64,000 bases of DNA, from NCBI GenBank assembly GCA_021299715.1, contig JAJTEL010000002.1:310001-374000 (forward strand). The letters run 5' to 3'. Made by a program: the position numbers and the translations under genes. The notes under the pieces were generated by a model. That model did no database searches. It saw only the letters and a program-made list of their open reading frames with translations, and was not told the DNA's origin. Of the stretch, positions 1-64,000 are shown in pieces; position 1 is the first letter of the stretch; every line of letters starts with the position of its first letter. This DNA is from Ilumatobacteraceae bacterium. Lineage in GTDB: Bacteria > Actinomycetota > Acidimicrobiia > Acidimicrobiales > Ilumatobacteraceae.

Positions 1-1
1 C

Positions 2-736
2 GAGAGGGCTGGCTTTAGCAGTGTGTTTTTGTCCGGGTTTGCTTTAGCGGGAACGCATCTTGGCGTACCCGACATTGGCATTCTCGGATTTAACGAAGTA
101 GCAGATGCCGCGCAACGCGTGTGTGCTGCTGTTCCACATATGAATGTGATCGTGGATGCCGACACTGGGTACGGCGATGTTGACGCCGTCATTTGCACGG
201 TGCATACGTGGGAACAAGCAGGTGCAGCAGGGATTTTTTTAGAAGATCAAGTGTGGCCAAAAAAGTGCGGTCACATGGACGGCAAAGAAGTGGTCGACGC
301 TCACGAATGGTTGGCAAAGTTGTCGGCTGCTGTGCGTGAGAGAAACAATTTGTTCGTCACTGCGCGTACAGATGCTCGCGCAGTTCTCGGACTCGATGAA
401 GCGTTAGAGCGAGGTCGCATGGCTCGCGACCTTGGTGTTGATGCCGTGTTTGTAGAAGCACCTCAGTCTGTGGACGAACTAGAGACAATTGCGCACGAGC
501 TCACGGGCGTTCATCTGGTTGCCAACATGGTGGAGAAAGGCAAGACCCCACTTCTCACGTCACAGGAATTGAAAGAGATGGGGTTCTCCATTGTCATCTC
601 GCCACTTTCTGGTCTTTTGGCTGCGTCGCGCGCCATAGAAACGGCGTACCGCACCTTGCGAACAGAAGGTTCGCTACGAGACCATCTCCATACATTGACG
701 GGGTTTTCCGAATTCACCGAGATCGTGGCCGAATAA
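2..736 (+). CDS. Isocitrate lyase/PEP mutase family protein (5' truncated)
   Basis: The reading frame is open to the window edge, so the N-terminus lies outside; the GTG at 23 is only an internal codon. The visible part has the family's metal-binding stretch DADTGYG (near 155-175), EDQVWP and the KKCGH signature with the catalytic Cys (about 260-274), followed by a TARTDAR strand, all typical of the PEP mutase/methylisocitrate lyase TIM barrel. Members cleave or rearrange C-C or C-P bonds of small 2-oxo or hydroxy acids with Mg2+ (methylisocitrate lyase, dimethylmalate lyase, oxaloacetate decarboxylase). The sequence does not tell which substrate is used. It ends about 30 nt before the metX promoter. 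Confidence 0.85.
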   Translation, partial: ERAGFSSVFLSGFALAGTHLGVPDIGILGFNEVADAAQRVCAAVPHMNVIVDADTGYGDVDAVICTVHTWEQAGAAGIFLEDQVWPKKCGHMDGKEVVDAHEWLAKLSAAVRERNNLFVTARTDARAVLGLDEALERGRMARDLGVDAVFVEAPQSVDELETIAHELTGVHLVANMVEKGKTPLLTSQELKEMGFSIVISPLSGLLAASRAIETAYRTLRTEGSLRDHLHTLTGFSEFTEIVAE

Positions 737-764
737 ATCCCTGTTGTTGCACTGCGGTGAGGGG

Positions 765-770
765 TAGAGT
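765..770 (+). promoter_or_regulatory. Putative -10 element TAGAGT for the metX leader
   Basis: TAGAGT fits the actinobacterial TANNNT -10 and would start transcription near 777, just upstream of the riboswitch-like leader. A weak TTGTTG -35 candidate lies at 744-749 (15-nt spacing). Confidence 0.5.
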
Positions 771-774
771 TTGC

Positions 775-900
775 TCCAGCATTACGAGAGACCAGATGGT
801 CCGGCAACCGGGGTGACAGCCGCACGGTGCCTCCTTATCGCAAGATAAGGGATGTGGTTCTGCAGAGCAGAACAACAGGTCGCTGTCTCCTGTAAGCGAA
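775..900 (+). promoter_or_regulatory. SAM riboswitch-like leader (SAM-I/SAM-IV clan) upstream of metX
   Basis: The leader contains a short GACC-AGAT-GGTC stem followed directly by CCGGCAACC (801-809) and then CACGGTGCC (823-831). This is the core order shared by SAM-I and SAM-IV aptamers, in which GCAACC pairs with GGTGC. A perfect 7-bp GCAA-loop hairpin follows (833-850), then a 7-bp hairpin GTTCTGC/GCAGAAC (857-873) and a 5-bp hairpin ACAGG/CCTGT (875-893). No U-tract follows any of these stems, so control of the metX ribosome site (AGGAAGA near 920) is more likely than termination. The position before a methionine biosynthesis gene agrees. The subclass and the P1 pairing could not be settled by eye. 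Confidence 0.68.
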
Positions 901-931
901 ATATCGTCACCCGCACAGAACAGGAAGAACA

Positions 932-2119
932 ATGGTTGCTCAGTTTCGACACAACGCGTTGCCGTACCCTGCCTCTGGCGCGTGGATGCCCGGTGACCCC
1001 GTCGGCCATCGGCAGTTTCATACGTTTGCAACGGAGCGACCTTTTTCGTTGGAGGGTGGTGCTTCTCTTTCGAACGTCACCGTTGCTTATGAAACGTGGG
1101 GAACTCTCAACAGCGATGCATCAAATGCAATCTTGGTGTGTCACGCGTGGACTGGCGACAGTCACGTCACAGGACCAGCATCGGAAGGTCATCCCACTCC
1201 CGGATGGTGGGAAGGTGTCGTTGGCAGGGGTCACGCAGTAGATACAGACAAGTACTTTGTGGTGTGCGCAAATGTCTTGGGCGGATGTCAAGGCTCAACA
1301 GGTCCAGCGTCAATGCATCCAGACGATGGAAAGCCGTACGGTCTTCGTTTTCCAGTTGTCACAATTCGCGACATGGTGCGCGCACAAGCATCACTAGCCG
1401 ATGCGTTAGGAATTCGTTCGTGGCGCGCGGTGATTGGTGGCTCCATGGGAGGAATGCAGGCGCTGGAATGGGCCATCATGTTCCCAAACAGAGTGCGCGC
1501 ACTTGCCGCAATTGCAACATCGGCAGCAGCATCGGCCCAGCAAATCGCATGGAGCTCAATCGGTCGTCGTGCGTTACTAATGGATCCTGGTTATAACGAG
1601 GGCGACTATTACAACGCAGCGCCAGATGCCGGTCCGTGGTACGGGTTGGCTATTGCGCGAATGGTTGCACAGGTGACATTTCGAACCGACACTCGTTTCA
1701 CAGAGAAGTTCGGACGACAACTCAGCGACAGCAGTTTGGACGCACATGGCATCGACCTGTTTTCTCGCTTCAGCGTGGAGGGGTATCTAGACCATCACGG
1801 TGACAAGTTGGTTCGTCGATTCGACGCCAATAGTTATTTGTACATCGGCAAAGCAATGGATCTCCACGACATTGGCCGATCTCGTGGTGGGGTAGACCAA
1901 GCACTTGCTCGCATCACGGCGCCAACACTGACTCTCAGCATTGACTCAGACATCTTGTATCCGCCGTATCAGCAAGAGTTCATTCATCAACACCTACGTG
2001 AGAAGGACTCTCGGACACGTCACGCCACCATTGAAAGCGGCGAGGGCCACGATGGTTTCTTGGTGGAAACCGCCCCTGTCAGCCTGCAGCTGTCTCAGTT
2101 CTTGGCCGATACCGAGTAG
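932..2119 (+). CDS. metX: Homoserine O-acyltransferase MetX
   Basis: A 395-residue alpha/beta-hydrolase-fold enzyme that acylates the hydroxyl of homoserine (acetyl-CoA or succinyl-CoA donor) for methionine synthesis in the cytosol. The nucleophile elbow is GGSMGGMQALEW with Ser171; the acid is probably Asp340 (IDSDILYPP) and the base His373 (GEGHDGFL), giving a complete triad. Length and domain order match MetX. The ATG at 932 follows AGGAAGA by a suitable distance. The riboswitch-like leader implies repression by S-adenosylmethionine. Acetyl versus succinyl specificity cannot be read here with certainty. A PLP-dependent enzyme that could use the product lies at 31937-33094. Confidence 0.93.
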   Translation: MVAQFRHNALPYPASGAWMPGDPVGHRQFHTFATERPFSLEGGASLSNVTVAYETWGTLNSDASNAILVCHAWTGDSHVTGPASEGHPTPGWWEGVVGRGHAVDTDKYFVVCANVLGGCQGSTGPASMHPDDGKPYGLRFPVVTIRDMVRAQASLADALGIRSWRAVIGGSMGGMQALEWAIMFPNRVRALAAIATSAAASAQQIAWSSIGRRALLMDPGYNEGDYYNAAPDAGPWYGLAIARMVAQVTFRTDTRFTEKFGRQLSDSSLDAHGIDLFSRFSVEGYLDHHGDKLVRRFDANSYLYIGKAMDLHDIGRSRGGVDQALARITAPTLTLSIDSDILYPPYQQEFIHQHLREKDSRTRHATIESGEGHDGFLVETAPVSLQLSQFLADTE

Positions 2120-2158
2120 CCCGCCACACGGGTGCTTGGCGTGAGAGACTAGGAGCCC

Positions 2159-2554
2159 ATGGAAGTGTCGGTTGTTGCATCCAGTGTGTCCGTGAATGTT
2201 CTCGGCATCGGCCTCATTGTTCTGGGACTTGTGCTGCTTGTTGTCACACTTGGGTTCTGGCGAGCAGCAGTGGAAGACCCCGAAGTACTGGCCCCACTTG
2301 AAGTGATGGCCGACCGCGCGTACGCACGTGCCGACGACGCCAAACGTTTGGCGTTACTCAATCAAGTTCGTCCAGACGGTGCAGAACCCGTGGTTCATCA
2401 CGCAGCGCCACCTGTGCTTACTCGTGAGCCTCTCTCTGAACCCGAACGACCATTCGACGATCCGTACGACCACTCAGACGATGCAGTGGACGTGTTGCCG
2501 TCGGCTCCATCAATTATCGACCCATTGTTGAATCAGCGACAGGAGAACCAGTAA
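2159..2554 (+). CDS. Small single-pass membrane protein, unknown function
   Basis: 131 residues with one strong hydrophobic segment at about residues 10-30 (VLGIGLIVLGLVLLVVTLGF), then a charged cytoplasmic-type tail rich in Asp, Glu and Pro. The AGGAG 3-4 nt before the ATG supports this start. Its stop overlaps the next start (TAATG), so it is translationally coupled to the 73-residue protein and probably to the EamA transporter. No known family was recognised; the function is unknown. Confidence 0.75.
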   Translation: MEVSVVASSVSVNVLGIGLIVLGLVLLVVTLGFWRAAVEDPEVLAPLEVMADRAYARADDAKRLALLNQVRPDGAEPVVHHAAPPVLTREPLSEPERPFDDPYDHSDDAVDVLPSAPSIIDPLLNQRQENQ

Positions 2555-2775
2555 TGGCTGCATTTGATCCCCAAGAAATGATTGCGCGATTTCGCGATAG
2601 AGCCGCCGCAGTACGCAAACGTCCGCTACCGCCCGTTGCCGGTGAAGAACGTCAGTTGTTCATTGCCCAAGCCGAAGCAGACTTCCGTGACTTCGCCATC
2701 ATCGGTGATGCCACAGCAACCATTGAAGACGGCGTTCTCACTCTTCGTATCGATCTGAATCCGCCCGCGAAGTGA
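2554..2775 (+). CDS. Small conserved-looking protein, unknown function
   Basis: 73 residues, soluble, with a basic helical first half (EMIARFRDRAAAVRKRPLPP) and a C-terminal stretch that looks like a beta hairpin (ATIEDGVLTLRIDL). It is coupled at both ends: TAATG with the gene before, and a GTGA overlap with the EamA gene after. The compact fold and tight coupling argue for a real protein, but no function can be assigned. Confidence 0.72.
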   Translation: MAAFDPQEMIARFRDRAAAVRKRPLPPVAGEERQLFIAQAEADFRDFAIIGDATATIEDGVLTLRIDLNPPAK

Positions 2776-3695
2776 CATTCGCACAACGCACGTCTACCTC
2801 GCTTCGGCAACGCGACGACATTCATGTCATCGCAGCAATTACCGCCGTTGTTGCATGGGGTGTTGGTCCCATTTTTAACAAGGCAATGTCGGTAGATACG
2901 CCGGCAATCGTGTTCTATCGAATGCTGATAGGCGCACCCATGATGATTGCTGTTGCATACAGCACCGGCGGCGCACTAACGCGCGACCTCATGAGGATCA
3001 CCGCTCTACCAGGAGTTTTATTTGGCTTGTCGTTTATCACCGGATTTGCATCAGTGAAAATGACATCAATTGCCAATGCAACGCTCATTACAACAGTGCA
3101 ACCAATTCTTGTCTTGTTTGTTGCGCCCAAACTTTTTGGCGAGCGAATTCGTGCGCGTCAATTGTTGTATTCGGCTTTTTCAATGGCTGGAGTACTGCTT
3201 GTAGTACTAGCTGCTACGTCCACAAGCGGAGCCAAACTCAGCGGTGACCTTATGGCGCTGCTGAATGTAGTGCTATGGACCGTGTATTTCATCATGTCGA
3301 AGAAGCGCCGCGTTGAAGGTGTGCATTCGTGGTCATATTTGGCCGCAGTCTTTTTGTGGGCGTCGTTTTTTATTCTTCCGTTCGGAGTTATTGCATCAAG
3401 CGATCTCGGCGCAATGAAATCGACCGACTGGGTGTACGTGTTAGCAATGGCAATTGGGCCAGGCTTAGTAGGACACGGTCTGATGACATGGGCGCAAAGC
3501 CATGTAGACGTCACTTTGGCATCATTGCTGGGCCTACTGAGTCCCGTTATTTCCACCGTTGCGGCATGGATTGTGTTCGACGAATCGCTGACCTTGTGGC
3601 AGATGGTGGGTGCAGCGACCGTATTGAGTTTCTTGGCTCTGTTGGTGGGGGAGCAGAAGTCATCCGCCGAAGCGGCCATTGAGCGCGAGGTCTAG
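2772..3695 (+). CDS. EamA/DMT-superfamily membrane transporter
   Basis: 307 residues with about ten hydrophobic helices arranged as two EamA repeats; the second begins near residue 155 (LMALLNVVLWTVYFIMS). The family exports or takes up metabolites such as amino acids and nucleotides at the inner membrane; the substrate is not predictable. GTG start at 2772 overlaps the stop of the small upstream gene by four bases, so the three genes form an operon. It is followed closely by tRNA-Gly, which has its own promoter. Confidence 0.85.
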   Translation: MTFAQRTSTSLRQRDDIHVIAAITAVVAWGVGPIFNKAMSVDTPAIVFYRMLIGAPMMIAVAYSTGGALTRDLMRITALPGVLFGLSFITGFASVKMTSIANATLITTVQPILVLFVAPKLFGERIRARQLLYSAFSMAGVLLVVLAATSTSGAKLSGDLMALLNVVLWTVYFIMSKKRRVEGVHSWSYLAAVFLWASFFILPFGVIASSDLGAMKSTDWVYVLAMAIGPGLVGHGLMTWAQSHVDVTLASLLGLLSPVISTVAAWIVFDESLTLWQMVGAATVLSFLALLVGEQKSSAEAAIEREV

Positions 3696-3723
3696 CCCCG
3701 GTTGCGACCCGAAGTTGCCTCGC

Positions 3724-3729
3724 TAGGAT
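3724..3729 (+). promoter_or_regulatory. Putative -10 element TAGGAT for tRNA-Gly
   Basis: TAGGAT lies 13 nt before the first base of the mature tRNA, so the primary transcript would carry only a few leader bases. Confidence 0.5.
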
Positions 3730-3742
3730 GAGGGTCACACAT

Positions 3743-3818
3743 GCGGATGTGGCTCAGTTGGTAGAGCATCACCTTGCCAAGGTGAGGGTCGCGAGTTCGA
3801 ATCTCGTCATCCGCTCCA
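3743..3818 (+). tRNA. tRNA-Gly (anticodon GCC)
   Basis: Acceptor arms GCGGATG and CATCCGC pair perfectly; the anticodon arm is CACCT-TGCCA-AGGTG with GCC in the loop, and the T arm carries GTTCGAATC. CCA is encoded at 3816-3818. All four arms close, with a standard 76-nt length. Confidence 0.97.
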
Positions 3819-3820
3819 AG

Positions 3821-3846
3821 AAAACCGCCCTCCGGGGCGGTTTTTG
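3821..3846 (+). terminator. Rho-independent terminator after tRNA-Gly
   Basis: AAAACCGCCC-TCCG-GGGCGGTTTTT is a GC-rich 6-bp stem extended by A-T pairs and followed by T's. The A-rich 5' side makes it usable in both directions, so it may also end the minus-strand oxidoreductase operon that stops at 3856. Confidence 0.9.
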
Positions 3847-3855
3847 TGTTTTGGC

Positions 3856-4809
3856 CTATTTCGTGGGCCCGTAGTTCCTAATTTCGTCCAAAATTTCGGC
3901 CACTCGCAGAGAACTCTGGATGGGGAACAATGGGGCGGAGTTGTCGCGAATGTTCGCACTGACCGCTTCCACCATCAGCGCGAATGCGTCGCTGGCGGGG
4001 AAGTGCTCGGTGGTGTCACCTAGAAGCAGTGTGCCGGGCTGTTTCCACAGTGTGAAGGCTTCGCCCTCACCCGTGCGCATGGTGGCGTTGGTGCCCGTGA
4101 CCACAATTTTCTGCGTTGCGGGAAGATCGAATGAACACGACGCGTTGACTTCTACCGCATCATTCAGGCGTGCCTGAATATGTGTAGTGAGGTCAATTCC
4201 TTCTGCACTCATGGTTCGCTCAATGTCGGTGATGCGAACAGTGATGTCTTCATTCAGAAGCATCATCCATAAGTGCACTTGGTAACACCCCACATCAAGG
4301 AGGGCGCCGCCACCAAACTCCGGAAGCGACCTGTAATTGCCGGTGAGGTTTCCTTGGAACGTAAAAGCAGATGCAATGGACGAGATGTCACCGATGTCTC
4401 CACGTTGCACAACATCGGACATTCTCTTCATGCGTGGCTGCCACCGCGTCCACACTGCTTCCACGAGTAGCCGGTTATTGCGCTCGGCCGCAGACATCAT
4501 GGTGCGAACTTCTGCTGCATTCATCGCAAGTGGTTTTTCGCACAGAACGTGTTTTCCGGCGTCTAGTGCGGCAATCACCCACTGTGCGTGTTGTGCGTTG
4601 GTCAGGCTGATGTACACGGCATCAACGGTGGAATCGGCCAGGAGGGCATCGTACGACTGATGCACAATCTCTGGTTCCAATTTCGCAGAACGTGCAGGGT
4701 CTCTACTGGCTACTGCGCGTAACACGGCTCCGGGCGCCGCATGCACTGCAGCGGCCATTGCTTGCTTGGCTACATATCCAGCACCAATGAAGCCCCAGCG
4801 AATGGTCAC
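3856..4809 (-). CDS. Gfo/Idh/MocA family NAD(P)-dependent oxidoreductase
   Basis: 317 residues. The N-terminal Rossmann fold carries GFIGAGYVA (residues 6-14); the family EKP motif is at 91-93 and the second-domain motif DVGCYQVH is at about 169-176 with the conserved Asp and His. Members oxidise or reduce sugars, inositols and related polyols. The GTG start at 4809 overlaps the stop of the upstream paralogue by 3 bases, so the two are co-translated. The pair may act on one substrate in sequence or as a hetero-oligomer, but the substrate is unknown. Confidence 0.9.
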   Translation of the reverse strand: MTIRWGFIGAGYVAKQAMAAAVHAAPGAVLRAVASRDPARSAKLEPEIVHQSYDALLADSTVDAVYISLTNAQHAQWVIAALDAGKHVLCEKPLAMNAAEVRTMMSAAERNNRLLVEAVWTRWQPRMKRMSDVVQRGDIGDISSIASAFTFQGNLTGNYRSLPEFGGGALLDVGCYQVHLWMMLLNEDITVRITDIERTMSAEGIDLTTHIQARLNDAVEVNASCSFDLPATQKIVVTGTNATMRTGEGEAFTLWKQPGTLLLGDTTEHFPASDAFALMVEAVSANIRDNSAPLFPIQSSLRVAEILDEIRNYGPTK

Positions 4810-5843
4810 GGTGTTTTGATGTTTGGCGTAACGGGCATGGCGTTAGCAAGTGCCGATTCTTCGGCGGCTTCCATGATGGCCACAACATTTCGAGATTGTG
4901 TTGCAAGAGTCGAGACGGGTGTTGCTGCACGAATGTTCTGAACAAGAGATTTGTGAAACGAAAATGGTTCAACGTTGTCTAATGGCACTACTGATCGTGA
5001 TCCGTCGGCGTTGAATACCGTGAGGATGGCAGGAAGGTCTGCAACGGTGGGTTCTGCAGATGGGTTCCAGTCGCCAACAATGGCTCCCCTTGTTCCTAGA
5101 ACATAAAACTTCGGCTTGCGTGCTGCAGCAAGGTCTGAGTTCACGAATGTTGCTTGGGTTCCGGACGTGAACGTGATGGTTACTTGCGCATGATCGGCAT
5201 TGGTTGCGTGCATCCAAACACGTTTGTGATTCTGTCCGCTGACATGCGCAATGGCGTCGGGAATGATTCCGAGAATTTGATCAATGAAGTGGCTTCCCCA
5301 GTCGAAGATTGCTCCGCCCGAAACTTCTGCATTCGAATGCCAGTATGTGCATGGTTCTGAATAGCCACCAACGAAACAGTCGTACTGAAATACGTCGCCA
5401 ATAGCGCCCTCTTCAATAAGGCGCTTCATGGTGACAAAGTCTGCGTCGTAGCGGCGATTCTGGTACACCACCAGCATGAGGTTTTTGGCGGCGGCTAGCG
5501 CCATTACTTCGTCGCATTGTTCGGCGGTGAGCGCCATGGGCTTTTCCAGCACCACATGAACACCGCGTTCAAGCGCGCACTTTGCCCATGAATAGTGGCT
5601 GTTGGGTGGAGTGGAGATCACCACAAGATCAATGAGTCCTGAATCGAGCATTTCAGTGGCGTCGGAGAACGCAGCAGCGTGCGGTGCTAGTTCTTTTGCA
5701 GCGGCCACTCGATCGGGGTTGGTGTCGCAAACAGCAGTCAGTTCAAGACCTGGCGTGCCCTGGACTGCCAGGTTGTGTTCGTGGCCGATGGCTCCGTAGG
5801 CCAAGAGACCTACACGAATATTGTCGGCACCGTTCAACGTCAT
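4806..5843 (-). CDS. Gfo/Idh/MocA family NAD(P)-dependent oxidoreductase
   Basis: 345 residues, first gene of the pair. It has a Rossmann motif GLLAYGAIGHEH near the N-terminus, LEKPMAL for the EKP motif and FDWGSHFID for the Asp/His motif. The ATG at 5843 is preferred over an upstream TTG at 5852 because TAGGAT lies 8 nt before it and can act as a Shine-Dalgarno site or as the -10 of a nearly leaderless mRNA. The gene diverges from the aromatic amino-acid operon starting at 5935. Unlike its neighbour it has an Ala in the glycine loop (LAYGAIG). Confidence 0.9.
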   Translation of the reverse strand: MTLNGADNIRVGLLAYGAIGHEHNLAVQGTPGLELTAVCDTNPDRVAAAKELAPHAAAFSDATEMLDSGLIDLVVISTPPNSHYSWAKCALERGVHVVLEKPMALTAEQCDEVMALAAAKNLMLVVYQNRRYDADFVTMKRLIEEGAIGDVFQYDCFVGGYSEPCTYWHSNAEVSGGAIFDWGSHFIDQILGIIPDAIAHVSGQNHKRVWMHATNADHAQVTITFTSGTQATFVNSDLAAARKPKFYVLGTRGAIVGDWNPSAEPTVADLPAILTVFNADGSRSVVPLDNVEPFSFHKSLVQNIRAATPVSTLATQSRNVVAIMEAAEESALANAMPVTPNIKTP

Positions 5844-5921
5844 AAGAGACAATCCTACGGAGTGCTGGCAGTGCAGTTGCCGTCAAGGGAAAAGTAACTC
5901 GGTGCCTTCCACGGGGATGGG

Positions 5922-5927
5922 TAAACT
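5922..5927 (+). promoter_or_regulatory. -10 element TAAACT for the aromatic operon (leaderless)
   Basis: TAAACT is followed by exactly 7 nt and then the GTG at 5935, so transcription would begin at or next to the start codon. Confidence 0.5.
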
Positions 5928-5934
5928 CGTACGG

Positions 5935-6876
5935 GTGACACGCGACATCAACGAGCCGGTTTTACTTTTCGCCGGACCCAGTGGAAGCTCGGATGAGCGT
6001 GCCGGACACCTCTTCGCTCAGGCATTCGATTCGCCTGAAGTTTTGCCACTTCGGTCACTTGAACAAGTGGTATCAACAGTGGACACCACGGTGGGCTGTC
6101 TTGGGGTTGTTCCGTTGGAAGATTCGCTACACGGGGAATTCACCCAGGCGGTCGCTCGGTTGCTGTTTAACACCACCAACACCTGCATCACTCGCACCTT
6201 GGTCCTCACGGAGAAGTTATGGGTGCAAACTCTCGATGCAACAAAGCCGCCCATGGTGGCTCACTCGCATTCATCCATCCTCGAACGTTTTGCCCCCGTA
6301 CTCGACGAGTTGGGAATAGTCGGCGTCTCCGCGCCTAACACCACCGAGGCATGCCGCATTGTTGCAGCACAGGGCAATCCGTTGCACGTAGCCCTTGCAC
6401 CCGATGTTGTGGCATCGCAGTTTTCGTTGGTTCATCATCAACTCATGGCTTCATCGGCTGTCGATGTCACCACTCGCTACGGACTTCTTGGTCGCGGAAT
6501 TCCCGAACCTCTTGAAGGTGTTGAGACCCTTGCGCTTATTTGCCCGCTTGAAGATCGAGTCGGGACCCTTGCTCGCATCATGGACATCTTCCGTCTGAAT
6601 GGTGTGAACTTGGTCAGTCTTCGCAGTATCAACGTCGGTGAACAGAACCCACACATGTTCTTGGTGGAACTTGCTGGACACCCCGTGGAAGATTCTGTTG
6701 CGGCGGCTGTTGTCGAACTCTTCAAGCATGACGTCTTCTTGAAGATTGTTGGTGTCTGCACGCCGGCCTCGCTTGCCATTGAAGATCACCCAGTGCGCAG
6801 TGTTCCTGCAATCTTGACGAATGTGGACGAATACCAGTCTTGGATCGACACGCATTCGACAGGTTCTCTTCAATGA
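5935..6876 (+). CDS. Prephenate dehydratase-like protein with ACT domain (divergent paralogue)
   Basis: 313 residues with the layout of bacterial prephenate dehydratase: a PDT-like domain (about 1-190) and a C-terminal ACT domain (about 210-290). The family motif PIENSVEGE appears here as PLEDSLHGE, and the essential TRF motif as TRY (VTTRYGLL). The ACT SRP motif is altered to SLRSINVG. The adjacent gene encodes a more canonical copy. The GTG at 5935 is chosen because of the -10 element 7 nt upstream; an ATG at 5917 is possible. It overlaps pheA by ATGA. It could be a weak or differently regulated enzyme, or a regulatory partner of PheA. The frame is intact, so it is not a pseudogene. Confidence 0.75.
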   Translation: MTRDINEPVLLFAGPSGSSDERAGHLFAQAFDSPEVLPLRSLEQVVSTVDTTVGCLGVVPLEDSLHGEFTQAVARLLFNTTNTCITRTLVLTEKLWVQTLDATKPPMVAHSHSSILERFAPVLDELGIVGVSAPNTTEACRIVAAQGNPLHVALAPDVVASQFSLVHHQLMASSAVDVTTRYGLLGRGIPEPLEGVETLALICPLEDRVGTLARIMDIFRLNGVNLVSLRSINVGEQNPHMFLVELAGHPVEDSVAAAVVELFKHDVFLKIVGVCTPASLAIEDHPVRSVPAILTNVDEYQSWIDTHSTGSLQ

Positions 6877-7808
6877 CCACCGAGATAAGCACCGTCGCAT
6901 ACCTGGGACCAGAAGGCAGTTTCTGCCACCAAGCCGCCCGAATGCTGCACACACACGGCGACGAATTCATTCCCATGAAAGATGTGAAGTCGGTTGTTGC
7001 CGCAGTAGAGAGCGGTCAGGTGCGACACGGGTTAGTTCCTATTGAGAATTCGGTTGAAGGTGAAGTCACTTCCACTGTTCATGAGATTGTCTTCAACACC
7101 GCCAATGTCTTTGTTCGCGAAGAAGTTGTCATTCCTGTCAGCTTTCACGCGTACACAAACTCGCCCCACTCACAGCCCACCACTGTGGTCAGTCACCCGT
7201 TTGCGTTAGCGCAATGTCAGAATTTCATTGCGTCGTCTCATCTCGCTGTGAAGTCTGCCGACTCAACAAGTGCTGCCTGTGAGAACTTGGCGAAGAACCC
7301 TGACCCGACAGTGGTTGCGTTGGGGTCGGTTTTGGCGGGAGAACTGTACGGACTTCACGTTTACAAAGAAAATGTTGAAGACAACACGGCCGCGCACACC
7401 AAGTTTTACCTGTTAAGTCGTTCGCTTCCTGCACAGCGAACACAAGACGAATATCGCACATGGATTGCCCTTGTTCCTCCCGACAATCACACCGGTGTGC
7501 TGGCAGATATTCTTCAGTGCTTCTCGTCTCGTGGACTTGCGGTGTTTTCCATCTCGTCGCGTCCACTTCGCACCGAACTCGGTGCGTACTGTTTTATCCT
7601 CACAACGGAAGGCTGGATTGGCGACGCCGCAGTCACAGACGCGTTGCAAGAGTTGTACAACATTGGCTCTACTGTGCGTGTGCTTGGTTCGTTCCAGGCG
7701 TGGGCCGGTGACGGAGTTGTTCCGTCACTGGCTGGTCTTGGCACAGTTTCTCCCGGATCGAACGCGGGATTCACCCAATCGTTGCCAACCATCCCGAGAG
7801 ATAGATAA
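6873..7808 (+). CDS. pheA: Prephenate dehydratase PheA
   Basis: 311 residues, monofunctional type. It converts prephenate to phenylpyruvate, with loss of water and CO2, for phenylalanine synthesis. AYLGPEGSFCHQAA opens the PDT domain, VPIENSVEGEV is canonical, and the catalytic Thr sits in HTKFYLL, with Lys in place of the usual Arg of TRF. The ACT domain (about residues 200-280) has GVLADILQCFSSRG and ISSRPL, matching the phenylalanine-binding SRP motif, so feedback inhibition by Phe is expected. The start overlaps the stop of the paralogue (ATGA). tyrA follows after 8 nt. Confidence 0.92.
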   Translation: MTTEISTVAYLGPEGSFCHQAARMLHTHGDEFIPMKDVKSVVAAVESGQVRHGLVPIENSVEGEVTSTVHEIVFNTANVFVREEVVIPVSFHAYTNSPHSQPTTVVSHPFALAQCQNFIASSHLAVKSADSTSAACENLAKNPDPTVVALGSVLAGELYGLHVYKENVEDNTAAHTKFYLLSRSLPAQRTQDEYRTWIALVPPDNHTGVLADILQCFSSRGLAVFSISSRPLRTELGAYCFILTTEGWIGDAAVTDALQELYNIGSTVRVLGSFQAWAGDGVVPSLAGLGTVSPGSNAGFTQSLPTIPRDR

Positions 7809-7816
7809 AAATCGGT

Positions 7817-8836
7817 ATGGCTGTGGAGCGTGTCGGGGTTATTGGGGCTGGCCTTATCGGTGGTTCTATTTGTAAAAGTCTCAGCACTAGTGGTGCCGCA
7901 TCCGTTCGCGTGTATTCACCTTCGGCCTCCACTGTGAAAGAAGTAGAAGACGCTGGCTTTGCAGTCGATAGAAATGTGGCCAGTCTTGTTGAATCGGTTG
8001 ATGTGGTGTTTATTTGTGTGCCTTTAGACGCACAAGAAAAGGTCTATACCGAAGTGGCTCACGCCATTCGTGCAAGTGGGCGCTCAAACATTGTTGTAAC
8101 AGACGTCTCGTCCGTAAAGGGTCAACGCGCCCGTGATGCGGTCACTCTCTTTGCAGATGTGAACGCGGTGTTTGTGCCGGGTCACCCTATGGCGGGTACC
8201 GAGTTCTCTGGTTTTTCTGCATCAACATCAGACCTGTTTGTTAATGCAACGTGGGTGTTGTGCCCAGAACAAGCGTCAAGCGACATTCTGGTGCGTCTCA
8301 TTGCGTTGGTGCACGCCATGGGCGCACGTGTGTCGGTGCTCGATATCGCATCTCACGATGCCGGAGTTGCCACCATTAGTCATCTTCCTTATGTGGTGGC
8401 GGCATCACTCATCAATGTTCTCTCTACCCAGGACAAAAAGGCGCTAGCACTGCAGTTGGCGGCTGGAAGTTTCCGAGATGGCACTCGCGTCGCCGGTTCT
8501 GAACCGTGGTTGTCCGCATCGATGGTGAACATCAACCGCGAAGAAATGAAGAATGTGTTGTCGCGTTATGCAGTGGTTTTGGAAGAAATTGCAACAGCAA
8601 TTTCACACAACGATGACGCCGCGGTTCTCTCCTTCTTTAAATCGGCTCGTGCTCTTCGTGATGAATATGCCGCAGTCAAGCTCTCAACCGAGAGAGCCAC
8701 TGTTGTCTGGCCAGAACGCTCATTTGTGACAGATGCGCTTACTGCCTGCGTGAGTGGAGCCCTCATCACATCTATTCATGCCATTGACGGTGGCTGGAAT
8801 GTGGTGCTTGATGGTAAAGACCTGCCGCGCCACTGA
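7817..8836 (+). CDS. tyrA: Prephenate (or arogenate) dehydrogenase TyrA
   Basis: 339 residues. The N-terminal Rossmann motif is GVIGAGLIGGS (residues 7-17). VFICVPLD, TDVSSVKG and PGHPMAGTEFSGF are typical TyrA signatures, and HLPYVVA carries the catalytic His region of the helical domain. The enzyme oxidatively decarboxylates prephenate (or arogenate) toward tyrosine in the cytosol. A C-terminal tail of about 60 residues follows the catalytic core (after about residue 280) and resembles neither an ACT domain nor chorismate mutase. It forms one operon with the two dehydratase genes. Confidence 0.92.
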   Translation: MAVERVGVIGAGLIGGSICKSLSTSGAASVRVYSPSASTVKEVEDAGFAVDRNVASLVESVDVVFICVPLDAQEKVYTEVAHAIRASGRSNIVVTDVSSVKGQRARDAVTLFADVNAVFVPGHPMAGTEFSGFSASTSDLFVNATWVLCPEQASSDILVRLIALVHAMGARVSVLDIASHDAGVATISHLPYVVAASLINVLSTQDKKALALQLAAGSFRDGTRVAGSEPWLSASMVNINREEMKNVLSRYAVVLEEIATAISHNDDAAVLSFFKSARALRDEYAAVKLSTERATVVWPERSFVTDALTACVSGALITSIHAIDGGWNVVLDGKDLPRH

Positions 8837-8865
8837 CTACCGTTAACCCCACGGGGGTAGCGGAC

Positions 8866-9804
8866 ATGGCTGTTCAATTCGGAGTGCACATTGGTGCGCA
8901 GAACGCAACTGTTGAAGAGTTGCGTGCATTATGGAAATGGCTCGACGCTGCGGGCGTTGATTGGATCTCGTTGTGGGATCACTTGTACGAAGCACCGCCG
9001 GCTGGTGGTACACAGCCACACTTTGAAGCATTCTCTATGTTGGGGGCACTTGCGGTTGATACATCTCGTGCACGTATCGGGTGTTTGGTGTTCTGCTCGC
9101 AGTATCGAAACATTGGTGTGCTGATGAAAGGCGCCATCTCTGTTGACCACCTTTCTGGTGGTCGATTTGAACTTGGCATGGGAAGTGGCTGGCACGATCA
9201 AGAAGCTGCAGCGTTCGGAATTGACTTTCCCTCGCAGGGTGGCCGCTTCAAGGTTCTGGAAGGTCAATTGGGTGCAATAACAAAATGGCGCTCCGGTGAA
9301 CGCGTGACACAAACAACCCCAGGGGTACAACTCACCGATGCATCGATGGTGCCAGGTGTTATGGGGAAGATGCCGTTGTGGATTGGTGGTCTTGGACCGA
9401 AACAAACGCTTCGCATGGCAGGTGCCTATGCAGACGGTTGGAACGCTGCGTACGCCAACCCGTCTCAGTACAAAGAATTAAATGGAATTCTCGACGACTG
9501 GTGTGTGAAGGCTGGACGTGAACCATCGGCTGTGGAACGAAGCATCAATCTGTCGTACGGATTAAGCAACGATGACATTGGCGCGGTGAAGTCTCAGTTA
9601 GAAAAACAATGGGGTGCAGCCAGCGAACGAATTATTTCTGGATCACTCCTTGGTAGGCCAGAAGACGCCATGGAACAAATTGCTCCGTTCATTGATGCGG
9701 GTGCGCAAATGGTGAACATTGCAATTCGTCCACCGTGGAATCAAGAGCTACTCGCTGAATACATTGAAAATGTTCTGCCAGCAATGCGAAAGGAATGGTC
9801 ATGA
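8866..9804 (+). CDS. LLM-class F420-dependent oxidoreductase
   Basis: 312 residues with the luciferase-like TIM barrel: WISLWDHLYE near residue 37, GCLVFCSQYRNIGVLMK near 70 and DHLSGGRFELGMGSGW near 90. These stretches characterise F420- or FMN-dependent oxidoreductases of actinobacteria. The substrate is unknown. Its stop overlaps the enoyl-CoA hydratase start (ATGA), so the two are translationally coupled and may act in one fatty-acid or aromatic-acid breakdown route. A GGGGG stretch precedes the ATG. Confidence 0.85.
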   Translation: MAVQFGVHIGAQNATVEELRALWKWLDAAGVDWISLWDHLYEAPPAGGTQPHFEAFSMLGALAVDTSRARIGCLVFCSQYRNIGVLMKGAISVDHLSGGRFELGMGSGWHDQEAAAFGIDFPSQGGRFKVLEGQLGAITKWRSGERVTQTTPGVQLTDASMVPGVMGKMPLWIGGLGPKQTLRMAGAYADGWNAAYANPSQYKELNGILDDWCVKAGREPSAVERSINLSYGLSNDDIGAVKSQLEKQWGAASERIISGSLLGRPEDAMEQIAPFIDAGAQMVNIAIRPPWNQELLAEYIENVLPAMRKEWS

Positions 9805-10622
9805 ACTTAGAAACCGTTCTGTACGACGTTTCCGATGGCGTTGCGCTAGTCACGCTGAATCGTCCCGATGCAATGAACGCATGGACTCCGCAACTCAGTG
9901 ATGAGCTGTCTGTGGCTATGGGCGCAGCAGATGCAGACGACTCTGTTCGTGCTGTTGTTGTCACGGGCGCCGGAAAGGCGTTCTGTGCAGGTGCAGATCT
10001 CAGCGGCGGTGAATCAGGTTTTCTTGGTGGACGTCCTGGTGAAGACACTCGTCCGCGCCGCATGCCACATCATGTTCGAAAGCCAGTCATCGCTGCCATT
10101 AATGGACATGCGGTGGGCGTTGGCATTACCTATCCCATGTTGTGTGACATTCGAATTGCGTCAGAGACGGCCAAAATTCAATACGCCATGGTGCGTCGGG
10201 GAATTCTTCCTGAACTGGGCTCCCATGCGCTGTTGCCGCGCGTGGTGGGTTTTTCTCGTGCAGCAGATTTGTTGTTAACCGGACGAATGATTTTGGGCGC
10301 CGAAGCTGCAGAGTTGGGATTAGTTTCGCGTGCGTTGCCCGCCGACCAAGTGTTGCCCGCTGCGCTTGAGATGGCGCGAGACATTGCAGTGAATGTTGCG
10401 CCCGTGTCGGCTGCGGTGGCTAAGCAGATGATGTGGCAGGGAATCAATATGTCTGTCGATGAAATGATCACGGCGGAAGGTCGGCTGATTCCGAAGATGG
10501 CGTCACTGTCAGACTCTGTTGAAGGAGTGAGGGCATTCTTCGAGAAACGAGCACCGCAATGGTCGTTGTCGGTCACTGCCGATGCCGATGCGTTAATTGA
10601 CGAGGCCCTTCGACCACGTTGA
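9801..10622 (+). CDS. Enoyl-CoA hydratase/isomerase family protein
   Basis: 273 residues of the crotonase fold. The oxyanion-hole strands are KAFCAGADLSGG (about residues 60-71) and the NGHAVGVGI region (about 95-105). A carboxylate is available in GILPELGSH (the second catalytic Glu position of hydratases). Members hydrate 2-enoyl-CoA in beta-oxidation or act as isomerases. GAAAGGA lies 6 nt before the ATG at 9801, which favours it over the ATG at 9795 and gives an ATGA overlap with the upstream gene. Confidence 0.9.
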   Translation: MNLETVLYDVSDGVALVTLNRPDAMNAWTPQLSDELSVAMGAADADDSVRAVVVTGAGKAFCAGADLSGGESGFLGGRPGEDTRPRRMPHHVRKPVIAAINGHAVGVGITYPMLCDIRIASETAKIQYAMVRRGILPELGSHALLPRVVGFSRAADLLLTGRMILGAEAAELGLVSRALPADQVLPAALEMARDIAVNVAPVSAAVAKQMMWQGINMSVDEMITAEGRLIPKMASLSDSVEGVRAFFEKRAPQWSLSVTADADALIDEALRPR

Positions 10623-10653
10623 GCTCCTGAATTTGCGCGTGGCGAATTAGGTC

Positions 10654-10659
10654 TACAGT
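10654..10659 (+). promoter_or_regulatory. -10 element TACAGT, leaderless promoter
   Basis: Six nt separate TACAGT from the ATG at 10666, and no Shine-Dalgarno sequence is present. Confidence 0.55.
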
Positions 10660-10665
10660 GGTGCT

Positions 10666-11442
10666 ATGCAGACAGCACTCATCAACGGCGTAACAATTTC
10701 TTTTGAAGACTCTGGCGGCAAAGGTCCTGCGGTCATCTTGAGTCACGGCTTCCTAATGGATCACAGCATGTTCGACCATCAGGTCGAGGCTTTGAAAGGC
10801 GCCTATCGAGTCATTACGTGGGATGAACGTGGATTCGGTGGCACTCAAGCAACCGGGGAGTTCACCTACTGGGATTCTGCAAACGACGTACTTGGTCTAA
10901 TGGATCATTTGGGAATTCAGTCGGCAGTTATCGGCGGAATGTCACAAGGTGGTTTCTTAAGCTTGCGCGTCGCTCTCACTGCGCCAGAACGTGTTCGCGC
11001 ACTCATCCTTATCGACACTCAATCGGGCACCGAAGCTCCTGAAACGGTAGAGCCCTACAACGGATTGCATGCGGCCTGGCTCGAGCACGGCGCAGTTGCT
11101 GTCCAAGACATCATCGCCGGCATCATTCTTGGCCCAGGTGAATGGTCTGATTGGTTCGCAAAGTGGGGAGCCATGCAGCCAGACCAATTCAGTAAAGCGT
11201 TCAATTGCCTCATGCATCGTGACGACATCACAGATCGTCTCGGAGAAATTTCGTGTCCGGCACTTATCATCCATGGCACCGCAGACGTTGCTATTCCAAT
11301 GGAAAAGGCCGAAGTGTTACGTGACCGTCTCGCTGGCCCCACCACCTTGGTTCCTATCGATGGCGGGCCTCACGCAGCAAACATGACCCACCCAGCTCCG
11401 GTCAACGACGCCGTTCTTCGGTTCTTGTCGGCGCTTGACTAA
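10666..11442 (+). CDS. Alpha/beta-fold hydrolase
   Basis: 258 residues. The oxyanion loop is SHGFLMDHSMF, the nucleophile elbow is GGMSQGGF (Ser at about residue 93), a late acid lies in HGTADVAIP, and the base His is in GGPHAANMTHP. This fits the esterase/epoxide hydrolase/haloperoxidase-like branch. The nearby acyl-CoA dehydrogenase and enoyl-CoA hydratase suggest an ester, lactone or thioester substrate, but specificity cannot be told. Confidence 0.88.
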   Translation: MQTALINGVTISFEDSGGKGPAVILSHGFLMDHSMFDHQVEALKGAYRVITWDERGFGGTQATGEFTYWDSANDVLGLMDHLGIQSAVIGGMSQGGFLSLRVALTAPERVRALILIDTQSGTEAPETVEPYNGLHAAWLEHGAVAVQDIIAGIILGPGEWSDWFAKWGAMQPDQFSKAFNCLMHRDDITDRLGEISCPALIIHGTADVAIPMEKAEVLRDRLAGPTTLVPIDGGPHAANMTHPAPVNDAVLRFLSALD

Positions 11443-11478
11443 CTGAGATACTTTCCCCAGGGATTACGAGGGGGACAC

Positions 11479-12708
11479 ATGGCTCTTGAACTTGATTTAG
11501 GACCCGCCGCACTGGCGTTCCGAACTGAGATTCGCGAATGGCTAGAGGCGAACAAGCCAAAAGAACTCGTGGGCGTGTCAACAGACATGGTGACGCGTGG
11601 TCGCGTGCCTGGCGCATCTGAATGGGCAGCAAAGCTCACCGAAGCCGGATACATGTGTGTGTCGTGGCCAAAGGAGTACGGCGGTCGTGGTCTCACCGGA
11701 ATCGAAGTCGCTGTGCTGAACGAAGAATTTGCACGGGCGAATGTTCCTCGCATTACACGCGGAATGGGTGAGTGGCTTGTGGGACCCTCGATCATTGTGT
11801 GGGGCAGTGAAGAGCAAAAGAAGAAATTCTTGCCACGCATCATTGACGGAACCGATCGCTATTGCCAAGGCTTTTCGGAACCCGATGCTGGTTCCGACCT
11901 TGCAGCGCTGAAGACTCGCGGAATCATCGACGGCGATCAAATACTCATTACAGGTCAAAAGGTCTGGACATCTGGTGCAACCGAAGCAAACATGATGTTC
12001 TGTTTGTGCCGAACAGATGTCGACGCTCCGAAGCACGCAGGTATCTCGTATGTGTTGTTGCCTATGTTCAACGAGGACCAAACGTCAAACGGTGTTGAAC
12101 TTCGCCCCATTAAGCAACCACAAGGTGCATCGCACTTCACCGAGACGTTCCTCACCGAAGCTCGCGCACCAGTTGCAAACATTATTGGCGGCATGAACAA
12201 TGGCTGGCGCGTCACCATGACCACTCTTGGTAACGAGCGTGGTGGTCACGCAACGACGCAACACGTTGAATACACGAAGCAATTCTGGGAAGCAGTCAAG
12301 TTGCTGCAGAAGAATGGCAAGTCAACAGATCCCGTTACTCGTCAGCAACTTGCGTGGGCGTATAGCCATGTAGAAATCATGCGTTTCCAAGGGCTCAAGC
12401 TTTTGTCTGAAGTATTGGCACGGAAGGAACCGGGTCCGGCGGCATCAATCAACAAGATGTTCTGGTCGGAATATGCGCAGAAGTTTTCAAATCACATGAT
12501 GAACGCACGTGGTGCAGAAGCGCTTCTTATTGAAGACGACAAGAACGGTCAATACGTAGCCGACCGTTGGACATCGTTGTTCTTCCAGCATCGTGCATCA
12601 ACAATTTGGGGCGGTACTGCACAGGTGCAGCGCAACATTGTGGGTGAGCGCGTTTTGGGTCTGCCGAAAGAGCCAGATCCCAACAAGCCGCGCCCAAACG
12701 CGCAGTAG
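11479..12708 (+). CDS. Acyl-CoA dehydrogenase
   Basis: 409 residues with the three-part FAD acyl-CoA dehydrogenase fold. The middle-domain signature CQGFSEPDAGSDLA is at about 133-146, with QKVWTSGA following, and the C-terminal motif STIWGGTAQVQRNI is at about 376-389. The enzyme forms a 2,3-double bond in an acyl-CoA and passes electrons to ETF. The catalytic base position is not clear from sequence alone, which suggests a long, branched or steroid side-chain type rather than a classic short-chain enzyme. GGGGGAC precedes the ATG. Confidence 0.9.
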   Translation: MALELDLGPAALAFRTEIREWLEANKPKELVGVSTDMVTRGRVPGASEWAAKLTEAGYMCVSWPKEYGGRGLTGIEVAVLNEEFARANVPRITRGMGEWLVGPSIIVWGSEEQKKKFLPRIIDGTDRYCQGFSEPDAGSDLAALKTRGIIDGDQILITGQKVWTSGATEANMMFCLCRTDVDAPKHAGISYVLLPMFNEDQTSNGVELRPIKQPQGASHFTETFLTEARAPVANIIGGMNNGWRVTMTTLGNERGGHATTQHVEYTKQFWEAVKLLQKNGKSTDPVTRQQLAWAYSHVEIMRFQGLKLLSEVLARKEPGPAASINKMFWSEYAQKFSNHMMNARGAEALLIEDDKNGQYVADRWTSLFFQHRASTIWGGTAQVQRNIVGERVLGLPKEPDPNKPRPNAQ

Positions 12709-12710
12709 TT

Positions 12711-13460
12711 CTACTTCTCTAAATACGGATCGCCAGGTCGGCGGAAGCGAATAGGAGTAGACAGCCTGTTTGCAGTTCCCGCCCTGTACATCTGGGCTGG
12801 TCGTCCTGGGCTTGTTCCAAAATCAGCAAATTCGTCAATTGGCGTCACGAAGTTCTTTACTTGATCAACTTTGCGTCGGAAGTTTGCGGGATCAACTTCG
12901 TATTGCAGGAATGCTTCGTAGACGCCTCGTAGTTCACTAATGGTGAACTTTGACTTACAGAAACTGAGTGCGACATTGGTGTCTTCCAGCATTCGTCGGG
13001 CAACTCGGCGTGCTTCGTAGATGATTTCGGAATGGTCGAACTCCAACATCCGCTTGTCTCGCAAACGCCGGTATGGCACAAACGCGGCATTGTCCGAATG
13101 CATTTTTGGACCAAGTTCACCAGGGTGGGGTACGAGGGCCATGTATGCGATGGCAATTGCTCGGAACCGGTCGTCGCGTTCTGGGTCTCCGTATGCACCT
13201 ACTTGGTGTAGGTCTTTCGGCTTCAACACAATTCCGGTTTCTTCGGCCACTTTTCGTACTGCAGTGGCTTCAAGTTTTTCCGTGTCGCCTACCAGGCCAC
13301 CGGGGAGTGCCCACTTGTTGCTCGACCGCTCTGGTCGCTGCATGACGAGCACCTCAAGACGATCCTTCGCCTCTGCTGCTCGGTCTGGATTAATCGTGAA
13401 CACCACGGTGTCGACGTAGACAAAAAAGTCCATTTGTTTGGTTCTCTTAGCGGGGGCCAT
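12711..13460 (-). CDS. NrtR-like Nudix-domain transcriptional regulator
   Basis: 249 residues: an N-terminal Nudix domain and a C-terminal winged-helix region (about 155-200; FTISELRGVYEAFL and ANFRRKVDQV, matching the NrtR family). The Nudix box spans about residues 55-77, but the REU step reads RKV (Lys70 for Glu), so hydrolase activity is doubtful; NrtR proteins typically sense ADP-ribose or similar NAD metabolites and repress NAD genes. It is divergent from an ADP-ribosylglycohydrolase gene, which fits this sensing role. Start: ATG 13460, with CAAAAT 6 nt upstream, is preferred; ATG 13478 would add 6 residues. A plain ADP-ribose or sugar-nucleotide pyrophosphatase is the alternative. Confidence 0.82.
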   Translation of the reverse strand: MAPAKRTKQMDFFVYVDTVVFTINPDRAAEAKDRLEVLVMQRPERSSNKWALPGGLVGDTEKLEATAVRKVAEETGIVLKPKDLHQVGAYGDPERDDRFRAIAIAYMALVPHPGELGPKMHSDNAAFVPYRRLRDKRMLEFDHSEIIYEARRVARRMLEDTNVALSFCKSKFTISELRGVYEAFLQYEVDPANFRRKVDQVKNFVTPIDEFADFGTSPGRPAQMYRAGTANRLSTPIRFRRPGDPYLEK

Positions 13461-13492
13461 AGGGACATTTTGACACATTTTGGTCGGACCGT

Positions 13493-13520
13493 CCCTTATT
13501 TCATAAGGGTGAAAACACCC
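13493..13520. promoter_or_regulatory. Overlapping inverted repeats, candidate NrtR-like operator
   Basis: CCCTTAT-TTC-ATAAGGG (13493-13509) shares its GGG with a second repeat, GGGTG-AAAA-CACCC (13507-13520). The first is centred about 38 nt before the predicted start of the ADP-ribosylglycohydrolase transcript and lies in the divergent gap with the regulator gene. A third short palindrome, GGTCGGACC, is at 13482-13490. The operator role is inferred from position and symmetry only. Confidence 0.4.
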
Positions 13521-13526
13521 ATGTGC

Positions 13527-13532
13527 TATATT
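13527..13532 (+). promoter_or_regulatory. -10 element TATATT for the ADP-ribosylglycohydrolase operon
   Basis: TATATT predicts a start near 13539, giving an mRNA leader of about 40 nt that includes the 16-bp palindrome and a good ribosome site (AGAAGGAG, 13569-13576). Confidence 0.5.
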
Positions 13533-13552
13533 CTAGTCACATCTACAATTAA

Positions 13553-13568
13553 CCCCAGGTACCTGGGG
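13553..13568. repeat. Perfect 16-bp palindrome directly before the ribosome site
   Basis: CCCCAGGTACCTGGGG abuts AGAAGGAG. As DNA it could be an operator; as RNA its two halves could pair within one molecule only with a very tight loop. It is not a terminator, since no T-run follows. Confidence 0.5.
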
Positions 13569-13580
13569 AGAAGGAGTCCC

Positions 13581-15071
13581 ATGACCCAAAAACGAACCTC
13601 TTCCTCTTCATCATCGCGGCTTTCACACCCACAGCAGGTGCGTGCCGCTGGGGCCATGTTGGGCTCCGCAGTTGCCGACGCTCTTGGTGCACCGTTTGAG
13701 TTCCAAAGCGGCGGCTTGTATTCGGCTCGCTTCCCACGACACGTGGTAGGCGGCATTGGCGAAATGATTGGAGGCGGCGGGTTCAACTGGGCACCGGGCG
13801 AATTTACAGACGACACACAAATGGCTCTTGCCTTGGCGAATGCACTTGAAGAAGCAGGTGGTTTTCACCCAGAGGTCATGTGGAAGCACTTCCGTACGTG
13901 GCGTTCAACCGCAAAAGATGTTGGCATCACCATTTCACATGCGTTGCAGTCGCCGAACTATTTCGGAGCGGCAGAAGCAGCACACGAAGCCCTTGGTGGC
14001 CGCACAGCCAGCAACGGCAGTGTCATGCGTATTGCACCGGTCGGAGTCTTTGGAGTGCGCCTCAGTCGTGCTGAAGCAGTAGAGCTTGCTGTAGAGCAGG
14101 CATCACTCACGCACCACGATCCGTCTGCGTCTGTGGGGGCTGCTTTTGTGGCCGACATCATTCGCGGCACCATCCTCACGGGTGATTTCTTGGGAAGCGT
14201 TCAGTCATCGTTCGACTTCTTTGCCGAGACACCGTGGGGACCCTACCTAGAGAACGAATTCGCCTCTGTTTTGGCAACCGATTTCGATCCACATCACGAG
14301 TCGCACCTGCCGAACGGAACGGTGTGGACCGCGGTTGGGCAAGCGCTGTGGGCAGTGCGTACAACCACGTCATTTCACGATGCCGTTGTTGCAGCCATCG
14401 ACCTTGGCGGCGACACCGACACTGTGGCGGCTATTGCGGGTGCAATGGCGGGGGCTTTGTATGGCGTTCAGGGAATTCCGGTTCGTTGGGCAACATACGT
14501 GCACGGAACCGTCACCACGCCTCACGCTGGAGATGTCGTGTATCGCGGTCAAGACATCATCAACTCGGCTCGTCGTTTGTTGGGCTTGGGTAACGCACCC
14601 ATCACGCCGCCAGAACGTCCAGTTCAGGCCAAGTTGGTACATCCCGCAGGCGTGTGGGCGTCAAATCTCGATGGTGCAGCAACAGTTCCAGAAGATTTCG
14701 GCGTGGTGTCGTTGTGTATTACTGAAGATCGCTTTCTCAATCACCCTCACCGCCGTCAGGTCTATATGCGAGACAGTGAAGGCGATCGCAATCCCAACTT
14801 GTTTTTCGCATTGAAAGAGAGCGTCGAGGCCATCAACGCTTTTCTGGCAGAGGGTCGCCAAGTGGTGGTGCATTGTCATGGCGGACGCAGTCGCACGGCA
14901 TTTGTTCTGAAGGGTTGGTTCATGCATCACGAGGGTGTGCTGCACGATCAGGCCCATCAGTGGATGACTGACACATGGGACCTGTATGAAACATGGACAC
15001 AAACGTTCTTCGACCTGCTCGACAACGAGTGGGGCGATCACGTCGAGGACATCACTGGAGGTGCACAATGA
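13581..15071 (+). CDS. ADP-ribosylglycohydrolase fused to a dual-specificity phosphatase-like domain
   Basis: 496 residues. Residues about 17-335 match the DraG/ARH fold, which removes ADP-ribose from proteins or small molecules: AMLGSAVADALGAP, the metal-binding GEFTDDTQ (Asp77, Asp78) and LGGDTDTVAAI (Asp278, Asp280). Residues about 350-480 carry the tyrosine-phosphatase loop HCHGGRSRT with Cys432 and Arg438 in the CX5R spacing, followed by a helical end. A Ser-rich start (residues 7-12) precedes the ARH domain. The ATG at 13581 has a strong ribosome site. It overlaps the AAA+ gene by ATGA. The fusion suggests paired removal of ADP-ribose and phosphate, perhaps ADP-ribose 1''-phosphate-type chemistry or dual protein de-modification; this is inference. 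Confidence 0.88.
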   Translation: MTQKRTSSSSSSRLSHPQQVRAAGAMLGSAVADALGAPFEFQSGGLYSARFPRHVVGGIGEMIGGGGFNWAPGEFTDDTQMALALANALEEAGGFHPEVMWKHFRTWRSTAKDVGITISHALQSPNYFGAAEAAHEALGGRTASNGSVMRIAPVGVFGVRLSRAEAVELAVEQASLTHHDPSASVGAAFVADIIRGTILTGDFLGSVQSSFDFFAETPWGPYLENEFASVLATDFDPHHESHLPNGTVWTAVGQALWAVRTTTSFHDAVVAAIDLGGDTDTVAAIAGAMAGALYGVQGIPVRWATYVHGTVTTPHAGDVVYRGQDIINSARRLLGLGNAPITPPERPVQAKLVHPAGVWASNLDGAATVPEDFGVVSLCITEDRFLNHPHRRQVYMRDSEGDRNPNLFFALKESVEAINAFLAEGRQVVVHCHGGRSRTAFVLKGWFMHHEGVLHDQAHQWMTDTWDLYETWTQTFFDLLDNEWGDHVEDITGGAQ

Positions 15072-16480
15072 TTGAAATCATCGAGGCCGAAGAACGCATT
15101 GGCAAAATTTTTCTGGAAGTGGCAGATGTGTCTCCTGCGTTCGACGACGACTACGACACAGAAGATTTGGCCCCGTGGCCACTGTCGTATCTCACAAAGG
15201 GTGAAGTAGAAGGAACTGCAACGCTGTACGAGCGCTTCAACGGAACCGTTGTGTTGCGTATCGATTCAGATGTCATCACCGTCACCGACTCGCCAGAGGT
15301 TCGCAAGTGGGTCACTAGCCGCACCGGCTGGATGCCTTTTGTGCAGGCGCGCTTAGAAACTGTCGATGGGTCACGTGTAAAGGTCATTGCCACTCATTCG
15401 TTCTTGGCCGACGAAGTCACACGGTCTGAAATCGAGCAAGTTCTTGGGTCGTTCGATTTTGTGGTTGACAAGTGGTCCGAGGCGCTCGTTCGTTTGGAGA
15501 TGGACGCAGAAATGGAGGCGCGTACCGAATCGGTCCGCCGACGCTCTGAACGCCCCAAGGAAGTTCAAGAAGGCCCCGACGCTTCTGCGACTGCCGACGA
15601 CGAAAAGGAATCCGTGCGTACTCCGCTTGGAGGGCTCGACGAAATGGTGGGACTTGCTCCTGTCAAAAACTTGGTCAAGCAAATCACCAACGTGCAGAAG
15701 GTGGCTCGCGTGCGTCGTCGCAACGGATTAAACGCTGTGTCACCCTCGCCTCACCTTGTCTTCACGGGTAATCCCGGAACCGGCAAAACAACTGTGGCTC
15801 GCCACATTGGTCGTATCTACAAACAACTCGGATTGCTCAGCAGCGGTCATGTGGTGGAAGTCGATCGTTCGCAATTGGTGGGCGGATACATCGGTCAAAC
15901 TGCCATCAAAACGCGTGAAGCACTCGATTCTGCTCGCGGCGGTGTGTTGTTTGTAGACGAGGCCTATTCATTGGCGCGAGATCACGCAAACGATTACGGA
16001 CACGAAGCAATTGAAACAATTCTTGCGTACATGGAGAACAATCGCGGAAATATCGTTGTCGTGGTTGCCGGATATCCCAACGAGATGAAGACCTTTATGG
16101 CCATGAACCCTGGTCTGGCAAGTCGCTTCGACTATTCGTTGCAGTTTCCCGATTATTCAAACGATGAACTGTCCGTCATCTTCGAACGTTTGGCAAACGA
16201 GTTTGATTATCAGTTAGATGACGTTGCTCGTGATGCGCTCAAGATGATTGTCTCATCGTGGGAACGTGAGCACGGATTCGGAAATGCGCGAGAAGTGCGT
16301 CGGTTGTTTAACGAGGTTGTTGCAACGCACGGTGCGTGGCTTATCGAACAGGGAATTACATCGGGTGATGCATTGCGTCAGCTCACCAGCGTTCATTTTC
16401 CTGTTGGTGAAGCACTTGCGGCTGTTGGCGCGCGTGAACGCGATGCGCAAAACAACATCGGTGGTCCCGGCTACCTCTAA
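15068..16480 (+). CDS. CbbX/EccA-like AAA+ ATPase with N-terminal YbjN-like domain
   Basis: 470 residues. Residues about 35-145 resemble the YbjN/type III chaperone-like fold (LSYLTKGEVEGTATLYERF and the region after it). A charged linker (about 148-185) leads to an AAA+ module: Walker A GNPGTGKT (234-241), pore-loop-like VGGYIGQT (271-278), Walker B GVLFVDEA (292-299) and an Arg finger in ASRFDY (Arg353). The AAA part belongs to the CbbX/SpoVK/EccA group, which remodels protein targets. ATGA overlap with the ADP-ribosylglycohydrolase fusion implies a joint task; the target is unknown. No ESX or Rubisco genes are nearby, so a type VII secretion or Rubisco-activase role is not supported. Confidence 0.88.
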   Translation: MIEIIEAEERIGKIFLEVADVSPAFDDDYDTEDLAPWPLSYLTKGEVEGTATLYERFNGTVVLRIDSDVITVTDSPEVRKWVTSRTGWMPFVQARLETVDGSRVKVIATHSFLADEVTRSEIEQVLGSFDFVVDKWSEALVRLEMDAEMEARTESVRRRSERPKEVQEGPDASATADDEKESVRTPLGGLDEMVGLAPVKNLVKQITNVQKVARVRRRNGLNAVSPSPHLVFTGNPGTGKTTVARHIGRIYKQLGLLSSGHVVEVDRSQLVGGYIGQTAIKTREALDSARGGVLFVDEAYSLARDHANDYGHEAIETILAYMENNRGNIVVVVAGYPNEMKTFMAMNPGLASRFDYSLQFPDYSNDELSVIFERLANEFDYQLDDVARDALKMIVSSWEREHGFGNAREVRRLFNEVVATHGAWLIEQGITSGDALRQLTSVHFPVGEALAAVGARERDAQNNIGGPGYL

Positions 16481-16511
16481 GGGGCTACCTCGTTTCACTC
16501 TCGGCGGAAAC

Positions 16512-16517
16512 TAGGGT
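16512..16517 (+). promoter_or_regulatory. -10 element TAGGGT, leaderless promoter
   Basis: TAGGGT, 6 nt, then GTG at 16524. It would start the glycan gene cluster independently of the AAA+ operon. Confidence 0.55.
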
Positions 16518-16523
16518 TTCTCC

Positions 16524-18275
16524 GTGGATTTCAACTGGGCGCGCTCACTCGATCGCAAGCTTCACCGAGAAGAACCCGCAGAACCATCATCTCGCCATCT
16601 CGTTGTTGCTTGGGTGGCCGGAATAGTCGCGGTGCTGTTCATGGCCACGGTGGCGGCCCGCATGGCTGGCCCCACTATTCATCCGGACGAATGGGGATTC
16701 CTCACGAATGGTCAGGCCATCATTGGCCACGTTGAGGCTCCCATTCCAACAGGAAGTTTTTATCCTGCTGGCTTCGGAATTGTCACAGGACTTGCGGGGC
16801 TCGTCTCTGGGTCAATCTCTGGGGCATATCGCATCACGCTGTTCGTCAACATTGGGTTTGCACTAGCAACGGCCTGGTGGGCAGGGCGTTTAGCACGCCG
16901 TGTCTTTAACGTTTCACAGAATGTGGCGCGTGTGGTGATGGCACTTGTTGTGGTGTTGCCTGGCACTTTGGTGAGTGCAATGTTTGCGTGGCCAGAAATA
17001 GCTGCGCGACTCGCGTTCCTCGCATTCATCTCGCTGGTGTACCGGGCTGTTCTCGCAACATCACCCCGAACTGTTGTGGTTCTCACAGCATTTACGGGCC
17101 TAATGCCTGGGCTGCATGGCCGCTTCACATTGCTGTTGCCAGTTATCGCTCTGTTGTGTGTTTTCTTATGGCGTGTGACGCGCTTGTCGTTTCAGTGGTT
17201 AGCAGCAGCAGGGCTTGCCATGGTGTCGGGATATGCAGTTTCGTATTTGTTGAATCGTTTTGTGAAAGCCAGCATTTATTTAGAGTCATACGACCAAGAG
17301 AATCGCTTACTTAGCCGATTGTTTCGCCCGGAATTATGGCCCGCGTTGCTGCGCACCATGGTTGGACAAACCTGGTACTTGTTGGCGACATCGGTTGGAA
17401 TAGTGGGGCTAGGAATTGTTTTCGCGGTGCACTCCGCTGTGAAGAATCGATCACTGCGTACGCGCGATGAGGCAACATGGGCCGAGTCGGTCACTTTGGC
17501 AGTTCTTGCGTTATCGGTGTTCTCCATCATCTTTACTGGTGGATTGCAGTTATTGCATGGCAACAGGGGCGACCATCTCATGTATGGCCGTTACGTGGAA
17601 ATGATGGTGCCCGCGGTTGTGGTTGTTGCTGTAGTGGCACTCTCGCGTCGCGGGGTGTTTGCTAGTCGTGCGTGGTTGGGTGCATTAACTGTGATGCCGG
17701 TGTTGTCAATTGCCTACGTCATTGTGGACGGTGGTGACGGAGTAAAAGGTGGAGCGGCACGTCGCAACATTGTGTTCCCAAACATTGTTGGTGCCGATGC
17801 AGCCCGATACGTGGTGTCGCCAGGGTTTCTTACATTCACCGCATTTTTCTTGGTGGTGGGTGTGGCGGTGTGGCTCATTGCTCGTCGGTCTCGCGCGGCA
17901 GGCATCGTTGCATTGGTGGTGTTGTTCGCAGTGGGCGACATCACGTCGGGCCAACGCAGTCTTCTCTCGCGCGGAGACAAACTAGATGGCGACACACCAA
18001 GTCTGGATATTGTCAGAGCGTCTGGCACCACGTTGGTCGGTTTCGATGCAGGGGTTCGCAACGACGAGTCGTATTACTACCTGAGGTACCGCCTTCATCC
18101 CATTCGCATTGTGCGTTTTGACTTCTCCAACCCCGGAACACAAGTCCCTGCTGAATACAACTGTCTCTATGGATGGGGCGATAGGCCCCCTGTAGACGGG
18201 AAATGGAGCATCGTCGCCAATGAGGTGGGGGTCGCGCGAGTACTGTGGCAAAGGGTGGGAAGCCCCCATTGCTAA
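16524..18275 (+). CDS. GT-C type membrane glycosyltransferase (ArnT/GT39-like)
   Basis: 583 residues with about a dozen hydrophobic helices. After the first helix comes an extracytoplasmic loop with TIHPDEWGFLTNG, the acidic motif typical of lipid-linked-sugar-dependent GT-C enzymes. The C-terminal part (about 500-583) is soluble and presumably outside. It would transfer a sugar from a polyprenyl-phosphate donor to a surface glycan or protein. The next gene, a polyprenyl-phosphate-type GT2, could make that donor. GTG start, leaderless. The last codons come shortly before the GT2 start. Confidence 0.8.
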   Translation: MDFNWARSLDRKLHREEPAEPSSRHLVVAWVAGIVAVLFMATVAARMAGPTIHPDEWGFLTNGQAIIGHVEAPIPTGSFYPAGFGIVTGLAGLVSGSISGAYRITLFVNIGFALATAWWAGRLARRVFNVSQNVARVVMALVVVLPGTLVSAMFAWPEIAARLAFLAFISLVYRAVLATSPRTVVVLTAFTGLMPGLHGRFTLLLPVIALLCVFLWRVTRLSFQWLAAAGLAMVSGYAVSYLLNRFVKASIYLESYDQENRLLSRLFRPELWPALLRTMVGQTWYLLATSVGIVGLGIVFAVHSAVKNRSLRTRDEATWAESVTLAVLALSVFSIIFTGGLQLLHGNRGDHLMYGRYVEMMVPAVVVVAVVALSRRGVFASRAWLGALTVMPVLSIAYVIVDGGDGVKGGAARRNIVFPNIVGADAARYVVSPGFLTFTAFFLVVGVAVWLIARRSRAAGIVALVVLFAVGDITSGQRSLLSRGDKLDGDTPSLDIVRASGTTLVGFDAGVRNDESYYYLRYRLHPIRIVRFDFSNPGTQVPAEYNCLYGWGDRPPVDGKWSIVANEVGVARVLWQRVGSPHC

Positions 18276-18292
18276 CCGGAGATCCCAGGAAA

Positions 18293-19198
18293 ATGACCGA
18301 GTACACCCCCGACCAGTGCGACGTAAGCGTTGTCCTCCCGATTTACAACGAAAAGGGACACCTGCGAGCCGAAATCGATCGCATCCGAGACGCTTTGACG
18401 GCCTCGTCATACTCGTTTGAAATCATTGTTGTCGACGATGGGTCAAATGACGGTTCGGAAACTGAACTAGCCAGCATTCCTGGCATCACCCTCATTACAC
18501 ATCGTCGTAACCAGGGAAGTGGTGCCGCGCGCCGCACTGGTACCACCGCAGCGCGTGGTCGTGTGGTGGTGTGGACCGACGTAGACATGACCTACCCCAA
18601 CAACCTCATTCCCGAACTTGTCGATGCCATGGACGGATATGACCACATTGTGGGCTGGCGCCAAACGGAAGAGGGAACTCACAAACTGCTACGCACTCCG
18701 GCAAAGTGGATCATTCGCAAGCTGGCAAGTTATTTGTCGGAGACCGACATTAAAGATCTGAACTCCGGTTTGCGCGCATTCCGTCGCGATGTTGCAATGC
18801 AGTACGTCCACGAACTGCCCAAAGGATTCTCGTGCGTCACCACGCTGACAATGTCTTTCCTTGGTAACGGGTACAGCATTGCGTTTTTCCCCATTCAGTA
18901 CTTCCCTCGAGCAGGACGATCAAAGTTTCACTGGTTGAAAGACACTCGTCGCTACATCTTGCAGGTCATTCGTATGACACTTTCGTACAACCCGCTAAAA
19001 GTGTTCTTGCCAATTGGTTTGCTTCTTTTGGCTGCTGGCTTCGTCAAACTTGGGTATGACTGGTCGAACCGAGACTTCCGTCTGGCAGCGAACACTTTGC
19101 TGGTTTTCTTTGCTGCTCTTCAAGTGATCACGGTCGGTTTGTTGGCAGACCTTGTTGTGCGGGCCACGAAGTCGCCTCAATCAGTTCCACGCGCATAG
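18293..19198 (+). CDS. Family 2 glycosyltransferase, polyprenyl-phosphate type
   Basis: 301 residues. The GT-A domain shows VSVVLPIYNEKGHL, VVDDGSNDGS, the DXD-like WTDVDMTYP and LNSGLRAFRR, as in dolichol/polyprenyl-phosphate sugar synthases. Two hydrophobic helices end the protein (about 238-290). The ATG at 18293 is chosen over a GTG at 18245 that lies within the upstream gene; GGAG and AGGA are close before it. It likely loads a sugar onto polyprenyl phosphate on the cytoplasmic face for the GT-C enzyme upstream. Confidence 0.85.
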   Translation: MTEYTPDQCDVSVVLPIYNEKGHLRAEIDRIRDALTASSYSFEIIVVDDGSNDGSETELASIPGITLITHRRNQGSGAARRTGTTAARGRVVVWTDVDMTYPNNLIPELVDAMDGYDHIVGWRQTEEGTHKLLRTPAKWIIRKLASYLSETDIKDLNSGLRAFRRDVAMQYVHELPKGFSCVTTLTMSFLGNGYSIAFFPIQYFPRAGRSKFHWLKDTRRYILQVIRMTLSYNPLKVFLPIGLLLLAAGFVKLGYDWSNRDFRLAANTLLVFFAALQVITVGLLADLVVRATKSPQSVPRA

Positions 19199-19205
19199 GT
19201 AATTT

Positions 19206-20447
19206 GTGGCCTCTGTTCAAAGCCGACGCGTGTCCATTGTGGGTGCAGCCTTGTCGGCCAACAAAGGGGCCGCAGCAATGGTGGAAACAGTTGTGGCGAA
19301 ATTGCCAACAACGTTGGGCCCGTGTTCATTCTCGTTACTCACCACATATCCAGACGCAGATGCACCAAAGATCCCTACGTCATCGCCAGTAGACGTGGTG
19401 GGTCTTCAGCCGCTACGTCTTGCTTTGGTCGAGTTTCCCATCGCGCTTCTTGCGTCTCTCGCGCGACTGCTTCATCTGCCGCTGGGGTGGGTGCGTTCAC
19501 GCGGTTGTAGGGCAATGTTGAATTCAGACGTCGTAGTCGACGTTGCGGGAATCTCATTTGCCGATGGTCGGGGAATACCCATCGTGGTCTACAACTCCCT
19601 CATGACAGGCGTGCCGCTGCTGTTAGGTGTACCCACAGTGAAAGCGGCACAGGCGTTGGGCCCGTTTCAGTCACCAGTCAACAAAGTGTTATCTAAGATT
19701 GTTTTGCCGCGTGTGACTGCAATTTGTGCCCGTGGGGCTCGCACCCGAGAACATTTGAATTCTTTGGGTCTTCACAATGTCACCGATGTAGCCGACTTGG
19801 CGTTCTCATTAGATGAGGCCAAGGATTTACCGAGCAGTATCGACGCGCAGGTGTCAGAAGCGGGCGACGGTTTCATTGTGGTGATGCCAAGTGCTGTAGT
19901 TCGTGGCATTTATGAGTCGAAAGGCGACAACTACGTAGCGGCCGTTGCCGAACTCATTCGTCGAATTCGCCAGGAAACAGGACGTGGAGTTGTCATTGCT
20001 CCGCACTCGTATCGGGTGGGCCATGGTGAGGGACGAATGAATGACGGACCCGTGTGTCGTGAAGTGGGTGCGCTGTTTGGTGACGATGCACTGGTTGTCA
20101 CGGTCGACGCTGATTTGTCTGCCGGAGAATTGCGAAAACTAATTGGAAGGGGAAGTGTCCTTGTTACATCGCGCTTTCACGCAATGATCTCCGGATTGTG
20201 TACAGAAACTCCAACTGTCGTGGTCGGGTGGAGCCACAAGTATCGAGAGGTTCTCGATGACTTTGGTCTGGTTGATTTCGGAATGGACTCACACGTTCTC
20301 TCCACTCCCGACCTGGTGGTCAATAAAGTGATCGATTCATTGGCAAAATCAGATGAATATTCTCAACAGATTCGTGTTGCATTGCCAGGCGTTCGCGAGC
20401 GGTCTGCCAAGAATTTTTCCGTAATTGCGCAGGCGGTTCAATCGTGA
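19206..20447 (+). CDS. Polysaccharide pyruvyl transferase family protein
   Basis: 413 residues, GTG start 7 nt after the GT2 gene. VSIVGAALSANKGAAAMVET at the N-terminus, the central VVVDVAGISFADG and the C-terminal TSRFHAMISGL and VVGWSHKYREVL are hallmarks of the CsaB/WcaK-type pyruvyl transferases, which add ketal pyruvate from PEP to surface sugars. The four-gene context of glycosyltransferases and an FrhB-like protein is the usual one for this family in exopolysaccharide loci. It overlaps the next gene by GTGA. Confidence 0.88.
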   Translation: MASVQSRRVSIVGAALSANKGAAAMVETVVAKLPTTLGPCSFSLLTTYPDADAPKIPTSSPVDVVGLQPLRLALVEFPIALLASLARLLHLPLGWVRSRGCRAMLNSDVVVDVAGISFADGRGIPIVVYNSLMTGVPLLLGVPTVKAAQALGPFQSPVNKVLSKIVLPRVTAICARGARTREHLNSLGLHNVTDVADLAFSLDEAKDLPSSIDAQVSEAGDGFIVVMPSAVVRGIYESKGDNYVAAVAELIRRIRQETGRGVVIAPHSYRVGHGEGRMNDGPVCREVGALFGDDALVVTVDADLSAGELRKLIGRGSVLVTSRFHAMISGLCTETPTVVVGWSHKYREVLDDFGLVDFGMDSHVLSTPDLVVNKVIDSLAKSDEYSQQIRVALPGVRERSAKNFSVIAQAVQS

Positions 20448-21799
20448 ATGTCACTGCCGACCTCTCAGGAGTGATTTCATCAGGAATGTGTATTGGCTGT
20501 GGAGCTTGCGAAATGGCCGATACTTCAGTGAAGGTGTCGCTACATCCATCTCGATTGATTTATGAACCCACCTCACCGGGTTCTGAACTGGCGGCATCGG
20601 TGTGTCCTGCAGTGTCGGTTGACTATGCGGGCTTGCAGGACTATCTCTTTCCAGGAGCAGCGGTGGGGCCGTTTGGTGTGGTGCGCTCGGTGCACCTGTC
20701 GCAAAGCACCACGACTGAACGCAATGTGAAGGCAAGTTCGGGTGGACTCATCAAGGAGTTGTTGCGTTCGCTCTTGTCATCAGGCGACATCGATGCAGTT
20801 ATTGCGCTTGACCATGTAGATGGAATTGAATTTGCGGCACGTCTGGTGACTACGCCTGACGATGTTGACACATTGCCCGGTTCCATCTATCACAACTTGA
20901 AACAGACACCCGCTCTGCAGTTATTGAAAGACACTCCAGGTCGACTTGCGGTTGTTGCAATTCCTTGCGAACTAGAAGGTTTGTATTCGTGGGTGCGTAC
21001 GTGTGAACCACAGCTGCGCGACAAGATTGTTCTCACTATTGGTTTGTTGTGTGGTTGGCAATACTCACACCACAGCATTAATGCCATGGGTGAATATTTG
21101 GGGTACAACCCAGAAGACATTGCCGACATTTCTTATCGCGGTGGTGGGCCGGTTGGAAAACTTACGGTGACTACTCGCTCTGGCGAGCAGTTCTCTGCGA
21201 GTCGTCGTGTTGATTTCGGATACCAGGTGGCGTTTGACCGGCACTTCAATACATCTCGATGCCATGTGTGCATTAATCACTCAAACTTCTTGGCCGACCT
21301 TGTGGTGGGCGATGCATGGCTTCCTAGCACGGTCTTTACAAAGACCGGCATCAGTTTGGTGGTGTGTCGAACAGAATTTGCCGAGACGTCGTTGAAGCGT
21401 CTGGTCGATACGGGTTCCTGTGTGTCCATTCAGGTTGGCGAAGACGAAATTCGCGAATCACAAACCGACCGTGTTGTGTTCGGAGAATTCGCGTACGCCT
21501 ATGCCGATTTCTTACGGGAACTTGGGCTTCACACACCTCGTCTCGATGGGCCCAATAAGGGGTACGGAACCTTGAAGCCACGTCGTCACGTTGCGAAGTT
21601 TCATCGCGAACTTGTGCGCAAGCAGGCTCTTATGGCAGCCCGCCGCTACAAATACATGAAACTGCGCAAGGCCACCCTGGAATTGCGCGGATATGTCATG
21701 CGCTATGTGCGTTGGTTCATGGTGCGAATTTTGCGCATAAAAAGCCTGAGCGGTCAGCGAAAAGAAATTCCACGAGACAGATTTCAGGGCTTTGCGTAG
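20444..21799 (+). CDS. FrhB-like Fe-S protein (coenzyme F420 hydrogenase/dehydrogenase beta subunit family)
   Basis: 451 residues. An N-terminal ferredoxin-like Cys group, MCIGCGACEMA (C12, C15, C18) and later a CPA motif (SVCPAVSV), binds an iron-sulfur cluster. The middle contains the FrhB N- and C-terminal domains (VVAIPCELEGLYSW; DISYRGGGPVGKL; SRCHVCINHSNFLADLVVGDAW). Members bind FAD and sometimes F420, and family copies are common beside pyruvyl transferases in polysaccharide clusters, where their role is unclear. The C-terminus (about 390-451) is very basic. GTG start at 20444 overlaps the upstream stop. Confidence 0.85.
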   Translation: MNVTADLSGVISSGMCIGCGACEMADTSVKVSLHPSRLIYEPTSPGSELAASVCPAVSVDYAGLQDYLFPGAAVGPFGVVRSVHLSQSTTTERNVKASSGGLIKELLRSLLSSGDIDAVIALDHVDGIEFAARLVTTPDDVDTLPGSIYHNLKQTPALQLLKDTPGRLAVVAIPCELEGLYSWVRTCEPQLRDKIVLTIGLLCGWQYSHHSINAMGEYLGYNPEDIADISYRGGGPVGKLTVTTRSGEQFSASRRVDFGYQVAFDRHFNTSRCHVCINHSNFLADLVVGDAWLPSTVFTKTGISLVVCRTEFAETSLKRLVDTGSCVSIQVGEDEIRESQTDRVVFGEFAYAYADFLRELGLHTPRLDGPNKGYGTLKPRRHVAKFHRELVRKQALMAARRYKYMKLRKATLELRGYVMRYVRWFMVRILRIKSLSGQRKEIPRDRFQGFA

Positions 21800-21886
21800 C
21801 TCGTAAATAACTTTTCTGCCCGCCCTTCAATGTGGCGCAAAGGGGCAGTTGTAGTGAAAGATAGGGGGGTCATGTAAGGGGGACAT

Positions 21887-23131
21887 ATGGCGCTCACGCC
21901 CGATCAAGCCGTTCTGGTCTTCACCGATCCAACTGCATATGCCGATGAAGACAGATTCAACGAGGCGTGCGCCGTATTGCGGCGCGAATCGCCCATTCAT
22001 AAGTACACGGATCCGAGCGGGCAATACAACCCTTTTTATGCCATCACTAAACACAAAGATGTCTTAGAGATTGAGCTACACAACAACATTTTTATTAATG
22101 AACCACGTCCAGTTCTTGGACCTGCGTCTAGTGATCAACGAAATGCCGAAAACGGCCACATGTTGCGGACACTGATTCACGTAGATGATCCGGAGCATCG
22201 TGATTTACGCGGAGTAACCAGTGAATGGTTTTTGCCGAAGAATTTGTCCAAGTTGGAAACTCGCCTTGCTGAACTTGCTCAGCGCTACGTAGACAAAATG
22301 GCCACTCTTGGTGGCGAATGCGACTTTGTGCAAGACATTGCTATGCATCTCCCGCTCAACGTCATTTTGGACATTTTGGGATTGCCTGAATCGGATTATC
22401 CGCGAATGTTGAAATTGACCCAGGAACTGTTCGGAGCGGCCGATGAAGAGCTTCGTCGTGGTTCGTCACCAGAAGACATGATCGCAGTCATTCAAGACTT
22501 CTTTGCCTATTTCACCCAGGTCACAGAAGAACGACGTGCTAATCCCACTGACGATCTTGCGTCAGCCGTGGCGAATGGAAAGATAAATGGTGAAGACCTC
22601 ACCTTGATGCAAACCATTTCCTATTACGTCATTACGGCAACTGCTGGCCACGACACCACTGCGTCTGCCATTGCTGGAGGTGTTCAGGCACTCATTGAAA
22701 ACCCGGAACAACTACAGAAACTTCGTAATGACCCGTCACTTGTCTCCACGGCCGCCGATGAAATCATTAGATGGGTAACACCAGTGAAGCACTTCATGCG
22801 CACAGCAACTGAAGACTACGAAATAGGCGGTGTCACCATTAAGAAAGGTGAGTCGGTGTTGTTGTCGTATCCGTCGGCGAATCGTGATGAAGATGTGTTC
22901 GACAGGCCATATGAATTCGACATCACCCGTTCGCCAAACAAGCACTTAGCGTTTGGTTTCGGAGTTCACTATTGCTTAGGGGCCATGTTGGCTCGTATGG
23001 AGATTAAGGCGTTGCTCGCTGAACTGATTCCACGAGTGACGTCCATGCAGTTGGCCGGTGAGCCATCACTGATGAAGACCACCTTTGTAGGTGGACTAAA
23101 GCACCTGCCAATCACCTACGAAATGGTCTGA
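21887..23131 (+). CDS. Cytochrome P450
   Basis: 414 residues with all P450 landmarks: I-helix AGHDTT (253-258), ExxR at Glu292-Arg295, and the haem loop FGFGVHYCLG (356-365) with Cys363 as the iron ligand. Soluble bacterial class, so it needs a ferredoxin partner, which is not encoded nearby. The N-terminal half resembles fatty-acid/steroid-type actinobacterial P450s. GGGGGAC precedes the ATG. The amidase gene follows after 6 nt, forming an operon. The gap before it (21800-21886) holds a CTGCCC...GGGCAG inverted repeat of uncertain meaning. Confidence 0.95.
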   Translation: MALTPDQAVLVFTDPTAYADEDRFNEACAVLRRESPIHKYTDPSGQYNPFYAITKHKDVLEIELHNNIFINEPRPVLGPASSDQRNAENGHMLRTLIHVDDPEHRDLRGVTSEWFLPKNLSKLETRLAELAQRYVDKMATLGGECDFVQDIAMHLPLNVILDILGLPESDYPRMLKLTQELFGAADEELRRGSSPEDMIAVIQDFFAYFTQVTEERRANPTDDLASAVANGKINGEDLTLMQTISYYVITATAGHDTTASAIAGGVQALIENPEQLQKLRNDPSLVSTAADEIIRWVTPVKHFMRTATEDYEIGGVTIKKGESVLLSYPSANRDEDVFDRPYEFDITRSPNKHLAFGFGVHYCLGAMLARMEIKALLAELIPRVTSMQLAGEPSLMKTTFVGGLKHLPITYEMV

Positions 23132-23137
23132 GTTGTA

Positions 23138-24544
23138 ATGGCACACGAATTATGGAGAAAAGGTGCGGTAGAACTGGCCGCAGACATTGCCGATGGAACG
23201 GTGAGTAGTCGTGAAGTGGTGCAAGCGCATCTTGACCGCATTGCTGAAGTAAACCCGCATGTCAACGCCATCGTGCGTGTGCTGGAAGACGATGCGTTGC
23301 GCATGGCCGATGCGGCCGATCAGGCGGTAAAGAGTGGTGTCGAGCTTGGTCCGCTGCATGGTGTTCCGTTCACCATTAAAGAAAACATCGATGTTGCCGG
23401 GTTGCCCACAACGTATGGGGTGCCACTGTTGGCGCAAGCCATCGCACCAGTGGATGCGCCCATCGTGGAGCGAATGAAAGCGGCGGGGGGAATTCCGTTG
23501 GCTCGCACCAATCTTCCCGATATGGGACTTCGAGTTCATACCGATTCGTCTTTGTATGGCCGAACAAAGAATCCGTGGATCTCCGATCGCACAGCAGGTG
23601 GATCTAGCGGTGGGGAAGGTGCAGCACTCGCTACAGGTATGTCACCAATTGGTTTGGGCAACGACATTGGTGGTTCTTTGCGTAATCCGGCGCACGCATG
23701 TGGAATTTCTACGCTCAAGCCGTCGTTTGGAGTTATTCCACACACCACCACATATCCGGCACCAAACAGATCGTTGGCGTCACAGACGATGTTGAACCAA
23801 GGAGTCATGGCGCGAACAATCTCAGATGTGCGTCACGGTTTTTCCATAGTGGCCGGACCAGACCATCGAGACCCTCTCAGCCTTCCTGTCACACTCACCG
23901 GGCTAGCACCGGGTGAGAAAGTAACGATTGCAGTAGTTGCTAACCCTCCAGGTGGTTCCACGCATCCGGGAATTTCAGACGCAGTCCGTCGTGCAGCCGA
24001 TGTGTTGGCCGATGAAGGACACAATGTTGTTGAAGCATCGCCGCCAGACATGGAGTTGTCGTACTTACTGTGGGCGCAGATGTTGTTTTCGGAACTTCAC
24101 GACATTCGTGACCAAGTTGAAGTCATTATGGGCAAAGGTGGTCTCACGTTGATCTCGAATGCTCTTGAAGTGTTTCCCAAGATGTCAACACTTGATGTCT
24201 ATCTCATGCACACGCAACGTGACATGTTGGCGCGCACGTGGTCCACATGGTTTGACGAATATCAGGCTGTTGTACTTCCCACTTGGAGCCAGCCAGCGTT
24301 CGTTGCCGATTACGACATCGACACCATTGAAGGTTCAATGGGAACACTTGAGCTCATGCGGCCAATCTTGCCCGGCAACTTGCTGGGCCTGCCGTGTGCG
24401 GTTGCCCCAGGTGGTATGGCCGATGGTCTTCCCGTGGGAATTCAAGTCATGGGACCTCGCTACTCAGACTTGCGGTGCTTATCGCTAGCAGAACAAATTG
24501 AAGCAGCGTTAGGTATAGATACGCCTATTGACCCGCGCCCGTAG
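23138..24544 (+). CDS. Amidase signature family protein
   Basis: 468 residues. The Ser-cisSer-Lys triad is complete: Lys81 in FTIKENID, the GGSSGG loop at 154-159 and the nucleophile Ser180 in DIGGS. It hydrolyses a carboxamide; the family includes acylamide and aryl-acylamide hydrolases and GatA, but no GatB/GatC genes are near and the P450 partner suggests a catabolic or detoxifying role. The start lies 6 nt after the P450 stop without a clear ribosome site, so translation is probably coupled. Two bases separate it from the convergent omega-amidase-like gene. Confidence 0.9.
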   Translation: MAHELWRKGAVELAADIADGTVSSREVVQAHLDRIAEVNPHVNAIVRVLEDDALRMADAADQAVKSGVELGPLHGVPFTIKENIDVAGLPTTYGVPLLAQAIAPVDAPIVERMKAAGGIPLARTNLPDMGLRVHTDSSLYGRTKNPWISDRTAGGSSGGEGAALATGMSPIGLGNDIGGSLRNPAHACGISTLKPSFGVIPHTTTYPAPNRSLASQTMLNQGVMARTISDVRHGFSIVAGPDHRDPLSLPVTLTGLAPGEKVTIAVVANPPGGSTHPGISDAVRRAADVLADEGHNVVEASPPDMELSYLLWAQMLFSELHDIRDQVEVIMGKGGLTLISNALEVFPKMSTLDVYLMHTQRDMLARTWSTWFDEYQAVVLPTWSQPAFVADYDIDTIEGSMGTLELMRPILPGNLLGLPCAVAPGGMADGLPVGIQVMGPRYSDLRCLSLAEQIEAALGIDTPIDPRP

Positions 24545-24546
24545 AA

Positions 24547-25305
24547 CTAGCGGCGATCTTGCAAAAAAGGAAACTTCTGGCGCGTTGCTGCTACGACGTC
24601 TGACGTTATGTCGGCAAGAAGAATCTCTTCTTTCTCATTCGCCGACGCAAGTGTGTTGCCAAGCGGATCAAAGATTCGCGAGTCACCGCTGTACGTCAGC
24701 CCGCCACCCGAGCCCACTCGGTTGCAACCAATGACGTAGGCCTGATTCTCAATGGCGCGCGCACGCAAAAGGGCCAACCAGTGTTCTCTGCGTGACTCGG
24801 GCCAGTTTGCTGGTACGACATAGACATCGGTGTCTCGTGCTAGTGCCCAGAACTCGTCGGCGAAGCGAAGGTCGTAACACACGAAGAAACTGACCCGTAG
24901 GTCGTTGACGGTCGCCGTAAGAAAATGTGACCCAGCACGAAAATGTTTGTCTTCGCCGCCGTATGTGAATGGGTGAATTTTCCTGTATCGATCTGTCGTG
25001 CCATTGGGGTGGGCCAGCACTAATGAGTTGTACGGACGCGGATCTCCATCAGAAACTTCTGGGCAACTTCCACAAATCCAAACCTGTAACTCTGTGGCTA
25101 ATCGTATGAGGAACTGTGATGATGGACCATCTACTGGTTCGCCAATGTCGCTGCGATCAACCACAAAGCCAGTGGAGAACATTTCGCTGAGAACAATGAA
25201 CTGTGCGCCCTGAGATGCCGCATCACGTATGTGCTGTTCTAGCGAAGCAAAATTTGCCTGTCGGTCTGCCCAAGCAATGTTGTGCTGAATAGCGGCAACC
25301 TTCAT
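24547..25305 (-). CDS. Carbon-nitrogen hydrolase (omega-amidase-like, nitrilase superfamily)
   Basis: 252 residues with the Glu-Lys-Cys triad: Glu41 (LSEMFSTGF), Lys109 (YRKIHPF) and Cys143 (VCYDLRF). The sequence resembles the YafV/Nit2 omega-amidase branch, which hydrolyses 2-oxoglutaramate or 2-oxosuccinamate. The upstream gene is a glutamine/methionine-type aminotransferase, so the pair fits the glutamine transaminase-omega-amidase route that uses glutamine as amino donor to re-aminate 2-oxo acids such as 2-oxo-4-methylthiobutyrate. The specific pathway is inferred from the pairing. Confidence 0.88.
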   Translation of the reverse strand: MKVAAIQHNIAWADRQANFASLEQHIRDAASQGAQFIVLSEMFSTGFVVDRSDIGEPVDGPSSQFLIRLATELQVWICGSCPEVSDGDPRPYNSLVLAHPNGTTDRYRKIHPFTYGGEDKHFRAGSHFLTATVNDLRVSFFVCYDLRFADEFWALARDTDVYVVPANWPESRREHWLALLRARAIENQAYVIGCNRVGSGGGLTYSGDSRIFDPLGNTLASANEKEEILLADITSDVVAATRQKFPFLQDRR

Positions 25306-25311
25306 GGCTCT

Positions 25312-25317
25312 ACCTTA
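25312..25317 (-). promoter_or_regulatory. -10 element TAAGGT, leaderless promoter (minus)
   Basis: TAAGGT, then 6 nt, then the ATG at 25305. The hexamer overlaps the TAA stop of the aminotransferase gene, so the amidase can also be transcribed separately. Confidence 0.5.
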
Positions 25318-26496
25318 TGCCCACGACCGAAGTCGTTGTGATGCTTCTTTAATGGTGTCGTCTTGCTTGCAGAATGCAAATCGCACGATGTGCTTGCCTT
25401 CCTCACTGTGTCGTGGGTCGTAGAGAACTCCACCCGGAATGGCGACGACTCCACATTGTGCAGGGAGGGCACGGCAGAACTGCATGCTGTCACCATGGGG
25501 GAATCGTTCACGAATATCTGCGGTAATGAAATATGTTCCTTCGGGGGTGATGGGCTGTAGTCCTGCGTCGCGAAGGGCAGGAAGCAACATGTCGCGTTTG
25601 CGTTGGAGGTCTGCTGCAAGTTGTTCAAAGTACGCGTCCGGCAGTTGCAGACCAACTGCGATGGCCGATTGAAACGGAGTGCCGCCGGCGAATGTAAACA
25701 ACTGTTTGGCCATACGTGTTGCATTCAGCAAGGCCGCCGGAGCACAGGCCCACCCTATTTTCCAGCCAGTTGTATTGAATGACTTGCCACCAGACGAGAT
25801 GGTGATTGTTCGTTCATACATGCCTGGGAGCGTTGCAATGGGGATGTGGACTGCAGAATCAAATGTGAGATGTTCGTACACTTCGTCGGACACAACAATC
25901 AGGTTGTGTTCAATTGCTATGTCGGCAACAAGCTGTAACTCATCGCGGGTAAACACCATTCCAGTGGGATTGTGCGGCGAATTCAACAGAATCATTCGGG
26001 TGTTCGGCGTAATGACGTTTCGTAATTGGTCTGCATCGAATCCGTAGCGACCATCTGATTGAGGTTGAAGAGTGACAGGGGACAGGTGTGCACCTGCGAG
26101 AGCCACACATCCGGCGTACGTGTCGAAAAGTGGTTCAAACACCACCACTTCGTCGTTGGTGTTCAGAATGCCCAACAGTGCACCTGCGAGAGCTTCGGTT
26201 GCACCCATGGTGACCAACACCTCTGAATCGGGATCATAAGAAAGATTCCAAAAGCGTTTCTGGTGATGCGCAATCGCCTCGCGAAGCGCAGGCACACCAA
26301 TGCCCGGAGGATATTGGTTGTTTCCTTCCGCCACATTTCGTATGGCTTCATCGAGAACGTCACGAGGGCCGTCGTAGTCGGGGAATCCTTGTCCCAGATT
26401 GATAGCGCCGGTGGACACCGCCAGAGCGGTCATCTCGGCAAAAATAGATGCACCGAAACCTTGCAGTCGATGGGCAAGTGGCTCTCGTGGTGTCAC
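25315..26496 (-). CDS. Class I/II PLP-dependent aminotransferase (methionine/kynurenine-glutamine type)
   Basis: About 393 residues of fold type I. LGQGFPDYDGP near the N-terminus, NSPHNPTGMVF in the middle and the PLP Lys in SSGGKSFNTTGWKIGW match the YbdL/kynurenine aminotransferase/glutamine transaminase K group. The start is taken as GTG 26496 (or 26499), since upstream codons run into the previous gene. It transfers an amino group between amino acids and 2-oxo acids; with the omega-amidase-like gene downstream, glutamine is the likely donor. It also lies 3' of the F420-type oxidoreductase in the same orientation. Confidence 0.88.
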   Translation of the reverse strand: MTPREPLAHRLQGFGASIFAEMTALAVSTGAINLGQGFPDYDGPRDVLDEAIRNVAEGNNQYPPGIGVPALREAIAHHQKRFWNLSYDPDSEVLVTMGATEALAGALLGILNTNDEVVVFEPLFDTYAGCVALAGAHLSPVTLQPQSDGRYGFDADQLRNVITPNTRMILLNSPHNPTGMVFTRDELQLVADIAIEHNLIVVSDEVYEHLTFDSAVHIPIATLPGMYERTITISSGGKSFNTTGWKIGWACAPAALLNATRMAKQLFTFAGGTPFQSAIAVGLQLPDAYFEQLAADLQRKRDMLLPALRDAGLQPITPEGTYFITADIRERFPHGDSMQFCRALPAQCGVVAIPGGVLYDPRHSEEGKHIVRFAFCKQDDTIKEASQRLRSWA

Positions 26497-26527
26497 CACC
26501 GTAAGAGTAAACGCTGCTGAGCGTGTC

Positions 26528-27529
26528 TTATGCAGTCCAGCCAGAGAAGGCGTCAATCATTGCCTTTACATCGCCAAGTGGATACAAGATGGGGCATGTT
26601 GCTCCGTCTTTCATGTATTCGCGTACTTTTGCGCGCGCATCATCGGGTGTTCCTGATGCTGTCAGCATTTGCACAATTTCATCGGGAACAAGTTTTGATG
26701 CAGCAACGACTTGTTCATGAGTTGCTGGCCACGTGAGTACTTCGCCCACTTTGTCTAAAAGAGATTGCGGGACGCCAGAGGCCTTCATAATGTGCGGCTG
26801 TTGACCCAAGTACTGCGTCACCATGAGGCGTGCCATGTCGAGTGCGGTTTTGCGGTCTTCGTGAACGCTGCACACCACCAATTGTGGGCGATCGATGTCT
26901 TCCCACTTGCGGCCTGCTTTATCTGCACCTTTGGCGAGAGCTTCGATGGCGCTCTTGTTGTAGTCGGGGGAGACCAGATAGTTCAGAACGACTCCGTCGG
27001 CAATTTCACCAGCCAACTCCATCATCTGCATTCCCGTTGCACCTAAATAAATGGGAACATCTTTCGGACGACGTTCTTGATACACGTAGTCGAGTTCAAC
27101 GCCGTCAAGTTGAACGAATTCACCGTTCATCGTGACTGTCTCGTTTGCTAACAGCCCACGCACTGCCGTAATAATTTCGCGCATCGCACGAAGTGGCTTT
27201 GCGCGTGACACGCCAACCTTTGCCGCCAACGGATCCCACCATGCGCCAATTCCCAAGATGACGCGACCCGGCGCGAGGTCATCGAGAGTAGAAAATGTGG
27301 CAGCGAGACGAGCAGGGTTACGAGTCCAGCAGTCGACAACACCTGAACCAATCTTGATGGTGTCTGTTACTGCGGCAAACGCAGACATTGGAACGATGGC
27401 ATCGCGTACAAGTCGACTATCGGCTTGCCACACAGCCTCGAATCCTTTTTGTTCTGCGTATTTTGTGTACTCCATGCCTTCGGCGATGGGGTGGGCGTCC
27501 TGTAGGTAAATGGCTGCTGGGCTTGACAT
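26528..27529 (-). CDS. LLM-class F420-dependent oxidoreductase
   Basis: 333 residues of the luciferase-like TIM-barrel family: [19 protein letters not shown] near the N-terminus, [11 protein letters not shown], then [18 protein letters not shown] and the repeat-type [20 protein letters not shown]. The family includes methylenetetrahydromethanopterin reductase-like F420 enzymes of actinobacteria. AAGGAGA lies 6 nt before the ATG. It follows the molybdenum hydroxylase by 25 nt and is probably co-transcribed. The substrate is unknown. Confidence 0.86.
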
Positions 27530-27554
27530 GGTGTTCTCCTTGAAGACTTTTGAC

Positions 27555-30080
27555 TTAGTCGTTCGAATCGTCGGTTTTGGGTTTCATTGGCAATTGGGTG
27601 CGCCAAATACCGTCGGCCGCATGAAGGGCGGCAGCAACGGCTGGTGCGGTGGGCACCAAGCCAATTTCGCCTACGCCTTTAATTCCGTAGGGGCTTCGTG
27701 GCTGCGGGCATTCCACCATGACGACGTCGATTGGCGGAACATCCTTTGGACGCAAAATGCCAAGTGAGCGAAGAGTCATGTTGGTGGGGAAGCCGTTCTC
27801 GTTTGATGGGAAGTCTTCGGTGAGTGCATAACCAAGACCCATGTGAACAGCACCTTCAATTTGACCTTCACACAATGTGGGGTTCACTGCTTTGCCCACA
27901 TCGTGAACTGCTACAACTTTCTCGATTGCTTGTGTCACCGGATCCATTACAACAAGTTGTGCTGCGTATCCGAACGCCGAGTGGATGGTGGGGTTCTCTA
28001 CGCCTGGGTCGCCTAAGTGCTGAGTCCAGTCCACGACATATTCGCCCATGTAGTCGACACCAACCGCACGACCACCCGCGTTGGCTTCTTCGCAAGCCTT
28101 CTTCACACTGGCTGCCGCCATGAGCGTGCCACGGCTACCTGTTGTTTGGCCGAAACCTAATTGGCGCGTTGTGTCGACAATGACACGAATGCTTGAAGCA
28201 TCGATACCTAGTTCTTCCACCGCAACTTGAAGAGCTACCGTGTGAACACCTTGTCCCATCTCTGTCCATCCGTGACGAACTTCGACAATGCCATCGGCAC
28301 GGAAATGAACAACAGCACGGGTGACTTCTCGGAATCCGTTGCCAAGTCCTGAGTTCTTCAGTCCAAGTCCAAGTCCCACAGCTTTTCCGGCAGCGACCGC
28401 TTCGTCGTATGCACTCTTGATTGTGTCGAGGCAAGTTTCGGCACCCAAAGATCCGTCGTCCATGATTTGTCCGGGGCCCCATACTTCTCCGGGGTGAATG
28501 ACATTGCGCTTGCGAATTTCCCAACCGGAGATGCCAACTTTCTCTGCAAGTCGGTCGAGGCATCCTTCCATTGCAAATTGGGCTTGGTTCGCGCCGAAAC
28601 CTCTAAAGGCACCGCACACGGGATTGTTGGTGCGAACTGCAACTGACGAGACGTCAACAGAGGGTGTGTGATACGGACCCGTTGCATGTCCGGCAGCACG
28701 TTCAAGAACTTTCATTCCGACTGAGGCATACGAACCAGAGTCGCCAATCATTCGTGCACGTACAGCCGTGAGTTTCCCTGTTGCGTCGCAACCAACGGTG
28801 TATTCCATACGGATGGGGTGGCGCTTGGCATGAATGAGGAGGCTTTCCTCGCGCGACAAAGTGCATTTCACAGGCTTTTGAAGTAGCCATGCCGCAAGCG
28901 CAGTTTGACCCTGGTTTGACATGTCTTCTTTGCCACCAAAGGCGCCACCATTCGAAACGAGTTCAACAGTGACTTTGTCTGTGGGCACATTGAGAATTGC
29001 GCAAATTTGATCGCGGTCGTCCCACACACCCTGGCCGCCCGAATACACGTGCAGTGTGCCGTCGGCAGTGTTTGGAACTGCCAACGTTGATTCTGGTTCT
29101 AAGAAAGCATGCTCAATGCGCTGAGTTTGGAATGTTTCTGTAATGACGTGTGCACTGTTTGCAAGTTGTGCGTCAACGTCTCCGCGTGTGTATTCGCTGC
29201 GCGACAGAACATTGCTGTCGGTACCCCACACCGCAATCTCTGGGTCGTCAATTGCCGCAACGGCATCAACAATGGGACGCAGCGGTGCATAGTTCACCTG
29301 AATGAGTTCTGCGGCAGCACGAGCTTCACGGCGAGTGCGAGCGACAACAATGGCCAGAACATCTCCTGCATATGAGGTGCGTTCTCCGACGCCAATCATG
29401 ACGGGCCAGTCTTTATAGATGATTCCTACCTTGTGAACGCCCGGAATATCGGCAGCGGTGAAGACTGCTTCTACTCCAGGTGCAGATTCAGCAGCCGAGG
29501 TGTCAATAGCAAGAATGTCGGCACGAACATGTTGCGTGAGATGCAATGCGCCATGCAGCATGCCAGGAATTCGAATGTCGTCTACGTAACCACGGTCGCC
29601 CAGCGCAAGGTCGGCAGCTTCATACTTGACTCCGCGTGAGCCAACTCCGCCCGGCAGTGAGACTTCGACAGGGGTTCCCTGCGCAACCGTTTCAATGGCG
29701 TCGAGAACTTTTACGTATCCGGTGCATCGACACAGATGTGCTACGATGCCCGGAATGCAGAATCCACATTGCAAGCCCCCGCACGCTGCGAACGCCGACG
29801 AATATGTGTTTCGCTCTTCTTCGCTGACTCCTTCGAGGGTGGTGATGTCACGTCCTTCGGCTTTCGCAACGGAGTAGGTGCACGACACTTGGGCCTTGCC
29901 ATCAATCATGACGGTGCAGCATCCGCATTGACCAGAAGGTGAGCACCCGTCTTTTGGTGAGGTGATATCTAGTTCGTCGCGCAACGCGGCCAAAAGGTGG
30001 GGGTGGTCGGCCGAAACCGTTACCGGCGCGCCATTGACGCGAAAAGAGATGCGGGTGCCGGAGGCAGCAAGGTCTGTCAC
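27555..30080 (-). CDS. Molybdenum hydroxylase, fused [2Fe-2S] and Moco domains (aldehyde oxidoreductase-like)
   Basis: 841 residues. The N-terminal plant-type ferredoxin domain has Cys46, Cys52, Cys55 and Cys67. The second cluster domain has CGFC (105-108) and CRC (117-119), which are unusually close. The Moco domains follow (about 155-841): [35 protein letters not shown] and the catalytic-Glu motif [10 protein letters not shown] near the end. There is no FAD domain and no neighbouring FAD subunit, as in the Mop-type aldehyde oxidoreductases. It would oxidise an aldehyde or N-heterocycle. GTG start, leaderless. Confidence 0.88.
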
Positions 30081-30086
30081 AGGGTC

Positions 30087-30092
30087 ATTTTA
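30087..30092 (-). promoter_or_regulatory. -10 element TAAAAT, leaderless promoter (minus)
   Basis: TAAAAT lies 6 nt before the GTG at 30080 and drives the molybdenum hydroxylase operon. It is about 60 nt from the divergent acyltransferase promoter. Confidence 0.55.
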
Positions 30093-30151
30093 CAAAATGT
30101 TAAGGCGAAAGGTAGTTCCTGTTTGGCTCTTATGACCCAGTCAGGGAGGAA

Positions 30152-30157
30152 TAGGGT
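30152..30157 (+). promoter_or_regulatory. -10 element TAGGGT, leaderless promoter
   Basis: TAGGGT, 6 nt, ATG at 30164. An AGGGAGGA stretch at 30143-30150 is too far upstream for a typical ribosome site. Confidence 0.55.
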
Positions 30158-30163
30158 GAAGTT

Positions 30164-31171
30164 ATGGAGCGGACATGGCTACGGCGCCCGGTCATGGGGA
30201 CGGCAGTCGTCGTCTTGGCCGTTGTCTTGTTGGCGACGTGTGTTGTCTGGATTCCCGTACTGACTCTTGTCGACCTTCTTCGTCGTCGCTGGCGCCTGCC
30301 TTTGCTGCGTTTCGTCGCTTTCGGCACCTTGTGGTCGTGGCTAGAGACCTGTGGGCTCATCGGCGCTGGCGGTGTGTTCGTCATGGGCCAGGCCAAGAAC
30401 AAATCTCTGAATTATCGGCTGCAGGCGTGGTGGACACGCAATGTGGTTCGCGCTCTTCGTGTCACGGTCGGTCTTCGCATCGAAGTTGAAGGATTCAACG
30501 AATTGGGTGAGGGACCGTTTGTTGCTCTCTGTCGACACGCAAGTTTGGCTGATTCGGTGATGAGCGCTTGGGTGTTGGTGGATCACGCTCACTTAAAGCC
30601 TCGGTACGTGTTGAAAAAAGAATTGAAGATGGATCCGTGCCTAGATGTGGTGGGGCATCGTCTGCCGAACTATTTCATTGATCGAACATCGGCAAATGTT
30701 GCATCAGAGTTACAGGGCATAGAGCAAATGGCGGCTGGTCTTGCGATTGACGAAGTTGCAGTTATTTTCCCGGAGGGAAGTCGCGCCAACATCGTGAAAC
30801 GAACACGAGCGTTATCCAAATTGCGTTTGCGATCACCCGAACGTGCCACTCGACTTGAAAAATTGCAGCACTTATTGCCACCAAAGCCAGCAGGCGCTGC
30901 GGCATTGTTGGCCGCAGTTCCAAATGCCAATGTCATCACTATGTGGCATAGCGGTTTTGACGGTCTCGACACTTTTCGTGGAATAGTTCGCCATCTTGCT
31001 CAGCGTGCCATTCGTGTGCACGTCAAGATCACCGAACATCATCGTGCAACAGTGGCATCTGGTGAAGCATTTGTTGATTGGCTCGATGAACAATGGCTGA
31101 TCATGGACGATGCTGTTTCTCGGCATATGTCTCGCGTATTCGTTCCATTAACAGGGGGAGAAAATGGGTAG
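30164..31171 (+). CDS. PlsC-type acyltransferase
   Basis: 335 residues. One or two membrane helices at the N-terminus (about 8-40) precede the acyltransferase domain with the catalytic HX4D motif CRHASLADSV (about residues 124-130) and FPEGSRAN (about 205). Members acylate lysophosphatidic acid or related polyols from acyl-CoA or acyl-ACP at the membrane. Length exceeds the basic PlsC (about 240), so the substrate may differ. It overlaps the DUF1295 gene by 8 nt, implying a shared lipid-related job. Confidence 0.82.
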   Translation: MERTWLRRPVMGTAVVVLAVVLLATCVVWIPVLTLVDLLRRRWRLPLLRFVAFGTLWSWLETCGLIGAGGVFVMGQAKNKSLNYRLQAWWTRNVVRALRVTVGLRIEVEGFNELGEGPFVALCRHASLADSVMSAWVLVDHAHLKPRYVLKKELKMDPCLDVVGHRLPNYFIDRTSANVASELQGIEQMAAGLAIDEVAVIFPEGSRANIVKRTRALSKLRLRSPERATRLEKLQHLLPPKPAGAAALLAAVPNANVITMWHSGFDGLDTFRGIVRHLAQRAIRVHVKITEHHRATVASGEAFVDWLDEQWLIMDDAVSRHMSRVFVPLTGGENG

Positions 31172-31940
31172 TTCAATGCTCATCGCTGCAATCACGATTG
31201 CCATCATCATGGTGTCAACGTGGTTGCTCAGCGTCATCATCAAAAATGCATCAATAGTTGACATCGTGTGGGGTGCAGGCTTCGCCATCACATCGTGGGT
31301 GTTGGCCTTAACAGTCGACGGAGACAGTGGTCGACAGCTCTTGTTGGCCGTCATGGTTGGCGTATGGGGAACACGACTCGCTTTGTACTTGGCAAAGCGA
31401 AATATTGGCCATGGTGAAGATTGGCGTTACAAGGCAATGCGCAAGAAGGCGGGCAAGAAGTTCACGTACTCCAGTCTCGTCACTGTCTTTGGCTTGCAGG
31501 GCGCGCTCATGTGGGTGGTGTCGTTACCAGTTCAGTTCGGTAACGGAGATAGTTCGCCTGGCGTTGGCCCACTTGCTGTTATCGGAATCATGGTCTGGCT
31601 TGTCGGCCTTTCGTTTGAAGCCATCGGAGACTTTCAGTTGGCACGCTTCAAAAGGGATCCGAATAACGCAGGCAAAGTCATGGACCAAGGATTGTGGAGC
31701 CTGACGCGCCATCCCAACTATTTCGGCGATGCGTTGTTGTGGTGGGGTATTGGCATTGTCGGTGCCGAAACCGGTTCGGGAGTGATTGGGTTCATCGGAC
31801 CTGTTGCAATGACTTTTTTCTTATTGCGCATTTCTGGTGTTCCAATGTTGGAACGGTCGTTGTCGCGTCGTCGCGAGGGTTATGCCGAATACGCAGCTCG
31901 AACCAGCCAGTTCATTCCACGACCACCCAAAAAGATTTAA
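31164..31940 (+). CDS. DUF1295 / steroid 5-alpha-reductase-like membrane protein
   Basis: 258 residues with about six hydrophobic helices. The C-terminal part has DQGLWSLTRHPNYFGDALLWWG (conserved NADPH-side motif LxRHPNYxG) and ends with RREGYAEYAARTSQFIPRPP, both typical of DUF1295 proteins. These are thought to reduce double bonds in lipids or steroids, though few have been tested. GGGGGAGAA precedes the ATG within the upstream coding end. Its stop overlaps the convergent PLP gene by 4 nt. Confidence 0.87.
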   Translation: MGSSMLIAAITIAIIMVSTWLLSVIIKNASIVDIVWGAGFAITSWVLALTVDGDSGRQLLLAVMVGVWGTRLALYLAKRNIGHGEDWRYKAMRKKAGKKFTYSSLVTVFGLQGALMWVVSLPVQFGNGDSSPGVGPLAVIGIMVWLVGLSFEAIGDFQLARFKRDPNNAGKVMDQGLWSLTRHPNYFGDALLWWGIGIVGAETGSGVIGFIGPVAMTFFLLRISGVPMLERSLSRRREGYAEYAARTSQFIPRPPKKI

Positions 31941-33094
31941 ATCTTCGACAGTGCGAAGGTGATGTCGGCAACGATGTCGCGTGCGTCTTCTAAGCCAAGC
32001 GACAAGCGCAAAAGTCCTGGTGTGACGCCCAATGCATTCAGTGTGTTGGCGTCTAGTCCCACTTGAGTGCTTGTCGCTGGGTGACACACAAGAGTTTCGG
32101 GTCCGCCAAACGATGTTGCAATGTGGGCAAGCGAAAGGTTGTTCACAAAGGTGTGGCACGCATCAATTCCGCCTGCGAGTTCGAACGACAAGACCGACCC
32201 ACCAAATCGCATTTGTGTACGCGCGATGGTGTGTTGAGGATGTGACTCTAAGAAGGGATGATGCACGGCGGTGACAGCAGGGTGACTACTCAGTGCGTGT
32301 ACAACCGTTAGAGCAGAGTTGTTCTGTCGTTCCACTCGTACTCCGAGAGTGCGAATTCCGCGCAAAGCGTTTAAGGCGTCGTGAGGTGATGCAACTGAAC
32401 CATGCATGACCGAGTACGACCAGATCTCGTTCAGAAGGTCGCTTTCGCCAGCCAGCACACCTAGCAACGCGTCGTTATGTCCGCCGATGCCCTTCGTTGC
32501 TGAATGCAAAACAATGTCCACGCCGAAATCAAGTGGGCGTTGACCAAGTGGGGTTGCCATTGTTGAGTCGACAACCGTGAAGGGCCCGGCAATTGCTCCG
32601 AGCTCTTGCAAGTTTGCAATGGTGAGAAGAGGGTTCGACGGCGACTCTGCCAAAACCAACATTGTTCGGCCAGGAATAACCGCTGCTGCAAATGCTCCGG
32701 GGACTGTGGGATCAACGAACGTGGTTTCTATGCCGAATCGTGCGCATGGCCCGCGAAGAAAAGTTGCCGTGGCTCCATAGATGTTGTTTTGAGCAACGAT
32801 GTGTGAACCTGTCCCGCAGAGAGCGAGAACAAGAGAGGCAATGGCTCCCATGCCAGACCCAAATGCCAGTGCTGCCTCGGCGCCTTCTAATTCTGCAATT
32901 GCCTTCTCGAACTGGGTGACAGTGGGGTTTGAGAAGCGTGAATAGAAATGGTCGCTTCGTTGTCCGGTGGCGCGACGGGTGGCATCGTCTAAATCTGCGG
33001 ACTCCCACACAGTGGACGGCCACAATGCCGGAGACAAAGAGGGGGATCCGTCTCGTCCAGCGGTGATGGCAGTGGTATCGGGCTGTTGGGGCAC
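31937..33094 (-). CDS. Cys/Met metabolism PLP-dependent enzyme (cystathionine gamma-synthase/lyase type)
   Basis: 385 residues. HFYSRFSNPTV near the N-terminus and HSATKGIGGHND, which holds the PLP Lys, define the family. Length fits MetB, MetC, methionine gamma-lyase or O-acylhomoserine sulfhydrylase. With metX elsewhere in the window, a role in gamma-replacement on acylhomoserine is possible, but gamma-lyase activity cannot be excluded. GTG start, leaderless. Convergent 4-nt overlap with the DUF1295 gene. Confidence 0.88.
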   Translation of the reverse strand: MPQQPDTTAITAGRDGSPSLSPALWPSTVWESADLDDATRRATGQRSDHFYSRFSNPTVTQFEKAIAELEGAEAALAFGSGMGAIASLVLALCGTGSHIVAQNNIYGATATFLRGPCARFGIETTFVDPTVPGAFAAAVIPGRTMLVLAESPSNPLLTIANLQELGAIAGPFTVVDSTMATPLGQRPLDFGVDIVLHSATKGIGGHNDALLGVLAGESDLLNEIWSYSVMHGSVASPHDALNALRGIRTLGVRVERQNNSALTVVHALSSHPAVTAVHHPFLESHPQHTIARTQMRFGGSVLSFELAGGIDACHTFVNNLSLAHIATSFGGPETLVCHPATSTQVGLDANTLNALGVTPGLLRLSLGLEDARDIVADITFALSKI

Positions 33095-33100
33095 GCGCCG

Positions 33101-33106
33101 ATGCTA
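33101..33106 (-). promoter_or_regulatory. -10 element TAGCAT, leaderless promoter (minus)
   Basis: TAGCAT, 6 nt, GTG at 33094. It shares a 90-nt gap with the divergent promoter at 33171. Confidence 0.5.
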
Positions 33107-33170
33107 ACGAGGAAATACCGCCATGTCAGAGGCATTTCAGGGGTCTCAGCCTTCTGTGGGTGTGGTGGGG

Positions 33171-33176
33171 TAGCCT
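33171..33176 (+). promoter_or_regulatory. -10 element TAGCCT, leaderless promoter
   Basis: TAGCCT, 7 nt, ATG at 33184. This supports the short form of the small membrane protein over an in-frame ATG at 33160. Confidence 0.5.
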
Positions 33177-33183
33177 GAATGTC

Positions 33184-33363
33184 ATGTTCTCTTACTTAGA
33201 TGCCGGTACCGGCAGCATGATCATCACCGCAGTCGCAGGTGGCTTTGCCGGACTTGTCGTCGCCGTCAAGATGGGCATGGCCCGCCTTCGCTCGAAGGTC
33301 ACAGGCAAGCCTCTCGTCACCGAACCCGCTGACGAAGACGACGCCGCTAACGCACACGACTAA
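33184..33363 (+). CDS. Tiny membrane protein with LDxGTGS motif
   Basis: 59 residues: FSYLDAGTGSMI followed by one hydrophobic helix (about residues 12-32) and a basic then acidic tail. The N-terminal Y-L/I-D-(P/A)-G-T-G-S stretch recurs in very small bacterial membrane proteins, often beside polysaccharide or methyltransferase genes; their function is not known to me. It precedes the methyltransferase gene by 5 nt in one operon. Confidence 0.8.
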   Translation: MFSYLDAGTGSMIITAVAGGFAGLVVAVKMGMARLRSKVTGKPLVTEPADEDDAANAHD

Positions 33364-33368
33364 GTCCT

Positions 33369-34769
33369 ATGTCCAGCGTTCAGCAAGACCCAGGCTCTTT
33401 TCGTGACCCCCTTAGCAAGGTTTTTATTGGCAACGGACAAGTAGTACGAGCCTTCACCGCTCAGGGTGCAGCCGATATTGAAGCGGTCTGGAAGAAAAAG
33501 TCCATTCAGTCGGCACTCGCATCGGGCGAACTCATTGAAACGTCAATCGTTGAACCAGCGTCGGTTGGTTTATCAGCACCGTGGACATCGGCAATGACAC
33601 ATCCGTTGCTGCCTTTCGTGTCATATCCGTACGAGTGGACGTTCTCTATGTTGAAAGACGCTGCGTTGCTTCAGTTGAAGCTCACGCGCGAAACATTGGC
33701 CGATGGTGTTGGGTTGAAAGATGCAACCCCGTACAACGTGCAGTTCATCGGGTCGCGTGCTCAATTCATCGACGCCGGATCATTCGAAAAGCGCCGAAAG
33801 GGTGACCCGTGGTACGGCTACAAGCAGTTCTGCGAAATGTTCCTGTATCCACTCATGTTGCAGGCGTATCTGGGTGTTCAGTACCAGCCATTTTTGCGTG
33901 GTTCGGTTAACGGAATTTCGCCCAGCACCATGCGCAAATTGTTGCCGGCAAGTCTGTTGCACCCGCGCAAGGGTCGCCTCACGCACGTTGTGTTGCACGC
34001 AGCCGCATCTGAACGATTCGCCGACTCCGATACCGATGTAAAGAAGGCAACGGCGAAGGCGGGCATGAACGCTCAGGTTCTCGATGCCACCATGCGTAAG
34101 TTAGAAAAGATTGTTCAAAAATTGACTCTTGGCGACAAGAAGTCAACATGGTCTAACTATTCTGAACGCGGCCATTATTTGGAATCAAGCCTGGACGAGA
34201 AGCAAAAATTTGTACGCGATGCCGTTGCATCTGCTGCACGAAAGCAAGTGTGGGACATTGGTTGCAACGACGGCGTTTTCAGCAGAATCGCATCCGCACA
34301 TTCCGACTATGTGGTTGCAATGGATGCCGACCCCTTGGTTATCGATCGCTTGTACAACGAACTAAAGGCCGAGAAAAACGACAAGATTCTTCCGCTTTAC
34401 GTCGACCTCACCGATTCAGGTGGCGGCATCGGGTGGCGCGGCAAAGAACGTCCCGGCGTGTTTGACAGAGGCAACCCCGACATCGTGATGGCACTTGCAG
34501 TTATCCATCACATGGCCATTACTTTCAATGTACCCATTGCCTCACAGTTAGATATGTTCCGCGATCTCACACCAGAGCTCATTATTGAAATGCCGCACGC
34601 CGACGACCCCATGGTGCGCAAACTTCTCACGAACAAGCGCGAAGGCATTCACGACGATTTCAATCTCGATGAATTCGAGCGTTTGCTGTCGGAACGGTTC
34701 AACATCAAGTCCAAGATGTTGTTGGCTGGCGGAACTCGCACCATCTTCCACGCCGTTCGTAAGGGATAA
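33369..34769 (+). CDS. Class I SAM-dependent methyltransferase with long N-terminal domain
   Basis: 466 residues. The C-terminal half (about 280-466) carries a methyltransferase Rossmann fold: VWDIGCNDGVFSRIA (motif I, about residues 293-307), then MDADPLVIDRLY and a late GGTRTIFHAVRK strand. The first 280 residues form a separate region rich in aromatic residues (PFVSYPYEWTFSML; GSFEKRRKGDPWYGYKQFCEM) that recalls a degenerate kinase-like fold. The substrate is unknown; related proteins have been annotated as nodulation NoeA-like methyltransferases. Operon with the tiny membrane protein. Confidence 0.82.
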   Translation: MSSVQQDPGSFRDPLSKVFIGNGQVVRAFTAQGAADIEAVWKKKSIQSALASGELIETSIVEPASVGLSAPWTSAMTHPLLPFVSYPYEWTFSMLKDAALLQLKLTRETLADGVGLKDATPYNVQFIGSRAQFIDAGSFEKRRKGDPWYGYKQFCEMFLYPLMLQAYLGVQYQPFLRGSVNGISPSTMRKLLPASLLHPRKGRLTHVVLHAAASERFADSDTDVKKATAKAGMNAQVLDATMRKLEKIVQKLTLGDKKSTWSNYSERGHYLESSLDEKQKFVRDAVASAARKQVWDIGCNDGVFSRIASAHSDYVVAMDADPLVIDRLYNELKAEKNDKILPLYVDLTDSGGGIGWRGKERPGVFDRGNPDIVMALAVIHHMAITFNVPIASQLDMFRDLTPELIIEMPHADDPMVRKLLTNKREGIHDDFNLDEFERLLSERFNIKSKMLLAGGTRTIFHAVRKG

Positions 34770-34801
34770 TTCTCCTTAGGGGAGTCGTCTAGGGCTCCCG
34801 A

Positions 34802-34807
34802 TAGAGT
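34802..34807 (+). promoter_or_regulatory. Putative -10 element TAGAGT for tRNA-Cys
   Basis: TAGAGT lies 29 nt before the tRNA, leaving a leader of about 20-23 nt. A weak CTCC-TTAG-GGAG hairpin at about 34772-34784 separates it from the methyltransferase gene. Confidence 0.4.
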
Positions 34808-34836
34808 TGAACCGTTGTGATGTTCGCATCACTTCT

Positions 34837-34911
34837 GGCGACGTGGCGGAATGGCTTACGCAGCGGCCTGCAAAGCCGTTTATCCGAGTTCGATTCTCGG
34901 CGTCGCCTCCA
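34837..34911 (+). tRNA. tRNA-Cys (anticodon GCA)
   Basis: Acceptor arms GGCGACG and CGTCGCC pair perfectly. The anticodon arm GCGGC-CTGCAAA-GCCGT holds GCA, and the T arm is CGAG-TTCGATT-CTCG. CCA is encoded at 34909-34911. An open frame of the acyl-CoA ligase runs through the tRNA but is not its true start. Confidence 0.96.
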
Positions 34912-34927
34912 TTGTCCGTCTATTCCT

Positions 34928-34941
34928 GTGACGGCAGTCAC
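34928..34941. promoter_or_regulatory. Operator-like palindrome GTGACGGCAGTCAC
   Basis: Thirteen of 14 bases match the perfect palindrome GTGACTGCAGTCAC found at 40888 and 54147. Here it lies between the possible -35 and the -10 (34945-34950) of the acyl-CoA ligase gene, so binding would block transcription. Confidence 0.55.
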
Positions 34942-34944
34942 GAC

Positions 34945-34950
34945 TACCGT
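34945..34950 (+). promoter_or_regulatory. -10 element TACCGT, leaderless promoter
   Basis: TACCGT, 6 nt, ATG at 34957. It fixes the start of the acyl-CoA ligase downstream of tRNA-Cys. Confidence 0.55.
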
Positions 34951-34956
34951 TGCGTT

Positions 34957-36642
34957 ATGCCAACACGCGCCGAGGCCATCGCCGAACTCACCGCTCCTGG
35001 GTCAGTCTTTGAATTGGAGACGGTTCCCGTGTTTGGGAACCCGGTTCGCGTCTTCAAGAATGCTCCTGCCACATTGCGCGATGTGTGGCTTGCTGCAGGT
35101 GCGCGCGGCGATATTCCTTACTTCCATTTCAACGGGCACAGCATTTCGTACGCCGAAGCTCACTCCCAGGTTGTTTCCACTGCTGCATGGCTGATGTCGC
35201 GCGGGGTACGCAAAGGCGATCGGGTCGCAATCGGTATGCGCAATTACCCAGAGTGGGCCTTGGCACATTGGGCATTGCAATGCATTGGCGCAGTAACGGT
35301 CAGTTTGAACGCATGGTGGATTGCAGAAGAATTGAAGTACGCATTCACTGACTCTGGAGCAACCGCTGCAATCGTTGATGGCGAACGACTCGAACGTTTG
35401 TCAGACCAGATGTTGGCCGACTGTGGAGTGCATTCGGTTGTGGTGGTACGCGCTGACGCTCGCCCTGGAACCTTTGCGTGGACTGATGTCAGTTCCAACG
35501 CGTCTGCGGTATTGCCTGACGTAAGTATTCATCCTGACGACGACGCCACCATTTTGTACACATCGGGAACAACCGGACTTCCGAAGGGGGCTGCAGGCAG
35601 TCACCGTAACTACGTCACGAACATTTGGAATGGGCTGATTGGAACTGCAGTTGCGGCAAAAATTGCAGGTGTAGTTCCCCTTGCAGCATCGACTCCGAAA
35701 CCTCAAGTCACCGCATTCAGTACTTTTCCGTATTTTCATATTGCGGGCTTATGCGGAATGATCTCGAATACTTATAACGGCTCTGCAATTGTGGCTCAAT
35801 ACAAGTGGGATCCGCAGGAAGCGTTGGAACTCATTCAGCGATACAAGGTGAATTCATTCGGTGGTGTTCCCACAGTTGTACGTTCACTCATGGAACATCC
35901 CGCTATTGACAACTATGACTTGTCAAGCCTTGTTGCAATTTCGCAAGGTGGGGCTCCCGTCGCACCCGATTCAGTGGCGTCAATTGAATCCCGTTTTGCC
36001 GGAAAAGTAAGCGCTGGAAATGGATATGGGTTGACAGAAACAACGGCAGCAGTCATTGCGAATAGTGGCGCTGCGTACTTTGCGCGAAAAGACAGTGTTG
36101 GTTTGCCACACGTGGGAACCGATGTGCGCATTGTCGACGAAGATGGACACGATGTCCCTTCAGGTTCTATTGGTGAAGTCTGGATTTACGGTCCAAACAA
36201 TGTTCGCGGGTACTGGAATAAGCCAACCGAGACCGCTAAAGCGTTTACGAACGGATGGTTTCACACAGGTGATGCCGGATTCATGGACTCAGACGGCTTC
36301 GTCTACGTCGTTGACCGTATTAAAGACATGGTGCTGCGCGGTGGAGAGAATGTGTATTGCGTCGAAGTAGAAACTGTTCTCTTTGAACATGGTGCTGTGC
36401 GTGATTGTGCAGTTATCGGATTGCCTCATGCCAAGTTGGGCGAAGAAGTAGCAGCGGTGTTGGTTGCCGCAGACGGACACGGCCCAGCAGACGAAGATGA
36501 CATTCTCCAACTGCTGGGCTCGCGCCTGGCTGCCTTTAAAGTTCCGACTCGCGTCTTCTGGCACTCAGGGGAGTTGCCTCGTAATGCCACAGGCAAAGTG
36601 CTGAAGAAAGACCTTCGCGAAACGTATTCGGCGCAGAACTAA
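34957..36642 (+). CDS. Acyl-CoA ligase (AMP-binding family)
   Basis: 561 residues of the ANL superfamily. The P-loop YTSGTTGLPKGAAG is at about residues 200-213, YGLTETTAA follows, then GWFHTGDAG, the hinge/A8 region KDMVLRGGENVYCVEVE and the A10 Lys in NATGKVLKKD. The enzyme adenylates a carboxylic acid and forms its CoA thioester, probably a fatty or related acid. It starts a monocistronic unit with an operator-like palindrome in its promoter. It overlaps the convergent substrate-binding protein gene by 4 nt. Confidence 0.92.
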   Translation: MPTRAEAIAELTAPGSVFELETVPVFGNPVRVFKNAPATLRDVWLAAGARGDIPYFHFNGHSISYAEAHSQVVSTAAWLMSRGVRKGDRVAIGMRNYPEWALAHWALQCIGAVTVSLNAWWIAEELKYAFTDSGATAAIVDGERLERLSDQMLADCGVHSVVVVRADARPGTFAWTDVSSNASAVLPDVSIHPDDDATILYTSGTTGLPKGAAGSHRNYVTNIWNGLIGTAVAAKIAGVVPLAASTPKPQVTAFSTFPYFHIAGLCGMISNTYNGSAIVAQYKWDPQEALELIQRYKVNSFGGVPTVVRSLMEHPAIDNYDLSSLVAISQGGAPVAPDSVASIESRFAGKVSAGNGYGLTETTAAVIANSGAAYFARKDSVGLPHVGTDVRIVDEDGHDVPSGSIGEVWIYGPNNVRGYWNKPTETAKAFTNGWFHTGDAGFMDSDGFVYVVDRIKDMVLRGGENVYCVEVETVLFEHGAVRDCAVIGLPHAKLGEEVAAVLVAADGHGPADEDDILQLLGSRLAAFKVPTRVFWHSGELPRNATGKVLKKDLRETYSAQN

Positions 36643-38414
36643 TTCACTCGGTACACACCAGTCCAATCAATTCCCCAGTTCGTCACTTTCCGTGGCATTA
36701 CTTGGTCGGGCAAGTCGAGTTTCCCTATTCCTTCAATTCCTGCGGCGGTAAAGAGGGAGTAGTAGTGCGACGCCATTGCGCCCATGAAAGAATTCTTTTG
36801 CAGGTACTCGGTTCCTTTTCGGAACTCGTCTCGCGCATCATCTTTATCTGCTCGTGCTTGACCGGCGTAGAAGTAGTCGTCAACCGCGGTGTCCGCATGG
36901 TGGTTCAAGCCCAAGACGCGACCCAAGCTTGACTGAAAAAGTGGACGAACAGGGTTAGTCGATGTTGTCGGATACGCATTCGTCACAATGAACGGAATGT
37001 TGAACGCTGCGTCATCGCCTTCAAACAATGTGAGAAAAACAGCATCGTACGAGTTGTAAAACTGACCCTTTGCAATGTTGGGACTTGGGTTAAAGATCTT
37101 GGAAAGAGTGAGGGCCGTCTGTTCTACGGAATAGTTCGCAACAATATTGCACTTACTCCACATTGACTTCAGAAATCGACCGTTGGCCTGTGATGCCAAA
37201 CTGGTGTCAACTGGAAAGACAAAGCTAAGAGCATTTTTGCCCGTATCGCGTTTGTATTGCTCTACATAACTTTTCGCTTTGTTGACGTCGTATTTCGGAA
37301 ACCCTGATTGGTTGTACATAATGTTCGCTGAGCCAACAATGGATGTGGCAACGTCACCCTCACCTTTAAGCCGAACATCGTTGAATGATTTTCTGTCAAG
37401 ACAGCTCAGCACTGCCTGGCGTGCAGACGTGTTGGTAAACGGTGAATTGGGTTTTCCTTGGTTCAGCCACAACGATGGATAATACTCCGTGGGAGATGCA
37501 AACTCGGTGGTGTCTCCGGCGTTTTCACGCAGGTCCTTAATAAAGACCGCGTCGGCAGCCGCGGAGAAGAACGACGCGGCATAGGTTCCAGTTCGAACGG
37601 CGTTAGACCGTTGAGCACCTTCTGCGACGAGGTCGAAAGTAATTTGATCGAGATAGGGCAGTTGTTGATTGGTGTCGGGGTCAGTTCGCCAGTAGTTGGG
37701 GTTTTTCACCACTACAAGTTGGGATGGATTCCAACTCTTCAAGGAGAAAGGGCCTGTGCCTATTGGTTTTTGTGCGCATGTCTCGGCGTCTTCAAGTTGA
37801 CGAGGCGAGCGCATAACGAATCGTCCGGAGGCGTACAACGTGGCCAGAAAATCGTATTGTGGCCTATCGAGAGTGAACTCCACTTCGTATTCCGAAACGG
37901 CTCGAAAACCAATGATGTTGGCAGTGAAGGCCGTTGCGGTTCCAATGGTGTGAGACTTTGATTGAAGTCCCGCCAATCCGCTTTGGGCAAAAGCACCTGC
38001 GGCAACTTGTCCGGTAATTGCAGCGAAGTTCTTTACGACTGCTTCTGCGTTGAATGTAGTGGCGTCATGAAAAGTAATGCCTTCCCGCAACACAATTGTC
38101 CATGTTTTGAGATCTGCAGAAGGTGTCCCACTTTTTGCAAGTAGTCCGACCGTTCGTCCATCCGCACTCTTTTCAAACAGTGGTTCCAGCATTGTTCGGG
38201 TTGCCATGAGTGCAGAGTTTGCTGGGTTGTTTCCTATGCAGAATCCAGGAAACGTGTCAAAGATGCCCACCTTGATGTTGCCGCCTTGTTGTGGGGTGGG
38301 TTCATTGGCTGAGTCGCTACCACAACTCACCATAAGAGTGGCAGCGAGTGCTAGCAGAACTGCGCCACTAATTTTTCGGGTCCATTGTTTCTTCGCCAGT
38401 GCCCTGAACTTCAT
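36639..38414 (-). CDS. Family 5 ABC substrate-binding lipoprotein
   Basis: 591 residues. The signal peptide ends in the lipobox LMVSC (Cys31), so it is membrane-anchored. The mature part has the peptide/nickel-type (SBP family 5) pattern: YWRTDPDTNQQLPYLDQI, a RREGI-like FHDATTFNAEAV and a C-terminal WGIDWTGVYRVN. It would capture peptides or similar solutes outside the membrane. No permease or ATPase genes are adjacent, unlike the SBP at 52052-54112, so it may share that transporter. The C-terminal W-G-(I/F)-(D/E)-W-(T/S)-G pattern recurs in all three SBPs of the window. Confidence 0.9.
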   Translation of the reverse strand: MKFRALAKKQWTRKISGAVLLALAATLMVSCGSDSANEPTPQQGGNIKVGIFDTFPGFCIGNNPANSALMATRTMLEPLFEKSADGRTVGLLAKSGTPSADLKTWTIVLREGITFHDATTFNAEAVVKNFAAITGQVAAGAFAQSGLAGLQSKSHTIGTATAFTANIIGFRAVSEYEVEFTLDRPQYDFLATLYASGRFVMRSPRQLEDAETCAQKPIGTGPFSLKSWNPSQLVVVKNPNYWRTDPDTNQQLPYLDQITFDLVAEGAQRSNAVRTGTYAASFFSAAADAVFIKDLRENAGDTTEFASPTEYYPSLWLNQGKPNSPFTNTSARQAVLSCLDRKSFNDVRLKGEGDVATSIVGSANIMYNQSGFPKYDVNKAKSYVEQYKRDTGKNALSFVFPVDTSLASQANGRFLKSMWSKCNIVANYSVEQTALTLSKIFNPSPNIAKGQFYNSYDAVFLTLFEGDDAAFNIPFIVTNAYPTTSTNPVRPLFQSSLGRVLGLNHHADTAVDDYFYAGQARADKDDARDEFRKGTEYLQKNSFMGAMASHYYSLFTAAGIEGIGKLDLPDQVMPRKVTNWGIDWTGVYRVN

Positions 38415-38425
38415 GTGTTTCGCTT

Positions 38426-38453
38426 TCTACGTAGACGTGATGCCCAAACCGTA
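38426..38453 (-). promoter_or_regulatory. Promoter region of the SBP lipoprotein gene with palindrome TCTACGTAGA
   Basis: On the minus strand TACGGT (38453-38448) is a good -10; the start would be near 38441. The perfect 10-bp palindrome TCTACGTAGA (38426-38435) lies just downstream, in the leader before the ATG at 38414. Confidence 0.4.
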
Positions 38454-38529
38454 GAGATGGTCGAAACTCTTCACCATAAGAATTTGTACTCAAGTGAACG
38501 TGCGTATCTTTGTTCATGCAATTGCCACT

Positions 38530-38535
38530 TACTCT
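38530..38535 (+). promoter_or_regulatory. -10 element TACTCT, leaderless promoter
   Basis: TACTCT, 6 nt, ATG at 38542, which identifies the true start of the small downstream gene rather than an ATG at 38494. Confidence 0.5.
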
Positions 38536-38541
38536 CATCGC

Positions 38542-38967
38542 ATGAAGAACGATGTATTAGAAAAGATTCGAGATCGATCCGTAGTTGCAGCAGTCACTCA
38601 CGATCATGCGCGCGTTTGGCTACTGAACGATGAGAGCCGCGACCCGGTATGTGAGGTGACTCGCGCAACTCCTATTGTGCGACATGTTCGTGCGGCACAA
38701 GATCATCACGGCCACGCAAGCGAGGTGGCAGAAGTTCCCTATTTCACTGAACTTGCCGCAGTTTTATCAGTGGCATCAAATGTTGTTCTGGTGGGTCACG
38801 GTGTTGGAAAATCAAATGCAGTAAATCGTTTTATCAACCATTTGGACGTTCACAGGGAAGCATTGCGAAACAGAATTGCTGCAACAGGTACAGCGAATAT
38901 CACTGCTATGTCTGGTGGCCAGATTATTGAAGAGGCGCGACGCAAATGGGCGCAAGCTGACCACTAA
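38542..38967 (+). CDS. Small eRF1-like / translation-associated family protein, function unknown
   Basis: 141 residues. The middle has a beta strand ending in VVLVGHGVGKSNA and then NRFINHLDVHREALRNR, ending with ANITAMSGGQIIEEARRKW. This order is seen in a group of short bacterial proteins related to the C-terminal part of eRF1/Pelota-type domains; the assignment is tentative and no function is established. It is leaderless and single. Six bases separate it from the convergent HheG-like gene. Confidence 0.65.
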   Translation: MKNDVLEKIRDRSVVAAVTHDHARVWLLNDESRDPVCEVTRATPIVRHVRAAQDHHGHASEVAEVPYFTELAAVLSVASNVVLVGHGVGKSNAVNRFINHLDVHREALRNRIAATGTANITAMSGGQIIEEARRKWAQADH

Positions 38968-38973
38968 TAAGTT

Positions 38974-39714
38974 TTAGCTCCAGCCGCCCGAGAAGGACAC
39001 GTATTGTCCGGTGGCAAAAGTGCTGCGACCATCTAGATACGGCAAACAAAAGTGCGCAAATTCATCAAGAGTCCCCAGTCGAGCCAGCGGAACTTGCGAC
39101 TCAATTTTCTTGCGTACATCGGGATCATCGGCGCCTGTTGCCCGGCGAAACTCTGGGAAGTCCATGTAGTTGGTTCCCACTGAGTTCACTTGAACGTTGT
39201 GGCGTGCCATTTCCTGTGCGGCATTTTTGGCCAGCATGGTGGCAGCGGCACGCATTGACGAATACAGGGGAGCACCAGGCGTTGGGCGAGACCCGGATGC
39301 GCTGGTGATGACCAGTACCTGACCGCTTCTTTGTTCCACCATGACGGGAAGAACGGCTTTTAGGAATTCGTAGGGGGCAACAACGCATCCTGAGTACACC
39401 TTGTTGAGGTCTTCTCGTGATGACTTCACAAGAGACCCCGTCACTATGAGACCCGAAGACATTGCGGCACAGTCAATGCGACCAAACGCAGACATCGCAG
39501 CGTTCACTAATGCCGAAGCGGTTTCTGGCTGTGCCAAGTCTCGAACATTGTCAACACCTACCGCGTTGACACCCAGCGATTCGAGTTCGTGAATGAGTCC
39601 GTCGGCAGGGTTGCCAATCACTATGTCGTGCCCGCTTTCTGCGAGACGTTTTGCCAGCGGTGGGCCAACATAAAAGCTGCCGTCGTTAATCAGTGCCACT
39701 CTGCGTGTTGTCAT
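38974..39714 (-). CDS. Halohydrin dehalogenase-like protein (HheG type) of the SDR superfamily
   Basis: 246 residues with an SDR fold but no TGxxxGxG motif and no Lys in the active site. The diagnostic halohydrin dehalogenase pattern S-X12-Y-X3-R is exact: Ser138, Tyr151, Arg155. Motif 1 (T-X4-F/Y-X-G) is present as N10-X4-Y15-X-G17, with Asn for Thr. SSGLIVTG, GTNYMDFP, QVPLARLGT and FSGGW closely resemble, from memory, HheG of Ilumatobacter coccineus. Such enzymes convert vicinal haloalcohols to epoxides and halide without NAD(P). ATG 39714 lies 6 nt from a -10. Convergent with the eRF1-like gene, divergent from an NPD-type flavoenzyme. A non-dehalogenating SDR relative is the alternative. 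Confidence 0.78.
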   Translation of the reverse strand: MTTRRVALINDGSFYVGPPLAKRLAESGHDIVIGNPADGLIHELESLGVNAVGVDNVRDLAQPETASALVNAAMSAFGRIDCAAMSSGLIVTGSLVKSSREDLNKVYSGCVVAPYEFLKAVLPVMVEQRSGQVLVITSASGSRPTPGAPLYSSMRAAATMLAKNAAQEMARHNVQVNSVGTNYMDFPEFRRATGADDPDVRKKIESQVPLARLGTLDEFAHFCLPYLDGRSTFATGQYVSFSGGWS

Positions 39715-39720
39715 GCGTTC

Positions 39721-39726
39721 ACCGTA
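39721..39726 (-). promoter_or_regulatory. -10 element TACGGT, leaderless promoter (minus)
   Basis: TACGGT, 6 nt, ATG at 39714 of the HheG-like gene. About 70 nt separate it from the divergent -10 at 39797. Confidence 0.55.
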
Positions 39727-39796
39727 GCCAACTGCGAACCACCTGCAGTGAGTGCATTGCGTTCGCTCGCATGTTCGTGCCGGCTCGACCGTGTTT

Positions 39797-39802
39797 TAGT
39801 GT
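39797..39802 (+). promoter_or_regulatory. -10 element TAGTGT, leaderless promoter
   Basis: TAGTGT, 6 nt, ATG at 39809. This favours the ATG over the in-frame GTG at 39803. Confidence 0.55.
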
Positions 39803-39808
39803 GTGGCT

Positions 39809-40759
39809 ATGACTGAATCTCGTCCTGCCCCTGTGAAGTCCCGTATTGCAGAAATGTTGGGAATTGACTATCCCATCATTCAGGCTCCGATGGGTTGGAT
39901 TGCTCGATCACAACTGGCTTCTGCAGTATCGAATGCGGGTGGTCTCGGAATCATCGAGACGTCATCGGGCGAACTAGATGCCATCAAGGTTGAGATTGCC
40001 AAAATGAAACAACTCACAAGCAAACCGTTTGGTGTGAATATTGCACAAGCATTTGTGCGTGACCCCCAGATTGCTGACTTCGTTGTTGAACAAGGAGTGA
40101 AGTTTGTAACCACATCTGCAGGTGATCCCACCAAGTACACCGCGAAGTTGAAGAGCGCAGGTCTGACCGTCTTCCACGTTGTGCCAACGTTGGCTGCAGC
40201 ACTCAAGGCTGTAGAAGCGGGAGTGGACGGGTTAGTTGTAGAAGGAGGAGAGGGTGGGGGCTTCAAAAACCCGCGCGATGTTGCCAGCATGGTGTTGTTG
40301 CCACTGGTGGCAGAAAACGTGAATGTTCCCATTGTTGCTGCGGGCGGAATTACCGACGGATTTGGTATGGCTGCTGCATTCGCTTTGGGAGCAGAAGCAG
40401 TGCAGATGGGAACTCGCATGGTGGCGGCCAAAGAGTCCCCAGTTCACGACAATTGGAAGAACGCAATTGTGAATGCTGCTGAAACCGACACCGTGTTCCT
40501 TAATCGATTTGGTCGACCAGGCCTTCGAGCCCTGCGGACCGAGCGCACCACTCAACTTGAGCATGAAGACCAAGTGGGAATGGATCAGTTTGCTCGAACG
40601 CAAGACGTGTACTTCGGTGGGGACCTTGAAGCCGGAATTGCCCTTACTGGTCAGATTGCTGGTCGAATTACCGACGTGAAACCAGTGGAAGAGATTCTGT
40701 GGGGCACAGTGAGGCAGTTTCGTGAGCGAGTCGAGACCCTTCAGAAGATCGGCCAATAA
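39809..40759 (+). CDS. Nitronate monooxygenase/NPD-type FMN enzyme
   Basis: 316 residues of the TIM-barrel 2-nitropropane dioxygenase/FabK family: DYPIIQAPMGWIA near the N-terminus, FGVNIAQAF, VVPTLAAALKAVEAGVDGLV, then IVAAGGITDGFGMAAAFALGA (phosphate-binding loop for FMN). In classic enzymes a catalytic His follows the glycines (GGH); here the region reads GGEGGGFKN, with Phe in that place, so classic nitronate oxidation is uncertain. The downstream leader (40760-40936) belongs to the next gene. Confidence 0.85.
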   Translation: MTESRPAPVKSRIAEMLGIDYPIIQAPMGWIARSQLASAVSNAGGLGIIETSSGELDAIKVEIAKMKQLTSKPFGVNIAQAFVRDPQIADFVVEQGVKFVTTSAGDPTKYTAKLKSAGLTVFHVVPTLAAALKAVEAGVDGLVVEGGEGGGFKNPRDVASMVLLPLVAENVNVPIVAAGGITDGFGMAAAFALGAEAVQMGTRMVAAKESPVHDNWKNAIVNAAETDTVFLNRFGRPGLRALRTERTTQLEHEDQVGMDQFARTQDVYFGGDLEAGIALTGQIAGRITDVKPVEEILWGTVRQFRERVETLQKIGQ

Positions 40760-40883
40760 CCACAAAATGGTGAGTTTTCCTCCCTAGCAATCGCCGTATT
40801 GGCAGGATGCAAATACTTGTGGTTGTCAACCAATTTTTTGTCAATTTGGCGTTTCTACATGGCGTAGTACGTAGCCCGGTGAC

Positions 40884-40901
40884 TATAGTGACTGCAGTCA
40901 C
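40884..40901 (+). promoter_or_regulatory. Promoter -10 TATAGT overlapping operator GTGACTGCAGTCAC
   Basis: TATAGT (40884-40889) shares its last two bases with the perfect 14-bp palindrome at 40888-40901. The same arrangement, TATCGT plus the same palindrome, precedes the SBP gene at 54112 on the other strand. Transcription would begin inside the palindrome, so a bound repressor would block it. The remaining leader runs about 40 nt to the ATG at 40937. Confidence 0.7.
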
Positions 40902-40936
40902 ATAAACGATGTGGCTTTAATTTCGGGGGGAAATTA

Positions 40937-42661
40937 ATGAAACAACGGGGAATCTCCGTTCGCTCGCGAATGGTGAAGAGATTCGGAGCTGTTGCAGCGG
41001 TGAGCCTTGTTGGTTCGCTGTTTGTGGCCTCTGGATCACAAGCCGCAGAGCGTCCATCTGCAACGCCGAAGTACGGCGGCGAAATCACAATGCTTATCGA
41101 TGGAAACATTGCCGGACATTGTTTTGCCAATGCCTTGCCTGGTGGCCCATTGGGTGCATCTCGCTCTATCTACGAAAGCCTTTTCGAACGTAGCAGCACC
41201 GGCAAATACGTCGGTTATCTCGCCAAGTCCGCGACATCGACCGACAACAAGGTGTGGACCATCGCACTGCGTGAAGGAATTAAGTTCTCAAACGGTGAAG
41301 AATTCAACGCCACCGTTGTGAAGCAAAATATCGACATTGGACGTGGTGCGCTTGTGCCCTCACGTACATATGCATCAACAGGTATTGGCGTTAACGCCAA
41401 CATTCTCACCGTAGATGTGGTTGACAACTTGACGGTAAAGGTCACTCTCGACCGTCCAGACAACGACTTCCTTGGTTTGATGTACCGCGCTGGCCGTTAC
41501 GTCATGCGTGCACCTGCACAGATTGCTGGAACAGCCAACTGTTCAACCAACCCAATCGGAACCGGTCCATTCATGTTGCAGTCCTTTAAGCCGGACGAGC
41601 AGATTGTTGTTCGCAACCCGAACTACTGGCGCAAAGATGCCGCAGGGCGTCAGCTTCCATACCTCGACAAGATCACATTCCTTGTCGTGAAGGAAGCATC
41701 ACAGCGTGCAGCAGCAGTTCGTACAGGTCGTGGCGACGCTGCGTTCTTCGTACAAGGCGATGCAACATTCACACAAGACCTTGCGAAGAGAAAGTCTGCT
41801 GTAACCGGATACAAGTCAACGCAGACTGCATGGGGACAATGGATGCCAAACGTCAACAAGGCTGGCTCTCCATTCAAGTTCCGTAACTGCCGTTTGGCTG
41901 CTGCCTACTCCATGGACTGGAATTCATACAACAAGGTTCGCTTGCGCGGCACTGGCAACTACAGCGGTTCAATTGTTGGTAAGGATCATCCAATGTTCAC
42001 GCTGAAGGGTGCACCGAAGTACGACTTGAAGAAGGCACGTACTTATCTGCAGCGTTGCAACACCGAGCTTGGTACAGCCGGCCCGATGAGAGTTACGTTG
42101 TACGCGGACTCAAGCACGCAGTCACAGAACAACACGCGCTTTATCCAGAAGTCGATGGAAAAGGCCGGAATCCTTGTGAATGATCCATTCATTGGTGAAT
42201 CAGCCCTGTTGGTTTCAAAGATCTACAAGGGTGGCGGAAACGACTTCGACTTCGCACAGGGCACACCTGCTGAAGGTGCAACTCCTGGCTATGTCTTCCC
42301 GTTCTTCGTCAGCAAGGCATTCCCGCTTACTTCAACGAACCCAATCAAGGACACGCTATTGGGTAAGGGATATAACACAGTTATTGCTTTGGGTAACCAC
42401 AGCGACGACAAGGTTGACGAGTTGATTTACGGTGCACAGGCTGAGTTGAACCCTGCAAAGGCAAAGAAGAAGTGGCAAGCAGCCACCGCCTACCTCCAGG
42501 ACCAGGGATACGCAATCCCAGCCGTTCATGGTGGCTTCCAAGTCTTCGTCAACAACAACGCGAAACTGCGTGGCATCGGAACACTGAAGATGCCTAGCGG
42601 TGATAAGGCCGAAATTGTTGAAACCAAGGGCTTCGAGTGGACCGGAGTCTGGAAGGGCTAA
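40937..42661 (+). CDS. Family 5 ABC substrate-binding protein (secreted)
   Basis: 574 residues. A Sec signal peptide of about 36 residues ends in SGSQAAER, an AxA-type site without a lipobox Cys, so the protein is probably exported and not lipidated, unlike the copy at 36639. The mature part shows the peptide-binding family pattern: PKYGGEITMLIDGNIAGHCF, the LREGIKFSNGEEF segment and a C-terminal KGFEWTGVW. GGGGGG lies 7 nt before the ATG. No transporter genes follow; a strong terminator does. Its promoter carries the shared palindrome, linking it to the transporter at 48-54 kb. Confidence 0.92.
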   Translation: MKQRGISVRSRMVKRFGAVAAVSLVGSLFVASGSQAAERPSATPKYGGEITMLIDGNIAGHCFANALPGGPLGASRSIYESLFERSSTGKYVGYLAKSATSTDNKVWTIALREGIKFSNGEEFNATVVKQNIDIGRGALVPSRTYASTGIGVNANILTVDVVDNLTVKVTLDRPDNDFLGLMYRAGRYVMRAPAQIAGTANCSTNPIGTGPFMLQSFKPDEQIVVRNPNYWRKDAAGRQLPYLDKITFLVVKEASQRAAAVRTGRGDAAFFVQGDATFTQDLAKRKSAVTGYKSTQTAWGQWMPNVNKAGSPFKFRNCRLAAAYSMDWNSYNKVRLRGTGNYSGSIVGKDHPMFTLKGAPKYDLKKARTYLQRCNTELGTAGPMRVTLYADSSTQSQNNTRFIQKSMEKAGILVNDPFIGESALLVSKIYKGGGNDFDFAQGTPAEGATPGYVFPFFVSKAFPLTSTNPIKDTLLGKGYNTVIALGNHSDDKVDELIYGAQAELNPAKAKKKWQAATAYLQDQGYAIPAVHGGFQVFVNNNAKLRGIGTLKMPSGDKAEIVETKGFEWTGVWKG

Positions 42662-42689
42662 CTTTCAGATAAGTCGCACACTTATCGAG

Positions 42690-42724
42690 GAGGGGCTGGA
42701 CCGAAAGGTCCGGCCCCTCTTTTA
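42690..42724 (+). terminator. Rho-independent terminator after the secreted SBP gene
   Basis: A 13-bp stem (GAGGGGCTGGACC with GGTCCGGCCCCTC, one G-U pair) closes a GAAA loop and is followed by TTTTATT. It is the clearest terminator in the window. Confidence 0.95.
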
Positions 42725-42756
42725 TTCTCAGGTTCAATCACATGTGCCGTTCGGCG

Positions 42757-42762
42757 TACGGT
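42757..42762 (+). promoter_or_regulatory. -10 element TACGGT, leaderless promoter
   Basis: TACGGT, 6 nt, ATG at 42769. Confidence 0.55.
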
Positions 42763-42768
42763 AGAAGC

Positions 42769-44301
42769 ATGAAGGTAGCGCTGACCATTGTTGACCATCT
42801 CCGTCGGGCCGAGCAGGTCTACGGGGATCGCATCGCCGTAATTGATGAACCCGATCAGCCAGGTGAATCGTGGGGAACCATCACGTACGCCGAGATGGCA
42901 CGTCGTGCACGTGCGCAAGCAGCGGCGTTAGATGCACTGGGCGTCCCGCATGGTGCTCGTGTTGCCATGGTGAGTCAAAACTCGGCCCGGCTACTCACCG
43001 CGTTCTTTGGTGTCAGCGGCTACGGACGTGTTCTTGTTCCAATCAACTTCCGCTTGGTTGCTGATGAAGTGTCCTACATCGTTGAGCACTGTGGAGCTGA
43101 AGTTCTCATTGTTGATCCCGAGCTTGAAGAGGCGATGGCTGCGGTGACCGCCAAACATAAGTTCATTATTGGTGCAGATTCTGACAAGGTTCTTTATCTG
43201 TACGACCGTGAGCCACAACCATGGACTCCGGACGAAGACGCCACGGCAACAATTAATTACACAAGCGGAACAACGGCGCGCCCTAAGGGTGTGCAATTAA
43301 CCCATCGCAGTTTGTGGGTGAACTCCGCGGTGTTCGGATGGCAAATGAATGTGAACGAGTCAGATGTGTATCTGCACACACTTCCACAGTTTCATGTGAA
43401 CGGATGGGGAATGGTGTACGCGGTTACTGCTATGGGCGGCACTCACGTGATTCTGCGCAAAGTAGACGGGGCAGAGATTCTTCGTCGCATGAGCCAACAC
43501 GGAATCACCATGTTGTGCGGTGCTCCCGCTGTCGCCAACATGATTTTGGATGCAGCATCCGAGACTGGGCTCTCCACATCGCGAGGCTCGGTTCGTATGG
43601 TGGTTGCTGGTGCACCACCACCAACGAAAACCATTGAGCGAATTGAAACCGAACTTGGTTGGGAGTTCGTGCAAATCTACGGCCTCACCGAAACCTCTCC
43701 ATTGCTCACTATGAATCGCACACGCAAAGAGTGGTCTGCACTACCCATTGCGGAACGTGCGGCCAAATTGGGTGCCGCTGGTGCACCTGCGTTGGGTGTA
43801 GAGATTCAGGTGGACGCTCAAGGCGAGGTTCTTGCACGCGGCAACACAGTGATGCAGGGTTATTGGAACCAGCCTGCGGAGACCGAGAAAGCCATCGTTG
43901 ACGGATGGTTCCACACGGGCGACGGTGGCTATATCTCGGAAAACACGTATCTCACCATTGCAGATCGCAAGAAAGACGTCATTGTGTCGGGAGGTGAGAA
44001 TGTGTCGTCAATTGAGGTTGAAGATGCAGTGTTCTCTCATCCCGATGTTGCCGAAGTTGCAGTCATTGGAATTCCTGATGAGAAGTGGGGAGAAAAAGTT
44101 CTGGCCCTGGTGGTAAAGACTCCAGACTCAGCCCTCACGGAAGCCGATTTGATTGCCTATGTGCGCACCAAACTTGCGGCGTACAAGTGCCCCAAGGTGG
44201 TGGAGTTCCGCACCGAACTTGCCCGAACGGCTACCGGAAAGCTTCAGAAGTTCATTCTTCGTGCCCCGTACTGGGAAGGCTTCGAACGACAGGTGAATTA
44301 G
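42769..44301 (+). CDS. Acyl-CoA ligase (AMP-binding family)
   Basis: 510 residues of the ANL superfamily: INYTSGTTARPKGVQ (P-loop, about residues 158-172), YGLTETSPLL, GWFHTGDGG, the hinge KKDVIVSGGENVSSIEVE, and the A10 Lys in TATGKLQKF. It activates a carboxylic acid to its CoA ester. Its P-loop has TTARPKG rather than TTGLPKG. Next on the same strand is an acyl-ACP desaturase with its own promoter, so a fatty-acid role is plausible. Confidence 0.92.
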   Translation: MKVALTIVDHLRRAEQVYGDRIAVIDEPDQPGESWGTITYAEMARRARAQAAALDALGVPHGARVAMVSQNSARLLTAFFGVSGYGRVLVPINFRLVADEVSYIVEHCGAEVLIVDPELEEAMAAVTAKHKFIIGADSDKVLYLYDREPQPWTPDEDATATINYTSGTTARPKGVQLTHRSLWVNSAVFGWQMNVNESDVYLHTLPQFHVNGWGMVYAVTAMGGTHVILRKVDGAEILRRMSQHGITMLCGAPAVANMILDAASETGLSTSRGSVRMVVAGAPPPTKTIERIETELGWEFVQIYGLTETSPLLTMNRTRKEWSALPIAERAAKLGAAGAPALGVEIQVDAQGEVLARGNTVMQGYWNQPAETEKAIVDGWFHTGDGGYISENTYLTIADRKKDVIVSGGENVSSIEVEDAVFSHPDVAEVAVIGIPDEKWGEKVLALVVKTPDSALTEADLIAYVRTKLAAYKCPKVVEFRTELARTATGKLQKFILRAPYWEGFERQVN

Positions 44302-44341
44302 TCCGTCTCAGAAGTGACCTGCCTACTAGTTGGTAGGGGAC

Positions 44342-44347
44342 TAGGTT
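44342..44347 (+). promoter_or_regulatory. -10 element TAGGTT, leaderless promoter
   Basis: TAGGTT, 6 nt, ATG at 44354. Confidence 0.55.
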
Positions 44348-44353
44348 TGACAT

Positions 44354-45259
44354 ATGGACGACCTGGCCCTTCTCTCCGAACTTGAACCAGAGGCAGAGCG
44401 TCTCTTGAATCGTCACCTAGAGAGTGCCGAAGACTGGTACCCGCACGATTATGTGCCTTGGGATCGCGCGCAACGTCTGCTCACCGATGGTTTCTCTTAT
44501 GGCGAGTCCGAACTGCCAGAAGGTGTTCGATCTGCATTGCTGGTGAACCTTCTTACCGAAGACAACTTGCCGTGGTACACGCGCACTATTTCACGCATGT
44601 TCGGCGGTGAATCTGCGTGGGGTACGTGGGCGCAGCGTTGGACCGCAGAAGAAGGACGTCACGCCATTGTGATGCGTGACTACATCACGGTAAGTGGACT
44701 GGTGGAGCCGCGGGAACTTGAAGACGGTCGTATGGCTCAGGTGAGCAGTGCCATTGTTCCAGAACCAGAATCTGCAGCAGACGGCATGTGTTACGTGGCC
44801 GTGCAAGAACTTGCAACTCGTATTTCTCATCGCAACACCGGAACCATGCTGGACAAAACGGGTTACGACGTGATGATGAAATTGTCAACTGACGAGAACC
44901 GACACCATCTCTTTTATCGAGACATGGTCACAAAGTTGTTAGAACTGAATCCATCATTGGCAGTCGAGGCACTAGAGCGTCAAATAGTGAACTTCGCAAT
45001 GCCAGGAGTGGGAATTCCGGGGTTCGCCGAACACTCGAAGGCCATTGCTCAAGCGGGCATTTACGATTTTGCTATTCACCACGAGAAAATCATCATGCCG
45101 TTGGTGTTTCGCCAGTGGGCCATCGACAAAGTTGAAGGACTCTCGGCGAACGCCGAGAAAGCCCGTGACAATTTGATGCGTCACATTGAGCGCGTGGGCA
45201 AGGTGGCCAAGCGTCAAGCCGAACGGCGTGCTGCGGCCGAAGCCGCCGTCGTTGCCTAA
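44354..45259 (+). CDS. Acyl-ACP desaturase-like diiron protein (DesA family)
   Basis: 301 residues, all-helical ferritin-like fold. The diiron ligands are visible in the two family motifs: TEDNLPWY (Glu69 area), EEGRH (Glu99/Glu100, His103), then Glu152 in VQELATR and DENRH (Glu181, His184). The sequence resembles mycobacterial DesA1/DesA2, which insert a double bond into acyl chains carried by ACP. It needs a ferredoxin, not seen here. The stop overlaps by 4 nt the stop of the convergent acyl-CoA ligase. Confidence 0.92.
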   Translation: MDDLALLSELEPEAERLLNRHLESAEDWYPHDYVPWDRAQRLLTDGFSYGESELPEGVRSALLVNLLTEDNLPWYTRTISRMFGGESAWGTWAQRWTAEEGRHAIVMRDYITVSGLVEPRELEDGRMAQVSSAIVPEPESAADGMCYVAVQELATRISHRNTGTMLDKTGYDVMMKLSTDENRHHLFYRDMVTKLLELNPSLAVEALERQIVNFAMPGVGIPGFAEHSKAIAQAGIYDFAIHHEKIIMPLVFRQWAIDKVEGLSANAEKARDNLMRHIERVGKVAKRQAERRAAAEAAVVA

Positions 45260-46788
45260 AGGCTGGGGAACTGAATGCGCAAGTCGCGCTTCAAGGCCTT
45301 GCCCGATGCGTTTCTTGGAATTGCGTCAACAAAGCGAACCGCGGTTGGCATCTTGAAGCGAGCAAGTTTCCCTTCGCAGTGAGCCAAAACGGTGGCTTCA
45401 TCAAGGGCGGGGTCTTTCTTCACCACCACTGCAAGTGGAGTCTCGCCCCACTTTTCTGACGGCACCCCAATGACAGCAACGTCGGCAACACCAGGATTAC
45501 CCAGAATGACATTTTCAAGTTCAGCAGGGTAGATGTTCTCGCCACCAGAGATGATCATGTCTTTTAGGCGGTCCTGAATCCAGATGAAACCTTCGGAGTC
45601 ACGTGTAGCGACGTCGCCGCTGTAGAACCAGCCATCGCGAATTGCTTCAGCCGTTGCATCGGGACGATTCCAGTATCCGGTCATGATGTGCCCGCCGCGA
45701 ATGAGCACTTCGCCTGGTTCATCTACATCACATTCAGAGCCGTCTGGGCGCACCAGCTTCACATCGGTGTGGAAGAACGCCTTGCCGGTAGAGCCGGCCT
45801 TTCGAAGAGCATCTTCTGGAGTTGTGAGGCATGCTGGGCCACAGGTTTCGGTAAGGCCGTACACCTGGTGGATCTCGATGCCCATTTGTGCATAGGCCTC
45901 AATAAGAGCCTTAGGCACAGGTGCTGCACCGCTCAGGAACCAACGAAGGGTGCTGTGGTCGTGTGTGGCGGGGTCGTACACCATGCGACATGCACCCAGC
46001 ATTGCGGGAACCAGAAGTGCGTTGTTGATCTTTTCGTCACGAACAAGTTCCCACACCTTTACGGGGTCGAAGGCGCGCATGAGAATGTGTGCAAGACCGC
46101 GGTACGCACCAACGATGGCAGGAGTAAGTGCACCTACGTGGAACAGTGGCATGGGGTTGAGATAGCGGTCGCCAATGCAGAAATCACTTGTGGCATTCAG
46201 TGTGATGAGTGCTTCCATCTGTGTTGTGTGGGTGTGCATGACACCCTTTGGTAAACCTGTGGTTCCCGATGTGTACATGATGTACAACATGTCGTCATCA
46301 AAAGCGGTGATTTCTGGTTCGGTCGATGGTGCAGGGTCAACAAGTTCGTTGAATCCCTTCGCAAATGGTGGTTTGGTGGCGTCACTACCGGTGTGAATCC
46401 ACACGTTGATGTCGGTCTTGTCTCCGCGTGCGTGAAGTTCTGCAACTGATGGCAAGAACTCTTCGCCATAGAACAAAACGGTGCTACCGGAATCTTTCAA
46501 AATGAATTCAAGTTCGTCGGGAACAAGTCGCCAGTTGAGTGGCACAACAACGGCGCCCATCTTTGCGATTGCAAAGAATGCACTGATGAATTCGTGCGAG
46601 TTCATCATGAGAAGCGCAACACGATCACCTTTTTTGACGTGGGGCGTTAACGCGTTTACAACTTGGTTGGTGCGCGCATTCAATTCTGCATAGTTGAATC
46701 GTTTATTGGCTGCAACGTCGAACAACGCTTCGTTGTCCGGATTCATGTGAGCACGCTTAGTGAGGATGGAACCAATGTTTGAACGCAT
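45256..46788 (-). CDS. Acyl-CoA ligase (AMP-binding family)
   Basis: 510 residues: IMYTSGTTGLPKGVMHTH (P-loop), YGLTETCGPAC, GWFYSGDVA, KDMIISGGENIYPAELE (hinge) and the A10 Lys in NASGKALKRD. This is a medium/long-chain fatty-acid-type ligase by overall look. ATG 46788 is supported by a -10 six nt upstream, in preference to a TTG at 46794. It sits tail to tail with the desaturase and directly follows the AlkB-like gene on the same strand. Confidence 0.92.
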   Translation of the reverse strand: MRSNIGSILTKRAHMNPDNEALFDVAANKRFNYAELNARTNQVVNALTPHVKKGDRVALLMMNSHEFISAFFAIAKMGAVVVPLNWRLVPDELEFILKDSGSTVLFYGEEFLPSVAELHARGDKTDINVWIHTGSDATKPPFAKGFNELVDPAPSTEPEITAFDDDMLYIMYTSGTTGLPKGVMHTHTTQMEALITLNATSDFCIGDRYLNPMPLFHVGALTPAIVGAYRGLAHILMRAFDPVKVWELVRDEKINNALLVPAMLGACRMVYDPATHDHSTLRWFLSGAAPVPKALIEAYAQMGIEIHQVYGLTETCGPACLTTPEDALRKAGSTGKAFFHTDVKLVRPDGSECDVDEPGEVLIRGGHIMTGYWNRPDATAEAIRDGWFYSGDVATRDSEGFIWIQDRLKDMIISGGENIYPAELENVILGNPGVADVAVIGVPSEKWGETPLAVVVKKDPALDEATVLAHCEGKLARFKMPTAVRFVDAIPRNASGKALKRDLRIQFPSL

Positions 46789-46794
46789 GCGCAA

Positions 46795-46800
46795 AATCTA
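46795..46800 (-). promoter_or_regulatory. -10 element TAGATT, leaderless promoter (minus)
   Basis: TAGATT, 6 nt, ATG at 46788. The hexamer begins with the TAG stop codon of the AlkB-like gene. Confidence 0.5.
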
Positions 46801-47406
46801 GGACAAATTCAGTACTTTTCGAAACGTCAGGTTGATGCGTGGAAGGGTGAGTTTTGTTTCCCGCGGTATTCGGTGTTGCCAGCAGGATTGGCTAAGCCCC
46901 GACATGATGAGTAGAGACCCATGGGGGAGGAGAACACTTACTACCTGATGCGTCTCGTTATGGCGAAAATCGAAGCGCCGTTCTGCACCCAAGCTGACCG
47001 ATGCAATGGTGGGTTCTGGACCATTCACCATCTCGTCGTCGGCGTGCCATCCCAAATGGTTATTTCCATCTTTGTAGTAGTTGGCCAGTACGCCGTTGAA
47101 GCGGGTATTTGCCTGGTGTGAGCATTTGTCTCGAATGTGGCTCAGCGCTGGCGTCCACGGGTGTGCGGTGCGAGTGGCCCCCGAATAGGCGTATGTGACG
47201 CCATCTGAGATCCACGCAGATTGTCGGGGCTCTGGAACAATGTTCCCAAACATGGCCAATTCCTGGGTCTCCCACGGAACGCCAGACAACAATTCACGGA
47301 AGAGTTCGTCAGCTTCGTCTGCGGCGAAGAAATTGGGAATGAGAATCGCCGAACCATCACCTGGCAGTTGCTCTCCGCCAAAGGGGAGCGAAGGTTGATG
47401 CGGCAC
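46798..47406 (-). CDS. AlkB-like 2-oxoglutarate/Fe(II) dioxygenase
   Basis: 202 residues, the small ALKBH2/3-like type. The iron ligands are His121 and Asp123 (GWHADDE) and His178 (CWQHRIP); Arg190 and Arg196 in PRINLTFR bind 2-oxoglutarate. NGVLANYYKDGNNHLGWH matches the substrate-side loop of DNA repair AlkB proteins, which remove alkyl groups from bases by oxidation. GTG start at 47406; a TAGATA at 47413-47418 could be its -10. Divergent from the CMD-family gene, with 27 nt between starts. Confidence 0.9.
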   Translation of the reverse strand: MPHQPSLPFGGEQLPGDGSAILIPNFFAADEADELFRELLSGVPWETQELAMFGNIVPEPRQSAWISDGVTYAYSGATRTAHPWTPALSHIRDKCSHQANTRFNGVLANYYKDGNNHLGWHADDEMVNGPEPTIASVSLGAERRFDFRHNETHQVVSVLLPHGSLLIMSGLSQSCWQHRIPRETKLTLPRINLTFRKVLNLS

Positions 47407-47433
47407 ACCTCTTATCTAAGGCAAGATGGGGCT

Positions 47434-48018
47434 ATGTCGTCAAATTCAATTCCGCGTCCAACTACCCCTCGTCTGGCTCCTGTCACTCATGCAAGCGATG
47501 AAGTAAATGAGTTACTTGGTCGAGGCATAGACGCACCCGATGGAACTCCGCTGAACATCTTTGCAACGTTGGCTCACCATCCAGCCGTCTTAAAGAGGTT
47601 TTTGAACTATGCCGGATACTTTCTCAATAAAGGTGTACTTCCACCACGAGAGCGCGAGATAGTCATCTTGCGGGTGGGATGGAACTGCAGGGCTGTTTAT
47701 GAATTCGGACAGCACACACTGATTGGTCAACGAGTTGGTCTCACTACTGAAGAGATCGCCAGCCTGGCCACGAATTCGTCTACACACCCATGGTCTTTGG
47801 ATGATGCGGCACTCATTGCATTGTGCGATGAATTGTGTGAGCACGATTGTGTATCAGACCCAACATGGCGCACACTGGCAGCTCGTTGGAACGAGGCAGA
47901 ACTAACCGAATTAGTCATGGTGGCTGGCACCTATCGACTTGTGTCCGGCTATCTGAACACCATGGGCGTGCAGTTAGACGCAGGCACTCCAGGCTGGCCC
48001 GAAGGCACAGAACTGTAA
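47434..48018 (+). CDS. Carboxymuconolactone decarboxylase (CMD/AhpD-like) family protein
   Basis: 194 residues, all-helical. LPPREREIVILRVGWNCRAVYEFGQH spans the CMD core; the usual CxxC is not present, but one Cys, Glu and His are kept (C...YEFGQH). The family includes gamma-carboxymuconolactone decarboxylase and AhpD-like peroxide enzymes; this member lacks the redox pair, so a decarboxylase- or hydratase-type role is more likely, yet not assured. ATG 47434 has a CAAGAT hexamer 6 nt upstream, near the -10 pattern. It meets the ABC operon end after 6 nt. Confidence 0.82.
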   Translation: MSSNSIPRPTTPRLAPVTHASDEVNELLGRGIDAPDGTPLNIFATLAHHPAVLKRFLNYAGYFLNKGVLPPREREIVILRVGWNCRAVYEFGQHTLIGQRVGLTTEEIASLATNSSTHPWSLDDAALIALCDELCEHDCVSDPTWRTLAARWNEAELTELVMVAGTYRLVSGYLNTMGVQLDAGTPGWPEGTEL

Positions 48019-48024
48019 GCGACG

Positions 48025-49134
48025 TTATTCAGCGATGGGGTGGTGGCAGGCCACGAAGTGACCCACTGAGACCTCACGCAACTGGGGCTCTTCTTGTGCA
48101 CACTTTTCTGTTGCCATAGGGCAACGCGTGCGGAAGCGACAACCAGAAGGTGGGTTGGCTGGTGATGGTGGCTCACCCTGAATGAGATTGCCCGACAGTG
48201 GACGGTCTGGGTCAGGAATGGGCACGGAGCCCACAAGAGCACGTGTGTAATGGTGCTTTGTGTTTTGGTAGATCTCGTCGGGTGTGCCAATTTCGCACAC
48301 CTTGCCCAAGTACATCACCATTACGCGGGTGCTCACAGCCTTCACCACTGCAAGGTCGTGCGAGATGAAGATGAGTGTGAGGCCGTAGCGATCTTTCATG
48401 TCTTGCAGCAGGTTCAAAATTTGAGCCTGCACCGACACGTCGAGAGCCGACACCGGTTCGTCACAGATGATCATTGTTGGGTCGAGTGCTAGTGCGCGTG
48501 CAATGCTGATTCGCTGGCATTGGCCACCAGAGAATTCATATGAGCGACGGTCGCGTACAACAGCAGGGTCAAGGTTTGCTGCACCAAGAAGTTCGTCGAT
48601 CTTTGCATCGATTTCTACTTGGTTGCCGCGGTTCCACACACGCAACGGTTCGGCAAGCACTTCGCTAACAGGCAAGCGTGGGTCGAGCGATGAAATGGGG
48701 TCTTGGAAGATCATCTGCATGGCGGGACGCATGTCTCGCAGCTCTTTCTTACCCATGGACGTGAGTTCCTTTGAAAGGAAGTTCACTGAACCACCGGTGG
48801 GATGTGGCAACTGCAAAACAGCCTTGCCAAGCGTTGACTTACCACAGCCAGATTCGCCCACAACAGCAAGCGTTTCTCCACGTACAAGGTCGAAGCTGAC
48901 ATTAGAGACTGCCTTAACGACGTTGCCCTTACCCACGTTGAACTCAACGTTCAAGTTACGAACAACCAATACACGATCGCTGTCGGGGCGATGGTGGGGG
49001 AAGAGTTGCTTTTCTTCTTCTGGCGAGAGAGGACGCTTTGCCTCTTGCTCTGCCAGGTACTTCTTTACGCTGTTGAGGCCTTTAAAGCCCAGACGCAAGA
49101 GAATCTTGATAACGAGACCATCTAGGGCAGTCAT
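48025..49134 (-). CDS. Oligopeptide-type ABC transporter ATPase (DppF/OppF-like)
   Basis: 369 residues. An extra N-terminal arm of about 55 residues precedes the ATPase: Walker A GESGCGKST, signature FSGGQCQR, Walker B MIICDEP and the Opp-type C-terminal extension with Cys residues (GCRFRTRCPMATEKC). It is the second ATPase of the operon, and its ATG overlaps the previous stop (TAATG). The longer N-terminal arm (LRLGFKGLNSVKKYLAEQEA) is unusual for the family. Confidence 0.93.
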   Translation of the reverse strand: MTALDGLVIKILLRLGFKGLNSVKKYLAEQEAKRPLSPEEEKQLFPHHRPDSDRVLVVRNLNVEFNVGKGNVVKAVSNVSFDLVRGETLAVVGESGCGKSTLGKAVLQLPHPTGGSVNFLSKELTSMGKKELRDMRPAMQMIFQDPISSLDPRLPVSEVLAEPLRVWNRGNQVEIDAKIDELLGAANLDPAVVRDRRSYEFSGGQCQRISIARALALDPTMIICDEPVSALDVSVQAQILNLLQDMKDRYGLTLIFISHDLAVVKAVSTRVMVMYLGKVCEIGTPDEIYQNTKHHYTRALVGSVPIPDPDRPLSGNLIQGEPPSPANPPSGCRFRTRCPMATEKCAQEEPQLREVSVGHFVACHHPIAE

Positions 49135-50108
49135 TAGTTTGCTCCTCCGATTGGGAACCAGCAACGGTAGTAGTGGTTGTTGCCACCGTCGGTAAGTGGT
49201 GGTGTTTCGGTACGGCACTTGTCTGTGGCATACGCGCAACGATTTGCGAAGGCACAGCCCACCAGTTCTTTGGTTGGGTCGGGGAGGCGACCTTCAATGA
49301 CAGGAAGGCGGGTTCCGGTGGGTGTTTCCAAACGCGGAATGGACTTCAGCAACGCTTCTGTGTATGGCATTTTCATGTTGCTGAACAACTGCCTGGTTGG
49401 CGCGTATTCAACAATGTTGCCTGCGTACATCACCGCAATTTTGTCGGTGTGGCCGGCAACCACGCCAAGGTCGTGAGTGACCAGAATCATTGCCATATTC
49501 GATTCGCGACGCAGTTCGGTGAGAAGTTCCAATACTTGCGCCTGAACAGTTACGTCAAGCGCCGTTGTGGGCTCGTCTGCAAACAGCAACTGAGGTTCAC
49601 ATGACACTGCGATAGCAATCATGATTCGCTGACGCATACCACCAGACAACTGATACGGGAACTTGCGCAACATTCCCTCAGGATCGGGAATACGAACGCG
49701 TTTCAGAATTTCTACAGCCTTTGCTTTCGCTGCCTTTTTGTCCATTCCGAGACGAACAATGAGACTCTCTGTTACCTGTGTGCCAATACGGCGAACAGGG
49801 TTGAGTGCTGTCATGGGATCTTGGAAGATCATGGCCATATCGATGCCCCACAATTCGCGCACAACGTCGGGTGCGGCAGTGAGAAGCTCTTGATCTTTGA
49901 AGACAACAGAGCCAGTCCGTGTTGCGGTGCTGGGCAGAAGTCCCATGATTGCGCGGGAGAGAACAGTTTTTCCTGAACCAGACTCGCCTACAACACCCAG
50001 GCTTTCGCCCTTGTTGAGAGTGATGGACACATCGCGCACAGCTCTGAGATTGCCGCGAGGCGTCGCGAACTGAACAGACAGCCCGTCGACGGTAAGTAAC
50101 TCGCTCAT
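49134..50108 (-). CDS. Oligopeptide-type ABC transporter ATPase (DppD/OppD-like)
   Basis: 324 residues. Walker A GESGSGKTV, Q-loop FQDPMTALNP, signature LSGGMRQR, Walker B LLFADEP, and the Cys-bearing C-terminal domain (GCAFANRCAYATDKC) that in Opp/Dpp ATPases binds an iron-sulfur cluster. It powers uptake with the DppF-like subunit. ATGA overlap with the permease gene before it. Confidence 0.94.
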   Translation of the reverse strand: MSELLTVDGLSVQFATPRGNLRAVRDVSITLNKGESLGVVGESGSGKTVLSRAIMGLLPSTATRTGSVVFKDQELLTAAPDVVRELWGIDMAMIFQDPMTALNPVRRIGTQVTESLIVRLGMDKKAAKAKAVEILKRVRIPDPEGMLRKFPYQLSGGMRQRIMIAIAVSCEPQLLFADEPTTALDVTVQAQVLELLTELRRESNMAMILVTHDLGVVAGHTDKIAVMYAGNIVEYAPTRQLFSNMKMPYTEALLKSIPRLETPTGTRLPVIEGRLPDPTKELVGCAFANRCAYATDKCRTETPPLTDGGNNHYYRCWFPIGGAN

Positions 50109-50962
50109 ATCTTTGACTCCCTCTTGTCCAGGCTTGATCTGACGTAGTCGCCGAACCAGTTACTTGAGATAACGGTTAGAGCGATGAAGAGCGCAGGTAG
50201 GTATACCTCGTGCGGGCTGTAGGCAATATTGCCGCGTCCGTTTGCCAGCATTGAGCCCCAGCTGGCTCCACCGGGAATACCAATTCCCAAAATGGAGAGT
50301 GAGCCTTCAACGATGATGACCGAACCGATGGCCAAGAAACCGATGGACAAGATGGCCGGTGCAACGTTGGGAAGAATGTGCTTGAAGATGATGGTGAAGC
50401 TCTTTGTTCCCATGGACTTCGATGCCAGAACAAATTCACGGTTGGTCCACTGCAATGCAGAACCGCGTGAGATACGACCCAAAATTGGAATGATGACGAT
50501 GATTAGTGAGGCGATAAGCACCATCACTCGGCGATTCGTTGACGCTGGATTGTCGGCGTCTGAATACGCAAACACCGACAACAAAGCAAGTGACAACACC
50601 AAGTTTGGAATTGACAACAAGATGTTGAAGATTGACACCACGATGAGGTCGTACTTACCGCGGAAGTATGCAGCGGTAATTCCGATGAGTGCTCCAATTC
50701 CGCCACCAATTAATACCGATGCGAAAGAAATGAACACCGACAAACGGGCTCCGTTTACAAGACCAGCCAACATGTCGTAGCCGTCTTGAGTGGTACCTAG
50801 AAGGTGGCGCGGACTAAATGGTCCGACACCAAGGTCATCGAAGAATGCTTCATCCCATTGTGGCAATGGCAAGATCCATCCGAACAGGCCAATGAAGACC
50901 ATGAGTCCTAGCCAGGACCCAGCGAGATAAAACCCGACTGGTCGACTCTTTCTTGTTTTCAC
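50105..50962 (-). CDS. Oligopeptide-type ABC transporter permease (DppC-like)
   Basis: 285 residues with about six membrane helices, the DppC-type N-terminal segment ending in PRHLLGTTQDGYDML, and the EAA-type loop near SRGSALQWTNREFVLASKSMG. It forms the channel with the DppB-like subunit. It ends in a 4-nt overlap with the first ATPase gene. Confidence 0.93.
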   Translation of the reverse strand: MKTRKSRPVGFYLAGSWLGLMVFIGLFGWILPLPQWDEAFFDDLGVGPFSPRHLLGTTQDGYDMLAGLVNGARLSVFISFASVLIGGGIGALIGITAAYFRGKYDLIVVSIFNILLSIPNLVLSLALLSVFAYSDADNPASTNRRVMVLIASLIIVIIPILGRISRGSALQWTNREFVLASKSMGTKSFTIIFKHILPNVAPAILSIGFLAIGSVIIVEGSLSILGIGIPGGASWGSMLANGRGNIAYSPHEVYLPALFIALTVISSNWFGDYVRSSLDKRESKI

Positions 50963-50995
50963 GCTTTTCCGTCCTCTTGCTTTATAAAAATGTTC

Positions 50996-51955
50996 TTAGC
51001 CACGACGTTCCCGAGTACGGGGATCGATGGCGTTGGTGAGTAGGTCGACAATTGTGTTGAAGAACACGTAGGCGAACGAGATGAGCAGAATGAGTGTCTG
51101 CATAGCAATTACTTGACGAGCGCCAATTGAGTAGAACACTTCGTATCCAATTCCGGGAATAACGAAAATGGTTTCGATAACGATGGTGCCACCGATGAGG
51201 CCGCCCATGTTGAGCGCGGCAGATGTAAGCAGGGTGGTGCTAGACGGACGGAACACGTGGAACCACAAGACTCGCTTGTTGGAGATTCCCTTTGAGGCCG
51301 CCATGGTGACGTAGTCCTCTTTGAGTGTTGCTATGACGTCGGTGCGCAACAAGCGTGTATACGACGAGGTGAGGCCAACGGCGATGCTGATGACGGGAAG
51401 AACCATGAGCTTGAAGTGTTGACCCAAGTTCTCGCTTGGCTTTACATAGCCAATGGGGTCTACCCAGCCCAGCTTCACAGCAAAAATGAGCGACATGATC
51501 AGTGCGAGCGCAAAGCTGGGGAAGGAAACAAGGGTGAACAATGTGCTGCTGACGATGCGATCGAAACGGCTGTTCTCTTTATATGCAGAGATAAGACCAA
51601 GTGGAATGGCAAACGAAAGTGCAACAATTTGCGCGTACAGAATGAGTTGAAGAGAAACGGGGAGAGTTGCTTTGATGACTTCAAGCACATCGCGTGTTCC
51701 GCCATTTAAGTAGTACTTGCCGAAATCTCCGCTGAGAAGACCGCTAAACCAATGCCAAAAAAATCCGAAGACTCCGCGGTCGAGACCTACTTCAACGCGA
51801 ATGGCGCTGACAACTCCTTCTGGTGCACCGCCAGCAATAAGTTGTGCCGGATCACCAGGTAACTGCCACATAAGGCATGACAACAAGAACGAAGCAATGG
51901 TGATAACCAACGCCATTCCAACCAGGCGTTTTGCGATTACTTGCAGAAAATTCAT
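50996..51955 (-). CDS. Oligopeptide-type ABC transporter permease (DppB-like)
   Basis: 319 residues, about six membrane helices. The N-terminal helix is followed by WQLPGDPAQLIAGG, as in DppB, and the cytoplasmic EAA-type loop is TRLLRTDVIATLKEDYVTMAASKG. First permease of the operon; it follows the SBP gene after a 96-nt gap that holds a strong stem-loop. Confidence 0.93.
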   Translation of the reverse strand: MNFLQVIAKRLVGMALVITIASFLLSCLMWQLPGDPAQLIAGGAPEGVVSAIRVEVGLDRGVFGFFWHWFSGLLSGDFGKYYLNGGTRDVLEVIKATLPVSLQLILYAQIVALSFAIPLGLISAYKENSRFDRIVSSTLFTLVSFPSFALALIMSLIFAVKLGWVDPIGYVKPSENLGQHFKLMVLPVISIAVGLTSSYTRLLRTDVIATLKEDYVTMAASKGISNKRVLWFHVFRPSSTTLLTSAALNMGGLIGGTIVIETIFVIPGIGYEVFYSIGARQVIAMQTLILLISFAYVFFNTIVDLLTNAIDPRTRERRG

Positions 51956-51996
51956 CCGCCCCCCTTAGCTAATAAAACAATAGTAATTCAGAAGAA

Positions 51997-52025
51997 GGAG
52001 CGACACCCCATTGGGGTGTCGCTCC
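51997..52025 (-). terminator. Strong stem-loop between SBP and permease genes
   Basis: A perfect 13-bp stem GGAGCGACACCCC/GGGGTGTCGCTCC with a 3-nt loop. On the minus strand it is followed by TTCTTCTGAATTA, which is T-rich but not a clean T-run. It probably acts as an attenuator or as an mRNA-end stabiliser, so the SBP is made in excess over the membrane subunits. Confidence 0.75.
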
Positions 52026-52051
52026 CGCTTCACACGTAAATTCAGTGAAAT

Positions 52052-54112
52052 TTACTTAGTTGGCTTTTGAACGCCGCTCCAGTCAATTCCCCAGTTGGTT
52101 ACTGTTCGCTGAGTAACGCCGGTCTTCAACTGAACCTTGCCAATGTTGGTCAGGCCATTCTTCTTGTTCACAAACATTGTGTAGTAGAAGTGCTGGATTG
52201 AACCCATGTAGCCCTCTGTCTGCAGGTAAGCAGTACCTTGACGGTACAAACGCTGTGCTGCAGCCTTCGAGGTCTGAGCCTGTCCACCCTGGAAGAACTC
52301 GTTCACCTTGGTGTCTGTGTGCTTGTTGAGTCCGAGGACTGAACCAATGCTTGAAGCAAAGATTCGGGCCGAAGAGGTTGAACCTGCATACGCATTTGTT
52401 AATACGAATGGAAGGTTGAACGACACGTCGGTTCCTTCGAACAGCAAGATTGCAATTGCGTCGTAGGCGTTCTGGTCCGCAGCAGATGATGCTCCGGAGT
52501 TGAATGCCTTGGCAATGATCTGTGCTGCTTCTTCAACAACCATGTCCACCTTGATGCCACACTTTGCCCATGTCGCAATAAGGAACTTTGCGTTGCCTTG
52601 TGACGACGATGAAACGTCTGCAGGAATAGTGAACTTCAACTCTGTGTTCTTTGCTGGATCTTCAGCCTTCCAAGCAGCCACATAGCTCTTCGACTTGGCA
52701 ACGCTGTATGCCTGGAATCCCTTTGTGGTGTACATGGTGCTGCGTGGTCCAACAAGTGACTTGGCGACTACGCCTTCACCGCGGGTACGAACCTTGACAA
52801 AGTTTGCACGGTCCAAGCAGTGCAGAACAGCCAAGCGGGCATTCTTGCTCTTGAATGGAGAGTTCGCCTTGCCCTGGTTCAACCAGAGTGATGGGTAGTA
52901 GTCGTTTGGTGACTTGAATTCGGAAACAAGGCTCTTGCGCTTACGAAGGTCTTGAATGAACTTTCCTTCGGCTGCGGCTGAGAACATTGCTGCGTCATAT
53001 GCACCGGTACGAATTGCGGCTGCGCGCTGTGAACCTTCTTTAATGTTCACAAACTTGATGCCGTCCAAGTATGGCAACTTGTCACCAGTCTTTGGATCCG
53101 TGCGCCAGTAGCTGGCGTTGCGGACAACATTCAATTCATCGGTGCTAACGGTTGTGTGGTTGTCGGCTGTCTTGAATGGGCCCGTACCAATTGGGCGACC
53201 AGTTGAACAGCGGTCCTTGCTTGCTGTGCCAGTGAACTGTGCTGGTCCACGCATGAACAAACGACCAGATGCGTACAGCATTCCGGGAACGTCGTTCTGT
53301 GCACGGTCAAGCGTGAGACGCACCGTGTGTGAGTCGACAACATCAACCTTGGTGATGTTTGCACCGAAAGCAGCTGACGTACCCAAACCAATTGATGATT
53401 GGAAGAAGGTGAGGTCAGGAAGCTTGTCGAGTCCGATGGACTTGAGGTAGCCACCAGCCTTGTTTCCACCAGACAAGAGAACGTCAAGCGAACCCTTGTC
53501 GGCAAATGTGCCCAAAGCGGTCAGCAACGAGAGACGTCCAACTTTGTCCTCTGTTTTCATGGTTGATGTAACACCAAGGTTGGTCAGCACGGCTGCACCA
53601 GTTGCACCAGCAGCAGCACTGCTCAGTGTGGTGAGAACGGTTGTTGCATGAGTGATGTACGGCGCAGTTGCTGCTGCAGCGAGAGCGGCGTTAGCAGCCT
53701 TGTGACCCAAGAGGTAATCAAGGTTTGCCTTCACTGCATCTGCATTGAAGTCGGTGCCATCGTGGAACTTAATTCCCTTACGCAGGTAGATGTCCCATGT
53801 CTTCATGCCGTTCGAGCTCTTTGAGCCCGATGCAAGCAAGCCGATCATGTCTCCACCATTGGTCTTTTCAAACAATGTTTCGTAAATGGTACGCATGACC
53901 ATCAACGAAGAGTTTGCGTTGTTGTTTGCAAAGCAGAATCCGGCGTTGGTGTCAAAAATGGCCACCTTCGCTGTTCCGCCGTACTTGGAAGTCGCTTGCG
54001 GTTTTGCCGCCTGACTTCCAGCTGCAGTCACAGTGGACACCGCAACAGTTGCAGCAAGTGCTGCACCTACGCGACGCAACACTCGTGACCGATTGGTCTG
54101 ACGTTGAGTCAT
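52052..54112 (-). CDS. Family 5 ABC substrate-binding protein with an internal insertion
   Basis: 686 residues, 110 longer than its paralogue at 40937. The signal peptide ends in GSQAAKP, and no lipobox is present. Residues about 137-238 are an extra Ala/Thr/Gly-rich segment (NAALAAAATAPYITHATTVL and after) between FNADAVKANL and the ANITKVDVVD strand, which are adjacent in the other two SBPs. The remaining fold, including the WGIDWSGV end, is standard. ATG 54112 is preceded by GGGGGT. It heads the complete Dpp-like operon that runs to 48025 and has the shared palindrome at its promoter. Confidence 0.93.
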   Translation of the reverse strand: MTQRQTNRSRVLRRVGAALAATVAVSTVTAAGSQAAKPQATSKYGGTAKVAIFDTNAGFCFANNNANSSLMVMRTIYETLFEKTNGGDMIGLLASGSKSSNGMKTWDIYLRKGIKFHDGTDFNADAVKANLDYLLGHKAANAALAAAATAPYITHATTVLTTLSSAAAGATGAAVLTNLGVTSTMKTEDKVGRLSLLTALGTFADKGSLDVLLSGGNKAGGYLKSIGLDKLPDLTFFQSSIGLGTSAAFGANITKVDVVDSHTVRLTLDRAQNDVPGMLYASGRLFMRGPAQFTGTASKDRCSTGRPIGTGPFKTADNHTTVSTDELNVVRNASYWRTDPKTGDKLPYLDGIKFVNIKEGSQRAAAIRTGAYDAAMFSAAAEGKFIQDLRKRKSLVSEFKSPNDYYPSLWLNQGKANSPFKSKNARLAVLHCLDRANFVKVRTRGEGVVAKSLVGPRSTMYTTKGFQAYSVAKSKSYVAAWKAEDPAKNTELKFTIPADVSSSSQGNAKFLIATWAKCGIKVDMVVEEAAQIIAKAFNSGASSAADQNAYDAIAILLFEGTDVSFNLPFVLTNAYAGSTSSARIFASSIGSVLGLNKHTDTKVNEFFQGGQAQTSKAAAQRLYRQGTAYLQTEGYMGSIQHFYYTMFVNKKNGLTNIGKVQLKTGVTQRTVTNWGIDWSGVQKPTK

Positions 54113-54146
54113 TGAGTTACCCCCAAAGTTGGCACACCACCGTGGT

Positions 54147-54164
54147 GTGACTGCAGTCACGATA
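54147..54164 (-). promoter_or_regulatory. Promoter -10 TATCGT overlapping operator GTGACTGCAGTCAC
   Basis: On the minus strand TATCGT (54164-54159) runs into the perfect 14-bp palindrome (54160-54147), in the same register as at 40884-40901. A second inverted repeat, CACCAC-CGTGGTG, is adjacent at 54136-54147. This controls the SBP-permease-ATPase operon. Confidence 0.7.
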
Positions 54165-54281
54165 GCAGGGGGTGCAATGTTGCTCCTAGACAAACGCAAA
54201 GAAAACAACTTGTGTTGGGCAATCGATTAATTGCACATGGTCACAAGGGTGAGTAGTTCTAACTGCCGCTCAGGTGGCTAA

Positions 54282-55226
54282 TTACAGCGATGTCAGTAGG
54301 TGCACTTTGATGGCGCCGGCCTTGCGGTCGGCGGCTACGGCAAATGCCTCTTGTGCATCGGAAAGGGCGAATCGATGCGTGATGACGGCAGAAGTAATGG
54401 ACGGAACACGGTGCAGGATGTCGACGGCTTCTTGAAAGTCGTGGTGCTCTTGGGTGTGGCCATAAAAGATGGACGGCACCACGGTGATTTCTTTCAGCAG
54501 CATCTGGTTGTTCAGGGCTACGGGTGTCCAGAACATGCCGAACTCAAGAAGTGATCCGCCAGGCCTAGTTGCAGTGATGCAGGTGTCGAACGACTGCTGT
54601 GTGCAGACGGCATCAAACGACGCGTCGTAGTTGCTGCCAGCTTGGCGAACCGGCGTTACTCCTAACTGCTCTGCAGCGCGTTCTTGATGGGGGTGGCGAG
54701 CAACGATGTCTACTGCGACTCCGCGGTCGCGCAGTACCGCCGCAGCCAACAAACCAATGGACCCTGCGCCAACGACAACGGCTGTGCTTCCGTTTTGAAC
54801 ATTCATGCGGTTGATGCCGTGCAACACAACCGCGAGGGGTTCAACAAGTCCAACGCACGACGGATCTGTACCTGTCGGTATTTCAAAAAGTCGATCTTCG
54901 GTTGCACGAACAAACTCAGCAAGTCCACCATCACGTGAAATGCCGTGACTATTGCGTAATGCTTCTGCGCACAGTTGTGAATGGTGTGTTGAACAGTGAC
55001 TGCACGAACCACACGCGCCGGTTGGTCGCACGGCAACAAGTCGTCCATCGGTTGTGTATCCACCAAACTCGTGACCAAGCACGACGTTGACGAGTCCGTT
55101 TTCAATCATGTGAAGGTCGCTGCCACAGATACCAGATGATGTGACGGCGATGAGTTCGCCATCACCTTCGGGAATGTCGCGATCGACGACGGATACTTTG
55201 CCTTGTGATGCGGTAACAGCGAGCAT
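54282..55226 (-). CDS. Zinc-dependent medium-chain alcohol dehydrogenase
   Basis: 314 residues. SSGICGSDLHMI holds the catalytic-zinc Cys, GHEFGG the His-Glu pair, GACGSCSHCSTHHSQLC the four structural-zinc Cys, and VVGAGSIGLLAAAV the NAD(P) Rossmann motif. It belongs to the threonine/sorbitol/Zn-alcohol dehydrogenase group. ATG 55226 is set by a -10 six nt upstream; the farther in-frame ATG would lie before it. Single gene, substrate unknown. Confidence 0.92.
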   Translation of the reverse strand: MLAVTASQGKVSVVDRDIPEGDGELIAVTSSGICGSDLHMIENGLVNVVLGHEFGGYTTDGRLVAVRPTGACGSCSHCSTHHSQLCAEALRNSHGISRDGGLAEFVRATEDRLFEIPTGTDPSCVGLVEPLAVVLHGINRMNVQNGSTAVVVGAGSIGLLAAAVLRDRGVAVDIVARHPHQERAAEQLGVTPVRQAGSNYDASFDAVCTQQSFDTCITATRPGGSLLEFGMFWTPVALNNQMLLKEITVVPSIFYGHTQEHHDFQEAVDILHRVPSITSAVITHRFALSDAQEAFAVAADRKAGAIKVHLLTSL

Positions 55227-55232
55227 GGTGTA

Positions 55233-55238
55233 ACCGTA
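55233..55238 (-). promoter_or_regulatory. -10 element TACGGT, leaderless promoter (minus)
   Basis: TACGGT, 6 nt, ATG at 55226 of the alcohol dehydrogenase gene, in the short gap after the SGNH hydrolase stop. Confidence 0.55.
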
Positions 55239-55248
55239 GCGGTTCACG

Positions 55249-56079
55249 TTATGTCGTAGGCGGGGATGGTGCCGTTGTTGATGTTGTTGATGTTGTTGTT
55301 GTAGTGCTAGTGGACGACGTCGTTGTGGTGTCCGGTGGCAACGTGGTGGTCGTCGTTGTCGTGGTGGATGTGGTGGTGGATGTAGTAGTGGTGCTTGCGT
55401 TCACGATGGTGTCACCAAATTGCATCAACTGCTTTACAGAAAAGTTTGCGCGTGTGCGGTATCCGTTCACTGTGAGGTGAACTCCATCTGCAATAAACCG
55501 ACTTACGCGATTGGGCACAAAATGAGAATTCCAATCGGCAATCATTAAATTTGGCCACTTTGCTTGTGCTGTACGAAGCGCTTTGTTAAAGCGAGACGCT
55601 CGCAGACGCCAGTCACTGCGACCAGTGGCGGAAAACTCAAGGGTGAACCACAACACGGGTAGGCCACGAGATTCAACCATCACTTTGTCAATCACCCACG
55701 ATGGGTACCACGACTCTGATTTTGAGATCATGTCGTTTGTGCCCAACGCGATAACGATGGCGGTGGTGTGCGACGTGCGCCGAGTTCGAAGTGAAGAAGC
55801 CCCCGTAGACGCAGTACGGCCAACACGTGCGTCCATGATGACTTTTGTCCAGATGAGTGAATCTCGTGCTTTGCGGGCAAGTGACCCGAAGGCGTCGGAG
55901 CCAACAGTGAGGGAGTCGCCAATAAAGAGGAGGGTTCCTTGACCATTGACCCCAATGAGTCGTGGAGCAGTATGTGCACGAACCGGGGTAGGCAACGCAA
56001 ATGCACTTACCAGGAGTAAGGCGACCAGTGCACGAGACACCACAGAGCGGGTGCGGTAAGTGAGGGCACGGGCGAACAC
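55249..56079 (-). CDS. Secreted SGNH hydrolase with Thr/Ser-rich tail
   Basis: 276 residues. A Sec signal (SRALVALLLVSAFALPTPVRA) precedes the catalytic domain with block I LLFIGDSLTVG (Ser56), block III ALGTNDM (Asn115) and block V DGVHLTVNGY (Asp and His). The last 48 residues are almost only Thr, Ser and Pro, likely an O-glycosylated stalk outside the cell. It may remove acyl groups from surface glycans; this is inference. GTG 56079 is taken as the start, since longer frames run into the divergent gene. Confidence 0.8.
   Translation of the reverse strand: MFARALTYRTRSVVSRALVALLLVSAFALPTPVRAHTAPRLIGVNGQGTLLFIGDSLTVGSDAFGSLARKARDSLIWTKVIMDARVGRTASTGASSLRTRRTSHTTAIVIALGTNDMISKSESWYPSWVIDKVMVESRGLPVLWFTLEFSATGRSDWRLRASRFNKALRTAQAKWPNLMIADWNSHFVPNRVSRFIADGVHLTVNGYRTRANFSVKQLMQFGDTIVNASTTTTSTTTSTTTTTTTTLPPDTTTTSSTSTTTTTSTTSTTAPSPPTT
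55252..55395 (-). repeat. Low-complexity Thr/Ser codon tract at the end of the SGNH hydrolase gene
   Basis: ACN codons dominate 48 residues, producing GTTGTTGTTGAT-like repeats on the plus strand. Slippage of such a tract could vary the tail length between strains. Confidence 0.7.
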
Positions 56080-56107
56080 CTCTTCATTGTGGCAAGGTGG
56101 AGAGGTG

Positions 56108-58147
56108 ATGCGCAGGCACTTCCTTACGTATTTGGCTCTGTCCACTATGGCGGTGGCACAGCCGCTGTTGGACCTCTATGGGAAGAACCCCACCATTTTC
56201 TCAGCCTCGAAGATGTCTACCGTTGAGTCGGCGTTCTTTGTGTTGGCCATCCTTTTAGGACCAGCAGTTGCTGCAACCCTTCTTGATCGCGTCACCCGAT
56301 GGTTTGGACCCAAAGTCAATGAGTCCATGCGCCTATGGCTTATTGCTGGCTTTTCCTTCCTGCTCGGTTTGGCAATTGCTCGGTGGCTCAACGTTGACGG
56401 CAATGTTGGGTCACTGGCTATTGGTGCGCTGGTGGCTGTGGTGTTGCCTCTCTTGTATGACACGCAGAAAGTCATTCGCGAATGGTCGCGTTGGTTGGCC
56501 ATTTTGTCTGTGGCAGTTCTAGCGAACGCGGTCTTGCAGTTGCAGCCCGTTTTGTTCATGACGAACGGCCCGCAATCTGATGCAGTCATCAAAAATTCGG
56601 AAGTCTCTGTTTTTCAGATTGTCTTCGATGAGTTTCCTCTCTATGCATTGCTGGCCGAAGACGGAACAATTAATGCCGAGCGATATCCCGGTTTTGCCAA
56701 ATTGGCATCTGAGTCAACGTGGTTTCGCAACGCAGTAGCGGAGTCGAACTTCACTCACCAGGCGGTTCCGGCGCTACTGGCATCGGTTGTTCCACAACAG
56801 GCTGGTGGACCGTTTTTGGCTCAGTACCCAAAGAACATCTTCACCGTGTTTGCAGGGAAAACAGCAGTGGGTGGCATTGAGCCCGTCACTAGTTTGTGCC
56901 CACCTGATGTGTGCGGTGGTTCAACAGGGTCGACAGGTTCGTTCTCACCGTCCCGTGTGAAATCGTTCTTTCGCGATGCCAGTTATGTGTACGCCCATCG
57001 CGTGTTTCCGCCGTTTCTTCGCAGCCGAGTCCCATCTATTGAGGGCGCTTGGGGCGGATTTGGCGCCGTAGCAGACAAGTTCAAGGAACAGTTCGGTGTT
57101 GGTGCTTTGTCCCAAATTGATGCACTTGGTCGCGGAGTAAAAGCAATGGTGAACGATCCGTCTCCGCGTGTGCAGGTGACGCACGTGCTGTTGCCTCATG
57201 CGCCATGGCGTGTCACTCCGGACATGCGCGTGGCTCCCTTGTCGAAGGCAATTAGTACGGCAAACCCTGAGAGTGAAGATGGCGTACGCGACACGTACCA
57301 AACTTTCTTGTATCAGTTGGCCGCGGCAGATAAGGCGATTTCTGAAGCCATGTCGACGCTGAAAGAAGCGGGGCGCTGGGACAACACGTTGTTTATTGTT
57401 TCGGCCGATCACGGAATTTCTTTCTTACCCACGCTGCCGCAGCGTCATACCGACTTTGTTGATATGGAACAAGCCAACGACATTTATCGTGTGCCGTTAC
57501 TTATGAAGTTCCCGAATCAGGTGGCGGCTTCGGTCAGCGACTGTGCAGTGACCAACTTGGACGTCTTGCCCACCATTCTTGAAGTCACGGGAACCACTAC
57601 ATCGTGGGAATTTGCTGGTGAGTCTGTCGCGCAAGAGTGCCCATCGGGTCGCGAACGAAGGGTGGTTTCGGCAACTGGTGAATCACAAGTCTTTTCAGGT
57701 GGTTTTAGCGAAGCACGAGACCGCGCTCGGCACTATGCAACCGTTGTCAGCAACGTTGGCAACATTCGCCGAGTAGCTGCAGTTGGTAGCTCCGCTTCTC
57801 TAATTGGTCAGCCTGTCACCAGTGCTGGCGCGAGCACAGATGTTGCATCGTGGACGCTCAACCAAAAGAAGATGTTTACAAAAGTGTCCGACACACGTGG
57901 AAGTCGCGTTCCGTCATTAATCACCGGAACAATCTCTTTGACCGGACCTACAGAAATCGGTACCGAGGGCGTCGTGGTAATCAACGGTGTTGCAGCCGGG
58001 GTTATTGGTGAGTTATCTGGCGTACGTGATGTAGTGGAATACACCGCCATTCTTGACTATTCGTTACTTACCGATGGCGCCCACACCGTCGAGTTGTACG
58101 TTCGTTCTGCGGACGGCACACTGTCAAAGGTGGGCGCACCCAAGTAG
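56108..58147 (+). CDS. Membrane-anchored sulfatase-like hydrolase/transferase
   Basis: 679 residues. About five hydrophobic helices lie in the first 170 residues, followed by an alkaline-phosphatase/sulfatase fold outside the membrane: VFDEFPLYALL (metal Asp-Glu), a nucleophile region in ESNFTHQAVPALL, and IVSADHGISFLP (metal Asp-His). Thr is the likely nucleophile rather than a formylglycine Cys. The layout recalls LtaS/Mdo-like phosphotransferases, so transfer of a phospho-group to surface polymers is possible. The C-terminal 180 residues form an extra beta-rich part. ATG 56108 has GGAGAGG before it. Divergent from the SGNH gene, abutting the GGDEF-EAL gene. Confidence 0.85.
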   Translation: MRRHFLTYLALSTMAVAQPLLDLYGKNPTIFSASKMSTVESAFFVLAILLGPAVAATLLDRVTRWFGPKVNESMRLWLIAGFSFLLGLAIARWLNVDGNVGSLAIGALVAVVLPLLYDTQKVIREWSRWLAILSVAVLANAVLQLQPVLFMTNGPQSDAVIKNSEVSVFQIVFDEFPLYALLAEDGTINAERYPGFAKLASESTWFRNAVAESNFTHQAVPALLASVVPQQAGGPFLAQYPKNIFTVFAGKTAVGGIEPVTSLCPPDVCGGSTGSTGSFSPSRVKSFFRDASYVYAHRVFPPFLRSRVPSIEGAWGGFGAVADKFKEQFGVGALSQIDALGRGVKAMVNDPSPRVQVTHVLLPHAPWRVTPDMRVAPLSKAISTANPESEDGVRDTYQTFLYQLAAADKAISEAMSTLKEAGRWDNTLFIVSADHGISFLPTLPQRHTDFVDMEQANDIYRVPLLMKFPNQVAASVSDCAVTNLDVLPTILEVTGTTTSWEFAGESVAQECPSGRERRVVSATGESQVFSGGFSEARDRARHYATVVSNVGNIRRVAAVGSSASLIGQPVTSAGASTDVASWTLNQKKMFTKVSDTRGSRVPSLITGTISLTGPTEIGTEGVVVINGVAAGVIGELSGVRDVVEYTAILDYSLLTDGAHTVELYVRSADGTLSKVGAPK

Positions 58148-60409
58148 CTATTCGCTCGTGGTGTGATTTCTCCACGCATCACCATCGTGTAGTTCTTTGA
58201 CGGTGTTTGGTACGTCGGCTGTAGCAACTGGCTTACTAATGAAATAGCCCTGTGCGCGATGACACTCAAGTGATTGGAGTGTCAGCAGTTGTCCTTCGGT
58301 TTCTATTCCTTCGGCAACAACATCGGCACCCAACGCATCGGCCATTGCAATGATGGTCTTCACAAGGTTTCGCGTACCAATGTCGTCGGTGATGTTCTGC
58401 ACAAAGGCTCTATCAATTTTTACGCATTGAATAGGGAACTGTTGCAGTAGAGAAAGAGACGAATATCCAGTGCCGAAGTCGTCAATGGCGATACGTACAC
58501 CCAATGTGTTTAATCGCCGCAATGCAGACAAGGCCTGGGCTGGCTCGGTGATCATTACCGATTCGGTGACTTCAAGCCATAACTGTTCTGCAGGAATTCC
58601 TGTGGCCTGAAGGGCATTGCTGACGGTGGCAACAAATTGCGGATCATTCAATTGTCGAGGCGACACGTTGACACTCATGGTGGTGCTTGGCGTGACAACA
58701 CCAGTTTCTATCCATTGGCGTAAATGTGTGAGTGCGTCGTTAATTGCCCACGAACCAAGAGGAACAATTGTTCCTGTCTCTTCGGCGATGGGAATGAACT
58801 CTGCTGGGGAGACCGCAGCGCCATCGCTTCGGTTCCATCGCATTAACGCCTCGAAACCAACGACTATGCCAAGGTCTATGTCCACAATGGGCTGGTGAAC
58901 GAGATGAAGTTCGTTTCGTTCCAATGCGCGGTAGAGCGCCGTTTCAACATCGAGTCGTTGAGACACGGTGTGCAGCATGGAGTCATCGAAGAGCGCAATG
59001 CAGTTTCGGCCCGCACCCTTTGCCCGGTACATGGCCGTATCGGCATGACGTAACAGATCGTCTGCGCTGAGTTCCATTGCTTTTGGCGCATATGCAACAC
59101 CAATACTGGCTGTAACGAACATGTCACCTTCGGGTGTGGTGACCGGCTCCCGGAAAGCGTCAAGAACTTGTTCGGCCAACAGAACTGATTGAGTGGGGCT
59201 TTCTGTCGTGGGATCGAGGACAACGAACTCGTCTCCTGAAATGCGAGCCACAGTGGCGTGTTGGTTCACACTGGTCAACAGTCGCGATGCCACATGCATA
59301 AGAACGTCGTCGCCAATTGAGTGACCGAGACTGTCGTTGATGTTCTTAAACCTGTCCACATCAATAAAGAGAACGGTGGGTTGACGATTCGTGCGCCACG
59401 ATTGTTGGACGGCGTTCTCTATGTGTTCCAACATCAGGACACGATTTGGTAGTCCGGTTAACGAGTCGGTAAGTGCATTGCGAACAAGCCGCTCTTGTGT
59501 TCGTGCATTTGACCTGACCGATTGAATAATGCGAACCATTGCTGCGATGGCCAACACCGAGACCGACAATGTGCGAACCACACGATCTTGTGTTCCGTGA
59601 GCATCGGTAAGAGCCAACACAATGATGGGGGCAATAAGCGACACGGTGGTTGTGAGGAGTCGAGTCATAAGTGGTGGCGACAATCTGACCGAACCCGGTT
59701 TATGAACATCGCGAACCGACGGATGGAGAAGCGCGGCGCCTGCCAAACCAGCAGCCATCAAGAATGGCGCAACAAATGTTGTTTCATTAATTGTGATGTC
59801 GCCCCGAAAGGACAACGCACGTAGCACCACGCCCACCAAACCAAGACCAATTGCAACGCCAAACATTCCTACGGCAATCGTGGGTGATGTGTCTGAAAAC
59901 AAAAGGGTTGCAAGGAGGAAAAGAACAACCATGGCTACACCAAGCGATGCTGCTCGCAATGTGGTGAGCGAAGTTGTTGCGTTGGTGTCAATAAGCGGCC
60001 GAACAAGAACTACCCAGATAAGAACCCATGCACCCATGGCGACGATGACCCCGTCTGCAAGCACCGCGGATGCGCGAGATCCGAGTCGACGTTTGACAAA
60101 AACGGCGAGACCCAGGGCAAGGGTTGCTTGTGACAGCACCATCAACGTTTCAATTGTTGAAGCCGATGTAGTTGCACGAGACAATGCGAGAGCAAAGCCC
60201 AACGGGACACAGCTCACTACGAGTGTGGCTAACACCGTGAATGATGGTTTGTGGACAGGGGAGCCCACAACGACACCAAGGCCCAATACGGCAAGTGCCG
60301 TCCATGCCCATGGGGAAGCGAGTGATTCGGCCAGAAAACCATGAGCGGCCCCGACGATGATTGCGGCTATGGACGCAGCCCATGAAGCCGTGGAAAGAGC
60401 CCTACGCAC
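58148..60409 (-). CDS. Membrane GGDEF-EAL protein (cyclic di-GMP turnover)
   Basis: 753 residues. The first 300 residues hold seven or eight hydrophobic helices, forming a MASE-like sensor region. The GGDEF domain has SGDEF (391-395), which can still allow cyclase activity, and the EAL domain has FEALMRW (EAL 520-522) and DDFGTGYSSL, so phosphodiesterase activity is likely. No RxxD inhibitory site was seen before SGDEF. GTG start with AGAGG six nt upstream. Its stop directly abuts the stop of the sulfatase-like gene with no spacer. Confidence 0.93.
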   Translation of the reverse strand: MRRALSTASWAASIAAIIVGAAHGFLAESLASPWAWTALAVLGLGVVVGSPVHKPSFTVLATLVVSCVPLGFALALSRATTSASTIETLMVLSQATLALGLAVFVKRRLGSRASAVLADGVIVAMGAWVLIWVVLVRPLIDTNATTSLTTLRAASLGVAMVVLFLLATLLFSDTSPTIAVGMFGVAIGLGLVGVVLRALSFRGDITINETTFVAPFLMAAGLAGAALLHPSVRDVHKPGSVRLSPPLMTRLLTTTVSLIAPIIVLALTDAHGTQDRVVRTLSVSVLAIAAMVRIIQSVRSNARTQERLVRNALTDSLTGLPNRVLMLEHIENAVQQSWRTNRQPTVLFIDVDRFKNINDSLGHSIGDDVLMHVASRLLTSVNQHATVARISGDEFVVLDPTTESPTQSVLLAEQVLDAFREPVTTPEGDMFVTASIGVAYAPKAMELSADDLLRHADTAMYRAKGAGRNCIALFDDSMLHTVSQRLDVETALYRALERNELHLVHQPIVDIDLGIVVGFEALMRWNRSDGAAVSPAEFIPIAEETGTIVPLGSWAINDALTHLRQWIETGVVTPSTTMSVNVSPRQLNDPQFVATVSNALQATGIPAEQLWLEVTESVMITEPAQALSALRRLNTLGVRIAIDDFGTGYSSLSLLQQFPIQCVKIDRAFVQNITDDIGTRNLVKTIIAMADALGADVVAEGIETEGQLLTLQSLECHRAQGYFISKPVATADVPNTVKELHDGDAWRNHTTSE

Positions 60410-60517
60410 CTGTGTCCTCTGTTTTTGACATGTTGCGACCGCCCATTACGAACCACTGTGACGGTACTACGGGTGCTTTGTCCTGCTGTGGAATCTCAGG
60501 GAACCCAGCCGTATCGG

Positions 60518-60523
60518 TAGTCT
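60518..60523 (+). promoter_or_regulatory. Putative -10 element TAGTCT for the phoH operon
   Basis: TAGTCT lies 9 nt before the ATG at 60533, so the leader would be only a few nt long and include part of AAGGGCAG. Confidence 0.45.
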
Positions 60524-60532
60524 GAAGGGCAG

Positions 60533-61522
60533 ATGAGCACAGTCGCCCCCACCGTCACGGTCGTTGTTCCGGGCACGCATCTCATGGCCGAGTTGTTGGG
60601 TCAACGAGATGAACTCTTGCGGCGTGTCGAAGAATCATTTCCCGATGTGTCTGTTGTTGTTCGCGGAAACGAAATTCATTGTGCCGGTCCGCGCGCACAT
60701 CAAGTGGGCAAATTGTTCGAAGAGATGGTGTTGTTGTTGCAGCGTGGCGAACGGCTTGACCAGTCGGTGATGGACAGAAGCATTGTTATGGTGCGCGCAG
60801 AACAACGCCCCTCCACTGTGCTCACCGACGACATTCTGAAAGGTTCACGTGGGCGGATGGTTCGACCCAAGACCGCTGGTCAGAAAAGATATGTCGACGC
60901 CATCCGAGAAAACACCGTCACCTTCGGTATTGGTCCAGCAGGTACCGGAAAGAGTTGGTTAGCGGTGGCCATGGCTGTGCAGGCTCTTCACGCGCGTCAA
61001 GTGCAGCGCATTATTCTCACCAGACCTGCTGTCGAAGCAGGTGAGCGTCTGGGTTTCCTGCCTGGAGACTTGATGGCAAAGATTGACCCGTATTTGCGTC
61101 CGTTGTACGACGCATTATTCGACATGGTGGAAGCAGAAGCCGCACAGAAATTAATAGAACGGCAGACTATTGAGGTGGCTCCGTTGGCCTTTATGCGTGG
61201 ACGAACCCTCAACAATTCCTTCATCATTTTGGACGAAGCACAGAACACAACCCCAGAACAGATGAAGATGTTTCTCACTCGTATTGGTTTTGGTTCAAAG
61301 GTTGTTGTTACAGGAGACGTATCGCAAATCGATGTTTCCGATGGCCGTAGCGGATTAGTCGGACTTGAGAAAAAACTTGGCAACATCGAGTCTCTTTCTT
61401 TCGTCACATTGGACGGATCCGATGTTGTGCGTCACCGAATTGTCGCCGACATTGTCGCTGCGTATGAACGAGCGGGCTCGTCAGACAGATCGTCGTCTAA
61501 ACGGGGTCAGCAACGTGGGTGA
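60533..61522 (+). CDS. PhoH-like P-loop ATPase (YbeZ type)
   Basis: 329 residues. A short KH-like N-terminal region (about 1-80) leads to the PhoH domain: Walker A GPAGTGKS (134-141), TRPAVEAGERLGFLPGD, Walker B FIILDEAQN and TGDVSQIDV. The protein is thought to work with the ribosomal RNA nuclease YbeY, whose gene overlaps it by 8 nt. This phoH-ybeY-corC order is conserved in many bacteria. Confidence 0.95.
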   Translation: MSTVAPTVTVVVPGTHLMAELLGQRDELLRRVEESFPDVSVVVRGNEIHCAGPRAHQVGKLFEEMVLLLQRGERLDQSVMDRSIVMVRAEQRPSTVLTDDILKGSRGRMVRPKTAGQKRYVDAIRENTVTFGIGPAGTGKSWLAVAMAVQALHARQVQRIILTRPAVEAGERLGFLPGDLMAKIDPYLRPLYDALFDMVEAEAAQKLIERQTIEVAPLAFMRGRTLNNSFIILDEAQNTTPEQMKMFLTRIGFGSKVVVTGDVSQIDVSDGRSGLVGLEKKLGNIESLSFVTLDGSDVVRHRIVADIVAAYERAGSSDRSSSKRGQQRG

Positions 61523-62108
61523 TTCTCGACCGCGTATCGATGCCCCCAAGCGTGCTGGTGGCGATGGTGTGCCTGAAGTGTTCTGTTCCGATGAACAATC
61601 GGATGTACCCATAGACCTTCCTAAATGGAGAAATCTTGCTATTCAGGCATTGCGAGCAGAAGGCGTACGTGGAGGGTGTGAGCTGTCTTTGTTCTTCGTT
61701 GACGAAGCAACAATTGCCGACTTAAATTCCGAACACATGGGCAAAGTCGGCCCTACAGATGTGCTGTCTTTTCCGTTGGACGGTGTGGAAGTAGCGGATT
61801 CGCAAGGTCCGGGTGCGTTAACACGTGGTCCTGCTCGGCCACACACAGATCATGACGACATGCCAACTTTGCTTGGTGACGTTCTGGTGTGTCCGGCGAT
61901 TGCGAAACAGCAAGCACCCGAGCATGCCGGAACACTCGATGACGAAATTGCGCTTCTCGTTGTTCACGGAATTCTTCATGTGCTTGGGTACGACCATGCA
62001 ATTGAAGAAGACACCATTCGAATGAGGGAACGAGAGTTGCACATTTTGTGTGACCACCATTGGAACGGCCCAGCGCCACACGGATTCAGACAGGACCACA
62101 ACGAATGA
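61515..62108 (+). CDS. ybeY: rRNA maturation endoribonuclease YbeY
   Basis: 197 residues. The zinc-binding motif HGILHVLGYDH near the C-terminus is complete, and GDVLVCP precedes it, as in YbeY. It helps process 16S rRNA and control ribosome quality. A GTG at 61515 is the best start, which overlaps phoH by 8 nt. An unusually long N-terminus (about 40 residues before PKWRNLAIQAL) and a Pro/Arg/His loop (about 95-115) are extra. Start codon choice is moderately certain. Confidence 0.93.
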   Translation: MGDSRPRIDAPKRAGGDGVPEVFCSDEQSDVPIDLPKWRNLAIQALRAEGVRGGCELSLFFVDEATIADLNSEHMGKVGPTDVLSFPLDGVEVADSQGPGALTRGPARPHTDHDDMPTLLGDVLVCPAIAKQQAPEHAGTLDDEIALLVVHGILHVLGYDHAIEEDTIRMRERELHILCDHHWNGPAPHGFRQDHNE

Positions 62109-63388
62109 TTGCTTCAGCTCCAACCACAATTGATTGGTGGATGCTCTTTGCCATCGGAGTCTTGCTGCTGGTGCTCATTGTGTTGTCCATCGCCGAGATG
62201 GGTCTTTCTAGGGTTTCAAAGCCGAAGGCACAAGCCTTGGCAGATTCGGGTGCACGGGGTGGTGCCGCACTGCTTGCCTTGGTCACTCAACCAGAACGCT
62301 GGGTGAATCCGCTTTTGCTGTCAGTGAATGTCTGTCAAACAATTCAGGCGACGCTCACGGGTGTTGTTGCTGGCCGATTGTTCGGCGCTGTTGGTGTGGC
62401 TGTTGGTGTTGTTCTGAACGTAGTTGTGTTTTTTGTGTTCGCCGAAGCAGTCCCAAAGACATACGCCGTGTTGCATTCTGATCGTGCAGCTTTGTCTACG
62501 TCGCGTCTGGTGTCGTTGCTTGTTGCCTTCTGGCCGCTACGAATGGTGAGTCGAGCGCTTATTGGTCTGACCAACATCGTGGTGAAAGGCAAGGGGCTGG
62601 AGAAGGGTCCATTCATTGGTGAACAAGAGTTCCTTGGCATTGTGGAAGCCGCCGCCGAAGAAGAAATCATCGAACATGAAGAGCGCGAACTGATTGAGTC
62701 CATTATTGAGTTCGGTGACACAGTTGTTCGGGAGATTATGCGGCCTAAGCCCGACATCATCAGTGTTGATGCGGGTTCGTCGATAGACGATGCGTTAGAC
62801 GAAGCCTTCGAGCATGGTGTCAGCCGCTTGCCTGTCATGCGTGAAGACGACGAAGGCAACGAAGACGTTCTGGGAATCATTTATGCCAAAGACCTCATGC
62901 GCCGCATACGCGCAGGGGAAGGTGGGCTCACCGTTGATTCATTGGTGAGGCCAGCAATTGTTATTCCGGAAAACAAACCAGTCGCGAAGTTAATGCGCGA
63001 GATGCAACGCGAACACTTCCATATGGCAATAGTCGCCGACGAGTACGGAAGCATCGTGGGTCTTGTCACATTGGAAGACTGCTTAGAAGAACTTGTTGGC
63101 GAAATTGTGGATGAGCACGACGATGAGGTTCCCGTTGTTCGTCAATTGCCAAATGGAGAGTCGCTGGTTGACGCGGGTATGGCAATTTCCGAGTTCAACG
63201 ATCACTTCCGATTGAAATTGGAAGACGACGAATTCGACACAGTAGGTGGCTATCTCTTCGGAACTCTTGAGCATGTTCCGGTTGTGGGTGAGTCCATTCA
63301 GGTCGACGGTTGGCGAATTGTGGTGGAAGCACTAGAAGGCCGTCGCATTACCGAAGTTCGTTTAAAGCCTGTCTTGGACGACGACTAA
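62105..63388 (+). CDS. CorC/HlyC-family membrane protein with CBS domains
   Basis: 427 residues. The N-terminal DUF21 domain has about four membrane helices (residues 10-175). Two CBS domains follow (about 200-320; IMRPKPDIISVDAG and DSLVRPAIVIPENKPVAKLM) and then the CorC_HlyC FAD-like domain (about 335-425; LKLEDDEFDTVGGYLFGTL). The family is linked to magnesium or cobalt export and resistance. ATGA overlap with ybeY; third gene of the operon. It overlaps the convergent ligase gene by 4 nt. Confidence 0.93.
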   Translation: MIASAPTTIDWWMLFAIGVLLLVLIVLSIAEMGLSRVSKPKAQALADSGARGGAALLALVTQPERWVNPLLLSVNVCQTIQATLTGVVAGRLFGAVGVAVGVVLNVVVFFVFAEAVPKTYAVLHSDRAALSTSRLVSLLVAFWPLRMVSRALIGLTNIVVKGKGLEKGPFIGEQEFLGIVEAAAEEEIIEHEERELIESIIEFGDTVVREIMRPKPDIISVDAGSSIDDALDEAFEHGVSRLPVMREDDEGNEDVLGIIYAKDLMRRIRAGEGGLTVDSLVRPAIVIPENKPVAKLMREMQREHFHMAIVADEYGSIVGLVTLEDCLEELVGEIVDEHDDEVPVVRQLPNGESLVDAGMAISEFNDHFRLKLEDDEFDTVGGYLFGTLEHVPVVGESIQVDGWRIVVEALEGRRITEVRLKPVLDDD

Positions 63389-64000
63389 CTGGCATGTGCA
63401 ATTAGTTCGGCTCGCTTTGGTTTACCAAGAGCCGTGCGCGGAATACTGGTAACCACATGAAGAGCCTGCGGTGCGCAATGCGCGGGAAGTGTTGATTTCA
63501 CAAACTCTCTCGCCTCAGACAAGTTGAGTGTGTGGCCGTCGTGTAGCACCACCCATGCAGTGACTGCATGACCCCACTGAGCATCGGGAACTCCACCAAC
63601 ACAGACATCGGCAATTGACGGATGCGTACCAAGAACGTCTTCAACTCGTTCTGGCCACACGTTTTCGCCACCTGAGATAATGAGGTCGCCCTCTCGTCCT
63701 TCCACGTTCAGTAAGCCGTTTTGGAAAGTTCCCATATCTCCGGTGCGGAACCAGCCAGAGTTGTCTAACGGAGAATGACCGTCTCTGTAGCAACGCAACA
63801 GCATTGGTGCGCGCAACCAGATGATTCCGTCTCGTATGTCAATCTCGACGCCCGTTAGCGGCGTTCGGTTGTAGACAACACCACTGCCTGTTTCGGTGAG
63901 CCCGTATGTGACGATGCAATTGTCGGGCAATGATGCAGGTGGTTTCGATCCGCCGAGGACAATGGAACGAAACAGGCTGGGATTAACGCGTTGAAGTGCG
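63385..64000 (-). CDS. Acyl-CoA/OSB-CoA ligase-like AMP-binding protein (N-terminus outside window)
   Basis: The C-terminal 205 residues are visible and the frame stays open to base 64000, so about 170-300 residues are missing. Seen are YGLTETGSG, GWFRTGDMG, EGDLIISGGENVWPERVE and the A10 Lys in RTALGKPKR. The short hinge and TALGKPKR end resemble MenE-type o-succinylbenzoate-CoA ligases, but a fatty-acid ligase is also possible. The stop codon overlaps that of the corC-like gene. Confidence 0.85.
   Translation of the reverse strand, partial: ALQRVNPSLFRSIVLGGSKPPASLPDNCIVTYGLTETGSGVVYNRTPLTGVEIDIRDGIIWLRAPMLLRCYRDGHSPLDNSGWFRTGDMGTFQNGLLNVEGREGDLIISGGENVWPERVEDVLGTHPSIADVCVGGVPDAQWGHAVTAWVVLHDGHTLNLSEAREFVKSTLPAHCAPQALHVVTSIPRTALGKPKRAELIAHAS

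Follow-up and report, generated by a model that had tools for sequence, protein, structure and literature searches.

A predicted loop-less G-type halohydrin dehalogenase in an Ilumatobacteraceae genome and the recurrent sulfatase and haloalkane dehalogenase genes near its relatives

The window, by which we mean the whole stretch of 64,000 nucleotides analysed here, carries a complete open reading frame of 246 codons on the minus strand at positions 38974..39714 (read from 39714 to 38974); the plus strand of this region contains many stop codons. Based on the open reading frame, a PDB search, an alignment, trees, and the fold, we assign its product to the loop-less G-type (AbHheG-like) halohydrin dehalogenases (HHDHs). 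An earlier note on this DNA had proposed an HheG-type HHDH and had named N10, Y15, G17, S138, Y151, R155, SSGLIVTG (residues 86-93), and GTNYMDFP, all of which are found exactly in the translation. The motif 1 region (residues 10-17, N10-X4-Y15-X-G17; 39664..39687, minus strand) was located by alignment and corresponds to the nucleophile pocket replacing the SDR dinucleotide loop (PMC11976700; the papers given by PMC number are cited from excerpts). Residues 34-39 (GNPADG; 39598..39615, minus strand) are aligned near the site of the flexible loop of Ilumatobacter coccineus HheG (PMC11536340), a region that is 12 residues shorter here. Motif 2 with the catalytic triad S138-X12-Y151-X3-R155 spans residues 138-155 (39250..39303, minus strand), and both its spacing and the Arg155 instead of Lys are exact in the alignment. 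GTNYMDFP (residues 180-187; 39154..39177, minus strand) includes N182. By eye, in the printed alignments, Y15 and N182 are the two positions that separate the AbHheG mutant 8hqp from 8h8y. LINDGSFYVG occupies the place of TGxxxGxG, whose absence had been noticed correctly. The gene looks functional, because its frame is open, its same-genus relatives are 70-77% identical, and its NG86 dN/dS is low (0.08-0.14 in 4 of 5 comparisons giving a value, with synonymous sites near saturation).

Tail to tail with this gene lies a gene for a 157-aa product (38494..38967, plus strand) with homologues in five further same-genus loci. Searches of Pfam and NCBIfam at a threshold of 1e-3 gave no match for the product, and its previous description as eRF1-like was not confirmed. 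The neighbor on the other side (39803..40759, plus strand) had been called an NPD flavoenzyme, and Pfam agrees: this gene, divergent to the HHDH gene, encodes a flavoenzyme of the nitronate monooxygenase/FabK-like family (PF03060). This gene is absent from the corresponding place in the same-genus loci L066-L070, and the closest relative (L162) has a 317-aa gene there. Two family-5 solute-binding proteins are encoded at 36639..38414 (minus strand; homologues flank the gene in same-genus loci) and 40937..42661 (plus strand), and two AMP-binding acyl-CoA ligases at 34807..36642 and 42742..44301 (both plus strand). Flanking by these two kinds of genes is common to the window and L066-L070. Also near the gene are a fatty acid desaturase-family protein (PF03405; 44354-45259) and a 2OG-Fe(II) oxygenase-superfamily protein (PF13532; 46798-47406). 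About 8 kb away (48025-54208), the window encodes an oligopeptide/dipeptide-type ABC transporter with two ATPases, two permeases, and a family-5 binding protein, and further binding proteins are found on both sides of the HHDH gene.

The statement that the gene stands alone holds for the window but not for part of its relatives, which in 12 of the 34 sampled genera lie near sulfatase or haloalkane dehalogenase genes (see below). In the window genome (G000; 1.9 Mb, 93% complete), the HHDH gene is located on contig C10, linked to neither of them. Contig C13 carries a haloalkane dehalogenase above the cut-off (380 bits) beside a CSPTR sulfatase, and contig C3 carries another dehalogenase above the cut-off. 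At the C13 locus (L194, G000:C13:4001-24000, about 8548-13957), the haloalkane dehalogenase and a dehalogenase-like gene below the cut-off (223 bits) flank the S1 sulfatase.

A phmmer search against all PDB sequences returned 8h8y (AbHheG; E = 1.1e-97), 7wkq (5e-96), and the mutant 8hqp close to them (1e-97 to 8e-96 for the set), followed by I. coccineus HheG and its variants at about 1e-50 to 1e-51 (5o30, E = 3.7e-50). The next PDB sequence outside HheG appeared only at 1.1e-21, from where other SDR-fold proteins follow. Therefore, chance resemblance can be excluded. The other solved HHDHs (6a41, 4z9f, 9ldq, 1zmo, and HheC 1pwx), which we take to have the SDR scaffold and HHDH motifs, reached E values of only 5e-21 to 4e-17, interspersed with ordinary SDRs. 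This combination of scaffold and motifs characterizes HHDHs (PMC4989007). Both 8h8y and 7wkq, each from an 'Acidimicrobiia bacterium', show 60% identity to the window protein at equal length and share with it the triad, Y15, G17, GTN(F/Y)MDFP, and the absence of the N-terminal loop; the motif-1 position is Ser in 8h8y, Gly in 7wkq, and Asn in the window protein. I. coccineus HheG (5o30, 6i9u/v/w) has the same triad and GTNYMDFP and a host of the same GTDB family, but only 43% identity, a loop region 12 residues longer, and the motif-1 Thr. Since HHDH subtypes share <30% identity (PMC4989007), both values place the window protein with the G type. The molecule name of PDB entry 8h8y is 'alpha/beta hydrolase', at odds with its SDR-fold sequence and a title naming AbHheG.

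Fold and phylogeny point in the same direction. The AlphaFold2 model, computed with 18 sequences, reached a mean pLDDT of 82; it is weak near residues 90-100 and 140-150 and in places within the C-terminal third. Among the best 50 Foldseek matches listed, ranks 1-25 were all AbHheG, 7wkq, or HheG chains, and NAD(P)-dependent SDRs started at rank 26 with 24% identity. The structural check proposed in the earlier note thus came out in favor of the HheG type, as a comparison by fold alone. In a maximum-likelihood tree of 64 rows, a branch supported at 100/100 separated 12 HheG-like rows, a group defined from an earlier tree, from the window protein, which was placed on the opposite side together with 8h8y, 7wkq, and the loop-less sequences. 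In the earlier tree, five SDRs of its own genome split off from all of these (SH-aLRT 97) on very long branches. Each genus contributed no more than two loci per side to the tree, and the linked same-genus loci L092 and L093 were left out. The placement refers to HheG, 8h8y, 7wkq, and the genome's own SDRs, the reference sequences in the trees, and the comparison with HheA-HheG proposed in the earlier note is thereby covered for HheG.

Sequence, clade, fold, triad, and loss of the cofactor loop are thus properties of the window protein itself. It has the HHDH motif 2 S-X12-Y-X3-R (S138, Y151, R155), lacks the glycine-rich dinucleotide-binding loop as expected for HHDHs, and does not carry the signature of NAD(P)-dependent SDRs (TGxxxGxG and YxxxK). 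It deviates from HHDH motif 1 (T-X4-F/Y-X-G) by N10 in place of Thr, with Y15 and G17 present, and from the G type by the missing flexible N-terminal loop. It agrees with the AbHheG/7wkq branch in tree position, length (about 246 aa), the lack of the loop, and Y15/G17/N182. Because the crystallised 8h8y (Ser) and 7wkq (Gly) also deviate from motif 1, we do not treat the Thr as defining for this branch, and the label 'HHDH' is based on the branch rather than on the motif pair. Judged from its sequence, the window gene belongs to the loop-less AbHheG branch, which stands next to I. coccineus HheG and is represented by 8h8y and 7wkq. The HheG-type identity proposed before is thereby supported by the PDB search, the trees, the fold search, and the conserved triad. 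It is a new member of an already known kind of enzyme, and the interesting part is the neighborhood linkage of this kind.

To describe the branch, the window protein was aligned with three PDB sequences and 100 further loci. Of the resulting 101 loci, 84 show at least 50% identity to the window protein (loop-less type) and 17 fall below (mostly HheG-like); this split is one of convenience, and L098 and L140 lie under 50% yet outside the HheG-like group of the tree. The S-Y-R triad is present in 83 of the 84 loop-less-type loci (one is truncated) and in all 17 others. At the motif-1 position, the 83 aligned loop-less-type loci have Ala (49), Asn (15), Ser (8), Gly (4), Thr (2), His (2), Cys, Asp, or Pro (one each), and one locus lacks this stretch; Thr is found in 16 of the 17 other-type loci. 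The loop region comprises 21 residues in the window protein, 8h8y, and 7wkq as well as in 83/84 loop-less-type loci (again, one is truncated), compared with 33 in HheG and 32-34 in 12 of the 17 others. The flexible N-terminal loop has been called unique to the G type (PMC10099379). It is present in 'many' homologues, not all, its complete deletion from HheG gave an inactive protein, and a homologue from an Acidimicrobiia bacterium has a short DPAE stretch in its place (PMC11536340), which we find at the loop site of the 7wkq sequence. Asn10 and the short loop are therefore features of the branch and not oddities of the window copy; the Asn that had been noticed at the Thr position is real, yet ordinary among loop-less enzymes. 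Motifs 1 and 2 have been used as a pair to mine HHDHs (PMC4989007). Since 81/83 aligned loci are without the motif-1 Thr, this published motif would miss nearly the whole loop-less branch. The standard motif-1 query thus overlooks a whole branch of G-type enzymes that is a possible source of new biocatalysts.

With both branches taken together, 67 of the 221 family genomes have a homologue at E <= 1e-40, as do 10 of 396 genomes sampled across the phylum, each of these ten belonging to the class of the window; across the order, 59 of 397 sampled genomes had one at E <= 1e-38. The taxonomic guess made before fits, as the window genome belongs to the same GTDB family as G111, the genome that holds I. 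coccineus HheG (L104). Compared with the HheG T123G structure 6i9w, the copy at this locus has Thr at the engineered position and one uncovered end residue and is otherwise identical. Among the named genomes searched, eight homologues reach at least 70% identity; the titles of their MAGs read Ilumatobacteraceae, Acidimicrobiaceae, or Actinomycetota. One of these homologues (91% over 186 aa) belongs to bin ErkenSummer; Erken is a lake, and a freshwater origin seems plausible.

The genomic context was analysed for the 101 loci, with genes called by a simple codon model and then clustered. Recurrent neighbors within five genes, each cluster being identified from one member, included a roughly 757-aa S1 sulfatase (25 loci, 9 genera), acyl-CoA ligases (18 loci, 7 genera), a TetR-type regulator (17 loci, 7 genera), a 17-beta-HSD type 4-like SDR (16 loci, 9 genera), a DinB-like protein (12 loci, 5 genera), a haloalkane dehalogenase (11 loci, 5 genera), and cytochrome P450s (9 loci, 7 genera). 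We then counted sulfatases and haloalkane dehalogenases by tblastn with thresholds of our own choice (250 and 130 bits, respectively). Within 3 kb, 28 of the 84 loop-less-type loci had the sulfatase, 10 the dehalogenase, and 35 one or both; within 9 kb, these numbers rose to 30, 17, and 40. The 40 linked loci belong to 12 of the 34 genera, and 22 genera are unlinked. Neither gene was found by tblastn in any of the 17 other-type (mostly HheG-like) loci, which include HheG's own locus L104, or near an ordinary SDR gene at any of 36 control loci drawn from the same genome set. Ignoring relatedness, Fisher's test separated the loop-less-type loci from the controls with p = 2e-8 and from the 17 other-type loci with p = 8e-5; genus against genus, it gave 1.5e-4, again ignoring relatedness and assuming 0/34 control genera without a one-by-one count. 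Many loci are cut by contig ends, and the mean flank searched was 13.8 kb for the 84 loci, 11.9 kb for the 17, and about 15.6 kb for the controls, three of which have less than 9 kb. Control L202 was dropped because of its overlap with an Hhe locus and L236 was left out (weaker SDR hits in a genome already sampled), neither having a sulfatase or dehalogenase; L234 and L235 are Hhe loci and not controls. Outside the 101 loci, L025 also has a dehalogenase and a truncated sulfatase fragment 2.5-3.4 kb from its Hhe gene.

Mapped onto the tree, linkage requires at least nine changes; 45 rows were scored, 17 of them linked and 28 unlinked, and 16 rows with short flanks were excluded. HHDH and sulfatase genes are divergent in g1, g6, g12, g79, g129, g160, and g199, tandem in g24, g25, and g94, and convergent in g48, and the gaps between match ends go down to 10-90 bp in many linked loci. 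The four closest relatives of 8h8y among the sampled loci belong to genus g6 (81-83% identity) and have the sulfatase 55-79 bp away, whereas the window copy has none. Within the window's genus, 2 of 12 loop-less-type loci are linked, L092 (G147) and L093 (G150), and several of the other ten are short. The copies at these two loci are divergent (51-53% identity to the window protein); each forms a tandem with a haloalkane dehalogenase gene, and a sulfatase gene follows at a distance of about 2.2 kb. Both neighbors look intact from their conserved residues. In the haloalkane dehalogenase cluster, HG(N/E/Q)PxW is present in 15/15 members and the Asp-Trp pair, which we take to be the nucleophile and a halide-binding residue, in 14/15; linked dehalogenases exceed the NF002043 cut-off in 13 genomes (G189, G191, G193, G201, G202, G205-G208, G212, G215, G219, and G220), and the closest PDB entries of one member were the haloalkane dehalogenases 4mj3 and 6f9o. 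CSPTR is present in 24 of 25 members of the sulfatase cluster; for one member searched against the PDB, the arylsulfatases 4cxk and 1hdh were the nearest entries.

Taken together, the window gene very probably encodes a cofactor-free enzyme with an SDR scaffold that converts vicinal halohydrins into epoxides and back and belongs to the loop-less AbHheG branch of G-type HHDHs. We infer its activity and mechanism from published HHDHs. Tyr151, tuned by Arg155, would act on the substrate hydroxyl, Ser138 would hold the substrate, and an anion pocket around Y15/G17 would take the place of the NAD(P) site; epoxide opening with azide, cyanide, and similar anions would also be within its scope. For the HheG homologue of an Acidimicrobiia bacterium, epoxide ring opening is published, and the motif-1 Thr of HheC and HheG tolerated only similar residues (PMC11976700). 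The objections raised by the missing Thr and the missing loop are answered by 8h8y and 7wkq, in which the loop is likewise missing and Ser and Gly, respectively, stand at the Thr position, although neither has Asn. That the product is instead an ordinary NAD(P)-dependent SDR oxidoreductase resembling HHDHs by chance is highly improbable: Pfam and NCBIfam provide only a generic SDR label, but the 25 listed NCBIfam scores are far under their cut-offs, and the Arg in place of Lys, the absent glycine-rich loop, the clade, and the fold ranks all speak against it. That the natural reaction of this G-type enzyme is a different, anion-dependent one is somewhat unlikely; examples would be the opening of epoxides by cyanide, nitrite, or formate, or a role in detoxifying endogenous epoxides without any halide. 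This alternative overlaps with the preferred function on the fold, and N10 and the missing loop would go with the different reaction. It fits the loss of the Thr across the branch and the mere 0.02 U/mg of HheG on 2-chlorocyclohexanol (PMC11536340). HheG3, 'in analogy to its relatives', showed almost no dehalogenation of beta-chloroalcohols (PMC10099379). Given this near-lack of dehalogenation in HheG3, the physiological reaction may indeed be another. However, the haloalkane dehalogenase genes within 9 kb of 17/84 loci, and the Asp-Trp pair kept by 14 of 15 members of that gene cluster, point to halides.

If the interconversion of halohydrins and epoxides is indeed the function, a natural role can be proposed from the gene context. 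With modest confidence, this context suggests that some relatives act after a desulfation step. In the full version, which we put forward tentatively and regard as unlikely, loop-less G-type HHDHs would serve in an Acidimicrobiia pathway for halogenated sulfate esters: the S1 sulfatase would free a hydroxyl beside a C-halogen bond, the HHDH would close the resulting vicinal halohydrin to the epoxide, and the haloalkane dehalogenase would remove other halogens. Among HHDH subfamilies, activity on sterically demanding cyclic epoxides is described for the G type only (PMC10099379). In lakes, algal chlorosulfolipids could be the substrates, which is speculative. These lipids have an internal chlorohydrin-sulfate pattern, with chlorines flanking sulfated carbons, and would need an enzyme for internal, bulky halohydrins. 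Chlorosulfolipids have been reported from freshwater algae (PMC2866472). The slow or hardly detectable halide release by known G-type enzymes counts against the pathway, and so does the wide occurrence of the two partner genes, which also pair without an HHDH. A rival explanation, to which we give somewhat less than even odds, is that the linkage is a bystander effect, two abundant Acidimicrobiia genes clustering for a reason of their own with an HHDH gene sometimes nearby. Of the 221 family genomes, 166 have a haloalkane dehalogenase above the cut-off and 195 the sulfatase at E <= 1e-120. Dehalogenase and sulfatase occur together in 9 of 20 loci, each centred on the best dehalogenase of a selected genome (mostly one genome per genus), and none of the 20 shows an Hhe gene, and in the I. 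coccineus genome such a pair (L182) lies apart from HheG. Moreover, the window copy, most copies of its genus, and most genera are unlinked. Mere clustering of abundant genes is harder to reconcile with the complete absence of linkage from the control and other-type loci, with its repeated gain or loss in several gene orders, and with the narrow gaps.

To our knowledge, a cluster of sulfatase, haloalkane dehalogenase, and HHDH genes has not been described. None of the open-licence PMC papers contains both 'halohydrin dehalogenase' and 'sulfatase', and nothing describing a link between HHDH, sulfatase, and haloalkane dehalogenase was found in open-licence PMC titles and abstract starts. Our literature search on bacterial breakdown of chlorosulfolipids returned nothing relevant, as judged by title and abstract. 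In the excerpts of a paper on a Psychrobacter alkyl-sulfate plasmid, no sulfatase-dehalogenase link is drawn and the sole mention of 'haloalkane' is a reference to DpcA. The excerpts of a Yangtze River paper assign haloalkane dehalogenase mainly to Actinomycetota in the results and to Pseudomonadota in the discussion, and do not contain 'halohydrin'. According to a 2016 review, only two of the then-known HHDH genes lie in an operon with an epoxide hydrolase, and other physiological functions of HHDHs cannot be excluded (PMC4989007). What is new here is therefore the genomic context of the loop-less type. HHDHs are used in synthesis while their natural roles are unsettled, and the recurrent sulfatase/haloalkane dehalogenase neighborhood suggests a concrete substrate class and a testable natural role.

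Two apparent variants among the homologues were rejected. Apparent fusion proteins in genus g6 arise from frames (up to 1079 aa) that extend upstream over the neighboring sulfatase gene on the opposite strand. At L036, the most distant homologue match, TGASSGIG and YxxxK mark an ordinary SDR, whose stretch follows another, reductase-like one within a long frame. In L108, L109, L112, and L127 (genera g160, g79, and g126), a protein of 157-183 aa (one scanned, no Pfam match) recurs near the HHDH gene, and a molybdopterin oxidoreductase-family protein recurs a few genes away from it.
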